Made by a program: the position numbers and the translations under genes | The notes under the pieces: generated by a model | The model's database searches: none | Seen by the model: only the letters and a program-made list of their open reading frames with translations | What the model was told of the DNA's origin: nothing | In this document: positions 1-64,000 of the stretch, in pieces | Numbering within the stretch: the first letter of the stretch is position 1 | How the letters are laid out: every line of letters starts with the position of its first letter | Origin: Vibrio sp. SCSIO 43135 | GTDB taxonomy: Bacteria; Pseudomonadota; Gammaproteobacteria; Enterobacterales; Vibrionaceae | DNA length: 64,000 nucleotides | Direction: 5' to 3' | Assembly: GCF_023716665.1 (NCBI RefSeq) | Contig: NZ_CP071860.1 | Span: 186,001-250,000 of the forward strand

Positions 1-383
1 TTTTGAGTAGGCTAGAAGCGAACGAAGTGACGTTAGAGATCACTGAAAACTCGACCGTGCCATACACACAAGAGATTATAGAGAACATTCGATACCTTAA
101 AGTGACAGGGTTTATTATTGCGCTAGATGATTTTGGCACTGGAAACAATAATGTTGAAGTGGTTAAGAAAGTTCAGCCTAATTACTTAAAGATTGATAAA
201 GAGTTTCTTACTGATATAGAGAATGATATTTTGGCTAAAGAAATTTTAATTAATCTCTCGAATATTGGTTATGTGTCCGATTCAAAAATAATTCAAGAGG
301 GAGTAGAAACCACTAGGCAAAAGAACTTTTTGTCTCGATTAGGATATATCTATCAACAGGGGTATCTATATAGCGAGGAATAA
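1..383 (+). CDS. EAL-domain c-di-GMP phosphodiesterase, C-terminal part
   Basis: Only the C-terminal part of an EAL-type cyclic-di-GMP phosphodiesterase lies in the window; the reading frame is open at the left edge, so the true start is outside. The visible motifs, in order, are LEITE, DDFGTG, YLKIDKEF, QEGVET and QQGYLYS. These are the conserved second half of the EAL domain, including the metal-binding Asp pair, the catalytic Lys and the late Glu, so this part looks intact. The protein ends soon after the domain. It lies 32 bp upstream of a small zinc-ribbon gene and a chemoreceptor on the same strand, so the three may share a transcript. N-terminal sensor domains cannot be judged. Confidence 0.85.
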   Translation, partial: LSRLEANEVTLEITENSTVPYTQEIIENIRYLKVTGFIIALDDFGTGNNNVEVVKKVQPNYLKIDKEFLTDIENDILAKEILINLSNIGYVSDSKIIQEGVETTRQKNFLSRLGYIYQQGYLYSEE

Positions 384-415
384 CACTTAGGTACCAACTT
401 AGGAGGCGACCATTA

Positions 416-841
416 GTGAATTTTGATTTTTTATTCGAAGGGTTGGAAGCAAAAGACACTAACAGTCGAAATGCATGTGTGAAGTGCAACAATGCATTAG
501 ATGAGACTGCAGGTTCTTCAATTTGCCCCCAATGCTTGCAAGCCGAGTCTTACGTGAATGGGTTTCGAGGAGATTACCCCGAGGACGTGCTCACTGCGAT
601 GTTTAACCTAGATGTCTGTAAGAGGAGAATCGCTAGACTGATAGAGGAAGAAAGAAACGGTATAGAGCTCGACATTACGCTGTTACTCGATATAGAAATA
701 AAGATTCATCAAGTATTAACGCTGTTGAAATCAATATCAATTAAGACTGAACCAATAAAGTATATATACATTAGTTGTACTGAAATCAGAGATTTAATAA
801 ATAGTCGCAATATTCTACCTGTGGCTATAGATAATATATAA
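416..841 (+). CDS. small zinc-ribbon hypothetical protein
   Basis: I do not recognise this 141-residue protein. It starts at a GTG with a strong AGGAGG ribosome site (401-406). Residues about 20-40 carry two CxxC knuckles (CVKC and CPQC, 16 residues apart), a typical zinc-ribbon spacing. The rest is predicted helical and charged, with no signal peptide or membrane segment, so it is probably cytoplasmic. It sits between an EAL gene and a chemoreceptor gene (24 bp downstream) on the same strand, which hints at a signalling role, but no function can be assigned. Codon use is AT-richer toward the end. Confidence 0.7.
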   Translation: MNFDFLFEGLEAKDTNSRNACVKCNNALDETAGSSICPQCLQAESYVNGFRGDYPEDVLTAMFNLDVCKRRIARLIEEERNGIELDITLLLDIEIKIHQVLTLLKSISIKTEPIKYIYISCTEIRDLINSRNILPVAIDNI

Positions 842-865
842 CAATTTAATCATGGATGTGTCGTC

Positions 866-2821
866 ATGAAGTTTAAGTTTCAAAATATACCTATTTTGTA
901 TCAGGTACTTGCACCTGTAGGTTTAGCTATCGTGTTATTCGTTATAGCAGTAGCATTTTCAAATAATAAGCTAAGTGATACTTTAAATAATTCACAACTG
1001 TCTTCGGACACCGTTGAATATTCATCTTACATACAAGAAGCCGAAAGAATTGTGTGGCGTATCCGAATGGCTGCAAACCAGGTGCTGGCTGGTGATAAGC
1101 AATGGGATGATTTTTATTCGGAACTGGTTGGCCACCAAGAACAGCTTGCCCAGCGTTTCTCAAGCGTTAGAACTTCTCCTGTGTTCAATAGTGATGCTGA
1201 TAGCCAAGTCAAAAGCATTGAGAATGGTGTTGTCGCTTATGAAAAGCAGATGAAAGAGATTCACAGTTTAAAAAGGGAAGTCGAGCGTGAGTATTCGTCG
1301 CTGCCATGGATTTACGAGAAAATCAACGAAACAGATGCGATGGTTTTATCGAATAGCACCTTAACCGAATACGACAGACAAGAATGGTTTTCGGCTAAAG
1401 AGCAGTTATTTATCCAATCAACTCAAGCGCAAACGTACTTTGGTGAGTTGATGAAGATATATAACCCGGAAAGCCAAGAGAAGCTAGATAATGCATTAGC
1501 TAATTTGGGTAAAATTATCGTTGACCTTGATAACCCGATTGTAGAACAGAACATTAGTAATGTGCTCAAGGACTACTTAGCTGCGGTTGGTAGAATTAAC
1601 AATATTAACCGTCAGATTTTTAGTCAAGAAGAACAACTTGCTGCTCTCGGGTTGTCGCTGCGCCAAAGTGTCAGCAAGTTATCGAGCCAAGCTGATGAAC
1701 GAGCAGGCTTAGCGTCAGAGCAAAGCTTAGTACTGATTAGTGACACGCAGTCTATGTTGATGGTTGCGGTACTTGTGGCCTCTATGTTGGCGGCTTTAGG
1801 TGGCGTGCTGTGTGCCAGCCGCATTAAAGCAAACTTAACTAGCTTACAAGTGGTGATTGAATCCGTCTCTCGAGGGGAGCTGTATAGCAAAGTTAATGTT
1901 GATGCGACCAACGAAATCGGCTCATTATGTAAAAATACAGATAGCACAATTGACTCTCTGAACAGCACGGTAGGTAACTTGCGTAATGTGGGCACTGAGG
2001 TATCTTCCTCTGCGACAGAGCTCGCGTCAGTAATGACTGAGTTGGAAGCCAATGCTAATGAACAGCGTGCTCAGGTTGAGTTGATAGCGTCTGCTATTAC
2101 TGAACTAGCGACTAGCTCGACTCAGGTTGCAGCATCTGCGGCTTCAGCGGATCAAAATGCCAAAGCAGTGATTGATATTACGAACCAAGGCGTAGAATCT
2201 GCTCAGAATGGTGTACAACTATCCGATGAACTTTGTACCGAGCTCCAGGAAACATCGAATGTCGCTTCTAGCTTAGAAGAGCTGTCAAACAATGTGTCGA
2301 GCTTCGTAAACATGATTGAGAATATTGCAGAGCAAACCAATTTGCTTGCACTTAACGCTGCGATAGAAGCTGCTCGTGCTGGTGAAAGTGGCCGTGGATT
2401 TGCAGTGGTAGCCGATGAAGTACGTGTATTAGCGCAGAAAACTTCTGAAAGTACAGGCTCCATCCAAGACTTGGTCAATACACTGCAAGTGAGAGCTAAA
2501 GATATGATGTCTTCTGTCGATCGCTGTGTTGAAAAAGTTGTGGTGACTTCCGATATCAATAAACAGACTAGTGCACAACTTTCAACCATATCGGATGAGA
2601 TAGCACACATTTCGATGAATAACAGCGAAATGTCTGCAGCAGCAGATGAACAAAGTCGTGCGATCACTTCAATGAATGAAAATATTGCGTCGATTGATTC
2701 AGCCATCGCTCAAAATGCGACGGGTGTGACTCAGAGCGCCGAAGCTGCTTCATACTTATCGCAATTGTCCGAGAACCAAAGTCATCAACTGCAGTTCTTC
2801 AAACTTGAAGCTAATAGCTAG
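866..2821 (+). CDS. methyl-accepting chemotaxis protein with helical periplasmic sensor
   Basis: A 651-residue transmembrane chemoreceptor. A first membrane segment at about residues 12-30 is followed by a long helical periplasmic region (about 33-290) of the four-helix or helical-bimodular kind. A second membrane segment (about 295-318), a HAMP linker and a cytoplasmic signalling domain follow. The hairpin tip is clear near residue 492 ([18 protein letters not shown] followed by [15 protein letters not shown]). Such receptors pass ligand binding to CheA/CheW to control flagellar rotation. No C-terminal pentapeptide for CheR/CheB docking is seen. The ligand is unknown. A strong terminator follows 33 bp after the stop. 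Confidence 0.93.
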
Positions 2822-2853
2822 TTAGTTTCAGCTTTTTATCTCTCCTATGTTTT

Positions 2854-2887
2854 GCACTGGGTGCTCTCTCGGCCCCAGTGCTTTTTT
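2854..2887 (+). terminator. Rho-independent terminator after the chemoreceptor gene
   Basis: Arms GCACTGGG (2854-2861) and CCCAGTGC (2874-2881) form a perfect 8-bp stem followed by six T residues. It closes the chemoreceptor transcript. Confidence 0.85.
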
Positions 2888-2957
2888 GTATACTTATATC
2901 AGTGCTAGCGCTGTTAAGTGCGGTGCGTTGGTATGTATAACGACGGGCGGGTAAAGG

Positions 2958-3158
2958 ATGAAGAGCGGTCAAACTAGAAAGGATCGAGATCTTGAATCGG
3001 TGGAATGTCCATGTATCCGGCACTGCTGTCTAGACGATAAAGATGTCTGTGTCGGATGTTTTCGTACCCTAGAGCAGATCTTGAATTGGAATAGCCTATC
3101 GGAATTACAGAAGCGCCAGGTGCTTGCTGAGTGCCAACAAAGAAAAAGCTTGAGATAA
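2958..3158 (+). CDS. DUF1289 family protein
   Basis: A 66-residue protein matching the small DUF1289 family. It shows the pattern CPCIRHCCLDD, then CVGCFRTLEQILNW, then a helical end (LQKRQVLAEC), with four or five cysteines that could bind a metal. The family's function is not established. The start ATG follows a TAAAGG ribosome site. It is a single-gene unit between two terminators. No membrane segment or signal peptide is present. Confidence 0.85.
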   Translation: MKSGQTRKDRDLESVECPCIRHCCLDDKDVCVGCFRTLEQILNWNSLSELQKRQVLAECQQRKSLR

Positions 3159-3160
3159 AC

Positions 3161-3200
3161 AAAAAGCCCCGATGCAACGGCAGCATCGGGGCTTGGTATT
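3161..3200. terminator. bidirectional terminator between convergent genes
   Basis: A 12-bp perfect stem (AAGCCCCGATGC at 3164-3175, GCATCGGGGCTT at 3183-3194) has an A-run before it and a T-run after it. It can therefore end both the DUF1289 gene and the symporter gene coming from the other side. Confidence 0.85.
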
Positions 3201-3220
3201 TTTACGACTGGTTGTGCGCG

Positions 3221-4519
3221 TTAGGCGTGAGAAAGTTGAACTTCTTCTTCTTTCTTGCCCGCTGCTGGGTCTGCAAACTTGCTTTCGTCCAGTGCACCTT
3301 CAGATTTAGCAACGATAACCGTTACTGCACAGTCACCAGTGATGTTAACTGCAGTACGAATCATGTCTAGAAGACGGTCAACACCCATGATTAGTGCGAT
3401 ACCTTCAAGCGGTAGACCGACTTGGTTTAGTACCATTGCTAGCATGATTAGGCCAACACCCGGAACACCAGCAGTACCAATTGACGCTAGAGTTGCAGTT
3501 AGAATAACCATTAAGTAGTCACCCATGGTTAGGTCGATGTTGAATGCTTGCGCGATGAACGCTGTCGCTACACCTTGCATGATCGCAGTACCATCCATGT
3601 TGATGGTTGCGCCAAGTGGTACAGTGAAAGATGATACGCGGTTTTCAACGCCCATACGGTTCTTAACGGTTTCCATTGAAACTGGAATAGTTGCGTTAGA
3701 AGAAGCTGTTGAGAACGCGAACATGATTGCGTCTTTCATCTTACGTAGGAAGATCATTGGGTTTAGACCAGTGAAGCTCTTAAGCATAATGCTGTAAGTC
3801 ACAAGGCCATGGATGATCAACGTACCAGCAAGTACCGCGAAGTAGCCTGCTAGGTTTAGAATCGCACTTAAGCCTAGGCCAGTGAATAGTTTCGCCATCA
3901 AACAGAATACACCGTATGGTGCAACGTACATTAGCAGCGTAACTAGCTTCATGATCACTTCGTTTAGATCATTAAATAGTGATGCGATACGCTCGCCCGC
4001 TTTGCCAGACAGGCTGATCGCGATACCGAATAGTACGGCAAAAACGATGATCTGAAGTGTTTTACCTTCTGCCATTGCATTGATTGGGTTGGTTGGGAAC
4101 ATGTTAATGATCACCTGACCCAAAGATGGCGCTTCAGCAGATTGGAAAGAACTTGCTGCTGTTAAATCAGCACCAGCGCCTGGCTGGAATACTGTACCCA
4201 TGGTAAGTGCTAGGGTGATAGCAACTGCAGTTGTGATTACGTAGAACGCTAGGGTTTTACCACCCATACGGCCTAGTGTAGATAAATCCTTTAGTGAGCT
4301 GGTACCACACACTAGCGATACGAACACTAGAGGGACAACAAGCATCATCAAGCTGGCTACAAAAATTTTACCGCCAACCTCAAATAAACCATTAACAATG
4401 TAGTCGTTAATGAACGCGTTATCTGCGAACAGAAATTGGATAACAAATCCCGTCAAAATACCCGCTAACATACCGGCGATAACGCGAGCAGTTAGAGACT
4501 TAGGTTTCTTGGTATTCAC
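3221..4519 (-). CDS. dicarboxylate/amino acid:cation symporter (DAACS family)
   Basis: A sodium- or proton-coupled carrier of the glutamate/aspartate/C4-dicarboxylate family in the inner membrane. Its hallmarks are visible: a re-entrant serine-rich hairpin (AFSTASSNATIPVSMET), the NMDGT substrate/cation motif, a second hairpin region, and GVDRLLDMIRTAVNITGD in the last helix. About eight membrane helices are present, as usual. The frame opens at a GTG at 4543, but an AAAGGAG ribosome site lies inside that extension and is correctly spaced for the GTG at 4519, so I place the start there (about 432 residues). A CRP-like site lies about 108 bp upstream, suggesting catabolite control. The exact substrate (Glu/Asp, Ser/Thr or C4 acid) cannot be told. 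Confidence 0.93.
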   Translation of the reverse strand: MNTKKPKSLTARVIAGMLAGILTGFVIQFLFADNAFINDYIVNGLFEVGGKIFVASLMMLVVPLVFVSLVCGTSSLKDLSTLGRMGGKTLAFYVITTAVAITLALTMGTVFQPGAGADLTAASSFQSAEAPSLGQVIINMFPTNPINAMAEGKTLQIIVFAVLFGIAISLSGKAGERIASLFNDLNEVIMKLVTLLMYVAPYGVFCLMAKLFTGLGLSAILNLAGYFAVLAGTLIIHGLVTYSIMLKSFTGLNPMIFLRKMKDAIMFAFSTASSNATIPVSMETVKNRMGVENRVSSFTVPLGATINMDGTAIMQGVATAFIAQAFNIDLTMGDYLMVILTATLASIGTAGVPGVGLIMLAMVLNQVGLPLEGIALIMGVDRLLDMIRTAVNITGDCAVTVIVAKSEGALDESKFADPAAGKKEEEVQLSHA

Positions 4520-4626
4520 TAGAACACTCCTTTTATTATTCACTTCGACATCGTTTCGAAGCGAGCCGGAGATTAGCAGGGGAACAAGAAATTAAAGAAG
4601 TAAAATCCTTGGTTCTGGTTTATAGA

Positions 4627-4642
4627 TGTGATCGCAATCACT
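4627..4642. promoter_or_regulatory. candidate CRP-cAMP site upstream of the symporter
   Basis: TGTGATCGCAATCACT matches the TGTGA-N6-TCACA consensus with one mismatch and sits at an activator-like distance upstream of the symporter start. The rest of the 4520-4870 gap is AT-rich; it also holds a 7-bp inverted repeat (CACATGA/TCATGTG, 4756-4773) and the hairpin at 4796-4830. Confidence 0.6.
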
Positions 4643-4795
4643 AGTTTTTAATTTTATTTAACCACTCATTAACACTGTTTATTGGTTATTGCATCTAGAT
4701 AACCATATATTTAACAGATTAAATTTTAATTATTTACAATAACTGAGATTATTATCACATGAGAAATCATGTGCATATCAAGGCGGAGGCAAGCA

Positions 4796-4830
4796 CCAAG
4801 TGAATAAATAGTCAGGTTTTATTCACTTGG
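4796..4830 (-). terminator. perfect 13-bp inverted repeat downstream of the YitT gene
   Basis: CCAAGTGAATAAA (4796-4808) and TTTATTCACTTGG (4818-4830) are exact complements with a 9-nt loop. The repeat lies 40 bp past the stop of the YitT gene. It lacks a clean T-run outside the stem, so it may be a weak or processing-type terminator rather than a classic one. Confidence 0.5.
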
Positions 4831-4870
4831 GTGTTCGTAAAGTCATCAGCCGAATAGGTTAAACGGTTGA

Positions 4871-5476
4871 TTAAGAAGCGACTTGAGGTTGGTAGCGACC
4901 AGGTTTGTGGTTCATCGCTAGAATGAGGTTGGTGACCACAGCGCCGAGTACCGACAGCAAGATCAACTCAATGTTAACGATAAACAGCGACATGATAACA
5001 ATGCTGCAGTCGAGTGCCATTTGTACTTTACCGGCGCGAATACCAAAGCGTTCCTGTAGAAATAGAGCGAGAATATTGAACCCGCCAAGGCTCATTTTGT
5101 GTCTGAAGATCACCAGCATTCCCATGCCGATTAAACCACCACCCAATGCTGCTGCATAGAAAGGGTTAATGCTCGATATTTGAATCACGTGGTAAAGGTG
5201 ATCCACCGCGAGCGAGACAATAGTGACGGCCACAAATGTATTGATGGTAAAGCGCCATCCCATTCGGGTCACCGACAATATATAGAAGGGAAGATTCAGC
5301 GCGAAAAAGATTTGTCCGAAGCTAAACGAAGTGGTCTTGGTTAGAAATATAGCTAATCCAGCCGTGCCCCCGGTCAGTAAACCGACCTGGTTAAAAAAGA
5401 TTACGCCCAACGACACCAACGCACTGCCTAAAATCAGTGCCAGCATGTTTTCCCGTATAGTATGGTTATCGTCCAT
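4871..5476 (-). CDS. YitT family membrane protein
   Basis: A roughly 201-residue inner-membrane protein with five or six hydrophobic helices, matching the YitT/DUF161 family. Telling stretches are LTGGTAGLAIFL near the start and GGGLIGMGMLVIFRHKMSLGG in the middle. Unlike longer YitT proteins it lacks the C-terminal soluble DUF2179 domain. The function of the family is not established. The frame opens at 5491, but GGAGGT lies within those first codons and is spaced 7 nt from the ATG at 5476, so the shorter start is chosen. It is a single-gene unit. Confidence 0.85.
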   Translation of the reverse strand: MDDNHTIRENMLALILGSALVSLGVIFFNQVGLLTGGTAGLAIFLTKTTSFSFGQIFFALNLPFYILSVTRMGWRFTINTFVAVTIVSLAVDHLYHVIQISSINPFYAAALGGGLIGMGMLVIFRHKMSLGGFNILALFLQERFGIRAGKVQMALDCSIVIMSLFIVNIELILLSVLGAVVTNLILAMNHKPGRYQPQVAS

Positions 5477-5624
5477 ACAAAAGACCTCCATCCTAGAAGT
5501 AATACAAAACGCTAAGCGATAATTCGCTCACTTAGCAAAACGGAGCATAAGATGGAGTTTTCACTCGATGATGTCGAGGTTTGGGGGAGATTCTGTATGA
5601 CGATGAGTTGTTAAGTTATCTTTA

Positions 5625-5651
5625 CAAGGTGGTAGGTCGGTTACCACCTTG
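5625..5651 (-). terminator. hairpin terminating the DUF4056 operon
   Basis: A perfect 10-bp stem (CAAGGTGGTA, 5625-5634; TACCACCTTG, 5642-5651) with a 7-nt loop lies just past the stop of the DUF4056 gene on the minus strand. The T-rich tail is short, so efficiency is uncertain. Confidence 0.55.
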
Positions 5652-5665
5652 CGTGTGTTCGAGCG

Positions 5666-6754
5666 TTACTTGCCTTCGAGTATCTGCCGATATTCGGCTT
5701 CGTCGGCTTGCTTGGCAAAATCCGCCAGCGGTTGGAAGTCGTCGGTGTACCAAACCTCTTGTTGCTTTTTGTTGTCCGGTAGTGCCTCGAAGTGTTTTTC
5801 TAGGTCGCTTTTGTGTAGCTCTAGGCTTACCCACTGCTCTATGTCATCACCATTATCAAACTGCGAAGGTAAGCTTAACTCATGGCTTGAACCTGAATAA
5901 TTGGGTGTCAGCGTCAAGCCAAAGCGATAGTCTCGGAACAGAACGGCCCATTTGTTAGGTAAGCGCTTACTGCTATCCCACCACTTGCCATCAAGCTGTT
6001 CAATTTTCTCATCGGTGACGGATTTCGGTTGAGCCTTGAGGTTGTTTAGTGCCTGTGCGAAGGCGTCATCCATCCTTTCAGCGAACTCCGAACTGGAAAG
6101 GTTAGGGTTATCGAGCAAGATAGCGCTCGCCAACTGAGCGCCTAACATGTTGGAGTACAAATCTTCGGAAGAAAACGCAGAGGCCAGTTCATCAAAGCCA
6201 CCCACAGAGATCATGCCGAACCATTGCGCTATCTCGTGCCATTGCGCCAGCCTAAAGGCAATCAACGATGCCGACTGCACTTCCATCTTCAACCGTTGCT
6301 GTGCGGTCAATTGGCTATTTTCATGAGCATGCCACTGAATCCGACGCGTTCTCAGTTCATCGGGCAGTTCAATGTAATGATCTTGGCCGAAGTGCTGCTG
6401 ATTCTGGTGGAACAAGTAGTATGTGTAATCGGCCGTATCACGCACATGGGCAGTATCGATGAAACCGCCTTTTTCTGTGAAGATTAAACCGTTTTTCTCA
6501 TCGGCCATCCCCAGCAAACTTGCGGATACTGAACTGCTGCCATCATTGTATTTATGATCGCCAATATCATCGGCATCAAGCGTATTGCCTAATGAAAAGA
6601 ATGGTACCGGTACGCCTACTAGCTTGGCTTTGAGGTCTTTGCCGAAAGCGCAGCATGGCCTCACACCTACTGGGGCTTCGAGCGCAAATACTTGCGTTGA
6701 TAAACCAAGTAGTACAGTAAGCAGTGAGAGTGTACGTGTCATTCGAAACTTCAT
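5666..6754 (-). CDS. DUF4056 family secreted protein
   Basis: A 362-residue protein with a signal peptide (about residues 1-24, ending at VFA). It contains the family's conserved front part: a double-cysteine segment RPCCAFG and the stretch VPFFSLGNTLDADDIGDHKYN, followed by a long mostly helical region. DUF4056 proteins are uncharacterised, and I cannot assign activity. It is the last gene of a three-gene minus-strand operon, 14 bp after an Omp85-type barrel gene. It therefore probably works in the periplasm or at the outer membrane with those barrels, under the divergent TetR regulator. Confidence 0.8.
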   Translation of the reverse strand: MKFRMTRTLSLLTVLLGLSTQVFALEAPVGVRPCCAFGKDLKAKLVGVPVPFFSLGNTLDADDIGDHKYNDGSSSVSASLLGMADEKNGLIFTEKGGFIDTAHVRDTADYTYYLFHQNQQHFGQDHYIELPDELRTRRIQWHAHENSQLTAQQRLKMEVQSASLIAFRLAQWHEIAQWFGMISVGGFDELASAFSSEDLYSNMLGAQLASAILLDNPNLSSSEFAERMDDAFAQALNNLKAQPKSVTDEKIEQLDGKWWDSSKRLPNKWAVLFRDYRFGLTLTPNYSGSSHELSLPSQFDNGDDIEQWVSLELHKSDLEKHFEALPDNKKQQEVWYTDDFQPLADFAKQADEAEYRQILEGK

Positions 6755-6768
6755 TAGATCAAGTCCTC

Positions 6769-7884
6769 TTAGAATGCTTCATTAATATTGAAATAGAAAC
6801 CAGTGCTGTCTTTACCAATACCCAGATCGACGCGGACGTTGATGCGGGCTTTAAAGGCGAACCGATAGCCTACGCCTAAAGTGGGTAACCATGTGTCATC
6901 AAAAAGTTGATTATATTCAGGCGCGATATTACCTGCTCCCACCCATGCGACCATGCCGTGTCTTTCATTAAAGCTGTGGCGCAGCTCTACTTGAGTCGAA
7001 ATCTGATTTTCATCTCGGTATTGCCCTTGGTAATAACCGCGCATGCGCTTGTCATCACCGAGCTGAGAATAGCCATACCATGGGATGTCGCCTTCAACAC
7101 GCTGGCTATAAAGATCCCATGCAATAATGCTGGCGCTGTTGAGCGACCAATATTGGCGAGCATTCAGGGTTAGCTGAGTGAAGTCATAGTCACCACCATA
7201 GCGTTGGTTGAAGTCACTCCACTCAACACTCAAGTAGGAACCTTTCCTTGGGTTAGGTTCAAAATCTCGACTGTCGTAGCCGAGTGCGATTGTTGGTCCA
7301 CTGATCTGGCTTTGTTCTAAATCATTGGGCGTAAACGCCCCTGGATCGGCGTCGAGTGCTGAGAAGTGTTGGTAGTTCCAGCCAGCCATTAGGTAAGTTT
7401 CGGGGAGAACTTCCAATGCAACCTTTGGAGCGAAGCTGAAACGCTGCACATCGTATTCAGTTTTATTGGATTCATCCTCTGCCTGAGCTCTGCCTACTCC
7501 CCAATAGTAACCTGGTGAATGGCTCAGCCCGCCTTCTACAAGTAGGCGAACTTTATCGTTATTTAAATAAGTCCGGTTATTGGCGACCAAACCATACGAG
7601 CCCGATGTCGAGCCGTAAGAACTGATCGTTAAGGTTGAATACGGGGTGGTTGGATTCCAGTCATAAGGGGTATATAAACCCACTGCGGCAACCCCAATAC
7701 CTAACCCTTGTTCAGGATTGAAGAAAGGGCCGGGCAGGACTCCCCAATCAATGGCTTTGGAATGATCCACTTCATCACTTGAACCCAGTGCGACCAACAT
7801 CTTGTCCAACCAAGACTGAGGTTCTTCTGCCATTGCTGGCAGAGTCAGTGCTGTGGACAATATCGCTATCGTAAAACGTGTCAT
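6769..7884 (-). CDS. BamA/Omp85-type outer-membrane beta-barrel protein without POTRA domains
   Basis: A 371-residue exported protein with a signal peptide (about 1-19). The body resembles the C-terminal 16-strand barrel of the Omp85/surface-antigen family: many alternating strands, a segment RDFEPNPRKGSYLSVEW typical of these barrels, a GDDKRMRGYYQGQYRDEN loop in place of the usual VRGF-type motif, and a C-terminal Phe (INEAF). No POTRA repeats precede it, so it belongs to the short single-barrel group whose role is unclear rather than to the BamA or TamA assembly machines. It is the middle gene of the operon, 8 bp after the preceding barrel gene. Confidence 0.85.
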   Translation of the reverse strand: MTRFTIAILSTALTLPAMAEEPQSWLDKMLVALGSSDEVDHSKAIDWGVLPGPFFNPEQGLGIGVAAVGLYTPYDWNPTTPYSTLTISSYGSTSGSYGLVANNRTYLNNDKVRLLVEGGLSHSPGYYWGVGRAQAEDESNKTEYDVQRFSFAPKVALEVLPETYLMAGWNYQHFSALDADPGAFTPNDLEQSQISGPTIALGYDSRDFEPNPRKGSYLSVEWSDFNQRYGGDYDFTQLTLNARQYWSLNSASIIAWDLYSQRVEGDIPWYGYSQLGDDKRMRGYYQGQYRDENQISTQVELRHSFNERHGMVAWVGAGNIAPEYNQLFDDTWLPTLGVGYRFAFKARINVRVDLGIGKDSTGFYFNINEAF

Positions 7885-7892
7885 AGTGGTGC

Positions 7893-8762
7893 TTAGAATC
7901 GACGGTCAATGGAGAAGAAAATACTCTGGCGATCACCGAATCCAGCTTCTCCGAGTAAATACCAATCCTTATTGATTTGATATTGCATACCAACCAATGG
8001 GTTCCACGGAGTGGTGAGATGTTGGGTGACTTCAAAACGAGCATCACTTGGAACAATCCCTGCAAGCCCAGGCGGTAAACCAAGATCTGCGACACTACCA
8101 GAAAGATGTTGTTCAACATCTTGGTACATTGCACCTACCCAAACTCGTAGCGGTACATCGTGGGTATTAAAGTCATACCCCACACGTGGTGATACCACAA
8201 TGGCATCGATCTGGCCGTCGATAATGGTTAAATCACTTTGGGTGTAGCTGGCATCGACTAGCCCGAACCAGTTGCCGTACCCTCCAGCTAGAACAAAGCC
8301 GACACCCTTGGTGTAGCCATCTAAATCAAGGCGGAAATCGTTGATCGTACCATTTACGGTATATTCATGCGGTTTTCCACCTGGAAACAGTGGTGGAATG
8401 TTCATGGTTAACGACGCATCTACATCGGTTTGAGAATAGCCTTCAAGGATCCCAAACAGAGCGTAAACGTTCAGAAACGGAAACAGCCAGACATCGGCAC
8501 GAAATGACACCACTTCTGTTTTTTGGGTTCCGTCTTGGGCATCCAGTGCGAGGCCTGGAATGTCGAGTCCTTTCAACATAATTGAGTCAACACTGATTCC
8601 CTGTTCCATGCTCATGTAGCTGATGTTAAAGCCGATTGGCTTAGGTAACTCGTAGCCGAGTGCTTCAGCTTTTTCTTTCCAAATTGGTAGAGAAAAAGAG
8701 CTGGCAAATACTGAAGGTGAAACCAACAGGGAAAGCAGTAAGGAATATAGCGGACGCTTCAT
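7893..8762 (-). CDS. outer-membrane beta-barrel protein, first gene of the TetR-linked operon
   Basis: A 289-residue exported protein with a signal peptide (about 1-20, ending VFA). Alternating hydrophobic strands, aromatic girdles and a C-terminal Phe (FSIDRRF) indicate an outer-membrane barrel. I do not recognise a specific family. The segment VVSPRVGYDFNTHDVPLRVWVG and the closing strand pattern resemble proteins often annotated only as hypothetical outer-membrane proteins. It heads a three-gene operon transcribed divergently from a TetR gene, with a likely operator at 8868-8901, so expression is probably induced by a small molecule sensed by that regulator. Confidence 0.75.
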   Translation of the reverse strand: MKRPLYSLLLSLLVSPSVFASSFSLPIWKEKAEALGYELPKPIGFNISYMSMEQGISVDSIMLKGLDIPGLALDAQDGTQKTEVVSFRADVWLFPFLNVYALFGILEGYSQTDVDASLTMNIPPLFPGGKPHEYTVNGTINDFRLDLDGYTKGVGFVLAGGYGNWFGLVDASYTQSDLTIIDGQIDAIVVSPRVGYDFNTHDVPLRVWVGAMYQDVEQHLSGSVADLGLPPGLAGIVPSDARFEVTQHLTTPWNPLVGMQYQINKDWYLLGEAGFGDRQSIFFSIDRRF

Positions 8763-8867
8763 TTATGTCTTCATCAATGGTGACAAATTGTCATCGGTAA
8801 TACGTTTGCCCTAGGAGCAAACACCCACTGATCCACTTTGATCAGCGCGGCCATCTTACTCCTGAAT

Positions 8868-8901
8868 TTCAAAAAGTAAACTTGAAAGTGTACTTTTTGA
8901 A
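8868..8901. promoter_or_regulatory. palindromic candidate TetR operator
   Basis: Perfect 11-bp arms TTCAAAAAGTA (8868-8878) and TACTTTTTGAA (8891-8901) flank a 12-nt spacer, in the 190-bp gap between the divergent TetR gene and the barrel operon. A second small palindrome (TGACAA-A-TTGTCA, 8781-8793) lies closer to the operon start. Confidence 0.7.
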
Positions 8902-8952
8902 TTTAATGGACTACTCTTGCCCACCAGATAAGACGACGTCGGCGGCAAAAAG

Positions 8953-9594
8953 ATGAAAGTGAGTGAGAAAAAGCGCTTAGCCATAATGGAAGCGGCTCAA
9001 CAGGAATTCGTAGAGCATGGCTATGTAGCGGCCAATATGGACAGGTTATGCGAGCAGGCCGGAGTGTCGAAGCGTACTTTGTATCGCCACTTCGAAAATA
9101 AGCAGACCTTGTTTATTGAAGCAATGAGCCACATTGTCCACAGCTTTCGCGACAAGCTCATACTCAATTATGACTCAGCAGAGCCATTAGCGAGTCAGCT
9201 CAAACGTCATATGGAAGTTAAGCTCGATGCACTTTATGAAGAGTTTGGTATGCCTCTCGCAAGAATGCTGATCAGCGAGTTTATTCGTGAGCCTGAGCTT
9301 GCCCAAGAGTATTTGCGCTTAATCCACCGACGGGATGATGAGCTAGAAAAGTGGATCCAAGCAGCCATAAAAGACGGTAAGTTGATAGAAGGTGATGCTG
9401 CGAAAATGACTAAAATGCTGATGTGTCTATACCAGGGGCATTTTTTGTGGCCGCAGTTGGTGTCTAATACGCCGGTTGCAGAGCCAGAAGTGAGAAGTGC
9501 TCTGCTTGATGACATCATTCAATTGTTTTTAGCGGGCTACCAAGTGTCTAGCGGGAAAGAAAAAGCCCCGCATGGCGAGGCTTATGATTTTTGA
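8953..9594 (+). CDS. TetR family transcriptional regulator
   Basis: A 213-residue regulator. The N-terminal 50 residues form the TetR helix-turn-helix: AAQQEFVEHGYVAANMDRLC, then AGVSKRTLYRHFENKQTLF. The C-terminal part is an all-helical ligand and dimerisation domain of the AefR-like type. It is divergent from the barrel/DUF4056 operon, and the shared gap holds an 11-bp-arm palindrome, so it most likely represses that operon and itself. The inducer is unknown. A terminator hairpin overlaps the last codons. Confidence 0.9.
   Translation: MKVSEKKRLAIMEAAQQEFVEHGYVAANMDRLCEQAGVSKRTLYRHFENKQTLFIEAMSHIVHSFRDKLILNYDSAEPLASQLKRHMEVKLDALYEEFGMPLARMLISEFIREPELAQEYLRLIHRRDDELEKWIQAAIKDGKLIEGDAAKMTKMLMCLYQGHFLWPQLVSNTPVAEPEVRSALLDDIIQLFLAGYQVSSGKEKAPHGEAYDF
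9563..9590 (+). terminator. terminator overlapping the end of the TetR gene
   Basis: AAGCC-C-CGC and GCG-A-GGCTT pair across a 3-nt loop (9563-9583) with a T-run just after (9587-9592). The stem lies within the last coding codons. Confidence 0.6.
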
Positions 9595-9624
9595 CGACAC
9601 AATGAGCCGCAATTATCTAGATGA

Positions 9625-10935
9625 TTACTGTTGCGCCATTAGGTTTGCAGCCGTTTGATCACCCATTTCGATAAGCTTATCGAGAATCCGCTCTCCATCG
9701 GCTCTTACCCCATTGTGCTCATATTCATTGGTGATCCATGCTTTTGAGTTCGGGATCTTCTTCAGTGTTTCACGGCTGATATCCATTTCAACAAACATAT
9801 CATCGGCGTACACCGCGCAGCTAACCGGCACAGTATTCGTTGCGAGCACTTCATCATTGTAGAGCGGTGTCCAGTCGGACTTCTCAGCTAACATTTGCGC
9901 CGCGGTTTGCAGAGGCTTTAAGCATTCATATTGCTCAAACATCCACGGGAAGACCATTTCGCCGGTAAACAAAAAGGGTTTACCCGGCTCATAATTGAAC
10001 TGATCGTGTTGCTGACGAACGCGATGTGCCGACCAATTAGAAGCCGTATTCTGGCAATAAATCGATTCGTGCAAAATCGCGTAGATAGGGTTAGTTTGAA
10101 AAGACTGCTGAGCCAGCATCTCGTTAAGAAACTCATAACGCAGCACTTCCTTTCCATCCACTTCGACAAATGCATTTTCCAGTGAATAGTACATAGGTAA
10201 GAAGGTATCGCTCATGCCGAAATTAATACCCAATTGCTGGAACTGTTCTGCGGTAAAACGCTGGCCATTTGGTAGCTGCTCGACGTTATTAACCAGGTGA
10301 GTAGCAATCTTTTGGCAAAGCGCTTGTGCTTGAGGGAATTGGGCAAAGAATGCTTGGTTCTTCTCTAAAGTCCGTGCAAAGGTTGCTTGATAAACGTCAT
10401 CGGCATGGCGAGTGGTTGATGGTACACCACCGGTGATGTATGAGCGCAATAGGCTTTGAGGGAACATAGATAGGTAAGTGATGGAACAGAAACCACCAAA
10501 GCTTTGGCCTAAGATTGCCCACTTTTCGACACCTAACTGCTGACGAATTATCTCGGCATCACGAACAATATTATCAGACCTGAAGTGACTTAGGTATTCA
10601 GCTTGCTGCTCTGAGGTCATAGAGGCCAGCGTTTGATGAGAGATAACGCTACTGTTGCCAGTACCACGCTGATCGAGCAGCAACACTCGGTAATCTTGCA
10701 ACGCTCGGTTTAACCAACCTGAAGTGCCGTTTGGCCTTGGTGATGGAAAACCTGGCCCACCTTGAAAATAAACTAACCAAGGCTTTTCGCTATCTGTATC
10801 AGACGCAAGGCTCACCTCGCGTGCAAAGATTGTCAGTCGAGTCGCGTTTTGATCTTGGTGGTTGAGTGGCACATCAAAGTAATGTGGTGTGTATTTAATC
10901 CCTTTATCAACAAATGATTGGGCAGCGTGAGTCAT
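9625..10935 (-). CDS. alpha/beta hydrolase, proline iminopeptidase-like (S33)
   Basis: A 436-residue cytoplasmic peptidase-type hydrolase with no signal peptide. The oxyanion motif is QGGPG (residues 58-62; usually HGGPG), followed by LLLDQRGTGNSS and the nucleophile elbow GQSFGG with Ser145. A late EYEHNGVR motif supplies the probable catalytic His (about residue 407). This set is typical of prolyl aminopeptidases of the S33 family, which remove N-terminal proline from peptides. The length fits the larger subgroup with a helical cap. A ribosome site (AAAGGGA) precedes the ATG. It is a single gene, divergent from nfsB. Confidence 0.88.
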   Translation of the reverse strand: MTHAAQSFVDKGIKYTPHYFDVPLNHQDQNATRLTIFAREVSLASDTDSEKPWLVYFQGGPGFPSPRPNGTSGWLNRALQDYRVLLLDQRGTGNSSVISHQTLASMTSEQQAEYLSHFRSDNIVRDAEIIRQQLGVEKWAILGQSFGGFCSITYLSMFPQSLLRSYITGGVPSTTRHADDVYQATFARTLEKNQAFFAQFPQAQALCQKIATHLVNNVEQLPNGQRFTAEQFQQLGINFGMSDTFLPMYYSLENAFVEVDGKEVLRYEFLNEMLAQQSFQTNPIYAILHESIYCQNTASNWSAHRVRQQHDQFNYEPGKPFLFTGEMVFPWMFEQYECLKPLQTAAQMLAEKSDWTPLYNDEVLATNTVPVSCAVYADDMFVEMDISRETLKKIPNSKAWITNEYEHNGVRADGERILDKLIEMGDQTAANLMAQQ

Positions 10936-11181
10936 GACTGAAATCCCTTTGGAGTACGGCTAGAGGTAGGGCTCCTATCTTGGCTGAATTCTGGTTAATT
11001 GGGAATGCTAAGAGTGTAAATCTTCGCGAATTTGTTCCCGCGATTCATTTTCAATTATTTTTTGAAAATGATTCAAAAGACACGTGGTTTTTCGTTCTGA
11101 CGGTTTGCACTATTCTCTCCTCACACCAAGATTGTTACCGCATACAGCGATACGAAAAACATGATTCTTAAAGGTATCCCA

Positions 11182-11835
11182 ATGAATATTGTTCAAAATG
11201 CTAAAACTCGTTACTCAACAAAAGCGTTTAACCCAACTAAGAAACTGTCTGAAGAACATGTTCAGGCGGTAAAAGATCTGATCCGCATGAGCCCATCGAG
11301 TGTGAACTCTCAGCCATGGCACTTCATCGTCGCTAGCACAGAAGAAGGTAAAGAGCGTATCGCAAAATCAACTCAAGGCGGTTTTGAGTTCAATACGCGT
11401 AAAATTCTAGATGCGTCTCATGTTGTGGTGTTTGCCGCTAAAACCAGCATCGACGAACAGTACCTATTGGAATTGCTAGAGTCAGAAACTCAAGCTGGCC
11501 GTTTTGACAACGAAGAAAGCAAGCAAGGCATGCACGGCGGCCGTTCTTTCTTTGTAAACATGCACCGTTTTGATCTAAAAGATGCGAATCATTGGATGGA
11601 GAAACAGGTTTACTTGAACGTAGGCACATTGCTACTGGGCGCTTCAAGCCTAGGCTTAGATGCAGTACCAATTGAAGGCTTTAATGCGAAAGTGCTGGAT
11701 GAAGAGTTTGGTTTACGTGAGCAAGGTTATACTAGTGCAGTGATCGTACCGCTTGGCTACCGTAGCGAAGACGATTTCAACGCGGCGCTACCAAAATCTC
11801 GCTGGGATGAGTCTCAAGTCTTCACGGAGTGCTAA
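11182..11835 (+). CDS. nfsB: oxygen-insensitive NAD(P)H nitroreductase
   Basis: An FMN-dependent reductase of nitroaromatics, quinones and related compounds, very similar along its whole length to Escherichia coli NfsB. Matching stretches include RYSTKAFNPTKKL, SPSSVNSQPWHFIVASTEEG, LDASHVVVFAAKT, EKQVYLNVGTLLLGA and LGLDAVPIEGF. It is about 217 residues and cytoplasmic. The frame opens at an ATG at 11161, but family alignment and an AAAGGT ribosome site favour the ATG at 11182. A small antibiotic-biosynthesis-monooxygenase-type gene follows 3 bp later, so the two are co-transcribed. Confidence 0.95.
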   Translation: MNIVQNAKTRYSTKAFNPTKKLSEEHVQAVKDLIRMSPSSVNSQPWHFIVASTEEGKERIAKSTQGGFEFNTRKILDASHVVVFAAKTSIDEQYLLELLESETQAGRFDNEESKQGMHGGRSFFVNMHRFDLKDANHWMEKQVYLNVGTLLLGASSLGLDAVPIEGFNAKVLDEEFGLREQGYTSAVIVPLGYRSEDDFNAALPKSRWDESQVFTEC

Positions 11836-11838
11836 TCC

Positions 11839-12129
11839 ATGGTCCACTTGATTGCAGAAATTAAGGCTGCTCAAGGGCAGGAGCAGAAAGTAGAGCAGCT
11901 CTTAACAGAGCTGTTAACACCAACACGCGAAGAAAATGGTTGTTGTCAGTACGAACTGTATAAAGATCAAAACATCGATGGCCTGTTCATCATGCAGGAG
12001 ATTTGGTGCTCGCAAGAGAGTTTAGATGTGCATTTACAAAGTGAACACCTCACCGCGTTCAGCGCGAAATGCAAAGAAGAAGAGCTATTAGAGTACGTTC
12101 AGATGAGACCACTTAGCTTTATCGGCTAA
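11839..12129 (+). CDS. ABM-domain putative quinol monooxygenase
   Basis: A 96-residue protein of the dimeric ferredoxin-like antibiotic biosynthesis monooxygenase family (YgiN type). Typical stretches are VHLIAEIKAAQGQE at the start, ENGCCQYELYKDQ, and FIMQEIWCSQESLDVHLQSEHL. Members oxidise quinols or act as small heme or aromatic binding proteins. It is 3 bp downstream of nfsB, consistent with a shared role in quinone or nitroaromatic handling, and is followed by a strong terminator. Confidence 0.88.
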   Translation: MVHLIAEIKAAQGQEQKVEQLLTELLTPTREENGCCQYELYKDQNIDGLFIMQEIWCSQESLDVHLQSEHLTAFSAKCKEEELLEYVQMRPLSFIG

Positions 12130-12155
12130 CAGCATCTGTAGATACAAAAGACAAC

Positions 12156-12179
12156 GAGGCGCAGTAAGCGCCTCTTTTT
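12156..12179 (+). terminator. Rho-independent terminator of the nfsB operon
   Basis: GAGGCGC (12156-12162) and GCGCCTC (12168-12174) with a 5-nt loop, followed by five T residues. Confidence 0.88.
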
Positions 12180-12197
12180 GCATTTTGGGGACTGAGT

Positions 12198-13118
12198 TTA
12201 TTTGATCTCGGCTAACGCGGTTGCACGTTGAGCGCAGCACTTTTCTTGAATAAACTGCTGAAACTTTCGAATGGTCGGGCTTAGAACCCTGCGATCAGCA
12301 CACACCATGTAAAGTGGGGCATTTTCTCCGTCCCATTCTGGCAGTATGCGTACTAGCTTGCCATCAATCAGATCTTGGCTGACATCCATGAGAGACTTGT
12401 TGGCAATTCCACGACCATGCACCGCCAAGCGATGAATAACGTCACTGTCGTTACTAGAAGGCGTCCCTTTCACCAGTAGGGATGTTTGTTGCTCACCACT
12501 GGTTAATGGCCAGTTGTTGTAAAGGCTGTCGGACGTCATGTAGCACAAGCAGTTATGTGACAGCAGATCTTCCGGTTTGGTGATTGGAGGATGTTTACTG
12601 ATATATTCCGGAGAGGCGCAAAGCACTCGGGCATTGTCTGGACACATTGGGATAGCAATGAGATTAGATTCTGCTGGCTCACCGTAGCGAATCGCAATAT
12701 CCACGGGCTTTGAATACATGTTGGTTAGGCTGTCGGACAATTCAACTTTCACAGACACATTGGGGTGAGAATCAATAAACTCGTCAATCCAGTAAATCAA
12801 CAAGTTACGGCCAAAATCAGACGGTGCGCTGAGGTGTAAGTTACCAGATAACTCACCGCGTGAAGAAGATACCAAGTCGAGGCCATCTTGAAGTGTGCTG
12901 AGTGCTTGCGTGGTTTTGTCGAGAAAGATTTCCCCTTCACTGGTTAAGCGTAGGCTTCGGGTTGAACGCACGAAAAGTGGAAAACCGATTTGCTCTTCTA
13001 ACCTTTTGACGCTGGCACTGATGGCGGCTGGCGTCATATCCATGCTGTGTGCAGCACTGGAAAAGCTGCCTTGTCGGGCCGTTTCAACAAAAATATTCAG
13101 GTCATTGAGCGCTTTCAT
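12198..13118 (-). CDS. LysR family transcriptional regulator
   Basis: A 306-residue LysR-type regulator. An N-terminal winged helix (residues 1-60: NIFVETARQGSFSSAAHSMD, then AAISASVKRLEEQIG and PLFVRSTRSLRLT) is followed by the two-lobed substrate-binding domain. The CrgA/YhjC-like subgroup is suggested by LSAPSDFGRNL and by a C-terminal half with DARVLCASPEYI. It lies 65 bp downstream of an EamA exporter gene on the same strand, which may be its target or only a neighbour. A good AAGGA ribosome site precedes the ATG. Confidence 0.92.
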   Translation of the reverse strand: MKALNDLNIFVETARQGSFSSAAHSMDMTPAAISASVKRLEEQIGFPLFVRSTRSLRLTSEGEIFLDKTTQALSTLQDGLDLVSSSRGELSGNLHLSAPSDFGRNLLIYWIDEFIDSHPNVSVKVELSDSLTNMYSKPVDIAIRYGEPAESNLIAIPMCPDNARVLCASPEYISKHPPITKPEDLLSHNCLCYMTSDSLYNNWPLTSGEQQTSLLVKGTPSSNDSDVIHRLAVHGRGIANKSLMDVSQDLIDGKLVRILPEWDGENAPLYMVCADRRVLSPTIRKFQQFIQEKCCAQRATALAEIK

Positions 13119-13183
13119 AACAGTCCTTAACTGGTGGTACGCTGCTGATAGTAAGCGATCTACGAAGTGAGATAAATCCAGCG

Positions 13184-14032
13184 CTAGCCATTTTTGCGAA
13201 TAAACAGTAGCGCAATTCCACCTAAAATTAGCGCGCTAGACACCAGTAAAACGGTATTCAACTGTTCACCAAGTAAGGCTACACCAGCGAACAAAGCGAT
13301 CACAGGAACACAAAGTTGCGCCACTGATGCCTGAAGTAGCGATAGTGACTTGATGGCGGAGTACCATACAACATACCCCATTGCTGATGCGACGACACCA
13401 GACACTGTCGCCCATAACGCGCCAGCAGCTGTGATGCTGTCCAACTCGATTAACCATGGGGAGCAAAGCAGTATGATCACAGCTGCGCTGATAAACCCTT
13501 GGGTGGTGCCTATTCTCGGAGAGGACGCTCGTTGGCCTAACATGCTAAAAGCCGCCCATGCGATCCCCGAGACGACCATCAGTACAGCAGACCACAAATC
13601 AGGAGCGGTGGCAGAAGGCAACATTAATAGAATGAACCCAACCATAGCGGTGATGAGTCCTAGCCATTCGAACTTATTGAGTCGATTTCCTCGTAGCAGA
13701 TGAACGGAAATCATCGTGAGTTGCACCGAACCAAACAGCAGTAATGCTCCCGTTCCGGTAGCAAGCTCAAGATAGGCAAAGGAAAAGGTGATGGCATAGA
13801 TAAACAAGGCGACACCACCGAGGAACAATAATGATTTGTTGTCGGTGAGGCTAACGCGTTCTTTACGTTGAAGAAGTAAGTGAATGACGAGTAAGGTCAA
13901 TGCACCTGAAATCAAGCGAATAGCGGTAAACGAGCCTGCGTCTATCGCACCTTGCGCTAATGCCAATCGACATAGGAGCGAGTTGGCGGCAAAAGCGATT
14001 AACGCGATGGCGGTAATAAGGTAGTGAGACAA
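13184..14032 (-). CDS. EamA family DMT transporter
   Basis: An inner-membrane drug/metabolite-type transporter with ten predicted helices arranged as two EamA repeats. Conserved features are ANSLLCRLALAQGAIDAGSF, the first-repeat FTAIRLISGALTLL, and GTTQGFISAAVI in the second repeat. The open frame extends to an ATG at 14164, but the extra 44 residues look unlike a membrane protein start. An AGGGAAA ribosome site is well placed for the TTG at 14032, giving the usual length of about 282 residues. The substrate is unknown. The start choice is the main uncertainty. Confidence 0.82.
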   Translation of the reverse strand: MSHYLITAIALIAFAANSLLCRLALAQGAIDAGSFTAIRLISGALTLLVIHLLLQRKERVSLTDNKSLLFLGGVALFIYAITFSFAYLELATGTGALLLFGSVQLTMISVHLLRGNRLNKFEWLGLITAMVGFILLMLPSATAPDLWSAVLMVVSGIAWAAFSMLGQRASSPRIGTTQGFISAAVIILLCSPWLIELDSITAAGALWATVSGVVASAMGYVVWYSAIKSLSLLQASVAQLCVPVIALFAGVALLGEQLNTVLLVSSALILGGIALLFIRKNG

Positions 14033-14218
14033 GCGTATTTCCCTATTGATAAAGTGTCCGACAGCTAACCGGGTCCATGGTTTGCGCCAGTTGCTAGAGT
14101 ATCGGTGAAGTAGCGTGTAAGTAAAGTGACCGGAAAGGAAAGAAAAATATCTCATGACGGGCACAGGTTTTGCTTTTACTGCTTTTGTCTTTGTTGGTTA
14201 TGGAGATTTTAAAACAAG

Positions 14219-14680
14219 ATGGACATCAAAATAGACCCAATCACCTCATCGGGTGTGATTCAGTTATTGCAGGAACACTTAGAGGATATGAACGCGACGT
14301 CGCCTCCTGAAAGTGTTCATGCATTAGACCTCACAGCATTGAAAGATCCTAGCGTAACATTTTGGACTGGGTGGGATGGCAGCACACTGTTAGGTTGCGC
14401 TGCGATTAAGGTATTAGACGAGCAGCATGCTGAGCTTAAATCGATGCGAACAAGTACAGCGGCACGCAATAAAGGCGTAGCATCGCAGCTGCTTAATTAC
14501 ATTATTTCAGAGTCTAAATCGCGAGGTTATCAGAGGTTGAGCCTTGAAACGGGGTCGATGGAATTCTTTAAACCCGCACGTAAGCTGTATGAAAAGCATG
14601 GTTTCCAATACTGCGAACCTTTCGGAGATTACCAACTCGACCCCAATAGCCAGTTTATGACGTTAGCACTGACGTCTTAA
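14219..14680 (+). CDS. GNAT family N-acetyltransferase
   Basis: A 153-residue acetyl-CoA-dependent acetyltransferase. The acetyl-CoA binding loop is seen as AARNKGVASQLLNYIISESKSRGY, preceded by ELKSMRT and followed by RLSLETGSMEFFKPARKLYEKHGF. This is the YsnE/YhbS-like small GNAT pattern. The acceptor is not known. It is divergent from an EamA exporter and convergent (6 bp apart) with a second EamA gene, with no obvious terminator between the latter two. Confidence 0.9.
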   Translation: MDIKIDPITSSGVIQLLQEHLEDMNATSPPESVHALDLTALKDPSVTFWTGWDGSTLLGCAAIKVLDEQHAELKSMRTSTAARNKGVASQLLNYIISESKSRGYQRLSLETGSMEFFKPARKLYEKHGFQYCEPFGDYQLDPNSQFMTLALTS

Positions 14681-14686
14681 CGACAT

Positions 14687-15577
14687 TTAGCTTGCCTCGG
14701 CGCTCTTTCGGATGAGTTGAGTCGGTGAGAATCCTGTCACCATCATGGTGCCGGAAAGCACCAAAATGGTGCCCGCAATGGTATTGATTCCAATAGGTTC
14801 ATCTAAGATGAGGTAACCCCACAAAATGCCAAATACGGGAATTAAGAACGTGACCGATAACGCGGAAGCTGGGCCAATATCTGCAATCAAACGGAAATAG
14901 AGCAAGTAGGCGACACCGGTACACAGAACGCCCAACGCAACAACCGCAAGAATCTCTGTTTCCGTTGGTACGACGCGCATGGGAATGAAAGGGAGCAGTG
15001 GTAACACGATTAATACTGCTGCCCACATATTTCCGTGAGCATTATCGAACGCTGATACCTGCGGGGCATTCTTAGCGTAATTGGTCGCAATGCCATAACA
15101 ACAGGCCGCCATTACCCCTGCGATGATAGGCAGTGTTGCCCCTTCACCAATTCGCATCGCATCCCAGCCTACTAATATTGCTACCCCTAGTACACCAAGG
15201 GCTAAACCAGATATGGCTTTGAACGAAAGTGGGCTTTTATGCCAGAAGAAGCCGATGACTGCTCCCCAGATCGCTGCAGTCGAATTGAGTATTGATAGGG
15301 TAGAGGCATTAAGCGTTTGAGCTGAGTAAGCGAACAGCAGGAAAGGCAACGCAGTATTAAATAGCCCAATAGTGAAGAAGTGGCGAGGGTGCTGTATAAA
15401 TGGCAGCTTACGTTTTAGGTAGATAGCAACCAGCAATAAGCTCAATGCCGCAAAACCGACTCTCGCTTCAATCAGATAAGCCGGGCCAAAGCTATGAGCG
15501 GCGATACGCATAAATAAAAATGACGCACCCCAAATCGAAGCTAAACAGACCAAACGTAAAAAACTTGCTGTCGACAT
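14687..15577 (-). CDS. EamA family DMT transporter
   Basis: A 296-residue ten-helix inner-membrane transporter with two EamA repeats. The first begins SIWGASFLFMRIAAHSFGP with the family's RVGFAALSLLL segment. The second contains VLGVAILVGWDA, VALGVLCTGVAYLLYFRLI and SVTFLIPVFGILWGYLILDEP. That last motif is typical of exporters of the RhaT/YdcZ-like superfamily used for amino acids or metabolites. The start ATG has a CAGGTGA ribosome site. It is only distantly similar to the EamA protein at 13184-14032, so it is not a recent duplication. Confidence 0.9.
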   Translation of the reverse strand: MSTASFLRLVCLASIWGASFLFMRIAAHSFGPAYLIEARVGFAALSLLLVAIYLKRKLPFIQHPRHFFTIGLFNTALPFLLFAYSAQTLNASTLSILNSTAAIWGAVIGFFWHKSPLSFKAISGLALGVLGVAILVGWDAMRIGEGATLPIIAGVMAACCYGIATNYAKNAPQVSAFDNAHGNMWAAVLIVLPLLPFIPMRVVPTETEILAVVALGVLCTGVAYLLYFRLIADIGPASALSVTFLIPVFGILWGYLILDEPIGINTIAGTILVLSGTMMVTGFSPTQLIRKSAEAS

Positions 15578-15730
15578 TATTCACCTGCCCAATAGAACCT
15601 CACTCGGCTAATGTGAAGCAATCCACTTGGTTAGGCAATCAGAATTTTACAATAATGTTAAAACTCACTTTGTAAGTTCAAGCGGATAGTGCTCCATGCT
15701 GCCGATATTGTTTGGTCTGTCGAGGTCAAA

Positions 15731-16138
15731 CTATTGCTTGTATCTAGCTATGGCACGGCCGATACCATACAAGGCAAAGCATGCATAAACAGTAAATAAC
15801 GATGTTGACGCAGCATAGGGAGATGTGAAGTGGGTTGGTAAGCCTAGAACCCAAAGAACACCTAACGCGGGAAGAAGTTGGAATAACGCCAGATAAGGTT
15901 TGTTCAATATCGTACGGCCACAGCACTTGATACCGATGGCAAGCCATAGGCCGTAAGATAACGTCACGAAAAACAGATCATGTGGCAGCAGTAACCAAAA
16001 ACGAGCATCGTGTGGTTGCAGGGTTTCTTCACCAATCATCATTAAGAATGGTGTCATTTGAATGGTTCGAAACAGGATGAATGTTCCAGCTGCGCAAGCC
16101 AACCCAAGTAAAAGTGAAGATAGAACGTGTTTGTTCAT
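15731..16138 (-). CDS. four-helix membrane protein of unknown function
   Basis: I do not recognise this 135-residue protein. It has four predicted membrane helices (about residues 7-25, 48-70, 82-102 and 110-130), a Cys pair in GIKCCGRT, and a basic C-terminus (GRAIARYKQ). No enzyme motif is seen. It is flanked by the EamA gene (154 bp away) and a patatin gene (147 bp away) on the same strand. It looks like a monocistronic small inner-membrane protein. Confidence 0.65.
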   Translation of the reverse strand: MNKHVLSSLLLGLACAAGTFILFRTIQMTPFLMMIGEETLQPHDARFWLLLPHDLFFVTLSYGLWLAIGIKCCGRTILNKPYLALFQLLPALGVLWVLGLPTHFTSPYAASTSLFTVYACFALYGIGRAIARYKQ

Positions 16139-16284
16139 CGAAAAGGATATGGTTTATAAGTTTGCCGCCACTGTAGCATAGGCGAGGTAACCATATGCGA
16201 CAGTAGCACATATAAATCGTATGGAAATGTGACAATTAATTTGCCGTGAATGAGGTGTTCGTAAGCGCTCGTTCTTTGCCTACC

Positions 16285-17157
16285 CTAAACACAGAAATGG
16301 CAGTTTTCCTCACTAAGGCCATAGGTGCCTTGCTGACTGGCTAAATGCGCTTGGCCAGCGGTTAGCCCCATTTGGTAACCCTGCTCTAAAGTCTTCTTAT
16401 TCATCGTCAGTCGCTTTACCGCAAAGTCTTCTGGCGGTGCAATAACACGAACAGTAACGCCTTTTGGCGGTTGGCGAATGAATTCCAGTGAGCGGTTGTA
16501 GTTTTCTGCTCGAACCAACATCGCTTGTGCGATTTGTGGGTGTTTGGCGAGAAGCTTTTTTACCAACCAAGGGTATTTAGTCGGGCTCATCTGATAATTG
16601 AGTGGATGAGACAGTATGACGGTAATTTCCGTTGCACCACGTCGATAGGCTTCTTCCACCGGAATGGAGTCCGATACACCGCCATCAGCGAAGCAACGAC
16701 CGGAGAAGCAAGGCGTATCGCGATAGGCTATCGGCAGTGCTGCTGTGGCCTCGATGACACGCCCTAAGTTATCTGGTTGAACGTGATAATACTCTGCGTA
16801 GCCCGTTTCAATATTAGTGACGGCAGCATACATTGGAATGGAACTAAAAAGGGTTTTGCTATCAAGTGGAAAGCGAATATTAGATTGCTCCCAAAGCCAC
16901 TTTACATCAACCAGATTTCCTCCTTTTGCAAAACGCGCGGGATTGAAAAAGGCGGTGTCTGTTGCGAGCTCAGTGATCACGTTTAAACTACGTTGCGGTA
17001 CGTTAGCAAGATAGCCGACTAAGTTTGAAGCGCCAGCGGATACACCAATAGCAAAGTCGTAGGGCATATAAGCCTGTTGCATAAATGCATCCAATACGCC
17101 ACTGGCGAAAATACCGCGCATCGCGCCACCTTCAACAATTAGTGCTTTGTTTGTCAT
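16285..17157 (-). CDS. patatin-like phospholipase (YjjU-type)
   Basis: A 290-residue Ser-Asp dyad lipase of the patatin family. The oxyanion motif GGAMRGIF is followed by the nucleophile elbow GVSAGAS. The catalytic Asp is in DGGVSDSIPV, and LPIAYRDTPCF lies between, as in Escherichia coli YjjU. No signal peptide is seen, so it probably acts in the cytoplasm or on the inner membrane. Possible starts are the TTG at 17175 and ATGs at 17172 and 17157. Family alignment (MTNKALIVEGGAMRG) favours 17157, although no strong ribosome site distinguishes them. Confidence 0.9.
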   Translation of the reverse strand: MTNKALIVEGGAMRGIFASGVLDAFMQQAYMPYDFAIGVSAGASNLVGYLANVPQRSLNVITELATDTAFFNPARFAKGGNLVDVKWLWEQSNIRFPLDSKTLFSSIPMYAAVTNIETGYAEYYHVQPDNLGRVIEATAALPIAYRDTPCFSGRCFADGGVSDSIPVEEAYRRGATEITVILSHPLNYQMSPTKYPWLVKKLLAKHPQIAQAMLVRAENYNRSLEFIRQPPKGVTVRVIAPPEDFAVKRLTMNKKTLEQGYQMGLTAGQAHLASQQGTYGLSEENCHFCV

Positions 17158-17328
17158 GGGGGAACAGTCCATCAAAATTCGAGATTGTGGCTAGAATAAT
17201 GAACCTTCCGCAGCGAAGAAAATCGCTTCTCTAAATCATATTAATAGGTGATAGCTATCAGCCGTGTTTTCTTTACACGCGCCTTGACCAAGCGACCTCA
17301 TGGCCAGTTTTTGTTACTTAGAAATGTT

Positions 17329-18774
17329 TTACTGAATGGAGGTGGGCTGCGATTTTCGTCGACTGGCAAGTCGCTGCTTAATAGGCTCCCAAATTGGCAG
17401 GATACCGAGCCCAGCAAATAGGGCGATACTGGCGATTCCAATTACCCCTCCGAGCAGAAAGGTGGCGAAAACTGGTAAGGAAGGTGAAACGAACTGGTGC
17501 AGTGACCAAGCTGTGATAGATATGGCTAACGTGATGAGCCACTGTCGGTGAGCGTATTGCAGCGGCTTAATCGATTGAGAGGCCAAGTAAATCAGCATTA
17601 GCCGAATCAAGTAGACACCCGCCAGCACGGATACTGTCGCCCACAAACCATAGCTTGGTACCCAATAGAAATAACCGGCCACAGCGAGAGCGGCGCAAAA
17701 TGCATGGATCCACATTTGGGTTTGGCTCGATTCACCACAATAGCAGCCAAGATTTAAGTAATCTCCAGCATTCTTTATCGTATTGACCATCAGCAGCGCC
17801 ACAGTGATTAACCCAGCGTTATGGTATTCAGCGGGTAGTATCAGAGAAAGAAAACTAGGTACGGTAAGCGCCATACACAGCGCGACAATGATGCAGAAGT
17901 TAACGCCTAGAATCGCCATCTCTGCACACTTTTTCTCACCATCAGGTTTCTGTAACGTAGGAATACGGTTTGGAAACCACCATAGCGCATAGGGCTGTAA
18001 TATAAGCGGAAGCAACAGGGCGAATTTTACCGCGATGGCATACACTGCCAGCTGTTCGACACCTACAAACTCGGCTAACAGCCATCGATCTAGCCCGGTA
18101 ATCATATAAACCGATACGGAGCCGACTAAAACAGGCAAACCAAAGCGAAGTAACATGGCGGAATCGGCAAAGTGTCCGAATCTTTCCATTTGCTGCCATT
18201 GGAAGCGAACCAGAGCCAGCGCGAGGAAAATGCTCGATAAACACGCTGCGATCAATACCGCATCAATCCCATAGCCTTGCTCCATTAAAACAAATGTAAG
18301 CAGAGCTTGAATCAGCGCTTTTGCCACATTCAATTGACAGAATTTTTTCGCCATCGACTGCATACGCATTAACGTCAGTGGAATCGAAATTAGCCCGTCC
18401 AACAAAATAGGAATCGCTAGTAGCAAAAGCTGATATGGTTCAAATCGAGCAGGAAGGATAGCGACAAGGCTATTAAGCGATAAAGCGATGGCAACTGCTC
18501 CAATCAGCGCCAATAAACAGCTAAGGCTAAAGCAGTTCGAAATGAGTTGCTGCTTGTGTTTACCCTCTGCAGTACCAACATAGCGATACATGGCATCGAC
18601 CAAGCCAAAGCTGAATAAAATTGTGCCGATATCGGCCAGTAAAACCAAAGACTCTAAGGCCCCAAACTCAGCGACAGTAAGTGTGCGAGTGAGGTAGGGG
18701 ATCATCAATAGCGAGACCCCTTTCATCATGATGATACCGATGGCGTAATAAACTGATTGAGATAATGCGCCCAC
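17329..18774 (-). CDS. oligosaccharide flippase / polysaccharide biosynthesis membrane protein
   Basis: A 481-residue inner-membrane protein with 12-14 helices of the Wzx/MOP polysaccharide transporter type. The opening GIIMMKGVSLLMIPYLTRTL and TVAEFGALESLVLLADIG are typical. Such proteins flip lipid-linked oligosaccharides to the periplasmic face. It starts at a GTG with a very good AAGGAAGGTGA ribosome site and lies 13 bp after a GT2 gene, so the two are one operon. A GT4 gene is divergent beyond it. The cluster is small and lacks a polymerase or ligase, so any glycan pathway must be completed elsewhere. Confidence 0.88.
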   Translation of the reverse strand: MGALSQSVYYAIGIIMMKGVSLLMIPYLTRTLTVAEFGALESLVLLADIGTILFSFGLVDAMYRYVGTAEGKHKQQLISNCFSLSCLLALIGAVAIALSLNSLVAILPARFEPYQLLLLAIPILLDGLISIPLTLMRMQSMAKKFCQLNVAKALIQALLTFVLMEQGYGIDAVLIAACLSSIFLALALVRFQWQQMERFGHFADSAMLLRFGLPVLVGSVSVYMITGLDRWLLAEFVGVEQLAVYAIAVKFALLLPLILQPYALWWFPNRIPTLQKPDGEKKCAEMAILGVNFCIIVALCMALTVPSFLSLILPAEYHNAGLITVALLMVNTIKNAGDYLNLGCYCGESSQTQMWIHAFCAALAVAGYFYWVPSYGLWATVSVLAGVYLIRLMLIYLASQSIKPLQYAHRQWLITLAISITAWSLHQFVSPSLPVFATFLLGGVIGIASIALFAGLGILPIWEPIKQRLASRRKSQPTSIQ

Positions 18775-18787
18775 AGTTCACCTTCCT

Positions 18788-19720
18788 TTAGCGACAAGCC
18801 GGAGCGAGTGTGAGCAGTGAACGTTTGCAATCACCTAGTATGCTGCGGAGCTTTCTTGGTTGAGGGTGGGCAAACATAGAGCGGCATTGCAACTTCATTG
18901 CGGTGAGGTGTTGGCTTAGTTCTCGATGGTAGTCAGCGTAGCCTTCCAGTAAGCGAGCCTGTGCGATGCGAATGGGGCGCTGAGAGTGCGTATAGCCCTG
19001 ATACTTTTCCAAGATATTTTCGATACAGGCCAAATTGGCAAGGCGCTTTTCATGCGATTGAGTCTGAGAGCCTTGGCGCATTAGATAACCCGTTTTTACC
19101 GAGTTGAGTGCGGCGACCGAATGTTTCTCACAAATCCTCAGCCACAACTCCCAGTCCTCACAATAGGTAAAGCTGGAATCAAACGGCTTCATCTGCTTGA
19201 GCACATCTGTTTTCACCATCACTGTGGAGGTACCGATAATGTTATTGGCGATAATAAAGTCGAGCGGTTGTTCGAGGAGCAAGAACCGGCGTGTTTCTGA
19301 TTGGAATTTGTCCCAGTAGCCAAAGCAGTCGATGATCTCTTGATAGCTTTCTGTCAGGTGATTGTAGTTGGTGAAGCTGAGTGCGATCTCTGGGTAGAAT
19401 TGATGCAGTTCCAGTTGATCGACAATCTTATTGGGTAGCCAAAAATCATCCGCATCTAAAAACGCGATGTAATCGCCTGTGGCTTGTGCAATACCTATGT
19501 TTCTCGCCATCGATGCGCCCAAACCGGGCTGATTCAATACCTTGATACGAGAATCTACACTTGCCCAATATTGGAGTAGTTCGTCTGAACCATCGTTGCT
19601 GTTGTCGTCAATGACGATGACTTCCAAATCACGGTGGCTTTGCTCTACTACGCTGGATAACGCCTTATTGAGATACTGTTTACAGTTATAAGTGGGGATG
19701 ATCACCGATACTTTATTCAT
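18788..19720 (-). CDS. family 2 glycosyltransferase
   Basis: A 310-residue GT-A-fold glycosyltransferase. The nucleotide-sugar binding start is KVSVIIPTYNCKQYLNKAL, followed by VIVIDDNSNDGSDE. The DxD metal motif is in FLDADDFW, and the probable catalytic region is FTYCEDWELWLR. It lacks membrane segments. A GTG at 19729 opens the frame, but the ATG at 19720 fits the family start. It is the first gene of a two-gene operon with the flippase. It probably adds one sugar of a surface oligosaccharide; donor and acceptor are unknown. Confidence 0.9.
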   Translation of the reverse strand: MNKVSVIIPTYNCKQYLNKALSSVVEQSHRDLEVIVIDDNSNDGSDELLQYWASVDSRIKVLNQPGLGASMARNIGIAQATGDYIAFLDADDFWLPNKIVDQLELHQFYPEIALSFTNYNHLTESYQEIIDCFGYWDKFQSETRRFLLLEQPLDFIIANNIIGTSTVMVKTDVLKQMKPFDSSFTYCEDWELWLRICEKHSVAALNSVKTGYLMRQGSQTQSHEKRLANLACIENILEKYQGYTHSQRPIRIAQARLLEGYADYHRELSQHLTAMKLQCRSMFAHPQPRKLRSILGDCKRSLLTLAPACR

Positions 19721-20040
19721 AGCCAACACTCTCTTTATCTGTTCTTCTTCGTGACTGATTTAGTCTGCGTTTAACCTAGTTTGCGAATAACTTGTATTGC
19801 TATTAACAGGGAGCAGGATATGTGCCAATAGCTATCTATTTGTTTTATATGTATTTGTTGGTTAACTTGTCAAAATGCAAAGGCAGCGGCAGTGAAGTGA
19901 GTGGAATATCGTTGAAATTGATTCTCAAAATGAGAAATGACAAGCCTCATCCCTTAACTATCAGATAAGTAGGGTGTTTTAATCAGGTGCGAAAGTTGCT
20001 TACTCCTAAAAATGGAAGACAATCCTATATGGAGGTCGGG
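19721..20040. other. divergent regulatory gap between glycosyltransferase genes
   Basis: An AT-rich gap between the GT2/flippase operon and the GT4 gene. The only structure seen is a short inverted repeat TTCTCA-AAA-TGAGAA (19922-19936). No gene or terminator was found. Confidence 0.5.
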
Positions 20041-21207
20041 ATGAAGAAGGTGGCATTTATCACGCCAACATACCCAGTGCTGAGCGAAACGTTTATCCAA
20101 ACAGAAGTGGATGCGTTACATGCGTGCGGGCATCAGGTTTGTGTCATGACATTCGAAAAAGAGCCCTCCAAGATAGAGTTTGATTATGATGTAGAAGAAA
20201 TTGGTTGCGCGTTGGACTGGCATGTATTGAGTTTGTTTAAAGTGCCTAATGTTATCCATGCGGTGTCATTTGTCTGTAGCCAATCATCTTTGCCAAAACG
20301 TTCTCTGCTTTATTATGGTGCTCAACTGGCGTTGCAGCTTTCCAAACAGGGTGTGACTCATGCTCATGCTCACTTTTGCCAACATACCACGGCACATGCG
20401 ATTGTGGCGTCTAAACTGTTAGGTATTGGTTGTTCCTTTGTCGGACACGGACATGATGTTTACGAATCAGCATTTGATATCGACCAAAAGCTCAGATTCA
20501 GTGATTTTTCGGTCGCAGTCTGCCGAGATATGTATCACGACTTTCAGCGTACTTTTCCATCTAATATCAAGTATCTGCATTGTGGAGTGAAGCTCGATCA
20601 GATCCCACACCTAGAGCGAAAGCAAAGTGACGGTTTGCATTTGGTGTTCGTGGGGCGATTAGTTGAAACCAAAGGTGTCCATTTCTTGTTGCAAGCATTA
20701 GCAGAGTTGTTATCGGCAAAGCGTACGCGTCGTACCTCTATCAGGTTAGATATTATTGGTACTGGGGAGCAGCAGTCTCAATTGCAGCAGCTTACCAAAC
20801 AACTAAATTTAGGTGATAGCGTTCGATTCCTAGGAGCAAAACCTCATCAACAAGTGTTGGAAGCCCTACAGACTTATGACTGTTTGGTTGCCCCATTTTG
20901 TTTTTCGGATTCAGGCTGTGTAGACACAGGCCCTTTAGTGCTTAAAGAGGCGATGGCATCAGGTACCCCTGTCATCACTTCAAACATCATGGGTTGTAAA
21001 GAGATCGTTGTGCCAGGGACTGGCTACCTAGTGGATGAAAAGGATGCCAGTCAGCTCGCACAAGCCATTGAACAGTTCTCTCAATTAACTAGCAAACAGC
21101 GCACGTTGATGGGAAGGGCTGCGCGTCAGCATGTCATCAATAACTTTGATGCCTTCAAGCAAGCTCGCTGTTTATCGGACTGGATTGAGCAAGTGTCTAG
21201 CTCTTAA
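20041..21207 (+). CDS. family 4 glycosyltransferase
   Basis: A 388-residue GT-B-fold retaining glycosyltransferase. The N-terminal lobe opens KKVAFITPTYPVLSETFIQT, the pattern of exopolysaccharide transferases of the WcaL/AmsK kind. The donor lobe starts LVFVGRLVETKGVHFLLQAL and carries the EX7E-type segment LVLKEAMASGTPVITS. The open frame begins at 19987, but GGAGGTCGGG sits directly before the ATG at 20041, which is therefore the start. It is divergent from the GT2/flippase operon and probably works in the same glycan pathway. Confidence 0.92.
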   Translation: MKKVAFITPTYPVLSETFIQTEVDALHACGHQVCVMTFEKEPSKIEFDYDVEEIGCALDWHVLSLFKVPNVIHAVSFVCSQSSLPKRSLLYYGAQLALQLSKQGVTHAHAHFCQHTTAHAIVASKLLGIGCSFVGHGHDVYESAFDIDQKLRFSDFSVAVCRDMYHDFQRTFPSNIKYLHCGVKLDQIPHLERKQSDGLHLVFVGRLVETKGVHFLLQALAELLSAKRTRRTSIRLDIIGTGEQQSQLQQLTKQLNLGDSVRFLGAKPHQQVLEALQTYDCLVAPFCFSDSGCVDTGPLVLKEAMASGTPVITSNIMGCKEIVVPGTGYLVDEKDASQLAQAIEQFSQLTSKQRTLMGRAARQHVINNFDAFKQARCLSDWIEQVSSS

Positions 21208-21214
21208 CGCCTGA

Positions 21215-21787
21215 CTAAGCTCTGTTAGAGTTGGTGGAGCGAATAATGAGCTGTAACGGACCTTTAATCATACTGCTGTCTAGTTGCTGAGTGTGTTGTT
21301 CGTTGTGGCAGCGCATAGCTAATGCAAACCCATGTAGGTAATCGACTAATAAATCACGGGTGTGCTGCTCTTGATCTGCAGGTAAGTTCAGCCCCGAAAA
21401 AATCGTAGATAACTTGTCGTTGAACACTCGTGCTGGTCCATCGGAACTCATTGATAGCAATGTTTCTAACAAGCCTGAATACTGGCTCAGTAGCCCGAGA
21501 TAACTGACGCAAAGTTGTTCAAGCTCCTGCTGCCAATCTGGCCCATTGATGGGTTGATATAAGTTTTCGATCAGTGAAATCGTCATTGCTTCGAGCAGCG
21601 CATTTTTGTTGGCAAAGTAGTGGTAAATTGCCATCGCATCGACCCCTAAATTGGACGCTAATTGCCTGATACTGGGTAGTTTTCCACTTTCCTGCATCAT
21701 AGATTTCGCACACTCAATGATCTGTTGTTGATTGAGTTTTACTCTGTCAGCTGATGGTCTTCCGCGTTTTTTCATGTTGACACTCAT
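21215..21787 (-). CDS. TetR family transcriptional regulator
   Basis: A 190-residue TetR regulator with a basic N-terminus (KKRGRPSADR) and a helix-turn-helix at about residues 18-62 (LPSIRQLASNLGVDAMAIYH, then YFANKNALLEAM). The C-terminal domain is helical and ligand-binding. It is divergent from a DHFR-like gene, and the 106-bp gap holds a perfect 31-bp palindrome. It therefore very likely represses both itself and that gene. ATGs at 21787 and 21775 are both possible starts. Confidence 0.9.
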   Translation of the reverse strand: MSVNMKKRGRPSADRVKLNQQQIIECAKSMMQESGKLPSIRQLASNLGVDAMAIYHYFANKNALLEAMTISLIENLYQPINGPDWQQELEQLCVSYLGLLSQYSGLLETLLSMSSDGPARVFNDKLSTIFSGLNLPADQEQHTRDLLVDYLHGFALAMRCHNEQHTQQLDSSMIKGPLQLIIRSTNSNRA

Positions 21788-21802
21788 AGACGATGATCTT
21801 TA

Positions 21803-21833
21803 AACTATAATTCTACAGTGTAGAATTATAGTT
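21803..21833. promoter_or_regulatory. perfect 31-bp palindromic TetR operator
   Basis: AACTATAATTCTACA (21803-21817), a central G and TGTAGAATTATAGTT (21819-21833) are exact complements. The palindrome contains TATAAT on each strand, so an operator here would cover the -10 elements of both divergent promoters. Confidence 0.8.
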
Positions 21834-21893
21834 GTTTTGGTCTCGAACCTCAACGTATCTTCTTCCTTTGCTCAGAGTAAATAGGAGCTCATC

Positions 21894-22436
21894 ATGGCGA
21901 ATATTGTTTACATCGCAACTAGCTTAGACGGCTACATCGCAGACAAAAATAATCAGGTGGATTGGCTACATGAAGTGCCAAACCCGGAGGGTTCTGATTT
22001 TGGGTTTGCCGACTTCATGGAGAGAGTAGATGCCTTGGTTATGGGGCGAAATACCTTTGATATGGTGGCAAGCTTTGGTGGTGATTGGCCGTATAGCAAG
22101 CCTGTATTTGTGCTGAGTAATACAATGACGTCTGTCCCTGAGCAATACCAAGACAAGGTGTTTTTGGTAAAAGGTGAACTGAAAGAAGTGGTCGCGAGAC
22201 TCAATGAGCAAGGTTACCAAGACTTATACATCGACGGCGGTGTGACGATTCAGAACTTCTTAGCTCAAGACTTGATCGACGAAATGATCATTACCACCAT
22301 TCCTACTTTACTTGGTGGTGGTATCCCGCTATTTGGTGAACTTCAATCACCTCTCAAGTTTAAACATCTGGAGTCGGAGCTGTGTGCGGGCATCTTGGTA
22401 AAAAACCGTTTTGTTCGTACTAGAGATGGTTGGTAG
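21894..22436 (+). CDS. dihydrofolate reductase family protein (RibD C-terminal type)
   Basis: A 180-residue NADPH-binding protein of the RibD-C/DHFR fold (YyaP/YwjB-like). The start ANIVYIATSLDGYIADKNN, then ALVMGRNTFDMV, PVFVLSNTM, DLYIDGGVTIQNFL, and the LGGGIPLFGE loop are diagnostic. True substrates of this subgroup are mostly unknown; it is unlikely to be the essential DHFR. A TAGGAG ribosome site precedes the ATG. It is regulated, by inference, through the palindrome shared with the divergent TetR gene. Confidence 0.9.
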   Translation: MANIVYIATSLDGYIADKNNQVDWLHEVPNPEGSDFGFADFMERVDALVMGRNTFDMVASFGGDWPYSKPVFVLSNTMTSVPEQYQDKVFLVKGELKEVVARLNEQGYQDLYIDGGVTIQNFLAQDLIDEMIITTIPTLLGGGIPLFGELQSPLKFKHLESELCAGILVKNRFVRTRDGW

Positions 22437-22463
22437 AGCCAGCATTGATGGTGGAGTGACACG

Positions 22464-22498
22464 AAAAAGCGAGGAGCCCGTTAGCTTCTCGCTTTTTT
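22464..22498. terminator. bidirectional terminator
   Basis: AAAAAGCGAG-g-AGC (22464-22477) pairs with GCT-t-CTCGCTTTTT (22484-22497), flanked by A and T runs, between the DHFR-like gene and the converging thioesterase gene. Confidence 0.82.
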
Positions 22499-22572
22499 AT
22501 TTAATCAGGGGAAACAACTCGATCACAAGTGGTTTTATTGCTTGAGGGAGGTTAGTTAATTTACCTAGGCTG

Positions 22573-23010
22573 TCATGATGTGGATTGCTCTTCGAGCGCT
22601 AGGATAGCCTGCTTAATGGGCTCGGGTAGTTTCGCTTTAGTCTGGTTTTTGAAGTCAAACATGACACAAGTAGCGTGGCCTACGGTACTGACCCGAGATT
22701 GCCCTTTGCTAACGATCTTATATTCCATTGTAAATCGATCGCTTTGAACATCGACTACTTTCGTTCCCACACGTAAGGTATCTGGGAAGGTGATTGGCAA
22801 TTTATAACGGCAACTGGTCTCGCCCAAAACGGGACCTATTTGGCTATGCGCAATATCCACCAACAGTCCGATCTTTTCAAAATACGCTAACCGAGCCGAT
22901 TCAAAGTAGCGGAAGTAGACTGCGTTATTCACATGTTGCAGTGCGTCCATTTCCCCCCAAGCCACGGGAATTTCAATGATAACGGGAAACTCTGCTAGTA
23001 AGTCGTCCAT
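22573..23010 (-). CDS. acyl-CoA thioesterase, YbgC/FadM-type
   Basis: A 145-residue hot-dog-fold thioesterase. The active-site helix region reads WGEMDALQHVNNAVYFRYFE, with the catalytic-type Asp of the 4-hydroxybenzoyl-CoA thioesterase group, followed by ARLAYFEKIGL. Such enzymes release fatty or aromatic acids from CoA. An AAAGGAAGAG ribosome site precedes the ATG. It is divergent from the Zur-type regulator gene, and the Zur-like box at 23173 lies in their shared 208-bp gap, nearer the regulator. Confidence 0.88.
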   Translation of the reverse strand: MDDLLAEFPVIIEIPVAWGEMDALQHVNNAVYFRYFESARLAYFEKIGLLVDIAHSQIGPVLGETSCRYKLPITFPDTLRVGTKVVDVQSDRFTMEYKIVSKGQSRVSTVGHATCVMFDFKNQTKAKLPEPIKQAILALEEQSTS

Positions 23011-23172
23011 AACTCTTCCTTTGTGTGATGGGTAATTTTTATCGTGATAAGTGATTGAGTTTTTATTCTAAATCGAATGCTTTCTTGATATGAAATTTTG
23101 TTAATAAATTGTGATCTTAAGAAGTCGGCCTGAAACGTACGGACAAGAGGGTTCACTCTGACAGTTATAAAT

Positions 23173-23195
23173 GATATGTTATAACGTAACAAATT
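23173..23195 (+). promoter_or_regulatory. candidate Zur box upstream of the Zur-type regulator
   Basis: The site begins GATATGTTATAACGTAAC and resembles the gammaproteobacterial Zur consensus (GAAATGTTATANTATAAC and on). It shares the core GATATGTTATAAC exactly with the 36-bp palindrome at 27819-27854. It lies about 25 bp upstream of the start codon of the Zur-type gene, implying autoregulation. Confidence 0.72.
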
Positions 23196-23218
23196 AATGG
23201 GAATTTGTAAGGCAATGT

Positions 23219-23683
23219 ATGCAAGATCTAGAATCTACCTTAAAACGAGTTGAACAAAACTTAAAGGCGAAAGGTAAGTACCTGACCTCGAAAAGAAAGC
23301 TCGTACTGCGCGCCCTAGTTGATGCAGATCGAGCTTTATCGGCTTATGAGTTAGTCGACTATTGCAAAGAGCGTTATGAGCAGAATATTCAGGCTATGTC
23401 TGTATATCGAATCTTAGATTTTCTCGAAGGCGTGCATTTAGCACATAAGCTTAAAGTTTCTAATAAATATATCGTTTGTTCTCATATCCTTTGTGACCAT
23501 GAACATGGTGTCGCTCAATTTCTTATTTGTTCCAAGTGCAACAAAATAAGCGAACAAGCCATTGCACCTGCGTTGATCGAAGGGCTTAAATCCCACGCAA
23601 AGCAAGAAGGTTTTACAGTCATTAGCCCTCAGTTAGAAATCAAGTGTGTTTGCGATGAGTGTGCCAAATCTAGTGAGGCGTGA
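23219..23683 (+). CDS. zur: Fur-family zinc uptake regulator (Zur-type)
   Basis: A 154-residue Fur-superfamily metalloregulator. The winged helix covers about residues 15-85 (YLTSKRKLVLRALVDADRAL, then MSVYRILDFLEG). The metal domain has HILCDHEHGVAQFLIC, a CxxC pair (CSKC), and a final CVCDEC set. These cysteine pairs form the structural zinc site of Zur proteins. It is placed as Zur because of the Zur-like box upstream and the zinc-starvation genes downstream; Fur or PerR are less likely. It starts a likely operon with the dihydroorotase, gamma-carbonic anhydrase and COG0523 genes, although the 103-bp gap after it leaves room for another promoter. Confidence 0.85.
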   Translation: MQDLESTLKRVEQNLKAKGKYLTSKRKLVLRALVDADRALSAYELVDYCKERYEQNIQAMSVYRILDFLEGVHLAHKLKVSNKYIVCSHILCDHEHGVAQFLICSKCNKISEQAIAPALIEGLKSHAKQEGFTVISPQLEIKCVCDECAKSSEA

Positions 23684-23786
23684 TTGTTACTTTGCTTTGT
23701 CCTATCGCTGTATTCATCGATACGCTTTCGCGATCTTTTTCCTCTTCAAACCATCAGTCTCATCAGCATGGAGATCATGAGCCACT

Positions 23787-25121
23787 ATGCCCGCAACATT
23801 GATTAAAAACGCCCTTATCGTCAACGAAGGGGCCATTACCGAGACCGATTTGCGAATTGTCGGTCAGCGAATCGAAACCATCTCAACCGATATAACGGCA
23901 GCATCTGAAGATACGGTGATTGATGCGGATGGGTGTTATCTGATTCCCGGTATGATTGACGATCAAGTACATTTTCGTGAGCCGGGGTTGACGCATAAAG
24001 GCTCGATTGCGACAGAATCTAGAGCTGCGGTTGCTGGAGGTATCACAAGCTATATGGAGATGCCGAACGTCAGCCCTGCGACCACAACGATTGAGGCGCT
24101 AGAACGCAAATTCGCGATTGCCGGGCAGAACTCCCTCGCAAACTACTCTTTCTACCTCGGTGCGACCGAAGACAACCTTGAACAAATCAAACAGCTTGAC
24201 CCTAAGAAGCACTGTGGCGTGAAAGTCTTCATGGGCGCTTCGACGGGGGATTTATTGGTAGAAGCCCCTCAAGCTTTAGAAGAGATTTTCCGTGATTCAC
24301 CAGTGCTTATCGTAACGCATTGCGAAAGCGGTCCTGTGATTGCGCAAAACAAGCAGCGACTGCTCAAAGAGAAATCAGAATTCACTATCGAAGATCATCC
24401 TGTATTGCGCGATGACCAAGCGTGTTATGCGTCATCTTCTTATGCAGTAGAGCTTGCTAAGAAGCACAACAGTCAGCTGCATGTTCTGCACATTACAACA
24501 GCAAAAGAGCTGGCACTGTTTGAGGTTGGCCCTATTGAGAACAAAAACATTACCGCTGAAGCGTGTGTGCACCATTTGTGGTTTAGCAACGAAGACTATG
24601 CAGTGCGCGGAAACCAAATTAAATGTAACCCTGCCGTGAAATACCCAAGTGACCGTGAGGCGCTACTAAAAGCATTGAACTCAGGGCAAATAGACATTAT
24701 CGCGACTGACCATGCGCCACACACTTGGGAAGAAAAACAGGTGCCTTACGATCAAGCGCCAGCAGGTTTACCGTTAGTGCAGCATGCTTTGCTCACCTTG
24801 TTTGACCAAGTCACTCGAGGGCACATGACAATGGAGCAAGTGGTTCAAAAAACGGCACATAACCCAGCTATTCGCTACGGTATTGAGCAGCGAGGTTTTA
24901 TCCGTGAAGGATATTTTGCTGATTTGGTGCTGGTGGATGCAGGCTCGCCAACCCTTGTGACCAATGAAAATAGCTTGTACCACTGTGGTTGGTCACCGTT
25001 TTCAGGACATCAGTTCTCAGCGCAAATCAAGAAAACTTGGGTCAATGGCGGATTGGTGTATGCCGACCAGAAAGTGAACGAGAAAGCTGCCCAAGCAATG
25101 AGGTTGGTGTTCGACCGATAA
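23787..25121 (+). CDS. dihydroorotase paralogue (amidohydrolase) with QxH metal motif
   Basis: A 444-residue cytoplasmic amidohydrolase matching dihydroorotase, the pyrimidine enzyme that interconverts carbamoyl aspartate and dihydroorotate. Visible catalytic features are the bridging Lys146 in GVKVFMGAS, His178 in THCES, the LHVLHITTAKE His pair (232/235), and Asp308 in TDHAPH. The first metal motif, normally DxHxHxR, reads DDQVHFREPG, so the first His is Gln60. As far as I recall, similar DDQVHFREPG sequences occur in the Bacteroidetes-type enzyme. Its place after a Zur gene suggests a back-up enzyme for zinc limitation, as known for Zur-controlled PyrC paralogues in other bacteria. That role is inference. 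Confidence 0.88.
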   Translation: MPATLIKNALIVNEGAITETDLRIVGQRIETISTDITAASEDTVIDADGCYLIPGMIDDQVHFREPGLTHKGSIATESRAAVAGGITSYMEMPNVSPATTTIEALERKFAIAGQNSLANYSFYLGATEDNLEQIKQLDPKKHCGVKVFMGASTGDLLVEAPQALEEIFRDSPVLIVTHCESGPVIAQNKQRLLKEKSEFTIEDHPVLRDDQACYASSSYAVELAKKHNSQLHVLHITTAKELALFEVGPIENKNITAEACVHHLWFSNEDYAVRGNQIKCNPAVKYPSDREALLKALNSGQIDIIATDHAPHTWEEKQVPYDQAPAGLPLVQHALLTLFDQVTRGHMTMEQVVQKTAHNPAIRYGIEQRGFIREGYFADLVLVDAGSPTLVTNENSLYHCGWSPFSGHQFSAQIKKTWVNGGLVYADQKVNEKAAQAMRLVFDR

Positions 25122-25224
25122 GGCGTATGGTCGAGAGATGTAATGCTTTCGTTGAGCTTTATTTGTCGAAGTAAGATTGTCGTAGCTAGAGTGCCTTTGA
25201 GGCACCGTATGAAGAGAAATCAAA

Positions 25225-25785
25225 ATGTTAAGAAGAAATCCCACTGGCCACATGCCTAAAGTTTCGGAAACGGCGTTCATCGATCCGACGGCGATTATCT
25301 GTGGCAGAGTGATCATTGAAGATAATGTTTTTATTGGTCCTTACGCGGTGATTCGTGCCGATGAAGTGAACGAGCAAGGTGATATGGAAGCCATCGTTAT
25401 CAAACGCGATACTAATATTCAAGATGGCGTGGTTATCCACTCAAAAGCTGGTGGTGCTGTTACCGTCGGAGAGCGCTCATCCATAGCACACCGATCTATT
25501 ATCCATGGCCCATGTGAAGTTAGCGATGACGTGTTCATTGGGTTTAACTCGGTGGTGTTTGACGCAGTGATTGGTAAGGGGTGTGTGATTCGCCATAACT
25601 GTGTGGTGGATGGCCTAGACTTGCCAGAGAATTTCCATGTTCCGCCGATGACGAACATTGGTGCTGATTTTGATTTGAACAGCATCTCGAAAGTGCCACC
25701 GGAATATTCGGCATTTTCAGAGTCTGTGGTTTCAGCAAACCACGAGCTGGTGCAAGGCTACAGGAGAATTGCTAATGAGCTCTAA
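25225..25785 (+). CDS. gamma-class carbonic anhydrase-like protein
   Basis: A 186-residue left-handed beta-helix protein with hexapeptide repeats. It carries the three metal-binding His of the gamma carbonic anhydrase family: His72 (VVIHSKAG), His89 and His94 (SSIAHRSIIHGP), with the usual 5-residue spacing of the last two. Arg44 and Asp46 (VIRADE) match the conserved Arg/Asp pair. It may hydrate CO2 with a metal other than zinc, since gamma enzymes can use iron or cobalt. The COG0523 gene start overlaps its end by 11 bp, so the two are translationally coupled. A zinc-sparing or back-up role fits the cluster but is inferred. Confidence 0.87.
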   Translation: MLRRNPTGHMPKVSETAFIDPTAIICGRVIIEDNVFIGPYAVIRADEVNEQGDMEAIVIKRDTNIQDGVVIHSKAGGAVTVGERSSIAHRSIIHGPCEVSDDVFIGFNSVVFDAVIGKGCVIRHNCVVDGLDLPENFHVPPMTNIGADFDLNSISKVPPEYSAFSESVVSANHELVQGYRRIANEL

Positions 25786-26785
25786 GAACCAGCTGATACG
25801 TGCTGTTCCCACCAACATCATTACCGGATTTTTCGGGGTGGGAAAGACCTCAGCAATTTTAAATTTAATGGCGAACAAGCCAGAGAATGAGCGCTGGGCG
25901 GTGTTAGTGAACGAATTCGGCGAAATTGGTGTGGATGGAAGCCTAGTGAAAGGGCAACACAATGAAGATAAGCAAGTCTTCATTCGCGAAGTTCCGGGGG
26001 GCTGCATGTGCTGTGTGGCTGGGTTGCCAATGCAAATCGCATTGAATCAGCTGTTAAGTGAAGCAAAACCAGACCGTCTGCTAATTGAGCCAACAGGACT
26101 TGGTCACCCAAAAGAAGTGCTTCAAGTGCTGTCGACTGAGTATTATCGCCAAGTGCTTTCACTACAAAAGAACATCACTTTGGTCGACGCGCGCAAGCTT
26201 GCGGATGTGCGTTACACAGAACATGATACATTCAACCAGCAAATCGCGATTGCCGATACTGTGGTCGGTAACAAGCTCGATCTGTATCAAACCGGCGATG
26301 CCCAGAAGCTAGAAGCTTACGTAGCAGAAGTCGGGCGACCAAACACTAAAGTGGTTTTTGCTAAGCATGGTGTGATTCCGTTTACCGAGTTTGAAGGTGA
26401 GACCACTATTCATGAGCACCCACCACATCATCACCATCATCATGCGAGTGACAAACCTTTAGCATCAGAAATACCGATGCCAAAGGAAGGTGTCGTTAAA
26501 GCGATGAATGAGGGAGAAGGCTTTCAAAGTATCGGGTGGAGGTTCTCTCCGCAAAAAGTCTTTGATCGTGAACGCTTGGTTAGATTGTTAGTTGGAATCC
26601 GAGCTGAGCGCATGAAAGCGGTGTTTATCACGCAAGATGGGATATTTGGCTATAACTTAACTGAAGATGGTTTGAGTGAGTCTGAGTTAGATGAATGCAT
26701 GGAAACGCGGATTGAGATCATCGCCAGTAGTGTGGATGACAATATAGAAAAGCAATTGCTTCAGTGTATTATTGCTCAGCACTAG
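25775..26785 (+). CDS. COG0523 family GTPase, putative zinc metallochaperone
   Basis: A 336-residue G3E GTPase. It has a Walker A loop GFFGVGKTS (about residues 18-26), the diagnostic metal motif GGCMCC (about 75-80), SLVDARKLADV-like switch segments, NKLDL for guanine specificity, and a His-rich stretch HEHPPHHHHHH (about 213-223). The C-terminal CobW domain is present. The family (ZigA, YeiR, ZagA, ZNG1) delivers metal to client enzymes, and Zur-controlled members act in zinc starvation. An AGGAG ribosome site fits the ATG at 25775. It overlaps the carbonic anhydrase gene and ends the operon at a strong terminator. Its likely clients are the neighbouring metalloenzymes. Confidence 0.92.
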   Translation: MSSKNQLIRAVPTNIITGFFGVGKTSAILNLMANKPENERWAVLVNEFGEIGVDGSLVKGQHNEDKQVFIREVPGGCMCCVAGLPMQIALNQLLSEAKPDRLLIEPTGLGHPKEVLQVLSTEYYRQVLSLQKNITLVDARKLADVRYTEHDTFNQQIAIADTVVGNKLDLYQTGDAQKLEAYVAEVGRPNTKVVFAKHGVIPFTEFEGETTIHEHPPHHHHHHASDKPLASEIPMPKEGVVKAMNEGEGFQSIGWRFSPQKVFDRERLVRLLVGIRAERMKAVFITQDGIFGYNLTEDGLSESELDECMETRIEIIASSVDDNIEKQLLQCIIAQH

Positions 26786-26803
26786 AATGATGGTTCAATG
26801 ATA

Positions 26804-26846
26804 CCCCTGTACTTGCCTTATGTTTGGCGAAGTACAGGGGCTTTTT
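26804..26846. terminator. Rho-independent terminator of the zinc operon
   Basis: CCCCTGTACTT (26804-26814) and AAGTACAGGGG (26830-26840) form an 11-bp perfect stem followed by CTTTTT. It also lies immediately after the convergent aspartoacylase stop. Confidence 0.88.
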
Positions 26847-26847
26847 A

Positions 26848-27720
26848 CTAATTAACAGAAACTAAGCGTTTTTCTGCCAGTGCCATAGCAATATTTGCCA
26901 TACAGTAAGCACTTTCGTTTATGAAGTGCGGGTATACATCGTGGCTGCCTTCCCAGTAAATGTCGTACCCAAAGAAAGTTGCTAAAAGCGGCTCTCCCTG
27001 TTTGACCACCTCAAAATCCTTACCACAAATTGTTGGGTGTACAGTTGCGATTCGCATACCGTCGCGATCGAGTGGAATGGCGACTTCTTTGATGTAGTTG
27101 AATGCGCAGTAATCCTTAAGCTCCATCATTTCATTTAAATTATGTGACTCAAGGTAATCTAATACGGCCGTGAGCATTTCTTTCATGAGTTCTAGAGTGT
27201 CGAATTTCAATGAGCCGTGGGCTTGAGATCCGACTTCAATCATGACTCCGTATTGACCTGATGTGCACAGGTAGGGTTGCTCATTCCATGGCTTTCTGCT
27301 TTCGAACAAAATGTTTGCTTCAGGCATACGTTGTTTAACGTAAGCTCCCATTCTTTTGTAGAAGAAGCTGTCGGACAGCAAGATAAGCGTGGCTCCCATA
27401 TTGCTCGTTGTATTATGAAGGTCTATAACCAGCTGCGTCTCGGCTTTTGCTGTTTCTGCGCCTATTTTCTGAGCAAGCTTTCTCTCGTGTGTGGCATGAG
27501 GCTCAGGATTGTGGTCAGTGGAAAATTCTCGGTTGAGGTCTGAGTCTATGTAGCGAACATTTTGTTGCACCGCTTCCGGGTTCGCGAGGGTCAAATCGGT
27601 CGAAAACGTTGAGCGGCTTGCATCATAGAGTCGCTCCCTGATGAGCTTGTGAAGGTATATCCCAGAGAGTTCATTGCCATGAGTTCCGGCAACCAGTAAA
27701 ACATGATTACATTTTTCCAT
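26848..27720 (-). CDS. aspartoacylase / AstE family zinc hydrolase
   Basis: A 290-residue zinc-dependent deacylase of the M14-related AstE/ASPA family. The zinc ligands and active site are clear: GTHGNELSGI (His14, Glu17), RYIDSDLNREF, and VIDLHNTTSNMG (His near residue 101). The last motif is the signature of true aspartoacylases, which hydrolyse N-acetyl-aspartate, rather than succinylglutamate desuccinylase. A C-terminal beta domain follows. It is transcribed divergently from the M23 endopeptidase gene. The symmetric Zur-like palindrome lies about 100 bp upstream and could act on both genes. Confidence 0.88.
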   Translation of the reverse strand: MEKCNHVLLVAGTHGNELSGIYLHKLIRERLYDASRSTFSTDLTLANPEAVQQNVRYIDSDLNREFSTDHNPEPHATHERKLAQKIGAETAKAETQLVIDLHNTTSNMGATLILLSDSFFYKRMGAYVKQRMPEANILFESRKPWNEQPYLCTSGQYGVMIEVGSQAHGSLKFDTLELMKEMLTAVLDYLESHNLNEMMELKDYCAFNYIKEVAIPLDRDGMRIATVHPTICGKDFEVVKQGEPLLATFFGYDIYWEGSHDVYPHFINESAYCMANIAMALAEKRLVSVN

Positions 27721-27818
27721 AATTGAGAAGATCCTATATTCGAAACCAATGCTGCCTGATGATGTCTTAGTTGAGTACGCTCTTCAGTGAGACATTAACC
27801 GCATCACATTTGCTTTAT

Positions 27819-27854
27819 CTTTAGTTTGATATGTTATAACATATCAAACTAAAG
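27819..27854. promoter_or_regulatory. perfect 36-bp palindrome with Zur-box core
   Basis: CTTTAGTTTGATATGTTA (27819-27836) is followed directly by its exact complement (27837-27854). The centre GATATGTTATAACATATC fits a Zur box and shares 13 bp with the box in front of the Zur-type gene. It ends about 20 bp before the M23 endopeptidase start. Confidence 0.82.
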
Positions 27855-27874
27855 TGTCATCCAGTACTGTTCTC

Positions 27875-29116
27875 ATGAAAAACTTCAAAGCAATAGCTTT
27901 CTCCACGGCAGTCATTGCCTTATCTATCGCTTACTTTATTCCTGATATTGAGCACCAATCTCACCCTATTCAGAGTGATGATCAATCCATGCAAGTCGTT
28001 ATCACGCCAGCACCTGAGCAAGATGTAGAACCGAAGCCTATTCGTGTGCATTACATTGTTAAAGTCGGCGATACCTTGAGTGATATTTTCTCTTCTTGGA
28101 AGCTGTCGTACCAAACGCTACAGCAGGTATTATCTGCGGATCTAGCACACCTCCAACTCGATATGATCAAGCCTGGAGAGCATTTAGAATTGGTCATAGA
28201 CAGCGAAAATGGTGAGCTTCTCTCTTTGATCTATCATATAAGCCTCGTTGAGCAGGCGGTTTACACTCGCAGTGAGGATGGAGAGTTCAGCTACGCATTT
28301 AATGAACTCCCAAGTGAATGGCGAGACACGATATATTCAGGGACCATTAACGGCAGCTTTTCATTGTCGGCGTACAACATAGGTCTGTCTTCCGCTCAAA
28401 TCGCTAACATCACTCAAGTATTGCGCGACAAAATAGACTTCTCACGAGCACTGCGTGCTGGTGACAAGTTTGATGTATTGGTTAAACGCCAATATCTCGG
28501 GGATCATGAAACGGGCAACAGCGAAGTTCAAGCCGTGTCTTTCAAATTGGCCAGTGGAGAAATATCAGCATATCTAGCGGAAGATGGTCGCTTCTATGAC
28601 AAGGAGGGTAACAGTCTTGAACGCGCGTTTAATCGTTATCCGGTAGATAAGCAGTATCGTCGAATCACCTCGGCGTTTAATCCTAAACGTAAGCACCCAG
28701 TAACGGGGAGAATTGCACCACATAATGGTACTGACTTCGCCACTCCGGTGGGGGCTTACATATACTCAACTGGAGATGGGAGAGTCACAGCGATTAGGAA
28801 TCACCCTTATGCAGGGAAATATTTGGTTATTCAACATAACAGCGTTTATACCACTCGCTATTTACACTTAGACAGCTTTCTCGTGAAAAAAGGACAAGAA
28901 GTTAAGCGTGGACAAAAAATCGCGATTTCTGGTGCGACTGGCCGGCTAACTGGTCCTCATCTGCATTTTGAAGTGTTAGTAAGAAACCGTCCTGTAGACC
29001 CTATGAAGGTAGACCTTCCTATTGCTCGTTCGATTTCGGACGAGGACAAGGCGGCTTTCTTAGCAAAAATTGACGAGTTCGAGTCTCAAGTCGAAGCAAG
29101 TAAGAGCCGCACTTAA
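27875..29116 (+). CDS. shyB: M23 peptidoglycan endopeptidase, ShyB-like
   Basis: A 413-residue exported DD-endopeptidase. An N-terminal membrane/signal segment (about residues 5-25) is followed by a LysM-like domain (HYIVKVGDTLSDIF, about 58-105), a middle OapA/M23 N-domain, and the LytM catalytic domain. Zinc ligands are HNGTD (about residues 282-286) and HLHFE (about 363). In Vibrio cholerae, ShyB is the Zur-repressed member of the Shy endopeptidases that cut crosslinks during growth under zinc starvation; the domain layout and the Zur-type palindrome here match that. The frame opens at a GTG at 27854, but the ATG at 27875 fits a signal sequence better. A bidirectional terminator follows. 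Confidence 0.9.
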   Translation: MKNFKAIAFSTAVIALSIAYFIPDIEHQSHPIQSDDQSMQVVITPAPEQDVEPKPIRVHYIVKVGDTLSDIFSSWKLSYQTLQQVLSADLAHLQLDMIKPGEHLELVIDSENGELLSLIYHISLVEQAVYTRSEDGEFSYAFNELPSEWRDTIYSGTINGSFSLSAYNIGLSSAQIANITQVLRDKIDFSRALRAGDKFDVLVKRQYLGDHETGNSEVQAVSFKLASGEISAYLAEDGRFYDKEGNSLERAFNRYPVDKQYRRITSAFNPKRKHPVTGRIAPHNGTDFATPVGAYIYSTGDGRVTAIRNHPYAGKYLVIQHNSVYTTRYLHLDSFLVKKGQEVKRGQKIAISGATGRLTGPHLHFEVLVRNRPVDPMKVDLPIARSISDEDKAAFLAKIDEFESQVEASKSRT

Positions 29117-29195
29117 GCTTCTCCTAAACGCGAACCATGGAGTTGCTGCGAGCTTGTTGCTTCACTGAAAAGAGCGGACTGAAAACCAAAATACT

Positions 29196-29228
29196 AAAAA
29201 GCCTGATACAGAAAGTATCGGGCTTTTT
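29196..29228. terminator. bidirectional terminator
   Basis: AAAAAGCCTGATAC (29196-29209) pairs with GTATCGGGCTTTTT (29215-29228) across a 5-nt loop, between the convergent M23 and M14 genes. Confidence 0.85.
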
Positions 29229-29260
29229 CATTTATCACTTGGCGTTAAATCTGCGATGGC

Positions 29261-30385
29261 TTATAGCTCACCGACTGTCGCCCATACTGCTGCGAGCATG
29301 TCATGACCGAATGCGACACTGCGCTCTGGAGACCAACCGTAAAGCTCGTCTGCGTGGCTGATGTGATCTTTAAATGGCATCTCAACGGTGTAAGACAAAC
29401 ATTTGAACTGCTCACCGACCCAGTTTGAACCTACAGTTAGGTTCGCTTTGCCAGGCTCGTCTTTGTCGTAACCAAATTCGTCTTGGAATTCTGGAGTGAT
29501 CGTTAGAAGCGCTTGTTTGAAGTGATTTTCCAAGCGAGCTAGGCGCTCATCGTAGGATGGAATACCTTCGCTGCCTGCGACAAAGTTGTATGGAATTGCT
29601 TCGTCACCGTGAATATCCAAGAACATGTCAACGCCTGTTTCAAGCATACGCTCTCTTACAAGAAAGACTTCTGGGCTGCGATCCGTGGACGGGGTTTGCC
29701 ATTCACGGTTTAGGTTTACGCCAATGCCGTTAGTGCGCAAGTGACCACGGATACTGCCATCTGGGTTCATGTTTGGTACAACGCGAATAACCACGTTATC
29801 TAGCAGGGAGCGACCAACCGTGTCAGTTTCATCCAACAGGCGTTGTAAGAATCCTTCGATAAACCATTCTGCCATTGTTTCACCAGGGTGCTGACGACCA
29901 ATAACCCAGATGTTTTTCTTCTCTGGGCTTGGCTCACCAATAGTGAGCAGGCTGATGTCGTTATTGTCTAGCGTGTGGCCTAGTGTTTCTAGCTTACATG
30001 CTGGGTGCATTTGTGCACCGTGCAGTAGATCTTGGTGGCGATCGTATGAGTACGGCGCAAAGTAAGCGAAGTACATAGAATCGAATTCAGGGATGATATC
30101 GAAAACGAGTGAGTTACCATCGAATTGAGCTGGAATTCGGAACCACTCTTCGCGGTCGTATGATGCAACTACATCGTAGTCTTTCCAGCCCTCTGGGTAA
30201 GCAGAAGTCGCGAGCTCACTGATGGTAAAGTGGTGTGGCTTTTGTGCTTCGCTTTCTAAGCGGAAGTGAAACCACTGGGATATCTCGGTTTGATTATCGG
30301 CAGGGATAGTCAGCTGAATGTTTTGCGGTGAATCGGCAGACACGACATGAATGTTGCCGCTTTCGAAGTTACTGAAAATTTTCAT
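29261..30385 (-). CDS. M14-type cytosolic carboxypeptidase
   Basis: A 374-residue zinc carboxypeptidase of the bacterial/AGBL-like M14 branch. A beta-rich N-terminal domain (about residues 1-120) precedes the catalytic domain. Zinc and catalytic motifs are GRQHPGETMAEW (His and Glu, about residue 164), NPDGSIRGHLRTNGIGVNLN, DIHGDEAIPYNFV (zinc His, about 257) and the catalytic Glu in YTVEMPFKD. No signal peptide is seen, so it is cytosolic. The frame extends to 30427, but the ATG at 30385 starts the conserved MKIFSNFESGNIHVV. Natural substrates are unknown. It is monocistronic and lies beside the zinc-responsive genes. Confidence 0.9.
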   Translation of the reverse strand: MKIFSNFESGNIHVVSADSPQNIQLTIPADNQTEISQWFHFRLESEAQKPHHFTISELATSAYPEGWKDYDVVASYDREEWFRIPAQFDGNSLVFDIIPEFDSMYFAYFAPYSYDRHQDLLHGAQMHPACKLETLGHTLDNNDISLLTIGEPSPEKKNIWVIGRQHPGETMAEWFIEGFLQRLLDETDTVGRSLLDNVVIRVVPNMNPDGSIRGHLRTNGIGVNLNREWQTPSTDRSPEVFLVRERMLETGVDMFLDIHGDEAIPYNFVAGSEGIPSYDERLARLENHFKQALLTITPEFQDEFGYDKDEPGKANLTVGSNWVGEQFKCLSYTVEMPFKDHISHADELYGWSPERSVAFGHDMLAAVWATVGEL

Positions 30386-30813
30386 TGTAGTTGTTATCTC
30401 GTGGTTGAGTTGCGGTAAGACTAGCACACTTTAATTTGAGCCAACTACTTTGTTGCTTATGTATGATGTAAATTTATATGAATCGATTTTTTATAGACGA
30501 ACTTTATTATTTATTGCCGAATTTACAATCTAGGTAAGCTTTATTCTAATATTTGAATTTCAGTATTTAATATTCTGTTTAAGTGATGTCGGAAAATATT
30601 TTTAATTATTTTGTGAATGTATGGTTACTTGGGTATATCTATTGGTAATTAATATAAGTTACCGCTTTTTATTGAAATTAGAACATTGATTCAAACTTCA
30701 CGGATTTTTATCAATATTTGCATAATTCAACATTAATAATGTGATCTGTATGTGCGTATTTTCTTGCTGTGAAACTAGTATGCAGCCGAAATCAAATAAC
30801 GATAAGGCTGCAC
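30386..30813. other. AT-rich divergent intergenic region
   Basis: A 428-bp, very AT-rich gap between the divergent M14 gene and the lipoprotein gene. It probably holds both promoters. I see no gene, no strong palindrome and no terminator. Confidence 0.5.
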
Positions 30814-32160
30814 ATGAAACTGTCAAAAAAACCTTTAGCTCTCATTCTTGGTGCGATGTTGCTGGCGGGTTGTAATGACTCAGACACAACCAATGTAAAA
30901 ATCGCGACTTACAACCTTTCTTTCGACAGAAATACTTTTGAAGATTTAGTCGCTGAAATGCAAATCGAGCCAGAGCAACAAGACGTGTTGGTTGCGGGCT
31001 ACTTAAATGGTTCGCTTTCTGGAGATACTAAAACGACGGCACAAAAAGTCATTCAAATACGTAATGTTGCGGCTGTTATTCAAAAGCAACGCCCTAATGT
31101 TTTGATGATGGCTGAATTTAATAATGATGGAACCGGTGAAAACAAAGATGCGTTGGTTGGTTTCCAGCAAAACTATCTATCGGTTGCACAAAGTATTGAT
31201 GGAGCTGGAGGTGAGGCAAACTTAGAGCCGATTCAATACCCGTTTTTTGAATCGTATGCGACAAATACAGGCTTAGTATCTGGCCACGATTTGGATAATG
31301 ATGGCTCTGACGGTTTCCAACCTGGTGATAGCTGGGGCTTTGGCTTATACCACGGTCAATACGCATTTGCACTGATGTCTCAATATGAAATCGATACAGC
31401 AAATACACGTACATTCCAAGAATTTAAGTGGAAGGATCTTGAAGGAGCGAGTAACCCCCTGATTACTATTTGTGATGGCTCTGAAACCATTCCTGAAGGT
31501 ATGGAGTGTGGCGACCCGTGGTATTCAGCAGCCGAGTGGGATGTAGTTCGTCTATCGTCTAAGAACCACGTAGATGCACCTATTATTATCCCGACAGAGA
31601 ACGGTGAAGAAGTCGTGCACCTCCTTATGTCCCACCCGACACCACCTGTATTTGATCCGGGCAAAAACAAACAAATGAACGCTGATGAAGTGGAGTTCTG
31701 GCACCAGTACATTCAGGGTGGTGAGTCTCTATACGATGACGCTGGTAAAACAGGGGGCCTAACTGCTGGCGCAAACTTTGTCATTATGGGCGATCAGAAC
31801 TTAGATCCAGTCGCTGGCGACGGATTTACTGAAGTTATGGCTGCGTTGCATGCGGATCCATTGGTCAATCAAAAGGTGATGAATGGTGAGCTATACCCTA
31901 CCAGTTATGGTGCTGCCGAATATGCTGTTGACGAATTAGAGGACCACCCAATTCCTGAGCGCATGACGTCCACATTTGGGCTTGGTGTTGATTACGCAAT
32001 GCCTTCTGCAACGCTTAACGTCGTCGATTCTGGAGTGTACTGGGCGGCGTCATTTGAAGAAGGGCGTCAGCTATTCAATGACCCTCGTGTTGGCGAAGAA
32101 GGTGAAGGCAAAGATGTATCATCTGATCACCGCATGGTCTGGATTACGGCGCAGTTTTAA
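30814..32160 (+). CDS. endonuclease/exonuclease/phosphatase-fold lipoprotein
   Basis: A 448-residue lipoprotein with a signal peptide and lipobox (LLAGC, cysteine about residue 21). The mature part follows the metal-dependent EEP (DNase I-like) fold: KIATYNLSFDRN at the start, a catalytic-type Glu in NVLMMAEFNNDG, FVIMGDQNLDP matching GDFN, and SSDHRMVW matching the final SDH. The family includes nucleases and phosphodiesterases, and an extracellular nuclease or phosphatase acting on nutrients is plausible. The frame opens at 30769, but the ATG at 30814 has an AAGG ribosome site and begins the signal peptide. Confidence 0.88.
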   Translation: MKLSKKPLALILGAMLLAGCNDSDTTNVKIATYNLSFDRNTFEDLVAEMQIEPEQQDVLVAGYLNGSLSGDTKTTAQKVIQIRNVAAVIQKQRPNVLMMAEFNNDGTGENKDALVGFQQNYLSVAQSIDGAGGEANLEPIQYPFFESYATNTGLVSGHDLDNDGSDGFQPGDSWGFGLYHGQYAFALMSQYEIDTANTRTFQEFKWKDLEGASNPLITICDGSETIPEGMECGDPWYSAAEWDVVRLSSKNHVDAPIIIPTENGEEVVHLLMSHPTPPVFDPGKNKQMNADEVEFWHQYIQGGESLYDDAGKTGGLTAGANFVIMGDQNLDPVAGDGFTEVMAALHADPLVNQKVMNGELYPTSYGAAEYAVDELEDHPIPERMTSTFGLGVDYAMPSATLNVVDSGVYWAASFEEGRQLFNDPRVGEEGEGKDVSSDHRMVWITAQF

Positions 32161-32258
32161 GGCTCTGTTCACTGGCAGTTAGTGCTGTTAGTTAGAAGCT
32201 TAACTCAAAAGAGCTACTCGTTTGGTTAAGGGAAACCCTTACTCGATGGGTAGCTCCG

Positions 32259-32801
32259 TCACCACTGCATCGATACATTCAGCCCAACTGACTGGCTATC
32301 AACCCACGGTAGTACTTGGACATTGTCGTCGAAAGCGTCGGTAAACACCCATGCTGATACTGATCCAATCACAGCTCCCGCTAATACATCACTCCAATAG
32401 TGTTTATCAGCTTCTACACGACCTACGCCCACTAAGGTTGCCATTCCATAGGCGGGCAATGCTGCTTGCCAGCCGTAACGCAAATGCAGAGTGGTGGCTG
32501 AGGCAAATGCATTAGCCGTGTGGTTCGACGGGAAGCTGTGGTTATCGCTACCGTCTGGGCGTTCTTTCTCTATGGTTGCTTTTCCTAGTAAACCCACACC
32601 AGACGCGGTCGCAATACTAAATCCAGCCTGTTTAAACCCTTGCCAATCTTCTTTGTATGCGGGTACCGCGAGTGCGGTGGCGACTAATCCATACGCACCA
32701 ATATCACTGACCGTTTTCCAAGAGTCCGAGGCAACCGCGTTACTACTTAGGCAAAGTAGTGGGATGGTAATCAGTGGGTTATAACAGAAGGCTTTGAACA
32801 T
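32259..32801 (-). CDS. PAP2-family phosphatase
   Basis: A 180-residue exported protein with a signal peptide, carrying the three PAP2 motifs: KATIEKERP, SFPSNHTANAFA (the usual PSGH is PSNH) and GVGRVEADKHYWSDVLAGAVIG. Such proteins dephosphorylate lipid phosphates or undecaprenyl pyrophosphate at the membrane. The open frame extends to 32864, but AGGTGA is well spaced for the ATG at 32801. The hydrophobic segments are fewer than in six-helix PAP2 enzymes, so it may be a periplasmic acid-phosphatase-like member. Confidence 0.87.
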   Translation of the reverse strand: MFKAFCYNPLITIPLLCLSSNAVASDSWKTVSDIGAYGLVATALAVPAYKEDWQGFKQAGFSIATASGVGLLGKATIEKERPDGSDNHSFPSNHTANAFASATTLHLRYGWQAALPAYGMATLVGVGRVEADKHYWSDVLAGAVIGSVSAWVFTDAFDDNVQVLPWVDSQSVGLNVSMQW

Positions 32802-32902
32802 TGTGGAGTCACCTACAGCAAATGGGTGGGCATATATAGCATAGAGTGCCACCACAAAGATCAAAGAAATGTGAAAAATGCCATTAGACGATTGTTTCTT
32901 GG

Positions 32903-33856
32903 CTACGAATCTCGCAACACACCGCCCCAGTTATGCTTACGTGCCATTTGACGTAAGCGCTGTAATTCTTGTGCAGTTTCTTCTTTTAACCATTCAATAA
33001 TGTCGTCAATGACTTGGGATTGCGTTCGCTGGTGGCCGTAGTACCGCCACGCGCTGTATTGAACGCTGGCGTTTTCTGGGCAGTAAAAGAACTCACGCTC
33101 AAGCTCTTGTTGGATTAACAACAAATCGGTCACGGTAACGCCCTGTCCAGAAAGGCAAGCACTTAGTGCGAGATCGAGGGTAAAGAAGGTGGTGTTTCTG
33201 GCTGGAGTTGTTTCTTTATAGTCGATTTGCGATGTCCACATTTTCCAATCATGGTGGTCGAGGGTTGGGTGTAAACGAGGCATTTTGAGAATCGTATCAA
33301 TGGTGGTGGATTCTGTGACACTGCTTGCAGCGCATACGGGGGCCATGAACTCTTCTCGTAGGAAGAACATGTTGGGTTTGTTTTCGTAGTGATCGCGCAG
33401 CTTGGTATGAAAAATCAGAAGATCGTAATCGGGTGTGTTTAGGCTTTCGTCTTCTTCGATACAGGGAATAATCACAATCTCGTAGTCGGGATAGAGTTTA
33501 TTTAAGTCTTGGACTTTAGAAATCAAAATACGAGTGGCATAACTCAGCGTGGCTTTGATGACGATTCTTTTATGCTCTGGTGCTTGCCAAGAGGCGATTA
33601 ATGATTCCAATTTGCTGAAGTTTTCTCGCAGAGCTTGGAATAATTGTAACCCTTGTAAAGTGAGTTCAATTGAACGATGCTTTCGAATAATCAGACTTGC
33701 GTTTAAGTCATCCTCTAACTGTTTTATCTGACGGCTGACGGCACTTTGAGTGACGTTCAGCTCATCGGCAGCAAGCGTAAAGCTCATAAGGCGTGCTACC
33801 GATTCAAAGACTTTTAGCCCGTTGTGTGAATAGGGCAAGCTAGGATAAGCGTTCAT
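32903..33856 (-). CDS. LysR family transcriptional regulator
   Basis: A 317-residue GcvA/AmpR-like LysR regulator. The winged helix occupies residues 8-66 (HNGLKVFESVARLMSFTLAA, then NVTQSAVSRQIKQLEDDL and LIIRKHRSIELTLQG). The effector domain follows. It is divergent from a MATE efflux gene 118 bp away, and control of that pump is the simplest hypothesis. No strong palindrome was recognised in the shared gap. Confidence 0.92.
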   Translation of the reverse strand: MNAYPSLPYSHNGLKVFESVARLMSFTLAADELNVTQSAVSRQIKQLEDDLNASLIIRKHRSIELTLQGLQLFQALRENFSKLESLIASWQAPEHKRIVIKATLSYATRILISKVQDLNKLYPDYEIVIIPCIEEDESLNTPDYDLLIFHTKLRDHYENKPNMFFLREEFMAPVCAASSVTESTTIDTILKMPRLHPTLDHHDWKMWTSQIDYKETTPARNTTFFTLDLALSACLSGQGVTVTDLLLIQQELEREFFYCPENASVQYSAWRYYGHQRTQSQVIDDIIEWLKEETAQELQRLRQMARKHNWGGVLRDS

Positions 33857-33974
33857 TTTTCTCTCGCATGAGTTTATGTAATGTCAGTGTGACGTATATA
33901 TCAATTGAATACCAGTGTCGATACGCTTAATTTAGGCGACATTACAAGCAAGATATTCAGGCTCCCAATACACT

Positions 33975-35339
33975 ATGAAAAAAATACTCGCTTTGGCATT
34001 CCCACTGATCATTTCTCAGCTCATCGCTATGGCATTAGTTCTGACCGATGTGTGGATGATGTCGCGATTAAGTGTGTCTGCATTGGCCGCGGGTGGCTTG
34101 GGCGCTTCGATCTACTTTTTCATTTTTATCATCGCTAGCAGTACCGTTGGTTGTGTCGCGAACCTTATCGCTATCGCCTATGGTCAGCGCGTTGCAAGGC
34201 CCGAGTTTGGTAATCAGCAAATTCGATTGGCGGTCAAAGGAGCGGTATTGCTGTCCGTGGTGATGAGTGTGATTTTGATGGGCAGCTTCTATTTTGTGCC
34301 TGTCGTTCTTCAAGCGGCGAATCAGCCTGAAGAAGTGGTGAATTTAGCGATGGAATACGTGCATGCGCTTAAGTGGGTGATGTTTCCATCACTTATCCTA
34401 TTGGTGCTGCGTGGCTTAACCAGCGCGCTAGGCAATGTGCGTTCCATCATGGTGATGTCTGTTATTACTGTGGTGCTCAATGTACCAATTAGCTACCTAC
34501 TGACTTTCCAATTTGGTATGGGGCTCACCGGACTTGGGGTTGGTACGGCCATTGCTGCGTTTATTGTGATGATTGGCTACGGTGTTTGGGTGTTCAAAAG
34601 AGAAGAGTATTTGCCGTTTGCCCCTTGGTTAAACCGTGAGGAATACTCACTTAAGTTGATGAATCCTCTACTGCTAATGGGTTTGCCAATTGCAGCAGCA
34701 GCTCTGCTAGAACATGGATTAATCTACGGCGGTACCTTGATGGCCGGAACCATCAGCATTGCTTCTTTAGCGCTGCACCAAATCTTACTGCAATGTTTGA
34801 GCTTTACCTGGAACGTGAACTTCGGTTTCTCTCAAGCTGCTGCCATATTGGTTGGGCGTGACTACGGGGCGGAAAACTACCCAGGGATAAAGCGTACTTC
34901 TTTGCAAAGCTTCTTCTTGGTCAGTGTGATTAGTGTTGTGTTATCTGCAATCTTTATTCTGTGGCCAGAAGCCATTGCTGCTTTGTTCCAGCTAGATGAT
35001 GGTCAAAATGGTATGGGCGCGTTGCTGGCTTCGGTTATTTGGGTGGTGGCATTGTGTTTTATTGTCGATGCATGGCAACTTCTTGCTATCAACTTACTGC
35101 GTGGTATGAAGATTGTCTCGATGCCAACGGTTATGACTGCGATAGGCTACTGGTTGTTTGGTCTACCTGCTGCTTGGTGGCTGATGCCGCGATTCGAGCT
35201 AGCGGGTATTTGGGCTGGTATCGGAGTTGGCCTGGCGGTAACGGGGATTTTACTTCTTATCCACTTGATGGTTGCGATTAAGCGCCATGAAAACCCACCA
35301 GCTGCAACCCATGCTACTCTCGCTGAACAAGCATCTTGA
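33975..35339 (+). CDS. MATE family efflux transporter
   Basis: A 454-residue inner-membrane multidrug/toxin extrusion carrier with twelve helices. Typical features are the first helix LALAFPLIISQLIAMALVLTD, VWMMSRLSVSALAAGGLG, and in the second half LLMGLPIAAAALLEHGLIYG and GFSQAAAILVGRDYGA. These carriers expel cationic compounds in exchange for sodium or protons. It is divergent from a LysR gene and is followed by a strong terminator. The substrate cannot be told. Confidence 0.92.
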   Translation: MKKILALAFPLIISQLIAMALVLTDVWMMSRLSVSALAAGGLGASIYFFIFIIASSTVGCVANLIAIAYGQRVARPEFGNQQIRLAVKGAVLLSVVMSVILMGSFYFVPVVLQAANQPEEVVNLAMEYVHALKWVMFPSLILLVLRGLTSALGNVRSIMVMSVITVVLNVPISYLLTFQFGMGLTGLGVGTAIAAFIVMIGYGVWVFKREEYLPFAPWLNREEYSLKLMNPLLLMGLPIAAAALLEHGLIYGGTLMAGTISIASLALHQILLQCLSFTWNVNFGFSQAAAILVGRDYGAENYPGIKRTSLQSFFLVSVISVVLSAIFILWPEAIAALFQLDDGQNGMGALLASVIWVVALCFIVDAWQLLAINLLRGMKIVSMPTVMTAIGYWLFGLPAAWWLMPRFELAGIWAGIGVGLAVTGILLLIHLMVAIKRHENPPAATHATLAEQAS

Positions 35340-35363
35340 TGTATCAATAAGCAAAAGGATGAC

Positions 35364-35389
35364 AAGAGCCAGTATTACTGGCTCTTTTT
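35364..35389 (+). terminator. Rho-independent terminator of the MATE gene
   Basis: AGAGCCAGT and ACTGGCTCT pair across a 3-nt loop, followed by TTTTTC. Confidence 0.85.
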
Positions 35390-35460
35390 CTTGGTATTCA
35401 GTTAGCGGCGCATTATGCTCTGCATCCTAAAGCAAGGGAAAGTAGTAGGAAAACAACAAC

Positions 35461-35928
35461 ATGGATGCTCAAGCTCAGCAATATCTAAATCAGTATTTAA
35501 GCACGTTAACGGCGGAAGAACGTCGTGCAATCCCATCGGTCAGTGCGGATTATTACTGTGCGGATGAAGAAAATGCCAATATCTGTGCCGAGCTTGTACG
35601 TACTGGCAAGAAGACTGCCACATGTTCGATGGAACGTTGGTATAGCGAGGAAGGTGAGCAACGGCCCCAAGTTGGTCATCTTCAGGTTGTAACAAACTGG
35701 AGCGGTGAGCCTGTTTGCGTGATTGAAATTACGGATGTATCTACTTGTCCGTTTGAGCAGGTAAGTGCGGAGTTTGCTCAGGCGGAAGGTGAGGGCGATC
35801 TAAGCCTAGAATGGTGGCGCAACGCTCATCAGCGCTTCTTTACCTCTGAGTGCGAGGAACTGAATATTCCGTTCTCACAAGGCACTTTGCTGCTGTTGGA
35901 AAGGTTTAAAGTGGTGTACCCCGTTTAA
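35461..35928 (+). CDS. ASCH domain protein
   Basis: A 155-residue cytoplasmic protein of the ASCH fold, related to PUA-type RNA-binding domains. Matching segments are AELVRTGKKTATCSMERWYS, PQVGHLQVVTNWSGEPVCVI, EITDVSTCPFEQVSAEFAQA, and a C-terminal EWWRNAHQRFF. Some members are RNA-associated or act on modified nucleosides; the role here is unknown. An AGGAAAA ribosome site precedes the ATG. It is monocistronic. Confidence 0.88.
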   Translation: MDAQAQQYLNQYLSTLTAEERRAIPSVSADYYCADEENANICAELVRTGKKTATCSMERWYSEEGEQRPQVGHLQVVTNWSGEPVCVIEITDVSTCPFEQVSAEFAQAEGEGDLSLEWWRNAHQRFFTSECEELNIPFSQGTLLLLERFKVVYPV

Positions 35929-35965
35929 ATCGGCAGCGGCAAGTCGGCCTTGCGGCATTATAATT

Positions 35966-36877
35966 CTAAGTGCTTTTCTTTGGCTGCTCGTTTCGTTTGC
36001 GCCAATATGTTCGGTCAGCAATAAGGATGGTTGCCCAAGTGGCAACAATAAATGGCAGGGTAAGCACGGTCAGTGACAAACTCCCTGCCAGCCAAGTCAG
36101 CAAAGTAGCCAGTACTACTCCCGAACCTAAAACAACGATATGGTTCGCGTAACGTATATTAAGGGCGATTGCCGTCAGTGTTGCGTTAAACCCAAATAAC
36201 CCGACATGCAGACTTGGATCATCCGCGCCAAGTAGCTGCCCACTCCAATATCCAATCAAAGAAGCGCCGATAGCCCACGCTGCCCCAGACATTGAATTAA
36301 CAATAAATCCAGCGACGATAATAACGGCTGCCAGTGTGGAACCAATGAAGAAAACTTGGCCAACGCCATGAAGCGTCGCTAAGCCGGTTTGAAGCCATTG
36401 ATTTAACTCTCCATGTAACAGTGTCGCAAAGGACACCGGTTCAAGAAGGCCAGTACCGCTAATCAACCAGAAAGTGCTCAAAAACGGCAACGTGAAAGGC
36501 GGGAGGAGATTAGATGGAAAGTTATGCGCCCAAAGTTTCATGAAGACTGATGTGGCGAATGAAGCAACCATGACTAGGAGCAGTGCGACAACGGAAGGTT
36601 GGAAAAACATCCCCGTGGCCAAGCCGACTAAGGCCCCGTTATAGCCGTAAAGTCCCCCATGTAAGGCACTAGTCGGGGCTTTGAATACGGCCCCTGCCAG
36701 ATAACCAGTTAATGAGCCAACCAGAGTATAGAGCAGAGCATTCGGCGACGTGATGGCAATAGCGAATGAAAACAGCACACCTGACCACAGGTTGTATTGA
36801 AATGCAATTTGGCCGACACCGCGAAGCGTGCTGCTAAGAGTTGGACCCTTGAATATATTGAGGATAGAGGTTTGCAT
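35966..36877 (-). CDS. urea transporter (UT family)
   Basis: A 303-residue inner-membrane channel-like urea transporter made of two homologous halves. Each half shows the family repeat: HGGLYGYNGALVGLATG in the first and HVGLFGFNATLTAIAL in the second; LLPPFTLPFLSTFW contains the LPxxTxPF signature. Ten or so helices are predicted. No urease genes are present in this window, so urea would be used by enzymes elsewhere or the channel has another role. The frame opens at a TTG at 36898; the ATG at 36877 is the preferred start. Confidence 0.92.
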   Translation of the reverse strand: MQTSILNIFKGPTLSSTLRGVGQIAFQYNLWSGVLFSFAIAITSPNALLYTLVGSLTGYLAGAVFKAPTSALHGGLYGYNGALVGLATGMFFQPSVVALLLVMVASFATSVFMKLWAHNFPSNLLPPFTLPFLSTFWLISGTGLLEPVSFATLLHGELNQWLQTGLATLHGVGQVFFIGSTLAAVIIVAGFIVNSMSGAAWAIGASLIGYWSGQLLGADDPSLHVGLFGFNATLTAIALNIRYANHIVVLGSGVVLATLLTWLAGSLSLTVLTLPFIVATWATILIADRTYWRKRNEQPKKST

Positions 36878-36900
36878 GTGCTGTTTACGAATCGTCAAAG

Positions 36901-36935
36901 AATGCGCCGTGCAATCGCGCGGCGCATTTGTTTTA
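36901..36935. terminator. hairpin downstream of the dCache chemoreceptor
   Basis: AATGCGCCG (36901-36909) and CGGCGCATT (36920-36928) form a 9-bp stem. It lies 55 bp past the chemoreceptor stop on the minus strand and just upstream of the urea transporter. The T-rich tail is on the plus side, so its direction is uncertain. Confidence 0.5.
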
Positions 36936-36982
36936 GGTTAAGTCGTTAAGGTGTCAGGGTTTAGTGTTCGAGCTTAACGGCT

Positions 36983-38893
36983 TTAAAACTTGAACTTGCT
37001 GACCAGTTGCCCTAAGTGATCGGCTTTTTGTTTTAACTGCTCACAATCGGCGGCGGTACGTTCCACCATCTCATCACTCTGACGAGCGATCTCTGCGATA
37101 TTCGTGACGTGAGGAGAGATCTCATTCACTACATTAGACTGCTGATTGGTCGCAGAGGCTATTTGCATGTTAATAGCGTTCATCTCTTCTACATCGGCAG
37201 AAATAGAAGTGAGTTGCTCTTGAGAGTTTGTCGCTTCAACCTGACAGTTTTTCGCGATATCAGAGCTGGTGGCAATGGCAGATACCACGGCCTCTGTGCG
37301 CTTTTGTAGCTGCTCGATAATCGCGCGAATTTCTTCGGTTGAGGCTTGGCTTCGGGATGCAAGAGTTCGGACTTCATCAGCGACAACTGCAAAACCACGC
37401 CCTTGCTCACCAGCACGTGCGGCTTCGATTGCAGCATTCAAGGCGAGCAAGTTAGTTTGCTCAGAAACACCACTGATTACGTCAAGAACGGTATCGATTG
37501 AGCTTGCATCTTGCGCCAGTTGATTCACCACATTGGTGGTTTCTTGAAGCTGATTGTTCATGGCTTCAACGCTGTCTGAGGTAGAGCTGACTGATTGCAA
37601 TCCAATACGAATCGAGTCGGTTGCTGACGTAGCACTTTTCGCAGCGCCATCGGCACTTGAGGCCACTTCTTCTGAACTCGCGCCCATTTCATGAATAGCA
37701 GTGGCAACCTGCTCAATTTGGCTGGTCTGCTGCTTGATCTCTTGCTCCATTGAGTGAGCCATACCATCGACGCTTTGTACCGAAGTAGAGATTTCTTGCC
37801 CAGTATTGGAGACATCGCGCAATAAGTCCGCCAGATATTGCACAAATTGGTTGTAACCTTTGGCCATTTGGCCAACTTCATCATGTCGGGAATCGTCTAG
37901 ACGCTGCGTTAAATCACCGCCGCCCTTACCGATATCTTCAAGAAGGGTGGCAACTTGAGCAAATGGGGCAAGAAGTTTATTGGTGATCCAAGCGGCGATT
38001 GGGGTATATATGACAGCAATTGCGATAGCCATTAGGATCATAGTTTGGCTAAAGCTGTTGAGATCAGCCAATACGTCACTACGTGGTTCTACAGTAATCA
38101 GCGTCCAACCAATGCTAGGCATTGTCTTGGCACCGATAACTTGGGTCTCGCCTCCAATCTCGGCTTCTAGTACGGCTGAGTCTTGAGCTTGGAGCAAAGA
38201 GGCGGCATCGCTAACACCAAGTTGAGTTAGTGATTTACCAATCATTGACTTGTCGGGGTGGATCTTAATGTCACCTTTTGCATCCACTAGAAAAACAAAC
38301 CCATTTTCTCCCAGTTTGTATTGGCTGATGAGTTGTGTGATGGTGTCTAGGGTTAATCCAATACCAGCAACGCCAACGCGTTGGCCATTATTAATAACCG
38401 CATAGTTAACAAACATGGTTGGGATGCCAGTTGCGCTATCGGTATCGAACGAAAGCTCAAACTTTTTGCCTGATTTAATGAAATTGAAAAACCACGCATC
38501 ACCACTTTCGCTCGACTTGATGGTTTTTAGAATGCCGTCTGGGATGTAGTATTTGTTGTCTTTAGCGGAGACAAAATAAGAGGTAATTGCCCCGAACTCT
38601 TGCTTGACTGACGATAAAAGTTGCGTGATCTCCTGCTCAGAAGTAGAGGAAGAATATTGGGTAAAAATCGGCAAAGATGCTAACGCTTGAGAAGCGACGA
38701 TTGGGCCATCGAGCTGCCTATTTAAATCGTTGCTTACTTCGCCAAGCACTGCGGGAAGTTCTCTCTGGAACGTCTTTTCTATCAGAATGTTCCAACTAGA
38801 GACGAAAGAATAAGTCCCCATTAATGTGATGATCACTAGGGCAGCAACAACGGTTGCTAACACTGCTTTGGCTCGTATTGTAAGCTTCACCAT
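36983..38893 (-). CDS. methyl-accepting chemotaxis protein with dCache sensor
   Basis: A 636-residue chemoreceptor: membrane segment (about residues 8-28), periplasmic double-Cache domain (about 35-275, with [17 protein letters not shown] and an [20 protein letters not shown] stretch), second membrane segment (about 280-300), HAMP, and a cytoplasmic hairpin with [18 protein letters not shown] near residue 480. dCache receptors of Vibrio often bind amino acids or related small molecules. An AAGGAGC ribosome site precedes the ATG. No C-terminal pentapeptide tether is seen. A TTGACC-N4-GGTCAA palindrome lies about 70 bp upstream. Confidence 0.93.
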
Positions 38894-38962
38894 AATGCTC
38901 CTTTTATGGTCGCGAGTTTTCTAACCTAATAGTTTAGTTCAACTGTAAATAATATGTTAAAT

Positions 38963-38978
38963 TTGACCTGTGGGTCAA
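38963..38978. promoter_or_regulatory. palindrome upstream of the dCache chemoreceptor
   Basis: TTGACC-tgtg-GGTCAA is a 6-bp-arm inverted repeat in an otherwise AT-rich gap (38894-39340) that shows no gene. It could be an operator, but no matching regulator is adjacent. Confidence 0.35.
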
Positions 38979-39340
38979 CTTAATTTGTTTGAAAAGTGAA
39001 CAGAAGTCGAAGTCTGGTAACTAAGTCTAATATTGCTAATGACAGAGATATTAATAATGGGTTATTATTTCAAGCACGTTAAATACGTATTTTTATTCTA
39101 TAAATTGAACTCATTTTTATTTAATGATGTGTGTTTTTTGTTTGATACGTGTTTAATTATTCCCCATCGCTAGTTCTCTGATCAATTAGTTGTCTAAATA
39201 TATATCATTCAGTTTTATTTGAAATGAATGCTTACATTTATTAAAGTTAATTCGTGTAAAAAATGATCTGAAATAAATAATTTTTTATTTATCGGCTTAT
39301 ATTCCTTGGCAGTAAAGTCAAAACATAAAGGAAATATAAA

Positions 39341-39961
39341 ATGAAAAAATTATTAGCAGTGGGAATTTGTGCCGCTTTATCTATGCCAGCCGACGCTCAA
39401 CATACAGAAATCAACGGCATGGATTTTGGTCCGTTAGCCCCTTTAGTTGGCACATGGAAATCGGTTGAGTCAGGTGGTGTTGATATGTCTCCTGGTCAGG
39501 AAGGCTCTGATGTAGGGAAAGGTGGTCCGGCAGTGACACCGTTCTACGAAGTGATGACATTTGAAGTGGCTGCTGATGCGACCAATGCCAGTGATCAATA
39601 CTTAGTTGCTTTGTACTATAAGCAAGAAGTATTCAGAAAATCAGATGACTCTAAGTTTCATGATCAACGTGGCTACTTAATTTACGACCAAGAAAACCAA
39701 ATTGTATATAACTCATTTTGTGTGCCACGTACCACATGTGTTACCGCAGAAGGTCCTGCTGGAAATAACATGACTTTAGTGGCTTCTAAGCGTGGAATCG
39801 CAGAATCTGAATACATGACAGATAATGCAACTACAACGAACTTTACCATGAATCTTAATATTTCAGAGAATGAACTCACTTATTCTCAAAGCTCTGAATT
39901 GAATATCTATGGAAAGCCATTTGCACATACTGATGCCAGCACACTTTATAAAGTGAAGTAA
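39341..39961 (+). CDS. secreted nitrobindin/THAP4-like beta-barrel protein
   Basis: A 206-residue exported protein with a signal peptide (about 1-19, cut near ADA). The mature part resembles the heme-binding beta-barrel (nitrobindin, THAP4 C-terminal) family: MDFGPLAPLVGTWKSVESGG opens it, and YEVMTFEVAADATNASDQYL and DQRGYLIYDQENQIVYNSF follow. The expected heme-ligand His is not certain from sequence, so it may bind another ligand. An AAAGGAAA ribosome site precedes the ATG. The 447-bp AT-rich gap before it contains its promoter. Confidence 0.78.
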   Translation: MKKLLAVGICAALSMPADAQHTEINGMDFGPLAPLVGTWKSVESGGVDMSPGQEGSDVGKGGPAVTPFYEVMTFEVAADATNASDQYLVALYYKQEVFRKSDDSKFHDQRGYLIYDQENQIVYNSFCVPRTTCVTAEGPAGNNMTLVASKRGIAESEYMTDNATTTNFTMNLNISENELTYSQSSELNIYGKPFAHTDASTLYKVK

Positions 39962-39984
39962 TGATCGAGCTCTAAAGTAATAAT

Positions 39985-40015
39985 GAATGGCGGCTTAATG
40001 GTCGTCATTCGTTTT
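39985..40015 (+). terminator. terminator after the nitrobindin-like gene
   Basis: GAATGGCGGC (39985-39994) pairs over all ten positions (two G-T wobbles) with GTCGTCATTC (40001-40010), followed by GTTTTG. The rest of the 39962-40271 gap shows no gene. Confidence 0.7.
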
Positions 40016-40271
40016 GCTTGATTTTTGCGCACCACTGACGTTACACTCCCTCACATCATTTCTTTCGGAGTTTACGCCCACATGAATAACTAATACCTGT
40101 TTTCCAGAACGTTACACATTTTTATCTTGGATATACAGGGTTAGTAGGCGTAGCTCATCATCGCTCGTTTCTCGAACCGACTACAACATTAAAATTCGAT
40201 TAAATGGTGCGCCATTTTATCTGTCGATCGACCATCGCTATGCCTAATGCCCCTGCACACAGGAGGCACTT

Positions 40272-41843
40272 ATGCCGTTGTTACTACAAACACATCATCT
40301 CACATACCAATTTGCGAACGGAGAAACGTTGCTAAGCGACATTTCGGTTTCACTGTCTGAACCCCGTGTGGGGCTGGTGGGGCGAAATGGTGTTGGGAAA
40401 TCGGTTTTGCTATCTCTGCTGATGAAGCACAAAACACCAAGCTCAGGCACCGTTTCACTAACAGGTAGCGTAGGTTATTACAGCCAGTTGCCATCCGCAT
40501 TGATTGAAAGTTCTGCCAGTTTGGCGGAGTTTTTGAAAATCGACGATCTCTTAACTGCCTTGACGCACATTGAAGCGGGAAGTAGTGATCCTAAATGGTT
40601 TGAGATTGTCGGAGATAACTGGGGAATTAGGCAGGCGTTAAGTGATGAGCTAATGGAGCTAGGGGTACCTACTGATCTGGATTTTCCGTGCTGCAAGCTA
40701 AGCGGTGGTCAGTTAGCGAAGCTGCAGCTTTCGCAATTGTTCAAATCTAACGTCGACCTACTGATCCTTGATGAGCCGACCAACCACATGGATGGCAACG
40801 CCAAAAATTGGCTTATTGAGCAAATACAAGCGTTTCCAGGATACGTATTGGTGGTAAGCCACGATCGTCAATTGTTGCGTTCGGTGAATCAAATATGGGA
40901 GCTGAGTCAGCGAGGGCTAACCCAATATGGAGGGAACTACGATTTCTATCGTGAGCAAAAAGATCTCGAAGCTAGGGCGGTAGAGCGACAGCTTCTCAGC
41001 GTGAGCAATCAACAGAAGCGGTTAGAGCAGCAAGCGCAAAAGGATCAAGAAAAAGCGGATAAGCGTGCCGCACAAGGAAATAAAATCCGAAAACAAGGCG
41101 GGCAGCCCAAAATTTTGCTTAATGCGATGAGAAGTAGCGCGACGAAATCTGCATCTAACCGGCGTAAAAATGAAAGTGGCCGCCGAGAGTTTTTGGAACA
41201 AAAAGCGTCGGAATTGCAAAGTCGTCACGAGCAACTTAAAGCGCAAAAACTCTACATGGATAGCGAAAAAGGCAGAGGGAAGCGGCTGTTTTCTATTGTG
41301 GATGGTGTGTTGCCTTTTGGTTGCAATACACCACTTACACTTCAATTAAATGGCGGGAGTAAAATGCGATTGAGTGGTGGAAATGGGTGCGGAAAATCTA
41401 CCTTACTTAAAGTGCTACAGGGTGAAGTAGAGTTAATGAGTGGAGAATTGCAGTTAAATACACCTGTCTACTATCTCGACCAACATTTCGGAGTTCTGAA
41501 CTCAGAACGAACCATGCTCGATAACCTGACGGAGTTGTGTCCACATTTGCCACATGATCAAGCTAGGACACTACTGGCTGGAATAGGCTTTCGCCGTGAC
41601 TCCGTTTATCGCACTGTTTGCCAGCTCAGTGGTGGTGAGAAAATGAAGTTAGCCATGTTAGTCGTCAGCCACCAGAAAGAGCAGCCTTTATTATTGCTGG
41701 ATGAGCCAGATAACCATTTGGATATTGATTCTAAGGTCATTCTTGCAAATGCCCTCAAAGCTTATCAAGGCGCTTTTGTTCTGATCAGTCACGACGAGGA
41801 TTTTGCTGCAGAAAGTGGTGTGGCGTTGAATTATGAGCTCTAG
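40272..41843 (+). CDS. ABC-F family ATPase
   Basis: A 523-residue soluble protein with two ABC ATPase domains and no membrane segments. Domain 1 has Walker A GRNGVGKSV, signature LSGGQLAKLQLSQL and Walker B LLILDEPTNHMD. A charged linker helix (about residues 240-330) follows. Domain 2 has GGNGCGKST, LSGGEKMKLAML and LLLLDEPDNHLD. ABC-F proteins act on the ribosome as translation factors, and some protect it from antibiotics. Which subfamily this is cannot be told; it is shorter and more divergent than EttA or Uup. A strong AGGAGG ribosome site is present. Confidence 0.9.
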   Translation: MPLLLQTHHLTYQFANGETLLSDISVSLSEPRVGLVGRNGVGKSVLLSLLMKHKTPSSGTVSLTGSVGYYSQLPSALIESSASLAEFLKIDDLLTALTHIEAGSSDPKWFEIVGDNWGIRQALSDELMELGVPTDLDFPCCKLSGGQLAKLQLSQLFKSNVDLLILDEPTNHMDGNAKNWLIEQIQAFPGYVLVVSHDRQLLRSVNQIWELSQRGLTQYGGNYDFYREQKDLEARAVERQLLSVSNQQKRLEQQAQKDQEKADKRAAQGNKIRKQGGQPKILLNAMRSSATKSASNRRKNESGRREFLEQKASELQSRHEQLKAQKLYMDSEKGRGKRLFSIVDGVLPFGCNTPLTLQLNGGSKMRLSGGNGCGKSTLLKVLQGEVELMSGELQLNTPVYYLDQHFGVLNSERTMLDNLTELCPHLPHDQARTLLAGIGFRRDSVYRTVCQLSGGEKMKLAMLVVSHQKEQPLLLLDEPDNHLDIDSKVILANALKAYQGAFVLISHDEDFAAESGVALNYEL

Positions 41844-42190
41844 CGGATAGAAAAATGTCCTGTGCAGGTTATAAATGGTGACTTGGAATGGAACCCTTAA
41901 GAGTTAGAGTTTTGATTAGACTTAATTTTTATCCGATATTTCCACCCATATAAGAGAGCGAAATTATATTCTAGATAGTAAAGCTATTATATTAAATTCT
42001 ATGGTGTAAATTCTTACGCATCGCTCATGTAAATATAGGCTGTACGATTATTCATGTGGGATCTTGCCCAAATCCTATCAATAGATTTCGGTTCTTGTTT
42101 AATATGGTTAAATTATTGGGTTATATGTTAACCCGATAAGCATATTTTGCTTATTTTCTCATTTAATTGGTGACAATATAAGGATATCTT
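41844..42190. other. AT-rich intergenic region at the start of the accessory stretch
   Basis: No gene is seen. The region is markedly AT-rich, as are the two genes after it. The only structure is a weak ATAAGC/GCTTAT hairpin (42136-42154) just before the next gene's leader. Confidence 0.5.
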
Positions 42191-42904
42191 ATGATAAATG
42201 GTGAGGTTGTTGACTCTTCTAACTATAAATTCTTCGTTGGATTATATAATGATGAAGAGAAAAGGGTAAGTGAATCTGGGGTTTTAATAGACTCGCACTG
42301 GATTCTAACGTCTACTCATATGCTTAATTATAATAGGCCAGAAGATACAATAAAAATAGCAACATGCCCTTATGAAGATGGTGTGATAACTAGATTTGAA
42401 ACTTTAAGTAGCATTGAAAAAATTGTTCCTATGCCTAAGTTCAATATCCCAACTACCGGAGGAAATATCGAGGCAGAGCCAGATATTTCCTTGGTAAAAA
42501 GTACACAACGGTTGGATGTGGGGGGCGCAGAGATCCTTCCATTGTTGCAGTTATATCTACCTGATAGTTCTGAAGTAACTTTATTAGGGTTAGGTTCTGA
42601 CTCACAACTTCCAAGGCTTAAGAGTGGCAAGTTCTATGAATCTCACAATACGGTTTTTGAAAGTCATAAAAATAACCCAGTTAACCAAGACTTTGTCAGT
42701 TCCCAGTATGGTGTTAGCGAAGCGGAGAAAGGGGGGCCAATAATATTTAACCTATCAAGTGAGGACCGGAGACTTGTTGGGGTTCTGAGCACTGGTATAG
42801 GCTCCCCGCCTAGTAGCCAAATAACTGCCACCGGGCTATTTCGACCAGAGGTTATTATATGGATGGAAGAAACCATTGGTAAAAGATTTAGTAATAGCTG
42901 CTAA
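42191..42904 (+). CDS. trypsin-fold (S1) protein with catalytic Ser replaced by Lys
   Basis: A 237-residue protein with the chymotrypsin-like pattern. It starts MINGEVVDSSNYKFFVGLY, like the mature N-terminus of trypsins. It carries the His43 motif (HWILTSTHML for WVLTAAHC) and Asp98 in EPDISLV. The nucleophile motif GDSGGP reads AEKGGP (residues 178-183), so the serine is Lys180 and the oxyanion pattern is altered. It is therefore probably not an active serine protease. It has no signal peptide, unlike family members. AAGGATATCTT is a fair ribosome site. It is AT-rich, and a small secreted protein gene follows 50 bp later. A binding or regulatory role is possible. Confidence 0.75.
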   Translation: MINGEVVDSSNYKFFVGLYNDEEKRVSESGVLIDSHWILTSTHMLNYNRPEDTIKIATCPYEDGVITRFETLSSIEKIVPMPKFNIPTTGGNIEAEPDISLVKSTQRLDVGGAEILPLLQLYLPDSSEVTLLGLGSDSQLPRLKSGKFYESHNTVFESHKNNPVNQDFVSSQYGVSEAEKGGPIIFNLSSEDRRLVGVLSTGIGSPPSSQITATGLFRPEVIIWMEETIGKRFSNSC

Positions 42905-42954
42905 CCTTTACTAGATATATGATAATCAAAATTCAAAATAACAGGTAATATATA

Positions 42955-43383
42955 ATGAAAAAAATGCTTTGGTTGGCCGTGTTAACACTATCCCCTTATG
43001 CAAATTCATATACGATAACCAACTACGCGGTAGAAACGTATGAATATGCTATGTCAGATACCCCGAATATAATTATTCCATTATCTACTGGGCAAAGTGT
43101 TGAACTGTCAGAAACAGATGAAGTATATATTTCTAAAGGTATTGGCCATACTCACATAGGGCCTTCAAACTACTCTTATGCTCTTTTGTCATATCAATCC
43201 AACGGTCACATAAATTCCGCATGGGGAAGCACATTTATCGAGATGAAGGGGTCAGTTATGGCTGATGCCAAGGCTCACACCTTTAATATTCAGTCAAATG
43301 GTGTACTAGTTACCAACTTTTATGAAGAAGGTGGATTAGGAGTTACTGGAGCGATAAAAATCGGATATTCATCTGAAAATTAA
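42955..43383 (+). CDS. small secreted protein of unknown function
   Basis: A 142-residue protein I do not recognise. It has a clear signal peptide (about residues 1-18, cut near ANS) and a mature part predicted to be beta-rich, with no cysteines (for example PLSTGQSVELSETDEVYISK). It is AT-rich, like the upstream trypsin-fold gene 50 bp away, so the two may be co-transcribed and may have been acquired together. No function can be assigned. Confidence 0.7.
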   Translation: MKKMLWLAVLTLSPYANSYTITNYAVETYEYAMSDTPNIIIPLSTGQSVELSETDEVYISKGIGHTHIGPSNYSYALLSYQSNGHINSAWGSTFIEMKGSVMADAKAHTFNIQSNGVLVTNFYEEGGLGVTGAIKIGYSSEN

Positions 43384-43422
43384 AATGTAATTAGCAGTTG
43401 ATCGATATCGATATGAAGCCTC

Positions 43423-43449
43423 TTTATGGGCAGTTAGGGGGCCCATAAA
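43423..43449. repeat. hairpin after the small secreted protein
   Basis: TTTATGGGC (43423-43431) and GCCCATAAA (43441-43449) are exact complements with a 9-nt loop. There is no T-run, so it is only a possible transcript-end structure for the plus-strand genes. Confidence 0.4.
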
Positions 43450-43475
43450 TCTCGAAGTCGAGTAACAAGAAGCGA

Positions 43476-43503
43476 GAAGCCGCTGAATACATTCAGCGGC
43501 TTC
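43476..43503 (-). terminator. terminator of the tandem barrel operon
   Basis: GAAGCCGCTGAAT (43476-43488) and ATTCAGCGGCTTC (43491-43503) form a 13-bp perfect stem with a T-rich tail in the minus direction, 5 bp after the stop of the downstream barrel gene. Confidence 0.75.
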
Positions 43504-43507
43504 AAGG

Positions 43508-44185
43508 TTAATAGTGGTAATCTAAGCTGGTTACCCAAATGACTTCATTGTCATAGCTCACAGTACTTCCATATTCAGTTTCAAGCTCACCAGTATGAAT
43601 GTCGTAGCTAAGTTCAGTAGAGAGGCTCCAGTTATCGAACATGTAGTAAAGTCCGGTTTGTACGCCGTACGTAGGGCCAGAAAAGTCAGATTCCTCTCGG
43701 TCTGATAAATCTGAACCGACAATGCTTTCATAACCAAGCTTTCCTCCCGCGGTGAGGTAGAATGAAGAAGTAAGCGGTAACATATAGTCGTATTTAACGA
43801 TGAAGTTCATTGAGTCAATCGTATCGGTATGACTTTCTGGATCCCAATCCTCTAAGCTGGCTTCTTTATACTGGATTAATGTAGCTACTCTGTGTCGGCG
43901 GTTGACGATCGCCCCCCATTCTATACCGTAAGCTGCGTCATGATATTCGCTAGAGTAGCCATATGGATCAGTGTACTCCGAGCCGTCGGGATAGCTGCTA
44001 TTGATGCCGCCTTGTAATCTCTTCCCATATTCTAGGCCGATATAAAAGTCGAAATTTGGGTCATCTTTCGACGATGAACTTTGCATGTTCACTGATGAAT
44101 TGTTTTCGTACTCTGTTTGAGCATAACTACTAGATGTAACCGTAAGAAACGTCAGTAGGATGATTGTTGAGCTGAGGAAGTTCAT
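43508..44185 (-). CDS. outer-membrane beta-barrel protein, paralogue of the upstream gene
   Basis: A 225-residue exported protein with a signal peptide (about 1-22, ending SYA). The mature part is a small, probably eight-stranded barrel: FDFYIGLEYGKRLQGG first, then RHRVATLIQYKEASL, FIVKYDYMLPL, YLTAGGKLGYESI, GVQTGLYYMFDNWSLSTELSYD and VTSLDYHY at the end. Strand for strand it matches the neighbouring 276-residue protein, so the pair arose by duplication. It is the second gene of a two-gene operon (8-bp gap). The barrel family is OmpA/OmpW-like in size; its function is unknown. Confidence 0.8.
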   Translation of the reverse strand: MNFLSSTIILLTFLTVTSSSYAQTEYENNSSVNMQSSSSKDDPNFDFYIGLEYGKRLQGGINSSYPDGSEYTDPYGYSSEYHDAAYGIEWGAIVNRRHRVATLIQYKEASLEDWDPESHTDTIDSMNFIVKYDYMLPLTSSFYLTAGGKLGYESIVGSDLSDREESDFSGPTYGVQTGLYYMFDNWSLSTELSYDIHTGELETEYGSTVSYDNEVIWVTSLDYHY

Positions 44186-44193
44186 GTGGTCTC

Positions 44194-45024
44194 CTAGTAG
44201 TGGTATGAAAGAGAAGTGTTGAGCATGGTTTCACCACCAAAGGAAACACTCCCAGAGCCAGTCTTAAACTCTTTATGTTGTTGATAGGCTAACTCAGTGC
44301 CAATAGACCAATTGGTGAATTTGTAGTAGACGCCCGCTTGTGCTCCAACAAAGAAAGCTGACATGGGTAAGGTATCTTCGTTTTGCATTACGAATCGATA
44401 GCCAACCTTGGCACCTAGGCTAGTTGAGAAGTGGCCTTCGTTGTCCAGATTCCAAACGTAATCATACTTGGCTGCAAGGTCAGTTGCGTCGATGTTCTTC
44501 CTACTCCCGGAATAGCCGAACGTGTCCCATAAATCTTCTTGAGAGATTCTGAGGGTATGGAATGTCGCTTCAAGGCTTAATCGATGTGTATCTCTATATA
44601 GAGCGCCTACTTTTATCCCCGCGCCGCCGTCGGCATCGTAGACGAGATCTTGTGGATCACTTGAAGGTCCAAAGTGGAATTTTCCAGATAGACGTCGAGA
44701 ATGTATCAAGCCAATAAAGTACTCTGGAGATGAATCGAGTTCGCCACGCTCAGGTTCAGGTTGAGTGTCAGCTTTGTTGTTGAGCGACGCTTTAGCTTCC
44801 GCCTCTGCTTTTGCTCGAGCCTCTTCAGCTTCGACCTTGGCTTGAGCAGCTTTTTCAGCCGCCGCTTCTGCTTCGGCGATTGCTTCTTTTGCAGCGGCCT
44901 CTTTTGCTGCAGCCGTTTCCGCTGCACTTTCTATTTGCTGAGCGAATACTCCCATTGGGTAAGAAGATACAAGGATGCTTATTACCGCTAGTGCTAATCG
45001 ACACTGTCTCACGTGGCGCTTCAT
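44194..45024 (-). CDS. outer-membrane barrel protein with N-terminal EAAAK-type helix
   Basis: A 276-residue exported protein. After a signal peptide (about 1-28) comes an Ala/Glu/Lys-rich stretch (about residues 34-80) with near repeats AAAKEAAAKEAIAEAEAAAE, predicted as a long straight helix or coiled coil. An eight-strand-type barrel follows (EYFIGLIHSRRLSGKF first, TSLSYHY last). The helix could span the periplasm or reach peptidoglycan, as in TolA-like linkers. The downstream paralogue lacks this helix. A GGGAG ribosome site precedes the ATG. Function unknown. Confidence 0.8.
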   Translation of the reverse strand: MKRHVRQCRLALAVISILVSSYPMGVFAQQIESAAETAAAKEAAAKEAIAEAEAAAEKAAQAKVEAEEARAKAEAEAKASLNNKADTQPEPERGELDSSPEYFIGLIHSRRLSGKFHFGPSSDPQDLVYDADGGAGIKVGALYRDTHRLSLEATFHTLRISQEDLWDTFGYSGSRKNIDATDLAAKYDYVWNLDNEGHFSTSLGAKVGYRFVMQNEDTLPMSAFFVGAQAGVYYKFTNWSIGTELAYQQHKEFKTGSGSVSFGGETMLNTSLSYHY

Positions 45025-45584
45025 TTATACTCCCAGAGAATATATTGATAAAAATGTTAGGGGGAGTTTATTGAACGGTGTTCTCTATTCAAGGCAACAA
45101 AGTTAATTAAACTTTTGTCATTAGGCCCAACTCGATACAACTCGTTGTTATCTAGTTTGTTTTTCTAAAGTTCCTAGCTCGAAGCAGACTAGTAAAACTA
45201 ATGCTTTAAGGAGAGTACTACTTTGACTATTTAGAACTTTTTATATTTATTGTGTGAATATCATGCGATGCGAAAAGCGCTAGGAATGAGAGGATATTGG
45301 CGTAATGAATGGTTCACTCGCTGTAATCAAGATGCACAGTGCAGACACGTTGTTTATTCATGAGTGTATTGTATGGTGCCAAGTTTAGCGCATTAACTCA
45401 TTGATAAAAGGATGGAAAGACTTCGAGTGAGGCCCGCTTTCTGTACATCAATAGAGTGAGGTACTACCTCAAAGAATTGCAACAAATATAAACAATAAAA
45501 TATAACATCGGCCGACAATAGATCGCGCTTGTTTCTTTGCAGTAAAGTGTTTGGCAGGTTTTTGTTAAATAATTGGTAGTGCAT
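45025..45584. other. 560-bp intergenic region
   Basis: No gene is seen between the barrel operon and the EAL gene, which are divergent. It should hold both promoters. No strong palindrome or terminator was recognised. Confidence 0.5.
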
Positions 45585-46412
45585 ATGAGTATGGGAAGTT
45601 TACGCTTTTCTCGTAATCCAGCCGGGCAGCATCGGCTGCACGTTCCTGAGCATCGCGTTGTCTTAAAGAGTGCGTTTCAGGGCATTTTTGATGGCAAAAA
45701 TTCAATGATTGGAGTTGAAAGCCTGGTGAGAGTCTCCTGCGAAGATCAACGACTAGCGAGTTTGGATGAGGGATCCCAATTTGAATCTCATATTCCGACG
45801 GATGTGTTTCTTAGCCGTTTAGATGCTAATGAACGCTCATTGATAGAGCAATGGTTAGTTGTTCTGCACATCCTAAACTTCCACACGTTTGTCGCGAAAA
45901 AAAGTACAGACTGCAAGCTGTTCATCAACGTATCTCCTGATACCGCTCTCGACATTATGGAGTCACCAAACCAAATTAGTGTCTACCGGACATGTCTATC
46001 ACAGTTCAAGATTGATCTATCTCGGATCGTTTTTGAGCTCACAGAACAAGTATGCCGTGACGAAGAGCGTTTTCGCGAACTTGCGATGACTAAGTGGCTG
46101 CCTAAAGTTCACCGTGCGCTGGATGATGTTTGCTTAAGAGATATCGAGCTCGGCAGGATACTCAACTTAGAACCATCTATCATTAAACTAGATCGGTCCT
46201 TAACTAGGTTGGAAAGCACGGATACTTTGCTCGTGAAAAGTGTTCAAGCGTGGAGAAAGGAAGGAATTATTGTCGTCGCGGAGGGAATAGAAACGACGGA
46301 AGATTTCGAAAGAATGAAGAGTGTCGGTTGTCATTGGTTTCAAGGCTACTTATTAGGAAAGCCATACATATTCGGTGACAAGTGTAGAACCATCTTAAAG
46401 GTTGATAGTTGA
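45585..46412 (+). CDS. EAL-domain protein with altered loop 6
   Basis: A 275-residue single-domain EAL protein without membrane segments. Conserved positions seen are GVESLVRV (EAL position), LFINVSP, FELTEQ, ALDD, IIKLDRS, VVAEGIET and WFQGYLLGKP. The metal-binding acidic residues and catalytic Lys are kept, but the DDFGTG loop reads DDVCLRD, so loop 6, needed for dimer-coupled activity in many EAL enzymes, is changed. It may be a weak phosphodiesterase or a c-di-GMP effector. The frame opens at a TTG at 45573; ATGs at 45585 and 45591 are better. A ToxR-like gene follows 50 bp later. Confidence 0.85.
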   Translation: MSMGSLRFSRNPAGQHRLHVPEHRVVLKSAFQGIFDGKNSMIGVESLVRVSCEDQRLASLDEGSQFESHIPTDVFLSRLDANERSLIEQWLVVLHILNFHTFVAKKSTDCKLFINVSPDTALDIMESPNQISVYRTCLSQFKIDLSRIVFELTEQVCRDEERFRELAMTKWLPKVHRALDDVCLRDIELGRILNLEPSIIKLDRSLTRLESTDTLLVKSVQAWRKEGIIVVAEGIETTEDFERMKSVGCHWFQGYLLGKPYIFGDKCRTILKVDS

Positions 46413-46462
46413 ACTCTAAGGACGGATTCAAGAAGGAACAATACAACAGTGGATAATTTGAG

Positions 46463-47128
46463 ATGAAGAGCAGTGAAGCAAAGCAATTATTTGTGGAGCA
46501 CAATACCCTTTCCGACGGCGAGCATTTGATTAAGATGTCGAGCGCTGAGCGGAAAATTTTGATTCATTTTTATGAGCACCCGGGAAGTATATTTTCCCGA
46601 TTTGAGTTGCTTGAGGTAGGGTGGCCTGGCTCGGTAGTATCAGAGCGTTCTGTCAACATTGCGATAGGGAATATTCGCAACCTTCTACAAAAGTTTTCAC
46701 CAAGTAGTCAACTCGTGACAGTGCCGAAAGAGGGGTATAAATCGGACTTCAAATTTAGGCTCGCCTATGAAGGCGCTCCACAGAATAGCGTGGAACAGAT
46801 TGACGAGCCTAGTGAGGAAGCAATACCTAAGCCCCCATTATCTATAGCGGACCACTATCAACACATCAAAACATTTTACGGAACCTACTTTTCCCCTGTT
46901 GTGTGGTTGTTGCTTAGTGTATGGGTACTGGCTGGCTGGTTCCATATGTCACTGGGAGTAAGAACGTTGACTTGTGAGCCGGTGACTGCGGATCAACAGG
47001 TATGCGGGTTTGCTTCCGACGAATGGAAACAAGGAGATGCGGTACTCAGCCCAGATCAAGATGACAATATCATCTACTACGCTGTGAATTCATTTGGGGA
47101 GGTCACTTTTGAAGTTCTGGATAATTAA
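46463..47128 (+). CDS. ToxR-like membrane-bound winged-helix regulator
   Basis: A 221-residue transcription factor anchored in the inner membrane. Residues about 15-97 form an OmpR/ToxR-type winged helix (MSSAERKILIHFYEHPGSIF, WPGSVVSERSVNIAIGNIRN, then TVPKEGYKSDF). A linker leads to one membrane helix (about 144-164) and a short periplasmic domain (about 57 residues) with two cysteines (171 and 181), as in ToxR. The next gene overlaps by 20 bp and encodes a ToxS-like partner. This ToxR/ToxS, TcpP/TcpH or VtrA/VtrC type of pair senses envelope signals. Targets are unknown; the adjacent EAL gene and barrel operon are candidates. Confidence 0.87.
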   Translation: MKSSEAKQLFVEHNTLSDGEHLIKMSSAERKILIHFYEHPGSIFSRFELLEVGWPGSVVSERSVNIAIGNIRNLLQKFSPSSQLVTVPKEGYKSDFKFRLAYEGAPQNSVEQIDEPSEEAIPKPPLSIADHYQHIKTFYGTYFSPVVWLLLSVWVLAGWFHMSLGVRTLTCEPVTADQQVCGFASDEWKQGDAVLSPDQDDNIIYYAVNSFGEVTFEVLDN

Positions 47129-47534
47129 AATTTCAGTGCTAATCGCTGCACTACCTATCGTATTAGCTTTTTCTAACGGCGCATCGTGTGACTTCTACTA
47201 TCTGGGTGAGAATAAGACAACTGGTGTCAATGTGAGTTTTATCTGCGAACGTGGAAGGGCGGTGTTTAGTGTCGTGGATGCAGAAAAGACGGCAATTTAC
47301 CGAGTCGAAGGGCGTTACTACAGTCTGTACCCTGACTATTTCTTTCTGTATACCGATGAAGTTTATCTAGAAACACCAGATCTCGAACTAGAGAGCCGGT
47401 TGACGGTTATGGGAGAGTCTGAGTTAGTGAGAGGGTATTGGGCTGAAGGCGAAACAGAAAGCGTCTTACTTTTCTATTACCCTGAGCAATGGCTTACCAA
47501 AGGCCATTTAAGAGGGCAGCTCGGATTGTGGTAG
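47109..47534 (+). CDS. ToxS-like membrane-anchored periplasmic partner protein
   Basis: A roughly 141-residue protein with an N-terminal membrane anchor (about residues 4-22, KFWIIKISVLIAALPIVLAF) and a beta-rich periplasmic domain with two cysteines (27 and 46). It is not recognisable by sequence alone, but its position fits a ToxS/TcpH/VtrC-type co-component: it overlaps the end of the ToxR-like gene. A GGGAGGT ribosome site within the upstream gene fits the TTG at 47109 better than the TTG at 47094. It probably stabilises or gates the regulator's periplasmic domain. Confidence 0.75.
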   Translation: MKFWIIKISVLIAALPIVLAFSNGASCDFYYLGENKTTGVNVSFICERGRAVFSVVDAEKTAIYRVEGRYYSLYPDYFFLYTDEVYLETPDLELESRLTVMGESELVRGYWAEGETESVLLFYYPEQWLTKGHLRGQLGLW

Positions 47535-47584
47535 ATAACGGTTTGATTCAAACCATCTTAGTGTTGCTCAAGCTAGTTGGCATA

Positions 47585-47619
47585 AAACCTGTAGATTATT
47601 TAGCGTAATCTACAGGTTT
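47585..47619. terminator. terminator after the ToxRS-like pair
   Basis: AAACCTGTAGATTA (47585-47598) and TAATCTACAGGTTT (47606-47619) form a 14-bp perfect stem between converging genes. The A/T ends suit both directions. Confidence 0.75.
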
Positions 47620-47634
47620 CGAATTATCTAGATA

Positions 47635-48282
47635 TCAACTGAAGAAGACGTGGTCTGATTGCTCTGCGTGCATAAAACCATCAGTAGACAGTACGCGTGT
47701 TAGGTAAGCAGAGAATGCTGGGTAGAGTTGTTCATTAACGTGGAAACCTGCGTAACGAGCATTTAAAAACTGGCTGCCTATCGCGATATCCGCAATACTC
47801 CATTCACCACATAGGAAACCTTCTATAGGGCTATGGTTGTTGAGATACTGTAAAACAGCAGGCATTGCGACCTCTAGGTTTTCGTTTACTACTGAGTCGT
47901 CAGTTGGCTGATTAAACACCTTCGGTTTGATGACTTTTTCAAAGAACAGATTTTTCCCACATACTTCTAGCAATTTGGTATCAGCATACTCTTCAAACCA
48001 TAACGCTTTGGCAAACTGCACCGGATCGGTTGGGTACAGTGATTGTTGTTGAGCATAACGTTTGTCTAAGTATTGGCAGATTGCTGAAGAGTCAGCCAAT
48101 GAAACCAAATCATCTTTAATCGCGGGTATTTTGCCGAGTGGGCTTATTGATTGGAATTCTGGTGTTTTATTTACCGGGGAAACATCAGCTAGGCACTCAA
48201 ACTCCACACCGTAAAAATCTAACGCCATCGTGACTTTACGAACAAATGGTGATGCTGGTACACCGTATACTTTGGTAATCAT
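47635..48282 (-). CDS. glutathione S-transferase family protein
   Basis: A 215-residue cytosolic GST. The thioredoxin-like N-domain begins TKVYGVPASPFVRKVTMALD, with the SPFVRK active-site region, then PLGKIPAIKDD (cis-Pro) and LADSSAICQYLD, the glutathione-binding ESxxI-like motif. The helical C-domain contains EGFLCGEWSIADIAIGSQF. It could detoxify electrophiles or act as a reductase. AGAGAGGGA is well placed for the ATG at 48282, so the six-codon extension to 48300 is not used. A 446-bp gap follows upstream. Confidence 0.9.
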   Translation of the reverse strand: MITKVYGVPASPFVRKVTMALDFYGVEFECLADVSPVNKTPEFQSISPLGKIPAIKDDLVSLADSSAICQYLDKRYAQQQSLYPTDPVQFAKALWFEEYADTKLLEVCGKNLFFEKVIKPKVFNQPTDDSVVNENLEVAMPAVLQYLNNHSPIEGFLCGEWSIADIAIGSQFLNARYAGFHVNEQLYPAFSAYLTRVLSTDGFMHAEQSDHVFFS

Positions 48283-48728
48283 ATGATCCCTCTCTAACAT
48301 GTGACTTTACTTACTTATCGTTTTAAAACGTCAAGGTTAATAGCTCCGGCTAATAACAACGCGTAAATAAAAGGCAATAAAGGGCAGCCAAAGTAGATAC
48401 ACCTAACTGTGGTGTTGAAAGGGTTGGTTGAGGCTCAAGAGTGCCGTCTCTTATAGGTGGCTTAAACCGATGTAGAAAACAGAAGTAATAATATAACTAC
48501 CTGTTTATATTGATTTTAAATTTTATTTATTTTTATGTCCTCCTTTCCTAATGAGCACACAATATATGATGCGGTAGTTACTTTGGGAGTTATTCATCAG
48601 TCTCTGAATCGAGATTTGTCGAGCTTACTGCTGACTGGTTTGGAGCATCGTCAGACTATCGAAAATTGATTATGAAGTGCTCGTACCTAAGTACGCCTGA
48701 TAGTAAAACTCAATACTAGGATAGCAAT
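48283..48728. other. intergenic region between the GST and lipoprotein genes
   Basis: A divergent gap with no gene seen. It is AT-rich between 48481 and 48560. No terminator or strong palindrome was found. Confidence 0.45.
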
Positions 48729-50846
48729 ATGGCACTCAAACTTGGAATGACTCGCGTCACCTCGACATGGGTTTGTTTATCGAAACCCCTGAGGATTGTA
48801 GCGGTAATATTAACTTCATTGTTTCTATTTGCATGCAACAGCGGGGATACATCTTCTGTAGACCCTGTAGACCCTGTAGACCCTGTAGACCCTGTAGACC
48901 CTGTAGACCCTGTAGAGCCCACTTTAAGTCATCTATCCATAACTCAAATTAGCAAGCCCGAAACTGAGTCTAGATTTGAAAGCGGGGCGTTTAAACTCAA
49001 TACATTACCTATCAATAGAAATGACCAAGTTTGCTATGAGGTCACAGGCAATTACTCCGATGGCTCTACTAAGGATCTGACCTCAATTGCGAGTTGGCAG
49101 GTGGTAGGGCAATCTAATCTCGAGACCCACGGAAATTGTTTTACTGATATTGGTTACCAAGGAGTGACGACTGTATTGGCTTCAGTAGATGGCGTTAATG
49201 CAGATACATTCGACATTGAAACAGTGCAGGAACAACGTTTGTTGATCAATCAAGTGAGCACTAAGGGAGATTTACATGAGATTGAGTTGCCTCAAGGTTT
49301 ATATGCTCTTTTAGATTTTGATGTGGTGTGGAGTAATGGCGATGTTTTACACAAACTTGCTGCCGGTGATGTTACTGCAACCGTGAGTTCAAATAGCTTC
49401 CAATTGACATCTGAAAACCTGCGTCAAGAAAAGCTGAGAGCGATTGGCGAGAGTGGCGACATTGCCACCATCTCAATAGAATATGGCAGTACGAGCAGTA
49501 CTTTGGATGCTCGTATTACTGATGGGGTTTTACTTGGTGTGAGTATGACTGTAAGCCCACTTTACAACGATGAAAGTGTTGACTATATCCATCAAGGGCA
49601 ATTTAGAGAGCTTTCTACGATCGCAAGTTTTAAAGGAGACATTAGTGAAAATGGTCAAGGGGGAGAGACTTTTGACTTAGATGTCACGGATGATACTCAG
49701 TTTTCAGTCGACTGCGCGGATCTGATTATCGAAGGAAGAAGCATCAGAGCAATAGGCAGTCCACAGGGGGAAGAAAGTTGTGTCGTTACTGCTCAATATG
49801 ATGGTGATAGTGCGTCTTCACCGCTAAATGTGAGAATGGCAAACCTGAAAAAAGTGGAAGTACAAAGCGACCCAGACAGTGAGTCCGTTATTCAGTTTCA
49901 TTCAATGCAGTTTCATGCTTATGGGACCTTCTTCTACCAAGATGGCGATTTTGTTAAAGAGGAAATCACCAATGAAGTGGACTGGAGTAGTACAGGCTCA
50001 GCACTGACTGAAGACGGAGATATACCTGGCCTATTTGATGCGACAGGAAGCGCAGGGAGTCAGTCTACCGTGACCGCAACGGCGAGCTCTACCGATTTTG
50101 AATTTTTGAACCCAGAACAAACCAGCAAGGATGACTCAAAGGATATTGGGGTTGAAAAAGGAGAGTTACTGTCGATCCATATCGCTATGGATAACCACCA
50201 CAATTTGCCTTTGGATGTCCCGCGGGATCAATATCGGTATTTTGTCGCAACCGGACACTATAGCGATGGCAAGGGAGGCGATGTACAACAAGACATCACT
50301 GATCTTGTTACGTGGGATAATACCAATCCTAATGCGTTTGAGCGCTACGAGAACAAATACACGGCCATCGAAGGGACTAACCAACAGACTGATGTATCTG
50401 CTGAGTTCGAACAAGTAACTAGCGACAATACCATCACATTAACAACGACTCCGCCTTCATTAGCGCAAGTTGAGCACTTTCATCGACCGGTAGTCTGTCA
50501 CAACTCGGAGCATTGTTACCATGATGAACGGGTGCCATGGACAGAATGGGCGCTAAAAACTTGGAGTGAAGCGAATAGCATTTGCCAAAACCGGGGACAA
50601 AGGCTGCCACATTCAGGACAGGAGTTAAATTCATTAACGTATCCATATGCCAATATCAGTTTAGCCTATGGGTGGCCTTACTATCACATGCACTACTGGA
50701 CGGTGGATGAATCAGAATCTGGTCACTACTCACAGTATATAGATGGTAACCCTTACGATGTTGAAGATTGGGTTCACTTGGCGGTTATCTGTGTTGATGA
50801 TCCGTTTAACCGAAGTGATAACGAGGATAAACGCTATATATTCTAA
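48729..50846 (+). CDS. large surface lipoprotein with VDP repeat linker and C-type-lectin-like end
   Basis: A 705-residue lipoprotein: N-terminal signal with lipobox LFAC (cysteine about residue 36), then a Val-Asp-Pro tripeptide repeat (six VDP and one VEP) that should form a stiff stalk. Several beta-rich Ig-like (Big-type) segments follow (for example VCYEVTGNYSDGSTKDLTSI and YFVATGHYSDGKGGDVQQDI). The last ~110 residues have four cysteines and the pattern WSEANSICQNRGQRLP, YWTVDE and LAVICVDD, resembling the C-type-lectin-like domain ending intimin/invasin-type adhesins. An adhesin or surface-binding role is likely but inferred. A terminator follows. Confidence 0.82.
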   Translation: MALKLGMTRVTSTWVCLSKPLRIVAVILTSLFLFACNSGDTSSVDPVDPVDPVDPVDPVDPVEPTLSHLSITQISKPETESRFESGAFKLNTLPINRNDQVCYEVTGNYSDGSTKDLTSIASWQVVGQSNLETHGNCFTDIGYQGVTTVLASVDGVNADTFDIETVQEQRLLINQVSTKGDLHEIELPQGLYALLDFDVVWSNGDVLHKLAAGDVTATVSSNSFQLTSENLRQEKLRAIGESGDIATISIEYGSTSSTLDARITDGVLLGVSMTVSPLYNDESVDYIHQGQFRELSTIASFKGDISENGQGGETFDLDVTDDTQFSVDCADLIIEGRSIRAIGSPQGEESCVVTAQYDGDSASSPLNVRMANLKKVEVQSDPDSESVIQFHSMQFHAYGTFFYQDGDFVKEEITNEVDWSSTGSALTEDGDIPGLFDATGSAGSQSTVTATASSTDFEFLNPEQTSKDDSKDIGVEKGELLSIHIAMDNHHNLPLDVPRDQYRYFVATGHYSDGKGGDVQQDITDLVTWDNTNPNAFERYENKYTAIEGTNQQTDVSAEFEQVTSDNTITLTTTPPSLAQVEHFHRPVVCHNSEHCYHDERVPWTEWALKTWSEANSICQNRGQRLPHSGQELNSLTYPYANISLAYGWPYYHMHYWTVDESESGHYSQYIDGNPYDVEDWVHLAVICVDDPFNRSDNEDKRYIF
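48858..48920 (+). repeat. 9-bp coding tandem repeat (GTAGACCCT)n
   Basis: Six perfect copies of GTAGACCCT and one variant (GTAGAGCCC) encode the VDP stalk. Because the unit is three codons, slippage would change stalk length without a frameshift. Confidence 0.95.
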
Positions 50847-50898
50847 CCTGTTGCTCTAATGCTTCTTATAGATCGCTAGACGTCGCTAACTTCTTATT

Positions 50899-50939
50899 CT
50901 CGCTCATTAGATGTTTAAGCCCCTTATGAGCGAGTTTTT
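50899..50939 (+). terminator. terminator after the lipoprotein gene
   Basis: CTCGCTCAT (50899-50907) pairs with ATGAGCGAG (50926-50934), followed by TTTTTG. Confidence 0.78.
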
Positions 50940-51231
50940 GTTTAAGGGTAGTAAACGAAGTTAAAGTATATTTCGCGTTGTTAGCGAAGCACATGGCATC
51001 TGTTTTGAAAAAGCACTGCATCAAATGTGGACTGATAGCATTTCATGACTGTAGAACGGTGAGTTTTGAGGCGGCTAGAATTATCGATACAGAAATAACT
51101 GGCGTGACAATAATAAAAGGGTGAATCGATTCACTATTTGGTTTAAGTATTTTGTGGCGATGTTGTTAGAAAGGAAGAAATGTAGGCCCGAGAACTAAAT
51201 GTAGGTGGATGTTCTGAGCCTACGAGAGGAT
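50940..51231. other. intergenic region with perfect 14-bp palindrome
   Basis: No convincing gene. It contains GTGAATCGATTCAC (51121-51134), a perfect palindrome not obviously linked to a promoter, since the genes on both sides end here. Confidence 0.5.
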
Positions 51232-51651
51232 TTAGTGGCAATTGATGTTCCAAGTGATACCAAAGTGGTCTTGCACAATGCCATATTGTTGAGCCCAAAA
51301 GGTCTTCTGTATTGGCATGATAACGTCACCTTTCGCAGAAAAGCTTTGGAATATGTTGATGGCTTCTTGAGGTTGTTCAACCGATACCACGAGAGTGATG
51401 TTATCGCTTGGCTGCCCTTTTTGTTCAGGAAAGCCGTCGGAGCCCATTAAGGTGAAACCCTGACACTTCATTTCGATATGCAATAATTTATCCTGCCAGT
51501 TGGCTCTGCTATCTACTTGATCTTGCATAGGTGATTGCTTGAAGTAGTGTTTATCTTTAATTGTTCCGTTTAGTACGTGCGCATAAAAGTTAAATGCTTC
51601 TTCACATTGACCTGGAATCCTAAGGTAAGGACATAATGTGTGGATGTTCAT
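51232..51651 (-). CDS. VOC family protein (PhnB/glyoxalase-like)
   Basis: A 139-residue protein of the vicinal-oxygen-chelate fold, PhnB/3-demethylubiquinone-methyltransferase-like group. Characteristic stretches are YLRIPGQCEEAFNFYAHVLNG, LLHIEMKCQGFTLMGSDG, NITLVVSVEQPQEAINIFQS and WAQQYGIVQDHFGITWNIN. These small metal-binding enzymes or binding proteins act in detoxification; the substrate is unknown. It lies 8 bp after an SRPBCC-family gene on the same strand, a pairing common in bacteria. Confidence 0.9.
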   Translation of the reverse strand: MNIHTLCPYLRIPGQCEEAFNFYAHVLNGTIKDKHYFKQSPMQDQVDSRANWQDKLLHIEMKCQGFTLMGSDGFPEQKGQPSDNITLVVSVEQPQEAINIFQSFSAKGDVIMPIQKTFWAQQYGIVQDHFGITWNINCH

Positions 51652-51659
51652 GTGACTCC

Positions 51660-52112
51660 TTAATAGTGATTGATCTGAATGTCATTTGGGTAAGGTCGTC
51701 CAACCCCAGATTCGACCGCTTCTTTTAGGCTCAAGAGAAACACTGCCCATTTGGTTGAAACAGCAGAGAAGCTCGAACCAGCCTTATCCCAGCCTTGATG
51801 GATAAAATTCACTATCGTCTGAGATTTTTCTTTTGAAAGAGAGAAATTAATCCAAGTGTTGGCCCAGTTACCAGTCTCGACCTCATCACCATCGATAACG
51901 ATCGGCTGCCAGGTAATACTGTCTGGCCCATTGCTGTATACCTCCATGTGGTACATGTGCTCTTGAATGTATAAAACGACATAGGTAGACCCTGCACTGT
52001 CAACAAGTTTGCAATCGGTCCACCAAGCTTTAATACCGTGCTCAGTCGTTAAATACTCATGAATTTTGTCTATGGGCGCCTTAATACCCACTTGATGATA
52101 AATTTCAGCCAT
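51660..52112 (-). CDS. SRPBCC/AHSA1-like protein
   Basis: A 150-residue START-like (SRPBCC) protein. The opening IYHQVGIKAPIDKIHEYLTT, then GIKAWWTDCKLVD, and the C-terminal WAVFLLSLKEAVESGVGRPY are typical of AHSA1/YndB-type domains, which bind hydrophobic ligands in a deep cavity. It is the first gene of a two-gene operon with the VOC protein. The AGGAAAA ribosome site is good. Ligand and role are unknown. Confidence 0.88.
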   Translation of the reverse strand: MAEIYHQVGIKAPIDKIHEYLTTEHGIKAWWTDCKLVDSAGSTYVVLYIQEHMYHMEVYSNGPDSITWQPIVIDGDEVETGNWANTWINFSLSKEKSQTIVNFIHQGWDKAGSSFSAVSTKWAVFLLSLKEAVESGVGRPYPNDIQINHY

Positions 52113-52168
52113 TTTTATTTTCCTATTTGATATGACGTTGTTATTGAATATTTTTAGTCGTAAGCCTT

Positions 52169-52319
52169 AAAAAAATATCCCACTCCCCAAGCAGATACCG
52201 CCGAGGAACTTGGGGGTGGGATTAGCCGTCTGCACTAGGTATTGGACGCAGACAAATAACGAAACGAGACCAGATTCATCGTCCCTGTAATAAGTGCGGT
52301 AAACCGCCTCTCTCTGGTC
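52169..52319 (-). ncRNA. candidate orphan small RNA
   Basis: A self-contained transcription unit of about 150 nt is suggested on the minus strand, with no ORF. Reading leftward: a -10-like CATAAT (52325-52330), then stem A (ACGAGACCAGA 52264-52274 with TCTGGTCTCGT 52313-52323) enclosing a GCGG/CCGC hairpin. Stem B follows (GTCTGC 52228-52233 with GCAGAC 52248-52253). A strong terminator stem comes last (CCCAC-CCCCAAG at 52179-52191 with CTTGGGGGTGGG at 52209-52220) and is followed by a seven-U run (52169-52175). No gene to its right could use that terminator. I do not recognise the family. Confidence 0.55.
52177..52222 (-). terminator. strong Rho-independent terminator of the candidate small RNA
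   Basis: A 14-bp stem with one bulged base, GC-rich, followed in the minus direction by ATATTTTTTT. Confidence 0.8.
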
Positions 52320-52330
52320 TCGTTATTATG

Positions 52331-52771
52331 AAACCAGTTAAATTACATTGATGCAAATAGGTCATGTTTTATGATTGTGTTTTAATGGGATGTTTTATGT
52401 GTAATTGTAAGTGCCTTGTTTCTATTTTTTATTTAAGTTGTTGTTTTGTAATAATTTAATGTTTTATTAACTTTGTTTTAATACTAAGTGTGATTTTTAG
52501 TTATTTATAGATTTAAACATCAAAATTAAATCTCATTAACTGCGTCGGTTTACGGTTTTATTATAGATGATTATTATATGTGCATTATTCTTACATTCAT
52601 TGATTTTAGCGATTTGTATGAAGGTATTTTTTGGGAGGGATTTGACTTTTATACTAGGTTACTAGTCCAGTTCTTGTATTGTTATTGTATTTGTTAATTA
52701 TTATTTTGTTTCATTACGGCTATATTTGTACTCCCATATGCTCCCTTTTATTTTGGAGATGTATAATACCC
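52331..52771. other. very AT-rich intergenic region
   Basis: About 440 bp of extremely AT-rich DNA between the candidate small RNA and the next secreted-protein gene. No gene or strong repeat is seen. A TATAAT at 52762-52767 lies too close to the next start to be its obvious -10. Confidence 0.45.
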
Positions 52772-53182
52772 ATGCTTGTTTTATTAATCGCTTTAATCTC
52801 ATTGTTGCCCAAGTTTGCTTCTGCAGAAATCATTGATATAGATGGTTGGCACATAATGGCAGAAGGTCCGTATGACCTGTGTAATAACGATGATGAGGGT
52901 TTTCCTTTAGGAGCCAAAGAAACATGCCTTCCGATCTATAATGCGACAGGGCATTCGTTATCGGTCTACTTAGCGGGTGGAACGCCTTACGACTACTATA
53001 GAAACTATCTAAACGGTTGGACGACGGCATTTATTGCTGGGAACGTGACTGAAGATATCGAGTATGTCGATGCCTTCGTTACCGATAATGTCACGGAAGA
53101 GGTGATTTATTATGGCCATATATCGAACAAAGTAGGCCTGACGTGCGATAGTAATGGCTGCTATGAAGGGATTGATTATTAG
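52772..53182 (+). CDS. small secreted cysteine-containing protein of unknown function
   Basis: I do not recognise this 136-residue protein. It has a signal peptide (LVLLIALISLLPKFASA, about residues 2-18) and a beta-rich mature part with four cysteines, probably two disulfides (DLCNN, KETCLPI, GLTCDSNGCYEG). The open frame extends to 52679, but the upstream part is only hydrophobic and AT-rich, and the ATG at 52772 begins a normal signal peptide. The ribosome site is poor, so the start is uncertain. A terminator hairpin follows. Confidence 0.65.
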   Translation: MLVLLIALISLLPKFASAEIIDIDGWHIMAEGPYDLCNNDDEGFPLGAKETCLPIYNATGHSLSVYLAGGTPYDYYRNYLNGWTTAFIAGNVTEDIEYVDAFVTDNVTEEVIYYGHISNKVGLTCDSNGCYEGIDY

Positions 53183-53263
53183 AGCGAGCCTTTCTATACG
53201 AGGACTCAAGATGATTTCATTCACCTTGTGCCATTAGGTTATTTATCCCCTTGTAGATTACTA

Positions 53264-53293
53264 AGCCACTTCTCAGTTAGAAGTGGCTGTTTA
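53264..53293. terminator. terminator between convergent genes
   Basis: AGCCACTTCT (53264-53273) and AGAAGTGGCT (53279-53288) form a 10-bp perfect stem followed by GTTTA. Confidence 0.65.
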
Positions 53294-53325
53294 TTGGGAC
53301 TTTCTAAGGTTTAGTGTGTACAGCG

Positions 53326-54243
53326 CTAGTCTTCAATCGGGTAGGAGTTTAATAGATTGCTGGTTCCATCGTTATCGCTGCTACCGAGCAACAGGGTTGA
53401 GGAGAGAGCTGTAAGCCCTTCCATTTTATTGCCTTCCGTCGTGATAATTTGCTCACTCACTACCGTAGGAGGTAAGTTAGTAATTTGTGATTCGTCAGTC
53501 AGGTCAATATCAAGTTGATAAAGCACCGATCTGAATGAGGCTGGATCTCCGTCGTCGAAGGTAGCGAAACCATAAATTTTGCCATTCAGTGAATGCAACT
53601 CTGAAATAGGTCGGTTTATGCTTCCATTTAGTGAGCTAGTATCTACTGTCGTTACCTGATGAAAAGGCGCCAGTACCCCGTAGTCGAATTGTTCTTTGAG
53701 TATCTTGCTTAGCCAAAGTTGGCCGCTGTTCCTATCGCCAATCATGATGTTGTAACTCTCGCCAACGATCGACTCTTCACATGCAATCCCTTCGAAATTG
53801 AGCCCGTCCTGAGTTGGAAGATCAATGGCAGCTTTAATAGTAATAGTTTGCTGCTGATTGGCCGGCGTGTAATCGAGTACCAGCAGCCGGCCATAGTTAC
53901 CCTGATAATAGCTACTTTCCAGAGCCACATAATGGTTGTCACTCAGTCGACAAATGCCTTCGAGATCGTTAGCAGGTAGCTGGTTGCCATAGTCTACTTT
54001 ACTGTTATCGATGTCATTGACCATGAGTTGCCCTTCACCATTGTTGACGATCACACTGAATCGCGGAGGTTCTGTGTCGGGGTCGTTGCCAAGGGTGTGC
54101 TTCTCATCGTATACCGCGAAATACTCAGTACTGGAAATCGTTTCGAGGCCGCTGAAAGCCTGCGTAATTGGAACCGAATCTGCTGCGAGAGCAGGAAACG
54201 TGATGTAGCTAGCAATTGCCAAGCAAGAAGTAAGTTTGTACAT
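53326..54243 (-). CDS. secreted phytase-esterase-like beta-propeller protein
   Basis: A 305-residue exported protein with a signal peptide (about 1-20, ending ALA). The mature part resembles the SdiA-regulated / phytase esterase-like beta-propeller group. The repeated DLEGI-type motifs are seen as NDLEGICRLSDNHYVALESS, LNFEGIACEE and KMEGLTALSSTLLLGSSDND. Such propellers bind calcium and may hydrolyse phosphate esters or simply bind ligands; activity here is not established. The TAGGAGTC ribosome site is good. It is monocistronic. Confidence 0.78.
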   Translation of the reverse strand: MYKLTSCLAIASYITFPALAADSVPITQAFSGLETISSTEYFAVYDEKHTLGNDPDTEPPRFSVIVNNGEGQLMVNDIDNSKVDYGNQLPANDLEGICRLSDNHYVALESSYYQGNYGRLLVLDYTPANQQQTITIKAAIDLPTQDGLNFEGIACEESIVGESYNIMIGDRNSGQLWLSKILKEQFDYGVLAPFHQVTTVDTSSLNGSINRPISELHSLNGKIYGFATFDDGDPASFRSVLYQLDIDLTDESQITNLPPTVVSEQIITTEGNKMEGLTALSSTLLLGSSDNDGTSNLLNSYPIED

Positions 54244-54493
54244 GATGACTCCTAATCATTTCGGGAGTTGTTTGTTTAGTACTATTTTTTTTACCCCTCA
54301 AGTTGGAAAGTAAAGGAGTGAGGGATCGTGTTGAATATTTGTAATTAGTCCATGAAACCGTTATTTATCGGGTTTTTATTTTACTTGTTTTTTGTAGGAT
54401 ATTTAATTGATTAGGTATTGGATATAGATAGTCGCCGAAAATTAATGCTTCTCAACGAAGTTGGGTTTTTAATTTATAAACAAGGTAATAAAT

Positions 54494-54871
54494 ATGAAAA
54501 AAATACTATCCTCTCTATGTCTGATTTCTTTAGCTAGCCTGCCTGTCTATGCAGCAATATCTAAAGAAGAAGCGCAATTGAAACTGGACCAAATGGAAAT
54601 CAAAGAATATCCACGTTCTGATGTAACTCTTAATATTGTCAATAACAGTACCACTGAAGCATATGTGGAAATGATTGGTCCAGATTATTATGAAGTTAGA
54701 ACTGTTGGCCCTGGAGCATCGGCGTATGTGAGCTTTGCTGTAGGGACTTACCTTAATACTGTGAGGGGGGTTGATGGTGGAAATGGTTACGCTTACTGCC
54801 CACCGGTGACACTGGATACGTCTAAAACAGCGTTCATGAATTTGCAATCACACTCTTGTTATTACCAGTAA
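54494..54871 (+). CDS. small secreted protein of unknown function
   Basis: A 125-residue protein I do not recognise, with a signal peptide (about residues 1-20, ending VYA) and a beta-rich mature domain (LNIVNNSTTEAYVEMIGPDY, then RTVGPGASAYVSFAVGTYLN) with two late cysteines (YCPP and HSCYY), probably one disulfide. The pattern suggests a small beta-sandwich. A CAAGGTAATAA ribosome site precedes the ATG. A larger secreted-protein gene begins 127 bp later on the same strand. Confidence 0.7.
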   Translation: MKKILSSLCLISLASLPVYAAISKEEAQLKLDQMEIKEYPRSDVTLNIVNNSTTEAYVEMIGPDYYEVRTVGPGASAYVSFAVGTYLNTVRGVDGGNGYAYCPPVTLDTSKTAFMNLQSHSCYYQ

Positions 54872-54998
54872 ATAGAGCTCTAAGGCTCGTTTCTTTTTAA
54901 AACTGAAAGCCAGCTTATTCATATGTAATTTATTTATATTTATTGCCGATGTGGATTAGCTAGTAGTGGTAACAAAAAATATTAATGAGAGTTCAATA

Positions 54999-56579
54999 AT
55001 GATGATTAAAAATACACGTACAGCAGTGGTTCTTAGTATTACTTTTTTTAGTGGTGTATCGATAGCAGCAGAACGTTGTGATGTATATTCAGGGAGCGAT
55101 AGACTGCAATGTGAATCGATAGCTCAGACCTGTAAAAATAATCCACACTCTGAAAAATGTGTCGAGCAATCCAGAGAGTTTTTGGATCGCAATAGTGGTT
55201 TAGTCACTGTGATGCCCAACGAATCACCGGATCAGTTCCAATGCAATGGCTTTTCTTACTTGGTTCAAGGAAATGGAAATAGTGACTTGATTCGTTTCAA
55301 CCCTTATGGGGATGAAAGCGAATTTGTTTCGCTATGGCAAGGAAATCCGTACCCGAACGAATTGCAGGCAATCGGTCATAGAGATGCCGATGGGTATCTC
55401 TATGGATGGGATAAAAATCAAAAGAAAGCGGTGAGGATTAGAAACCTCGATAGTGGCAGTGCTGCCGTTGAGATCATTGACTCTTTGCTACCAGACCCAG
55501 ACTTTAATACGGTCTCTGGCGACGTATACAACGACTCACTTTATTTGTTTAACGACCAAATCTCGTACAAGTTGGATCTTGAGTCGTTAACTTGGACTCC
55601 TTTACTAGGGGCAACCGGTAACTTTGCACCGGATATGGCGTTCATGCCAAGTAAGTCTTCCGGAAACGTGGCAGCGGCTTACGGTTTGAATGAAGCTGGA
55701 CAAGTGGTTAAGTTCACCGAAACTAGTGGCTCGGCAAGTTTTGAAGTGGTAGGTAATGCGCCATTTTTTAACTCAGAAAGTAACCACAGCTGGGGAGGCG
55801 CTTACGCTGAAGCTGATTCCAGCTACCTCTACGTAAGCAATAACAATGGTTCAGTGTACAAAGTTAACGTTGATAACCTAAACGACTACGAAAAAGTGGG
55901 TGATACCAATACCCCGGTGTCTAACAATGACGGAGCGCACTGTACGACGGCTAGGGTGGGGAGCTTCCACCTGTACTACCTGAATAACACCGACTCAGGC
56001 CAGTCCGCCGGAGATTTAGTCGAAGATGGTTCAGGTGCTTGGGCCAGCATCGGTACTACCCCTATGAACTTCTCAACGGAGTTTACCGAGAGCTCAGCTG
56101 AGATGATCAATAACGATGTCACTCCGGGTAGTACTCGTGCAGTTGGTTTTAATTATGCTGGAGAAAACGTAGATTGTGGCGATGTGATTTTCCGAGGTCC
56201 GGTAATTGCTGAGTTAACAGAGTCTGACTCTAAGGCTGGTGTGAGAACTTGTACCATTCACTATGAGGATACCTATATTTCCATCACCAACTCTACAGGG
56301 CAATATTTCTATCCTGCTTTCGATTCTGTTCAAACTACGGATTGGTTTGCTGACTCTTTCTACGGTTGGCTAAATCCTAGTACAACACGTTTGTACTGGG
56401 GTGATGATGAGTTCCTTACCAATCCTGCCATTGATATCAAGCCTGGCGATGTCATTGAGAAAATCGGCTACACCGATGGAATTAGCTACTACGAGTGTGA
56501 TTCTGACGTTGTTTATGAGGGGCAGTTGCGATATGACATCGTAAATGGTGAAAGTGGCTTAACCTGCATTAAACGTTAA
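54999..56579 (+). CDS. secreted beta-propeller-like protein (DUF6923-like)
   Basis: A 526-residue exported protein. After a signal peptide (cut near IAA) comes a Cys-rich segment (RCDVYSGSDRLQC, QTCKNNPHSEKC). A long beta-repeat region of propeller type follows (YLVQGNGNSDLIRFNPYGDE, then GHRDADGYLYGWDKNQKKAV and SDVYNDSLYLFND-like blades). A C-terminal Cys-containing beta domain ends in LTCIKR. The propeller part resembles DUF6923 domains that follow surface proteins. The frame opens at 54966; GAGAG upstream supports the ATG at 54999. Function unknown. A perfect terminator stem follows directly. Confidence 0.75.
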   Translation: MMIKNTRTAVVLSITFFSGVSIAAERCDVYSGSDRLQCESIAQTCKNNPHSEKCVEQSREFLDRNSGLVTVMPNESPDQFQCNGFSYLVQGNGNSDLIRFNPYGDESEFVSLWQGNPYPNELQAIGHRDADGYLYGWDKNQKKAVRIRNLDSGSAAVEIIDSLLPDPDFNTVSGDVYNDSLYLFNDQISYKLDLESLTWTPLLGATGNFAPDMAFMPSKSSGNVAAAYGLNEAGQVVKFTETSGSASFEVVGNAPFFNSESNHSWGGAYAEADSSYLYVSNNNGSVYKVNVDNLNDYEKVGDTNTPVSNNDGAHCTTARVGSFHLYYLNNTDSGQSAGDLVEDGSGAWASIGTTPMNFSTEFTESSAEMINNDVTPGSTRAVGFNYAGENVDCGDVIFRGPVIAELTESDSKAGVRTCTIHYEDTYISITNSTGQYFYPAFDSVQTTDWFADSFYGWLNPSTTRLYWGDDEFLTNPAIDIKPGDVIEKIGYTDGISYYECDSDVVYEGQLRYDIVNGESGLTCIKR

Positions 56580-56587
56580 CAAACTGA

Positions 56588-56620
56588 CCATGGCTGTTAG
56601 TCACTAACAGCCATGGTTTT
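56588..56620. terminator. perfect 13-bp terminator overlapping the next gene's end
   Basis: CCATGGCTGTTAG (56588-56600) and CTAACAGCCATGG (56604-56616) with a 3-nt loop, then TTTT. It serves the plus-strand secreted-protein gene and also contains the stop region of the minus-strand gene. Confidence 0.85.
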
Positions 56621-56899
56621 ATGTTGCAGGATAGGACTGAAGACTTCGCCTTTTGCTTTAAGTACGGCATCGTCGATGGTTCTCAATAGAAACATAAGCT
56701 CCATTTTGGCGTTTATAGGAAGTAACGGCACTTTCGCTGGATTGAATCCGTGCTCCAATTCATACTTAGCAGGCTTTCGCATCGAGTTAGCCGAAAGCGT
56801 TTCCAAAGAAATATAGCCGTGCTTTAGCACAGATTGAATACACTTGCGGCGCACAGCTCTGCGTTCCCTATGCTCCTTAGGTATATAACCACGGCTCAT
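56597..56899 (-). CDS. 100-residue protein of unknown function
   Basis: I do not recognise this protein. It is basic and helical at the start (YIPKEHRERRAVRRKCIQSV) with no signal peptide or membrane helix, then a segment KVPLLPINAKMELMFLLRTI and a helical end. Its ATG overlaps the stop of a 44-residue membrane peptide gene (ATGA), so the two are translationally coupled. The 3-prime end runs into a terminator hairpin. Coupling and the clean start favour a real gene. Confidence 0.6.
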   Translation of the reverse strand: MSRGYIPKEHRERRAVRRKCIQSVLKHGYISLETLSANSMRKPAKYELEHGFNPAKVPLLPINAKMELMFLLRTIDDAVLKAKGEVFSPILQHKTMAVSD

Positions 56900-57030
56900 A
56901 GATCAAACTCCGAAACAATACTGGTTAGGTATTCAAGCGGATCTAATCCCTCCATCTGCAAAATAAGCCACAGTGCGGAATTTAGGATAAAAAGCACGGC
57001 TGCGCACAGCCTAAAACAATGAACCCACAT
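56896..57030 (-). CDS. 44-residue small membrane protein, coupled to the next gene
   Basis: A short ORF starting MWVHCFRLCAAVLFILNSA. A GGAG ribosome site is 8 nt before its ATG. One hydrophobic helix (about residues 6-25) is followed by an acidic tail (MEGLDPLEYLTSIVSEFDL). Its TGA stop overlaps the ATG of the 100-residue gene as ATGA, a classic coupling arrangement. No family is recognised. Being very short, it rests on the ribosome site, helix and overlap. Confidence 0.5.
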   Translation of the reverse strand: MWVHCFRLCAAVLFILNSALWLILQMEGLDPLEYLTSIVSEFDL

Positions 57031-57444
57031 ATGGGTGTCTCCATAATGTTTTCGTATTGATCAGTAACTTGTTACTGAGTAGAGAGCCAAACGTTGTTAG
57101 TGAATATCTGAGCTATTGAGCCGTCTTCACGATGTATAGGAATAATGTTGTGAACAGCGGCAATGCTTAACCAGTAGTGGTGGATTCAAAAGGCAATAAA
57201 AAAAATAAATTTTCTATAACGGCGTCGAGCGCTGTGGTAGTGGTAGGTCTAAGGCTTTGAGGGTAATTTTTTGGCTTGTAGTTAATGCTCTGAGCTTGGA
57301 TAGGTGTGTGAAGTCTTGATTGGTTTTCACTATCAAATGAATAGGTTTAAACGGTTTTATCTATCTGATGGGGTTGCATAAACTACAACCATCAAAGAGA
57401 GAAAAGCTCTTAATCAAATTAACCCTGTTCCAAGGAGTGTCGGT
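57031..57444. other. AT-rich region upstream of dps
   Basis: A divergent gap of 414 bp with no gene seen. It contains an imperfect inverted repeat around 57366-57392 (GTTG and CAAC arms) close to dps that could be a regulatory site. Confidence 0.4.
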
Positions 57445-57921
57445 ATGACTAATCAAACAAATTTAATTGGCCTAGATAACGAAAAAGCACAAGATCTTGC
57501 TGGTGAACTGAACCACTTATTAGCGCTATACCAAGTTCTGTATATGAACACACGCGGTTATCACTGGAATATTAAAGGTCAGCAGTTTTTCGAATTACAC
57601 GTCAAATTTGAAGAGATTTACACCGATCTACAAACCAAGATCGACGAACTTGCAGAACGAATTCTCACACTAGGCTTTACGCCAGACCACAGCTTTAGCC
57701 GCTACCTAGAAGCAAGTGAAATTCGCGAGCACCTAAATGCAACTTCGGGTGTGGAATGTGTGCAAGGTTTGGTGAGTGGATTTAGCGTATTACTTAAGAA
57801 AGAGCGCCAACTACTTGAACAAGCGGGTGAAGCCGATGATGAAGGTACGGCTGCATTAATGGGTGACTACATTGGTGAGCAAGAAAAATTGATGTGGATG
57901 CTGAACGCTTACCTTCAGTAA
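57445..57921 (+). CDS. dps: Dps-family DNA-binding ferritin
   Basis: A 158-residue Dps mini-ferritin: a twelve-subunit cage that oxidises iron with peroxide and protects DNA in stress. The ferroxidase ligands are in TRGYHWNIKGQQFFELHVKF (His in YHWN) and KFEEIYTDLQTKIDELAERI (Asp/Glu). The N-terminus (TNQTNLIGLDNEKAQDLAGE) is short and only weakly basic, so DNA binding may be modest. A GGAGTG ribosome site precedes the ATG. It is monocistronic with a strong terminator. Confidence 0.93.
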   Translation: MTNQTNLIGLDNEKAQDLAGELNHLLALYQVLYMNTRGYHWNIKGQQFFELHVKFEEIYTDLQTKIDELAERILTLGFTPDHSFSRYLEASEIREHLNATSGVECVQGLVSGFSVLLKKERQLLEQAGEADDEGTAALMGDYIGEQEKLMWMLNAYLQ

Positions 57922-57966
57922 TCCCAACCCTTTCCATTTACGTCCTATAACATTTGTCCTACTTTT

Positions 57967-57991
57967 GGCCGCATTCCCTGCGGCCTTTTTT
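57967..57991 (+). terminator. Rho-independent terminator of dps
   Basis: GGCCGCA (57967-57973) and TGCGGCC (57979-57985), then TTTTTT. Confidence 0.88.
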
Positions 57992-58002
57992 CGCGTTTTT
58001 AT

Positions 58003-59001
58003 TTAGTCGTTGATGAGTTCATTTCCCGACTTTTGACCTGCAAAGAAAGCATCAATGCTGTTTAGTGTGGTTGTAGCGATGTTGTGCAGTGCTTCATTAG
58101 TTAAAAACGCTTGGTGGCCGGTAAACAGCACGTTGTGGCATGCCGACAGCCTACGGAATACGTCGTCAACGATGATGTCATTCGATTTGTCTTGGAAGAA
58201 CAGATCTTTTTCGTTGTCGTAAACATCAAGGCCAAGAGCACCAATTTTTCCTTTTTTTAGCGCTTCAATCGCCGCCGCAGAATCAAGCAACTTGCCGCGG
58301 CTGGTATTAATGATCATCACGCCGTCTTTCATCTTATCGAACGCTTGTTCATTAAGTAGGTGCTTATTTTCTGCTGTTAATGGGCAGTGCAGAGAAATAA
58401 TGTCGGATTGAGCAAACAGCTCATCGATCGAGCAGTATTTAGCACCCAGTTCGATGGCCAATGGGTTTTCATACGGGTCAAAACACAGGATGTTCATGCC
58501 TAGACCTTTGAAAATGCGCATCGCGGCCATGCCAATTTTTCCTGAGCCCACGACACCGACAGTTTTACCAAAGAAGTTGAATCCAACCAGTCCATCTAAA
58601 GAAAAGTTAGCATCACGGGTACGTTGGTAGGCTTTATGTAATCGGCGGTTTAAACACATCATCATGCCAACGGCGTGCTCTGCGACCGCCTCAGGTGAAT
58701 AAGCGGGTACTCGAACTACCTGTAATCCAAGCGCTTTAGCTGCTTCAAGGTCAACCTTATCGAAGCCTGCGCAGCGCATGGCAATTAGCTTAACGCCGAC
58801 GTCAGCAAGGATTTCTAAGACTGGGCGAGAAAGGTTGTCGTTTACAAACGCACAAACAACTTGGCTACCTGCGGCCATTTGAGCTGTTTTTGCATTGAGA
58901 CGGAAGTCATGGAAATGACACTCAATATTGGGATTTTGGTTGGCATTGTCAAATGACGTTTCGTCGTAATTCTTGGTGCTGAAAAAAGCTATGTTGAGCA
59001 T
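58003..59001 (-). CDS. ldhA: D-lactate dehydrogenase (2-hydroxyacid dehydrogenase)
   Basis: A 332-residue fermentative D-lactate dehydrogenase that reduces pyruvate with NADH. The N-terminus LNIAFFSTKNYDETSFDNAN matches LdhA. The Rossmann motif is GVVGSGKIGMAAMRIFKGLG; INTSRGKLLDSAAAIEAL, GLDVYDNEKDLFFQDKS and TGHQAFLTNEAL supply the catalytic Arg, Glu and His regions. The frame extends to 59055, but GTGAGG is spaced for the ATG at 59001. Upstream, an 11-bp-arm inverted repeat (59089-59134) may be regulatory. Confidence 0.92.
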   Translation of the reverse strand: MLNIAFFSTKNYDETSFDNANQNPNIECHFHDFRLNAKTAQMAAGSQVVCAFVNDNLSRPVLEILADVGVKLIAMRCAGFDKVDLEAAKALGLQVVRVPAYSPEAVAEHAVGMMMCLNRRLHKAYQRTRDANFSLDGLVGFNFFGKTVGVVGSGKIGMAAMRIFKGLGMNILCFDPYENPLAIELGAKYCSIDELFAQSDIISLHCPLTAENKHLLNEQAFDKMKDGVMIINTSRGKLLDSAAAIEALKKGKIGALGLDVYDNEKDLFFQDKSNDIIVDDVFRRLSACHNVLFTGHQAFLTNEALHNIATTTLNSIDAFFAGQKSGNELIND

Positions 59002-59088
59002 GTGAGACCTCACTCTTTGTTGAGATTTAGTTTTTCCTACTGTGACATGTCTCACGGTTTAATTTCAAGCGTGTAAGCGTCTGACAAG

Positions 59089-59134
59089 CAAGATCTCGTC
59101 TTTGAAAATGTAAAACAAGCTATACGAGATCTTG
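59089..59134. repeat. 11-bp inverted repeat between ldhA and the diguanylate cyclase
   Basis: CAAGATCTCGT (59089-59099) and ACGAGATCTTG (59124-59134) are exact complements with a 24-nt spacer in the divergent 59002-59330 gap. It may be a paired operator or a leader structure of ldhA. The rest of the gap shows no gene. Confidence 0.6.
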
Positions 59135-59330
59135 GCTCGCTGGCTCGAAAGATGGATTCATACTCTTAAAGAGTGAAATGTCATTAGTGGCGTAAAAGGG
59201 TAAAAGTCTCGTTTCATATCGAAGTAACCTTATCGCCTGTATGTGTAATAGTTCAATTTCTGAAGTGGGTAAGTTGAATGAGGTAAGTTGAGCGAAGCTT
59301 CTATGTTGAACGGTAAGGGTAGTTGGGCAA

Positions 59331-60746
59331 ATGAGTATTAATCGGTTGCATGCACTTTATAGCTTTAAAATGCGTTGGCTGGCGTGGCTAGTTTCGTTGC
59401 TTTTGTCTGCGGCGATTGTAGCGTTTGCGTTTGTCTATAGCCTCGACAGAAAGGTCGAACAGCAATTCTCTTATCAAACAGAGCTAGAGAGTGAAGTGCA
59501 CAATCTCTCAACCAGGCTACTCGTACTATCTACGGAGCTCACAGAAGCGCTAGAGTCCCAAACCAGCGTTTCCATACAGGATGAAGATGTTCGTGCACTA
59601 ATGGAAGACAAGAATTTTGGTTTTCTTCGAACAGGGGACAAACAAGGGGGCATTAGCGCGCCTATCTTCCATCTTGCCAAAATATACAGTTCACATGCAG
59701 GTCGACAGGCTCAAAATACGGATTTTTATTATCGTGGCTATCTAGATAATTCTAGTTTGGTCATGACAGATCAAGAAGTTCGTCCAATCCGCGCACCAAG
59801 GAATGACAGTATCAATTGTCAAGAAACCTATAAATGTACACGTGGGATATCAAGCCTAGGTGATAGATTTATCATCTCTAAGTTTTACAAAGATATTCTA
59901 ACGGGTAAGCAAGTACTTACCGTTTCTACACCCGTCATCATCGAAGGTGAACTTATTGCAGATTTGTCCTCAGATATCTTCTTATCACAGGACTTTTACT
60001 TTCACACCGAAGATACGGGCCGAGGGTACATCAATGTGGCGTCCAACAGAGAGCAAGGTGACGATGCCAAACTGTATTTCTCAGATAACTACATTATGTC
60101 TCCACGCGCCATTATGGAGTCTCGAGTCTATGTAATGAGTGTGTTAGAAGACAATGCAGTATGGTTGGCGGTTTTGTTTGTTGTCTCTGTGGCTCTAGTA
60201 AGAATGTTTGGCTTTGCGTATGCCCGTTATTTAAGATCGTTAGCTGCTGAACTGGAAAGTCAGAAAGACGAGCTGACAGGGGTGTATACCAAAAGTTATA
60301 TTCGCAAATTCTTTCTCAACGGCGGAAAAATCTCAAATGCAGCGGTGTTGTTTGTCGATGGTAATGGTATTAAGAAAATTAACGATTCCTTTGGCCATAA
60401 GGTCGGTGACTTAGCCATTCAGCACATTGCTAAAACCATCAAAGATAACGTGAAATCGACCGATTGGATCATCCGATATGGCGGCGACGAGTTTTTGATC
60501 ATCGCCAACGACATGACTAGTGAAGAAGAGCTTCAAGTATTAATCGCACGCATCAAAGGGCATTGCTCTGAGGGGAGCTTCATGATTCACGGCACCAAAA
60601 TAACCAGTAGTGTCGGTGGGTGCTTAGTGGATGAGATAGAAAGCTATCAGCAATTGGAAGAGTTTATTGCGTTATCAGATCATCGAATGTACGAAGATAA
60701 GAAAGCTTACAAAAACTCCAATATTGAGCGCTTGGACGTAGCATAG
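59331..60746 (+). CDS. membrane-bound GGDEF diguanylate cyclase
   Basis: A 471-residue c-di-GMP synthase. A membrane helix (about 13-36), a periplasmic sensor (about 37-278, containing the Cys pair INCQETYKCTRG), and a second helix (about 280-302) precede a GGDEF domain. Catalytic residues are intact: LFVDGNGIKKINDSFGHKVG and YGGDEF (about residue 384). The RxxD inhibitory site before it reads KSTD, so product inhibition through the I-site is probably lost. No EAL domain is present. A periplasmic-binding-like gene follows 62 bp later on the same strand. Confidence 0.92.
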   Translation: MSINRLHALYSFKMRWLAWLVSLLLSAAIVAFAFVYSLDRKVEQQFSYQTELESEVHNLSTRLLVLSTELTEALESQTSVSIQDEDVRALMEDKNFGFLRTGDKQGGISAPIFHLAKIYSSHAGRQAQNTDFYYRGYLDNSSLVMTDQEVRPIRAPRNDSINCQETYKCTRGISSLGDRFIISKFYKDILTGKQVLTVSTPVIIEGELIADLSSDIFLSQDFYFHTEDTGRGYINVASNREQGDDAKLYFSDNYIMSPRAIMESRVYVMSVLEDNAVWLAVLFVVSVALVRMFGFAYARYLRSLAAELESQKDELTGVYTKSYIRKFFLNGGKISNAAVLFVDGNGIKKINDSFGHKVGDLAIQHIAKTIKDNVKSTDWIIRYGGDEFLIIANDMTSEEELQVLIARIKGHCSEGSFMIHGTKITSSVGGCLVDEIESYQQLEEFIALSDHRMYEDKKAYKNSNIERLDVA

Positions 60747-60808
60747 GCTTTTACTGTTCTTTTTCAGATTGCCTCTATACTTAACACTAGCTTGAGTAGG
60801 GAGGTGGC

Positions 60809-61573
60809 ATGATTGGTTTACGACTGTTTGCTGTCGCAGCTTTGTTACAGGTCAGTCAATTGGTAGCGGCAGAGCCAATTGAACTCGTGACACTCGACTA
60901 TCCTCCTTATATTGAGCAAAAAGAAGACCGCGTCTCGGGCGTTGCGGTCGATTTAGTTCGCTATGTGTTTGCTGAGTTAGAACAACCGGTAACTATCACG
61001 GTAATGCCTTGGGCTGAAGCGTTGAAGTTAGTCGAAAGTGGTGGTACCGATGGCATCTTCACCATATTCAAAAATCGCCAACGGGAACAGTTTGCTGATT
61101 ACAGTTCTCAAATGTTGTTTATGCAAAACATTAGCCTAGTCAGCTTGAAAGGGCGTGACATTTCCCCGCGAATCGCTATGTTCGCCAACTCCTCCCAGTT
61201 TACTTTGTGCGTGGTGAATAAAGTCAGTTATGGTAAAGCGGTCGATCAAAGAATTGCTGGTGGCCGCTTCAAAGAGGTTATTCGTCGCGAGAGTGCAAGT
61301 GAATGTGCTCGCCTTATCAATGAACAAGTTGCCGACTTATGGGTAAACAACGAATTCGGTGCGCGAAGTATTTTGGTAAAAGAAAAGTTGGAAGAGCAGC
61401 TAGAAATCTTATCCCCATCCATCGACGCTACCCAAAGCTTTATTGCGTTCTCCAAACTAAGAAACCATTCAGAACTTCTCAAGAACATTGATCAAGTGCT
61501 GTTCGAAATGAAACAAGATGGCCGCTATAACTCGCTTATTTATGATTATTTTGAGCGATTGAGAGAAGAGTAG
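60809..61573 (+). CDS. periplasmic solute-binding-like protein (SBP_bac_3)
   Basis: A 254-residue exported protein with a signal peptide (about 1-21) and a family 3 amino-acid-binding fold (IELVTLDYPPYIEQKEDRVS, then TVMPWAEALKLVESGGTDGI, and a C-terminal YNSLIYDYFERL). It contains two cysteines, one each in TLCVVN and ASECAR. No permease or ATPase genes are adjacent, so it is probably not part of a normal ABC transporter. Together with the neighbouring cyclase it may act as a periplasmic sensor, which is inference. A GGGAGGTGG ribosome site is very strong. Confidence 0.87.
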   Translation: MIGLRLFAVAALLQVSQLVAAEPIELVTLDYPPYIEQKEDRVSGVAVDLVRYVFAELEQPVTITVMPWAEALKLVESGGTDGIFTIFKNRQREQFADYSSQMLFMQNISLVSLKGRDISPRIAMFANSSQFTLCVVNKVSYGKAVDQRIAGGRFKEVIRRESASECARLINEQVADLWVNNEFGARSILVKEKLEEQLEILSPSIDATQSFIAFSKLRNHSELLKNIDQVLFEMKQDGRYNSLIYDYFERLREE

Positions 61574-61611
61574 CGAGTATATAGCTGTAGATAACAAGAT
61601 TAAAAGCCGCC

Positions 61612-61639
61612 CATAAGGAGGCGGCTTTTATTGCGCTAG
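61612..61639. terminator. bidirectional terminator
   Basis: AAAAGCCGCC (61612-61621) and GGCGGCTTTT (61630-61639), between the converging binding-protein and dgcA genes. Confidence 0.87.
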
Positions 61640-61666
61640 CAGTACACTTTTAGCTACCTGTGCACT

Positions 61667-62659
61667 TTAGTCGACAGGCTGAGGGACTAAGATTTGCCCA
61701 GATTGGTAGACTAAGCCATCGGGTTCTTCTATGCCTAACAATACGGGGCCATCTAAATCGACGATCTCTGCTCTAGTTGCAATAGGCAGGGCGGCTTTCA
61801 TTGCAATTGATGTTCCCAACATACAACCGACCATTACGCTAAAACCATGACCTCTGGCGAGTTCTTCAAGCTTTAATGCCTCAGTAAGCCCTCCTGTTTT
61901 ATCGAGCTTGATGTTGACCATTTCATAGCGGCCGAGCAATGCATGCAAATCTTCACTGGTGTGACAGCTTTCATCCGCGCACAATGGTATTGGGTGAGGG
62001 ATACCTTGCAAAACGTCATCTTGTCCAGCAGGTACCGGTTGTTCGATCATAGCGATCTGGTAATTAGCCAGTTGATCAAAAAGCTCAGCGAGAGGCAGAC
62101 TAAGCCATGCTTCATTGGCGTCCAATACAATTTTGCATTGAGGTGCCACACGGCGAATTGCTGCGACTCGTTCTATGATTTGTTGATCGTCGAGTTTCAC
62201 TTTGAGCAGTGTTGCTCCCAATTCAACGTACTCTTTGGCTTGTTCAGCCATTTGTGCTGGAGTGGCAATTGATACGGTCATCGCCGTTTCAATTTGGCTG
62301 GCAATTTCAAAGTACGGAGAAGGGAAACGGCTTCCTTTACGCGATATCTCACTTTGCCAAAATGCGCAGTCCAGTGCATTACGAGCCGCACCAGCTGGTA
62401 TGTTGTGCTGAAGCATTGCTCTCGCTTGCTCTGGAGTGTCAACGTTTTGAGTGCTGATATATTGAGCGAACGATTCAATTTGTTGGATTACCGAGTCGAC
62501 TGACTCTCCGTATCTAGGGTAAGGAGTACATTCACCCAATGAACTTATGCCCTCAAACTCAATGAGCACACGCACGACATCGACGTGAGTGCGAGTGCCT
62601 CGAGAAATACTGAAAGGTTTAGCCAGTTTGATTGAGTGATGCTGCGCCGATATGTTCAT
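61667..62659 (-). CDS. dgcA: N-acetyl-D-glutamate racemase / dipeptide epimerase (enolase superfamily)
   Basis: A 330-residue enolase-superfamily enzyme of the muconate-lactonizing subgroup, similar to L-Ala-D/L-Glu epimerases. Active-site Lys pairs and metal ligands are clear: LLKVKLDD (Lys), IVLDANEAW (Asp), MIEQPVP (Glu), CADESCH (Asp) and NIKLDKTGG (Lys). Directly upstream (10 bp) is the DUF1611 gene. In marine Gammaproteobacteria this pair is the DgcN/DgcA route for D-glutamate, where DgcN acetylates D-Glu and DgcA racemises the product. A peptidoglycan dipeptide epimerase role is the alternative. Confidence 0.82.
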   Translation of the reverse strand: MNISAQHHSIKLAKPFSISRGTRTHVDVVRVLIEFEGISSLGECTPYPRYGESVDSVIQQIESFAQYISTQNVDTPEQARAMLQHNIPAGAARNALDCAFWQSEISRKGSRFPSPYFEIASQIETAMTVSIATPAQMAEQAKEYVELGATLLKVKLDDQQIIERVAAIRRVAPQCKIVLDANEAWLSLPLAELFDQLANYQIAMIEQPVPAGQDDVLQGIPHPIPLCADESCHTSEDLHALLGRYEMVNIKLDKTGGLTEALKLEELARGHGFSVMVGCMLGTSIAMKAALPIATRAEIVDLDGPVLLGIEEPDGLVYQSGQILVPQPVD

Positions 62660-62668
62660 ATGCGCCTC

Positions 62669-63667
62669 TTACACCAAACGATCGACAATACTATTAACGC
62701 TAAAGCGAACAGGATCGGTCACAGGAAGTTGGTATCGTTCACTCCACTGTGCGCACAGTTCTCTCGCGTCTTCTTCCTCTAAGCTGGACGTATTGAGGCA
62801 AATACCCACGATCTTCGCATTTGGATTGGTAAGCTGAGCCGCTTGCTCGTTAGCAGCAATGGTGGCTTCAATGGTCGGCAAGCTTGCGTGAGGTAAGTGG
62901 CGAATGTGTTGTCTACCAATTTCGTGACACAGCACCATGGCATCAGGTTGTGCACCATGGAGCAAGCCCATACTGACGCCTGCATAAGATGGGTTAAACA
63001 GAGAGCCTTGGCCTTCAATGATGTCCCATTCGTGGTCGGTAAATGCAGGGCTAATCGCTTCCACAGCGCCTGAAATGAAATCAGCAACGACCGCATCAAT
63101 TGAGATGCCACTGCCTTGTACCAGAATGCCTGTTTGGCCAGTCGCTTTGAATTGAGCCTTAATGTCACGTTCTTGTAGTGCTTTTTCAATCGCGAGTGCA
63201 GCGAACATTTTTCCTACTGAACAGTCAGTTCCAACTGTTAGCAAGCGCTTACCTGCTCGTTCTTTTCCATTACCAACATCAAGGGCATCATCGAAGTGTC
63301 TAACATCGTGGAGTGTTGTTTTCCCTGCCTTTTGTAACGCGCTGAGTTCTTCCACATCCGACAGCCTTTGGTGCATGCCTGACGCAATTTCGAATCCCAT
63401 TTCTGCTGCGAGTATCAGTGTGCTGAGCCAAGTTTTTGGAATAAAGCCACCGGCATTCGCTGTCCCAATGACTAATGTCTTTGCGCCTGCTTCTTTTGCT
63501 TGCTCTAGCGATAGATCATCGAGCCCCAAGGATACGGTATCTTCAGTCAGGCGAAGTTGGCCGACACAAACGTTAGGGCGCCACTGGTGAATACCGCGGG
63601 CTGTTTTTGCTGAAAGCGGGTCAGTAACATCCCCAAGAAAAAGTAGGTAAGGCTGAGAGATAGACAT
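62669..63667 (-). CDS. dgcN: DUF1611 family D-glutamate N-acetyltransferase (DgcN-type)
   Basis: A 332-residue cytoplasmic protein of the DUF1611 family. It has an N-terminal Rossmann-like part (TLVIGTANAGGFIPKTWLST) and a P-loop-like second domain (LTVGTDCSVGKMFAALAIEK, then EGQGSLFNPSYAG and CHEIGR). The acetyltransferase activity is known for the DgcN member, which works with DgcA. The open frame extends to 63721, but AAGGA is spaced 7 nt from the ATG at 63667, which begins the conserved sequence. It heads the operon with dgcA and is followed upstream by a LysR-type gene on the same strand. Confidence 0.83.
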   Translation of the reverse strand: MSISQPYLLFLGDVTDPLSAKTARGIHQWRPNVCVGQLRLTEDTVSLGLDDLSLEQAKEAGAKTLVIGTANAGGFIPKTWLSTLILAAEMGFEIASGMHQRLSDVEELSALQKAGKTTLHDVRHFDDALDVGNGKERAGKRLLTVGTDCSVGKMFAALAIEKALQERDIKAQFKATGQTGILVQGSGISIDAVVADFISGAVEAISPAFTDHEWDIIEGQGSLFNPSYAGVSMGLLHGAQPDAMVLCHEIGRQHIRHLPHASLPTIEATIAANEQAAQLTNPNAKIVGICLNTSSLEEEDARELCAQWSERYQLPVTDPVRFSVNSIVDRLV

Positions 63668-63794
63668 AAGAATCCTTGCGTTGTATCCGTGAACTGTTGA
63701 GATGCAGCATATGAAATACAACGGCGCGCGCCGAATACTTATCTATTCGAAGCCTATAGCTTGAGGTTATACCCTCACTTTGACCGTATTGGTT

Positions 63795-64000
63795 TTAACT
63801 CTCTTGTGCCTCAATTTTAGCTTTGAGTGCAGCGATGAATTGCTGTGCGGTGATAGAGAAGGGTTGATGTTCTGCATGAAGGATCGATACGTGCAATGGG
63901 ATAGGCGGAGTCAGCTCGGCAGCTTTCATTGTGTTTACGTGACTAAATTGCGCGGCTGTCCAAGGGTCTACCACGGCTGAGCCTGCATTGTGTTTTACCA
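63795..64000 (-). CDS. LysR family regulator, C-terminal fragment
   Basis: The right edge cuts a minus-strand gene, leaving its last 68 codons. The fragment reads VKHNAGSAVVDPWTAAQFSH, then a beta strand LHVSILHA and a helical tail FIAALKAKIEAQES before the stop. The GSAVVDP turn and the final FIAAL helix are characteristic of the effector domain of LysR-type regulators. Its position upstream of dgcN on the same strand suggests the regulator of the D-glutamate operon (DgcR-like). Confidence 0.72.
   Translation of the reverse strand, partial: VKHNAGSAVVDPWTAAQFSHVNTMKAAELTPPIPLHVSILHAEHQPFSITAQQFIAALKAKIEAQES

Follow-up and report, generated by a model that had tools for sequence, protein, structure and literature searches.

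A Candidate Structured Small RNA with a Strong Intrinsic Terminator in an Accessory-Like Region of Vibrio sp. SCSIO 43135

Introduction

Stand-alone bacterial small RNAs (sRNAs) of the Hfq type are typically intergenic, about 150 nt long and built of several stems, with an intrinsic terminator and a U tail at the end. A second kind is derived from leaders: UpsM, in the dcw cluster of Rhodobacter sphaeroides, is described as an sRNA that arises by termination inside a 5' UTR (PMC5089854). The RNAs that bind the regulator CsrA are different again; the consensus reported for CsrA is RUACARGGAUGU, and CsrB/C/D of Vibrio cholerae are described as carrying 23-28 GGA motifs, of which 11 lie in loops (PMC6550530).

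We analyzed a window of 64,000 nt of Vibrio sp. SCSIO 43135 (contig NZ_CP071860.1, 186,001 to 250,000), whose own numbering is used throughout. A preliminary description of this window had proposed a stand-alone structured sRNA of about 150 nt on the minus strand, and the locus is compared here with the systems above.

Terminator and Fold of the Element

An intrinsic terminator hairpin of 15 pairs, with one bulge and a 15-nt loop, lies at 52222-52177 (minus strand), and a single A separates it from a run of seven U at 52175-52169, the predicted 3' end of the RNA. Candidate terminators were defined as hairpins at -12 kcal/mol or better in front of at least six T in eight positions, with large loops allowed. 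At -25.2 kcal/mol, this hairpin ranked first among all candidates listed on both strands of the window, in agreement with the preliminary description, which had called the left-facing terminator very strong. A standard terminator scan did not return 52222-52177, presumably since only loops of 3-8 nt are allowed there. Thirteen candidates reached -17 kcal/mol or better, six inside listed ORFs and seven outside, and for five of those seven, a same-strand stop codon is found 38-60 nt upstream. Upstream of the present hairpin, there is no such codon for 1149 nt (ORF 53326-54243), and the earlier statement that no gene lies to its right on that strand therefore holds among the ORFs counted; a candidate at 36927 (plus strand) is the second exception, with none for 999 nt. 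These distances refer to an ORF list compiled by hand, from which minus-strand ORFs of 65, 66 and 71 aa (52720-53224), which overlap a plus-strand ORF (52679-53182), were left out. The plus-strand candidate at 36927, a strong GC-rich hairpin with a T run (36902-36927), is situated between two minus-strand genes.

Reading of the sequence and folding gave three predicted stems on the minus strand at 52329-52169, with the terminator hairpin as the last. Stem 1 (52329-52256) contains 12 perfect pairs (52324-52313/52274-52263) with a 38-nt gap, and across a 2-nt bulge five extra pairs extend it to 52329/52256. It encloses an inner hairpin (52310-52292) and a 17-nt stretch, AUUACAGGGACGAUGAA (52291-52275), that is mostly unpaired (probability 0.64-0.99). 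Stem 2 (52255-52226) is formed, according to both the fold and the pairing probabilities, by nine pairs (52255-52247/52234-52226) around a 12-nt loop. Both of the further inverted repeats that had been noted beside the terminator are thus present. Perfect 12-bp inverted repeats with gaps of 3-60 nt occur at eight places in the window (19 overlapping 12-mers), compared with a mean of 0.25 12-mer inverted repeats in 20 Markov windows, and the stem 1 repeat is the only one of the eight with a gap longer than 12 nt.

On the minus strand, the 161-nt stretch had a folding energy of -61.7 kcal/mol; its shuffles averaged -43.4, and none of 200 did as well (z -4.95). Folding of the plus strand was good too (-56.9 kcal/mol, z -4.32), because palindromes fold well on both strands, and this strand has no T run behind any stem; it is the minus strand that combines the T run with the better energy. 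When 12,770 stretches of 160 nt were compared (both strands, 10-nt steps, neighbors within 100 nt collapsed), the element took second place by energy and seventh place after linear G+C correction, with six other places in the window folding better. Given these six places and the well-folding plus strand, fold alone is not decisive: that of the element is among the best in the window, and it is not unique. Elsewhere, the stretch 27771-27930 showed a better G+C-corrected fold than the element, and 29881-30040 a better one in both corrected and raw energy; the palindrome in the former has 16-bp arms (27819-27834/27839-27854) that reach the listed start of ORF 27854.

The G+C content of the element is 49%, that of the 56 nt to its left 25% and that of the 440 nt to its right 26%. 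A functional RNA gene would be expected to stand out in this way, as a structured island rich in G+C within an A+T-rich gap, and an imported piece could do so too. The simplest reading of the terminator, the fold and the G+C block is a structured RNA, presumably transcribed from the minus strand, that ends at 52169.

Candidate Promoter and Predicted Start of Transcription

The promoter originally proposed was a CATAAT box at 52330-52325 (minus strand), with the first repeat beginning almost at the predicted start of transcription. CATAAT matches five of six -10 positions; its best -35 partner reaches 2/6, and the best sum with any -35 hexamer at a distance of 15-19 nt is 7/12. This promoter is weak and sits inside an arm of stem 1, and the relation of repeat and start had to be revised as well: stem 1 begins upstream of the predicted start, which would cut it. 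A promoter scan of 50000-55000 returned no minus-strand site; it found six sites on the plus strand and no others, compared with 13.3 in shuffles. Looser minus-strand matches farther upstream, in A+T-rich sequence, scored 8/12 at most and would place the start near 52367, 52397 or 52417.

Predicted folding depended on where the RNA was made to begin. Starts from 52329 to 52324 kept the stem 1 domain at -25.9 to -25.0 kcal/mol, starts at 52320 or 52319 left eight or seven stem 1 pairs (-17.1 and -16.6 kcal/mol), and with a start at 52318, the best fold was without stem 1 (-15.3 kcal/mol). The extension of the perfect repeat through bases that would otherwise be untranscribed suggests that the true RNA start lies at or before 52329.

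The Exposed Stretch of Stem 1

Stretch 52291-52275 could function as a seed for pairing or as a ribosome- or CsrA-type site. AGGG and AUG both fall within this mostly unpaired loop and open a 14-codon small ORF, MNLVSFRYLSASNT (52279-52235, minus strand), so that the RNA might be a messenger made for the translation of a small protein. However, 12.5% of 2000 dinucleotide shuffles contained an ORF as good, which is not above chance, the spacing between AGGG and AUG is short, and the searches gave no relative that would show conserved codons. We regard a small-protein messenger as the least probable of the readings weighed here, and very unlikely.

By our own comparison, the exposed UUACAGGGACGA agrees with the reported CsrA consensus (PMC6550530) at 9 of 12 positions, and the core ACARGGA occurred in 2.15% of 2000 shuffles. 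A CsrA-sequestering sponge requires several GGA motifs in loops. In contrast to the 23-28 GGA described for V. cholerae CsrB/C/D (PMC6550530), the element, counted on the sequence with its predicted pairing, has three, of which one lies in a loop; the other two lie in the terminator stem, which makes a sponge unlikely, and this candidate was rejected. Integron attC and retron layouts were dropped after comparison by eye with known motifs.

Downstream Gene Pair and Possible Leader Function

The start of a co-directional gene, at 52112, lies 56 nt downstream of the terminator's U run. It is an SRPBCC/AHSA1-like gene (51660-52112, minus strand) for a protein of 150 aa, whose score of 20.9 bits falls short of the Pfam cut-off, 22.1. 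Eight nt after it lies a gene of the VOC / 3-dmu-9_3-mt family (51232-51651, minus strand), whose protein matched NCBIfam YjdN at 65.8 bits, below the cut-off of 122. Within the 56 nt, promoter matches that would start before the ATG scored 7/12 at most (starts at about 52140 and 52167), and one 8/12 match corresponds to a start at 52110, within the SRPBCC-like gene. Because of the short distance and the low-scoring spacer promoters, a leader with premature termination must be weighed.

The element would then be the 5' leader of the gene pair: transcription would start upstream of stem 1 and usually stop at the terminator, leaving a leader-derived sRNA, with conditional read-through into both genes. 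The common strand, the position of the terminator just before the start codon and the poor spacer promoters are consistent with this possibility, for which UpsM, as described in PMC5089854, is a precedent. In addition, setting aside one match attributed to chance, the searches at the thresholds used gave no counterpart of the element or of either gene within the genus, and all three could have arrived together. As in an attenuator, a terminator stands directly in front of a co-directional gene, but a competing antiterminator pairing was not found: when upstream sequence was paired with the terminator's 5' arm, with its 3' arm or with the 5' half, 62%, 69% and 72%, respectively, of 300 mononucleotide shuffles did as well. 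The small ORF, being at chance level, and the lack of any Rfam riboswitch or leader match likewise argue against a leader. We tentatively rank a leader-derived sRNA second, after a lineage-specific sRNA gene. A species-specific conditional leader that does without a classical antiterminator, in which a ribosome or CsrA at the exposed AGGGACGAUG site decides on read-through into an acquired SRPBCC-VOC pair and the terminated product acts as an sRNA, seems highly improbable.

Of the structured sRNA layout of about 150 nt first proposed, the terminator and the stems were borne out; stand-alone status is less certain, as the co-directional gene pair 56 nt downstream has no clear promoter of its own.

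Search for Relatives

The Rfam covariance search that had been recommended for this locus gave no match at the gathering cut-off anywhere in the window. At E up to 5, two matches far below their cut-offs appeared: KCNQ1OT1_1 on the plus strand scored 14.3 bits against a cut-off of 70 (E 0.0094), and sR23 scored 11.3 bits against 45 (E 2.8). A known Rfam RNA family, riboswitch or leader was rejected.

BLAST with the element gave matches in 2 of 227 genus genomes, its own and G052; the latter match, 30 bases at 90% (E 8.1e-4) inside a 244-aa ORF, was set aside as chance. Among 394 genomes of the order, genus genomes included, only its own genome was found. With a covariance model built from the element's single sequence, run under stricter Infernal filters, which lose weak matches, hits at E up to 1 were obtained in 4 of 226 genus genomes, its own included; the other three, gapped or partial alignments of 18-20 bits, were judged to be noise. 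A search of GTDB r220 contigs, a collection from which the genome itself was possibly left out, for the stem 1 arm pattern (10 exact bases on each side) matched one contig of Planctomycetaceae and one of Actinophytocola; these have the arms alone in common with the element, nothing else of note, and were rejected as relatives.

Searched as DNA, 51100-53400 matched 11 of 61 genomes, including its own. The matches in other genomes comprised ten rows at 52415-52480, which is A+T-rich, and one in the SRPBCC gene (G335, 71% over 86 bases). The SRPBCC and VOC proteins were each found in 1 of 226 genus genomes, their own, at strict thresholds (E 1e-20 and 1e-25) that leave room for remote relatives. 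At E up to 1e-5, the SRPBCC protein was found in 5 of 247 family genomes, including its own; the other four proteins are 32-36% identical to it, one from the same genus and three from the same family. The single-sequence covariance model matched none of these four loci, and a related-locus search with the SRPBCC protein confirmed no relative.

Genomic Surroundings

For the gene at 58003-59055, the nearest counterpart among 226 genus genomes is in G196, with 77% DNA and 90% protein identity. In about 38 kb around this gene in G196, G143 and G192, tblastn (E up to 1e-8) found no match to 14 proteins from 42191-57921, and blastn (E up to 1) none to 52110-52780. Given the 77% identity in this gene and the absence of such matches around it, the missing relatives may partly reflect sparse sampling near this species. 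The stretch 42191-57921 looks like an accessory one, and the SRPBCC-VOC gene pair was possibly acquired. A Pfam scan of seven proteins (48729-56579) left three without a family and two with matches below the cut-off only. By eye, the 705-aa ORF at 48729-50846 resembles a lipoprotein; it has a DPV tripeptide repeat close to the N-terminus, and its match to the adhesion domain InvE_AD scored 26.7 bits, below the cut-off of 32.

The element might also be a relic, its repeats left behind by a mobile piece or by a gene since lost, or a DNA-level element such as a cruciform or a protein-binding site, with the terminator merely insulating the gene pair. Stem 1 runs through the proposed -10 box and part of it may be untranscribed, and the surrounding genes have no counterpart beside the 58003-59055 gene in the three relatives, as would suit such a piece. 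However, the element is present in a single copy in its own genome (E up to 0.001), phages and plasmids gave no match to it, and no viral contig contained any of the three exact patterns; the seven neighboring proteins include no transposase family, the window has no tRNA, and only the minus strand has a T run after the hairpins. We consider a relic or DNA-level element unlikely.

Proposed Function and Comparison with Known Systems

We give about even chances to a young, lineage-specific sRNA gene of the ordinary kind on the minus strand. The element is intergenic and has its own intrinsic terminator, with no preceding gene on its strand. The rank of that hairpin, the z score of the fold, the U7 end, the unusual 38-nt gap of stem 1, the G+C block and the exposed unpaired stretch argue for this reading. 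The absence of a minus-strand promoter-like site in the scan of 50000-55000, the co-directional gene at 56 nt and the indecisive fold argue against it, as does the lack of a relative in the collections searched, and hence of covariation. In the sRNA reading, RNA polymerase would start somewhere at or before 52329, at a position not fixed, and would be stopped at the terminator after about 160 nt or slightly more, releasing a three-stem RNA with a U7 tail. If it resembles other sRNAs of this build, Hfq may hold the tail, and messenger RNAs may pair in trans with the exposed stretch of 17 nt.

If real, the element would be one more young sRNA of an accessory region, or one more leader-derived sRNA, and a test case for the origin of such genes without relatives; the general picture would be unchanged. 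With UpsM (PMC5089854), the element would share the short leader RNA that a terminator before a co-directional gene produces; the UpsM of that report belongs to another taxon and a 268-nt 5' UTR, whereas for the element, with no mapped start, leader status is only possible. From lineage-restricted sRNAs of the Hfq type, it differs in having no sequence relative even in the genus sample, and it resembles them in its intergenic position, its length of about 150 nt and its predicted stems and terminator with U tail.
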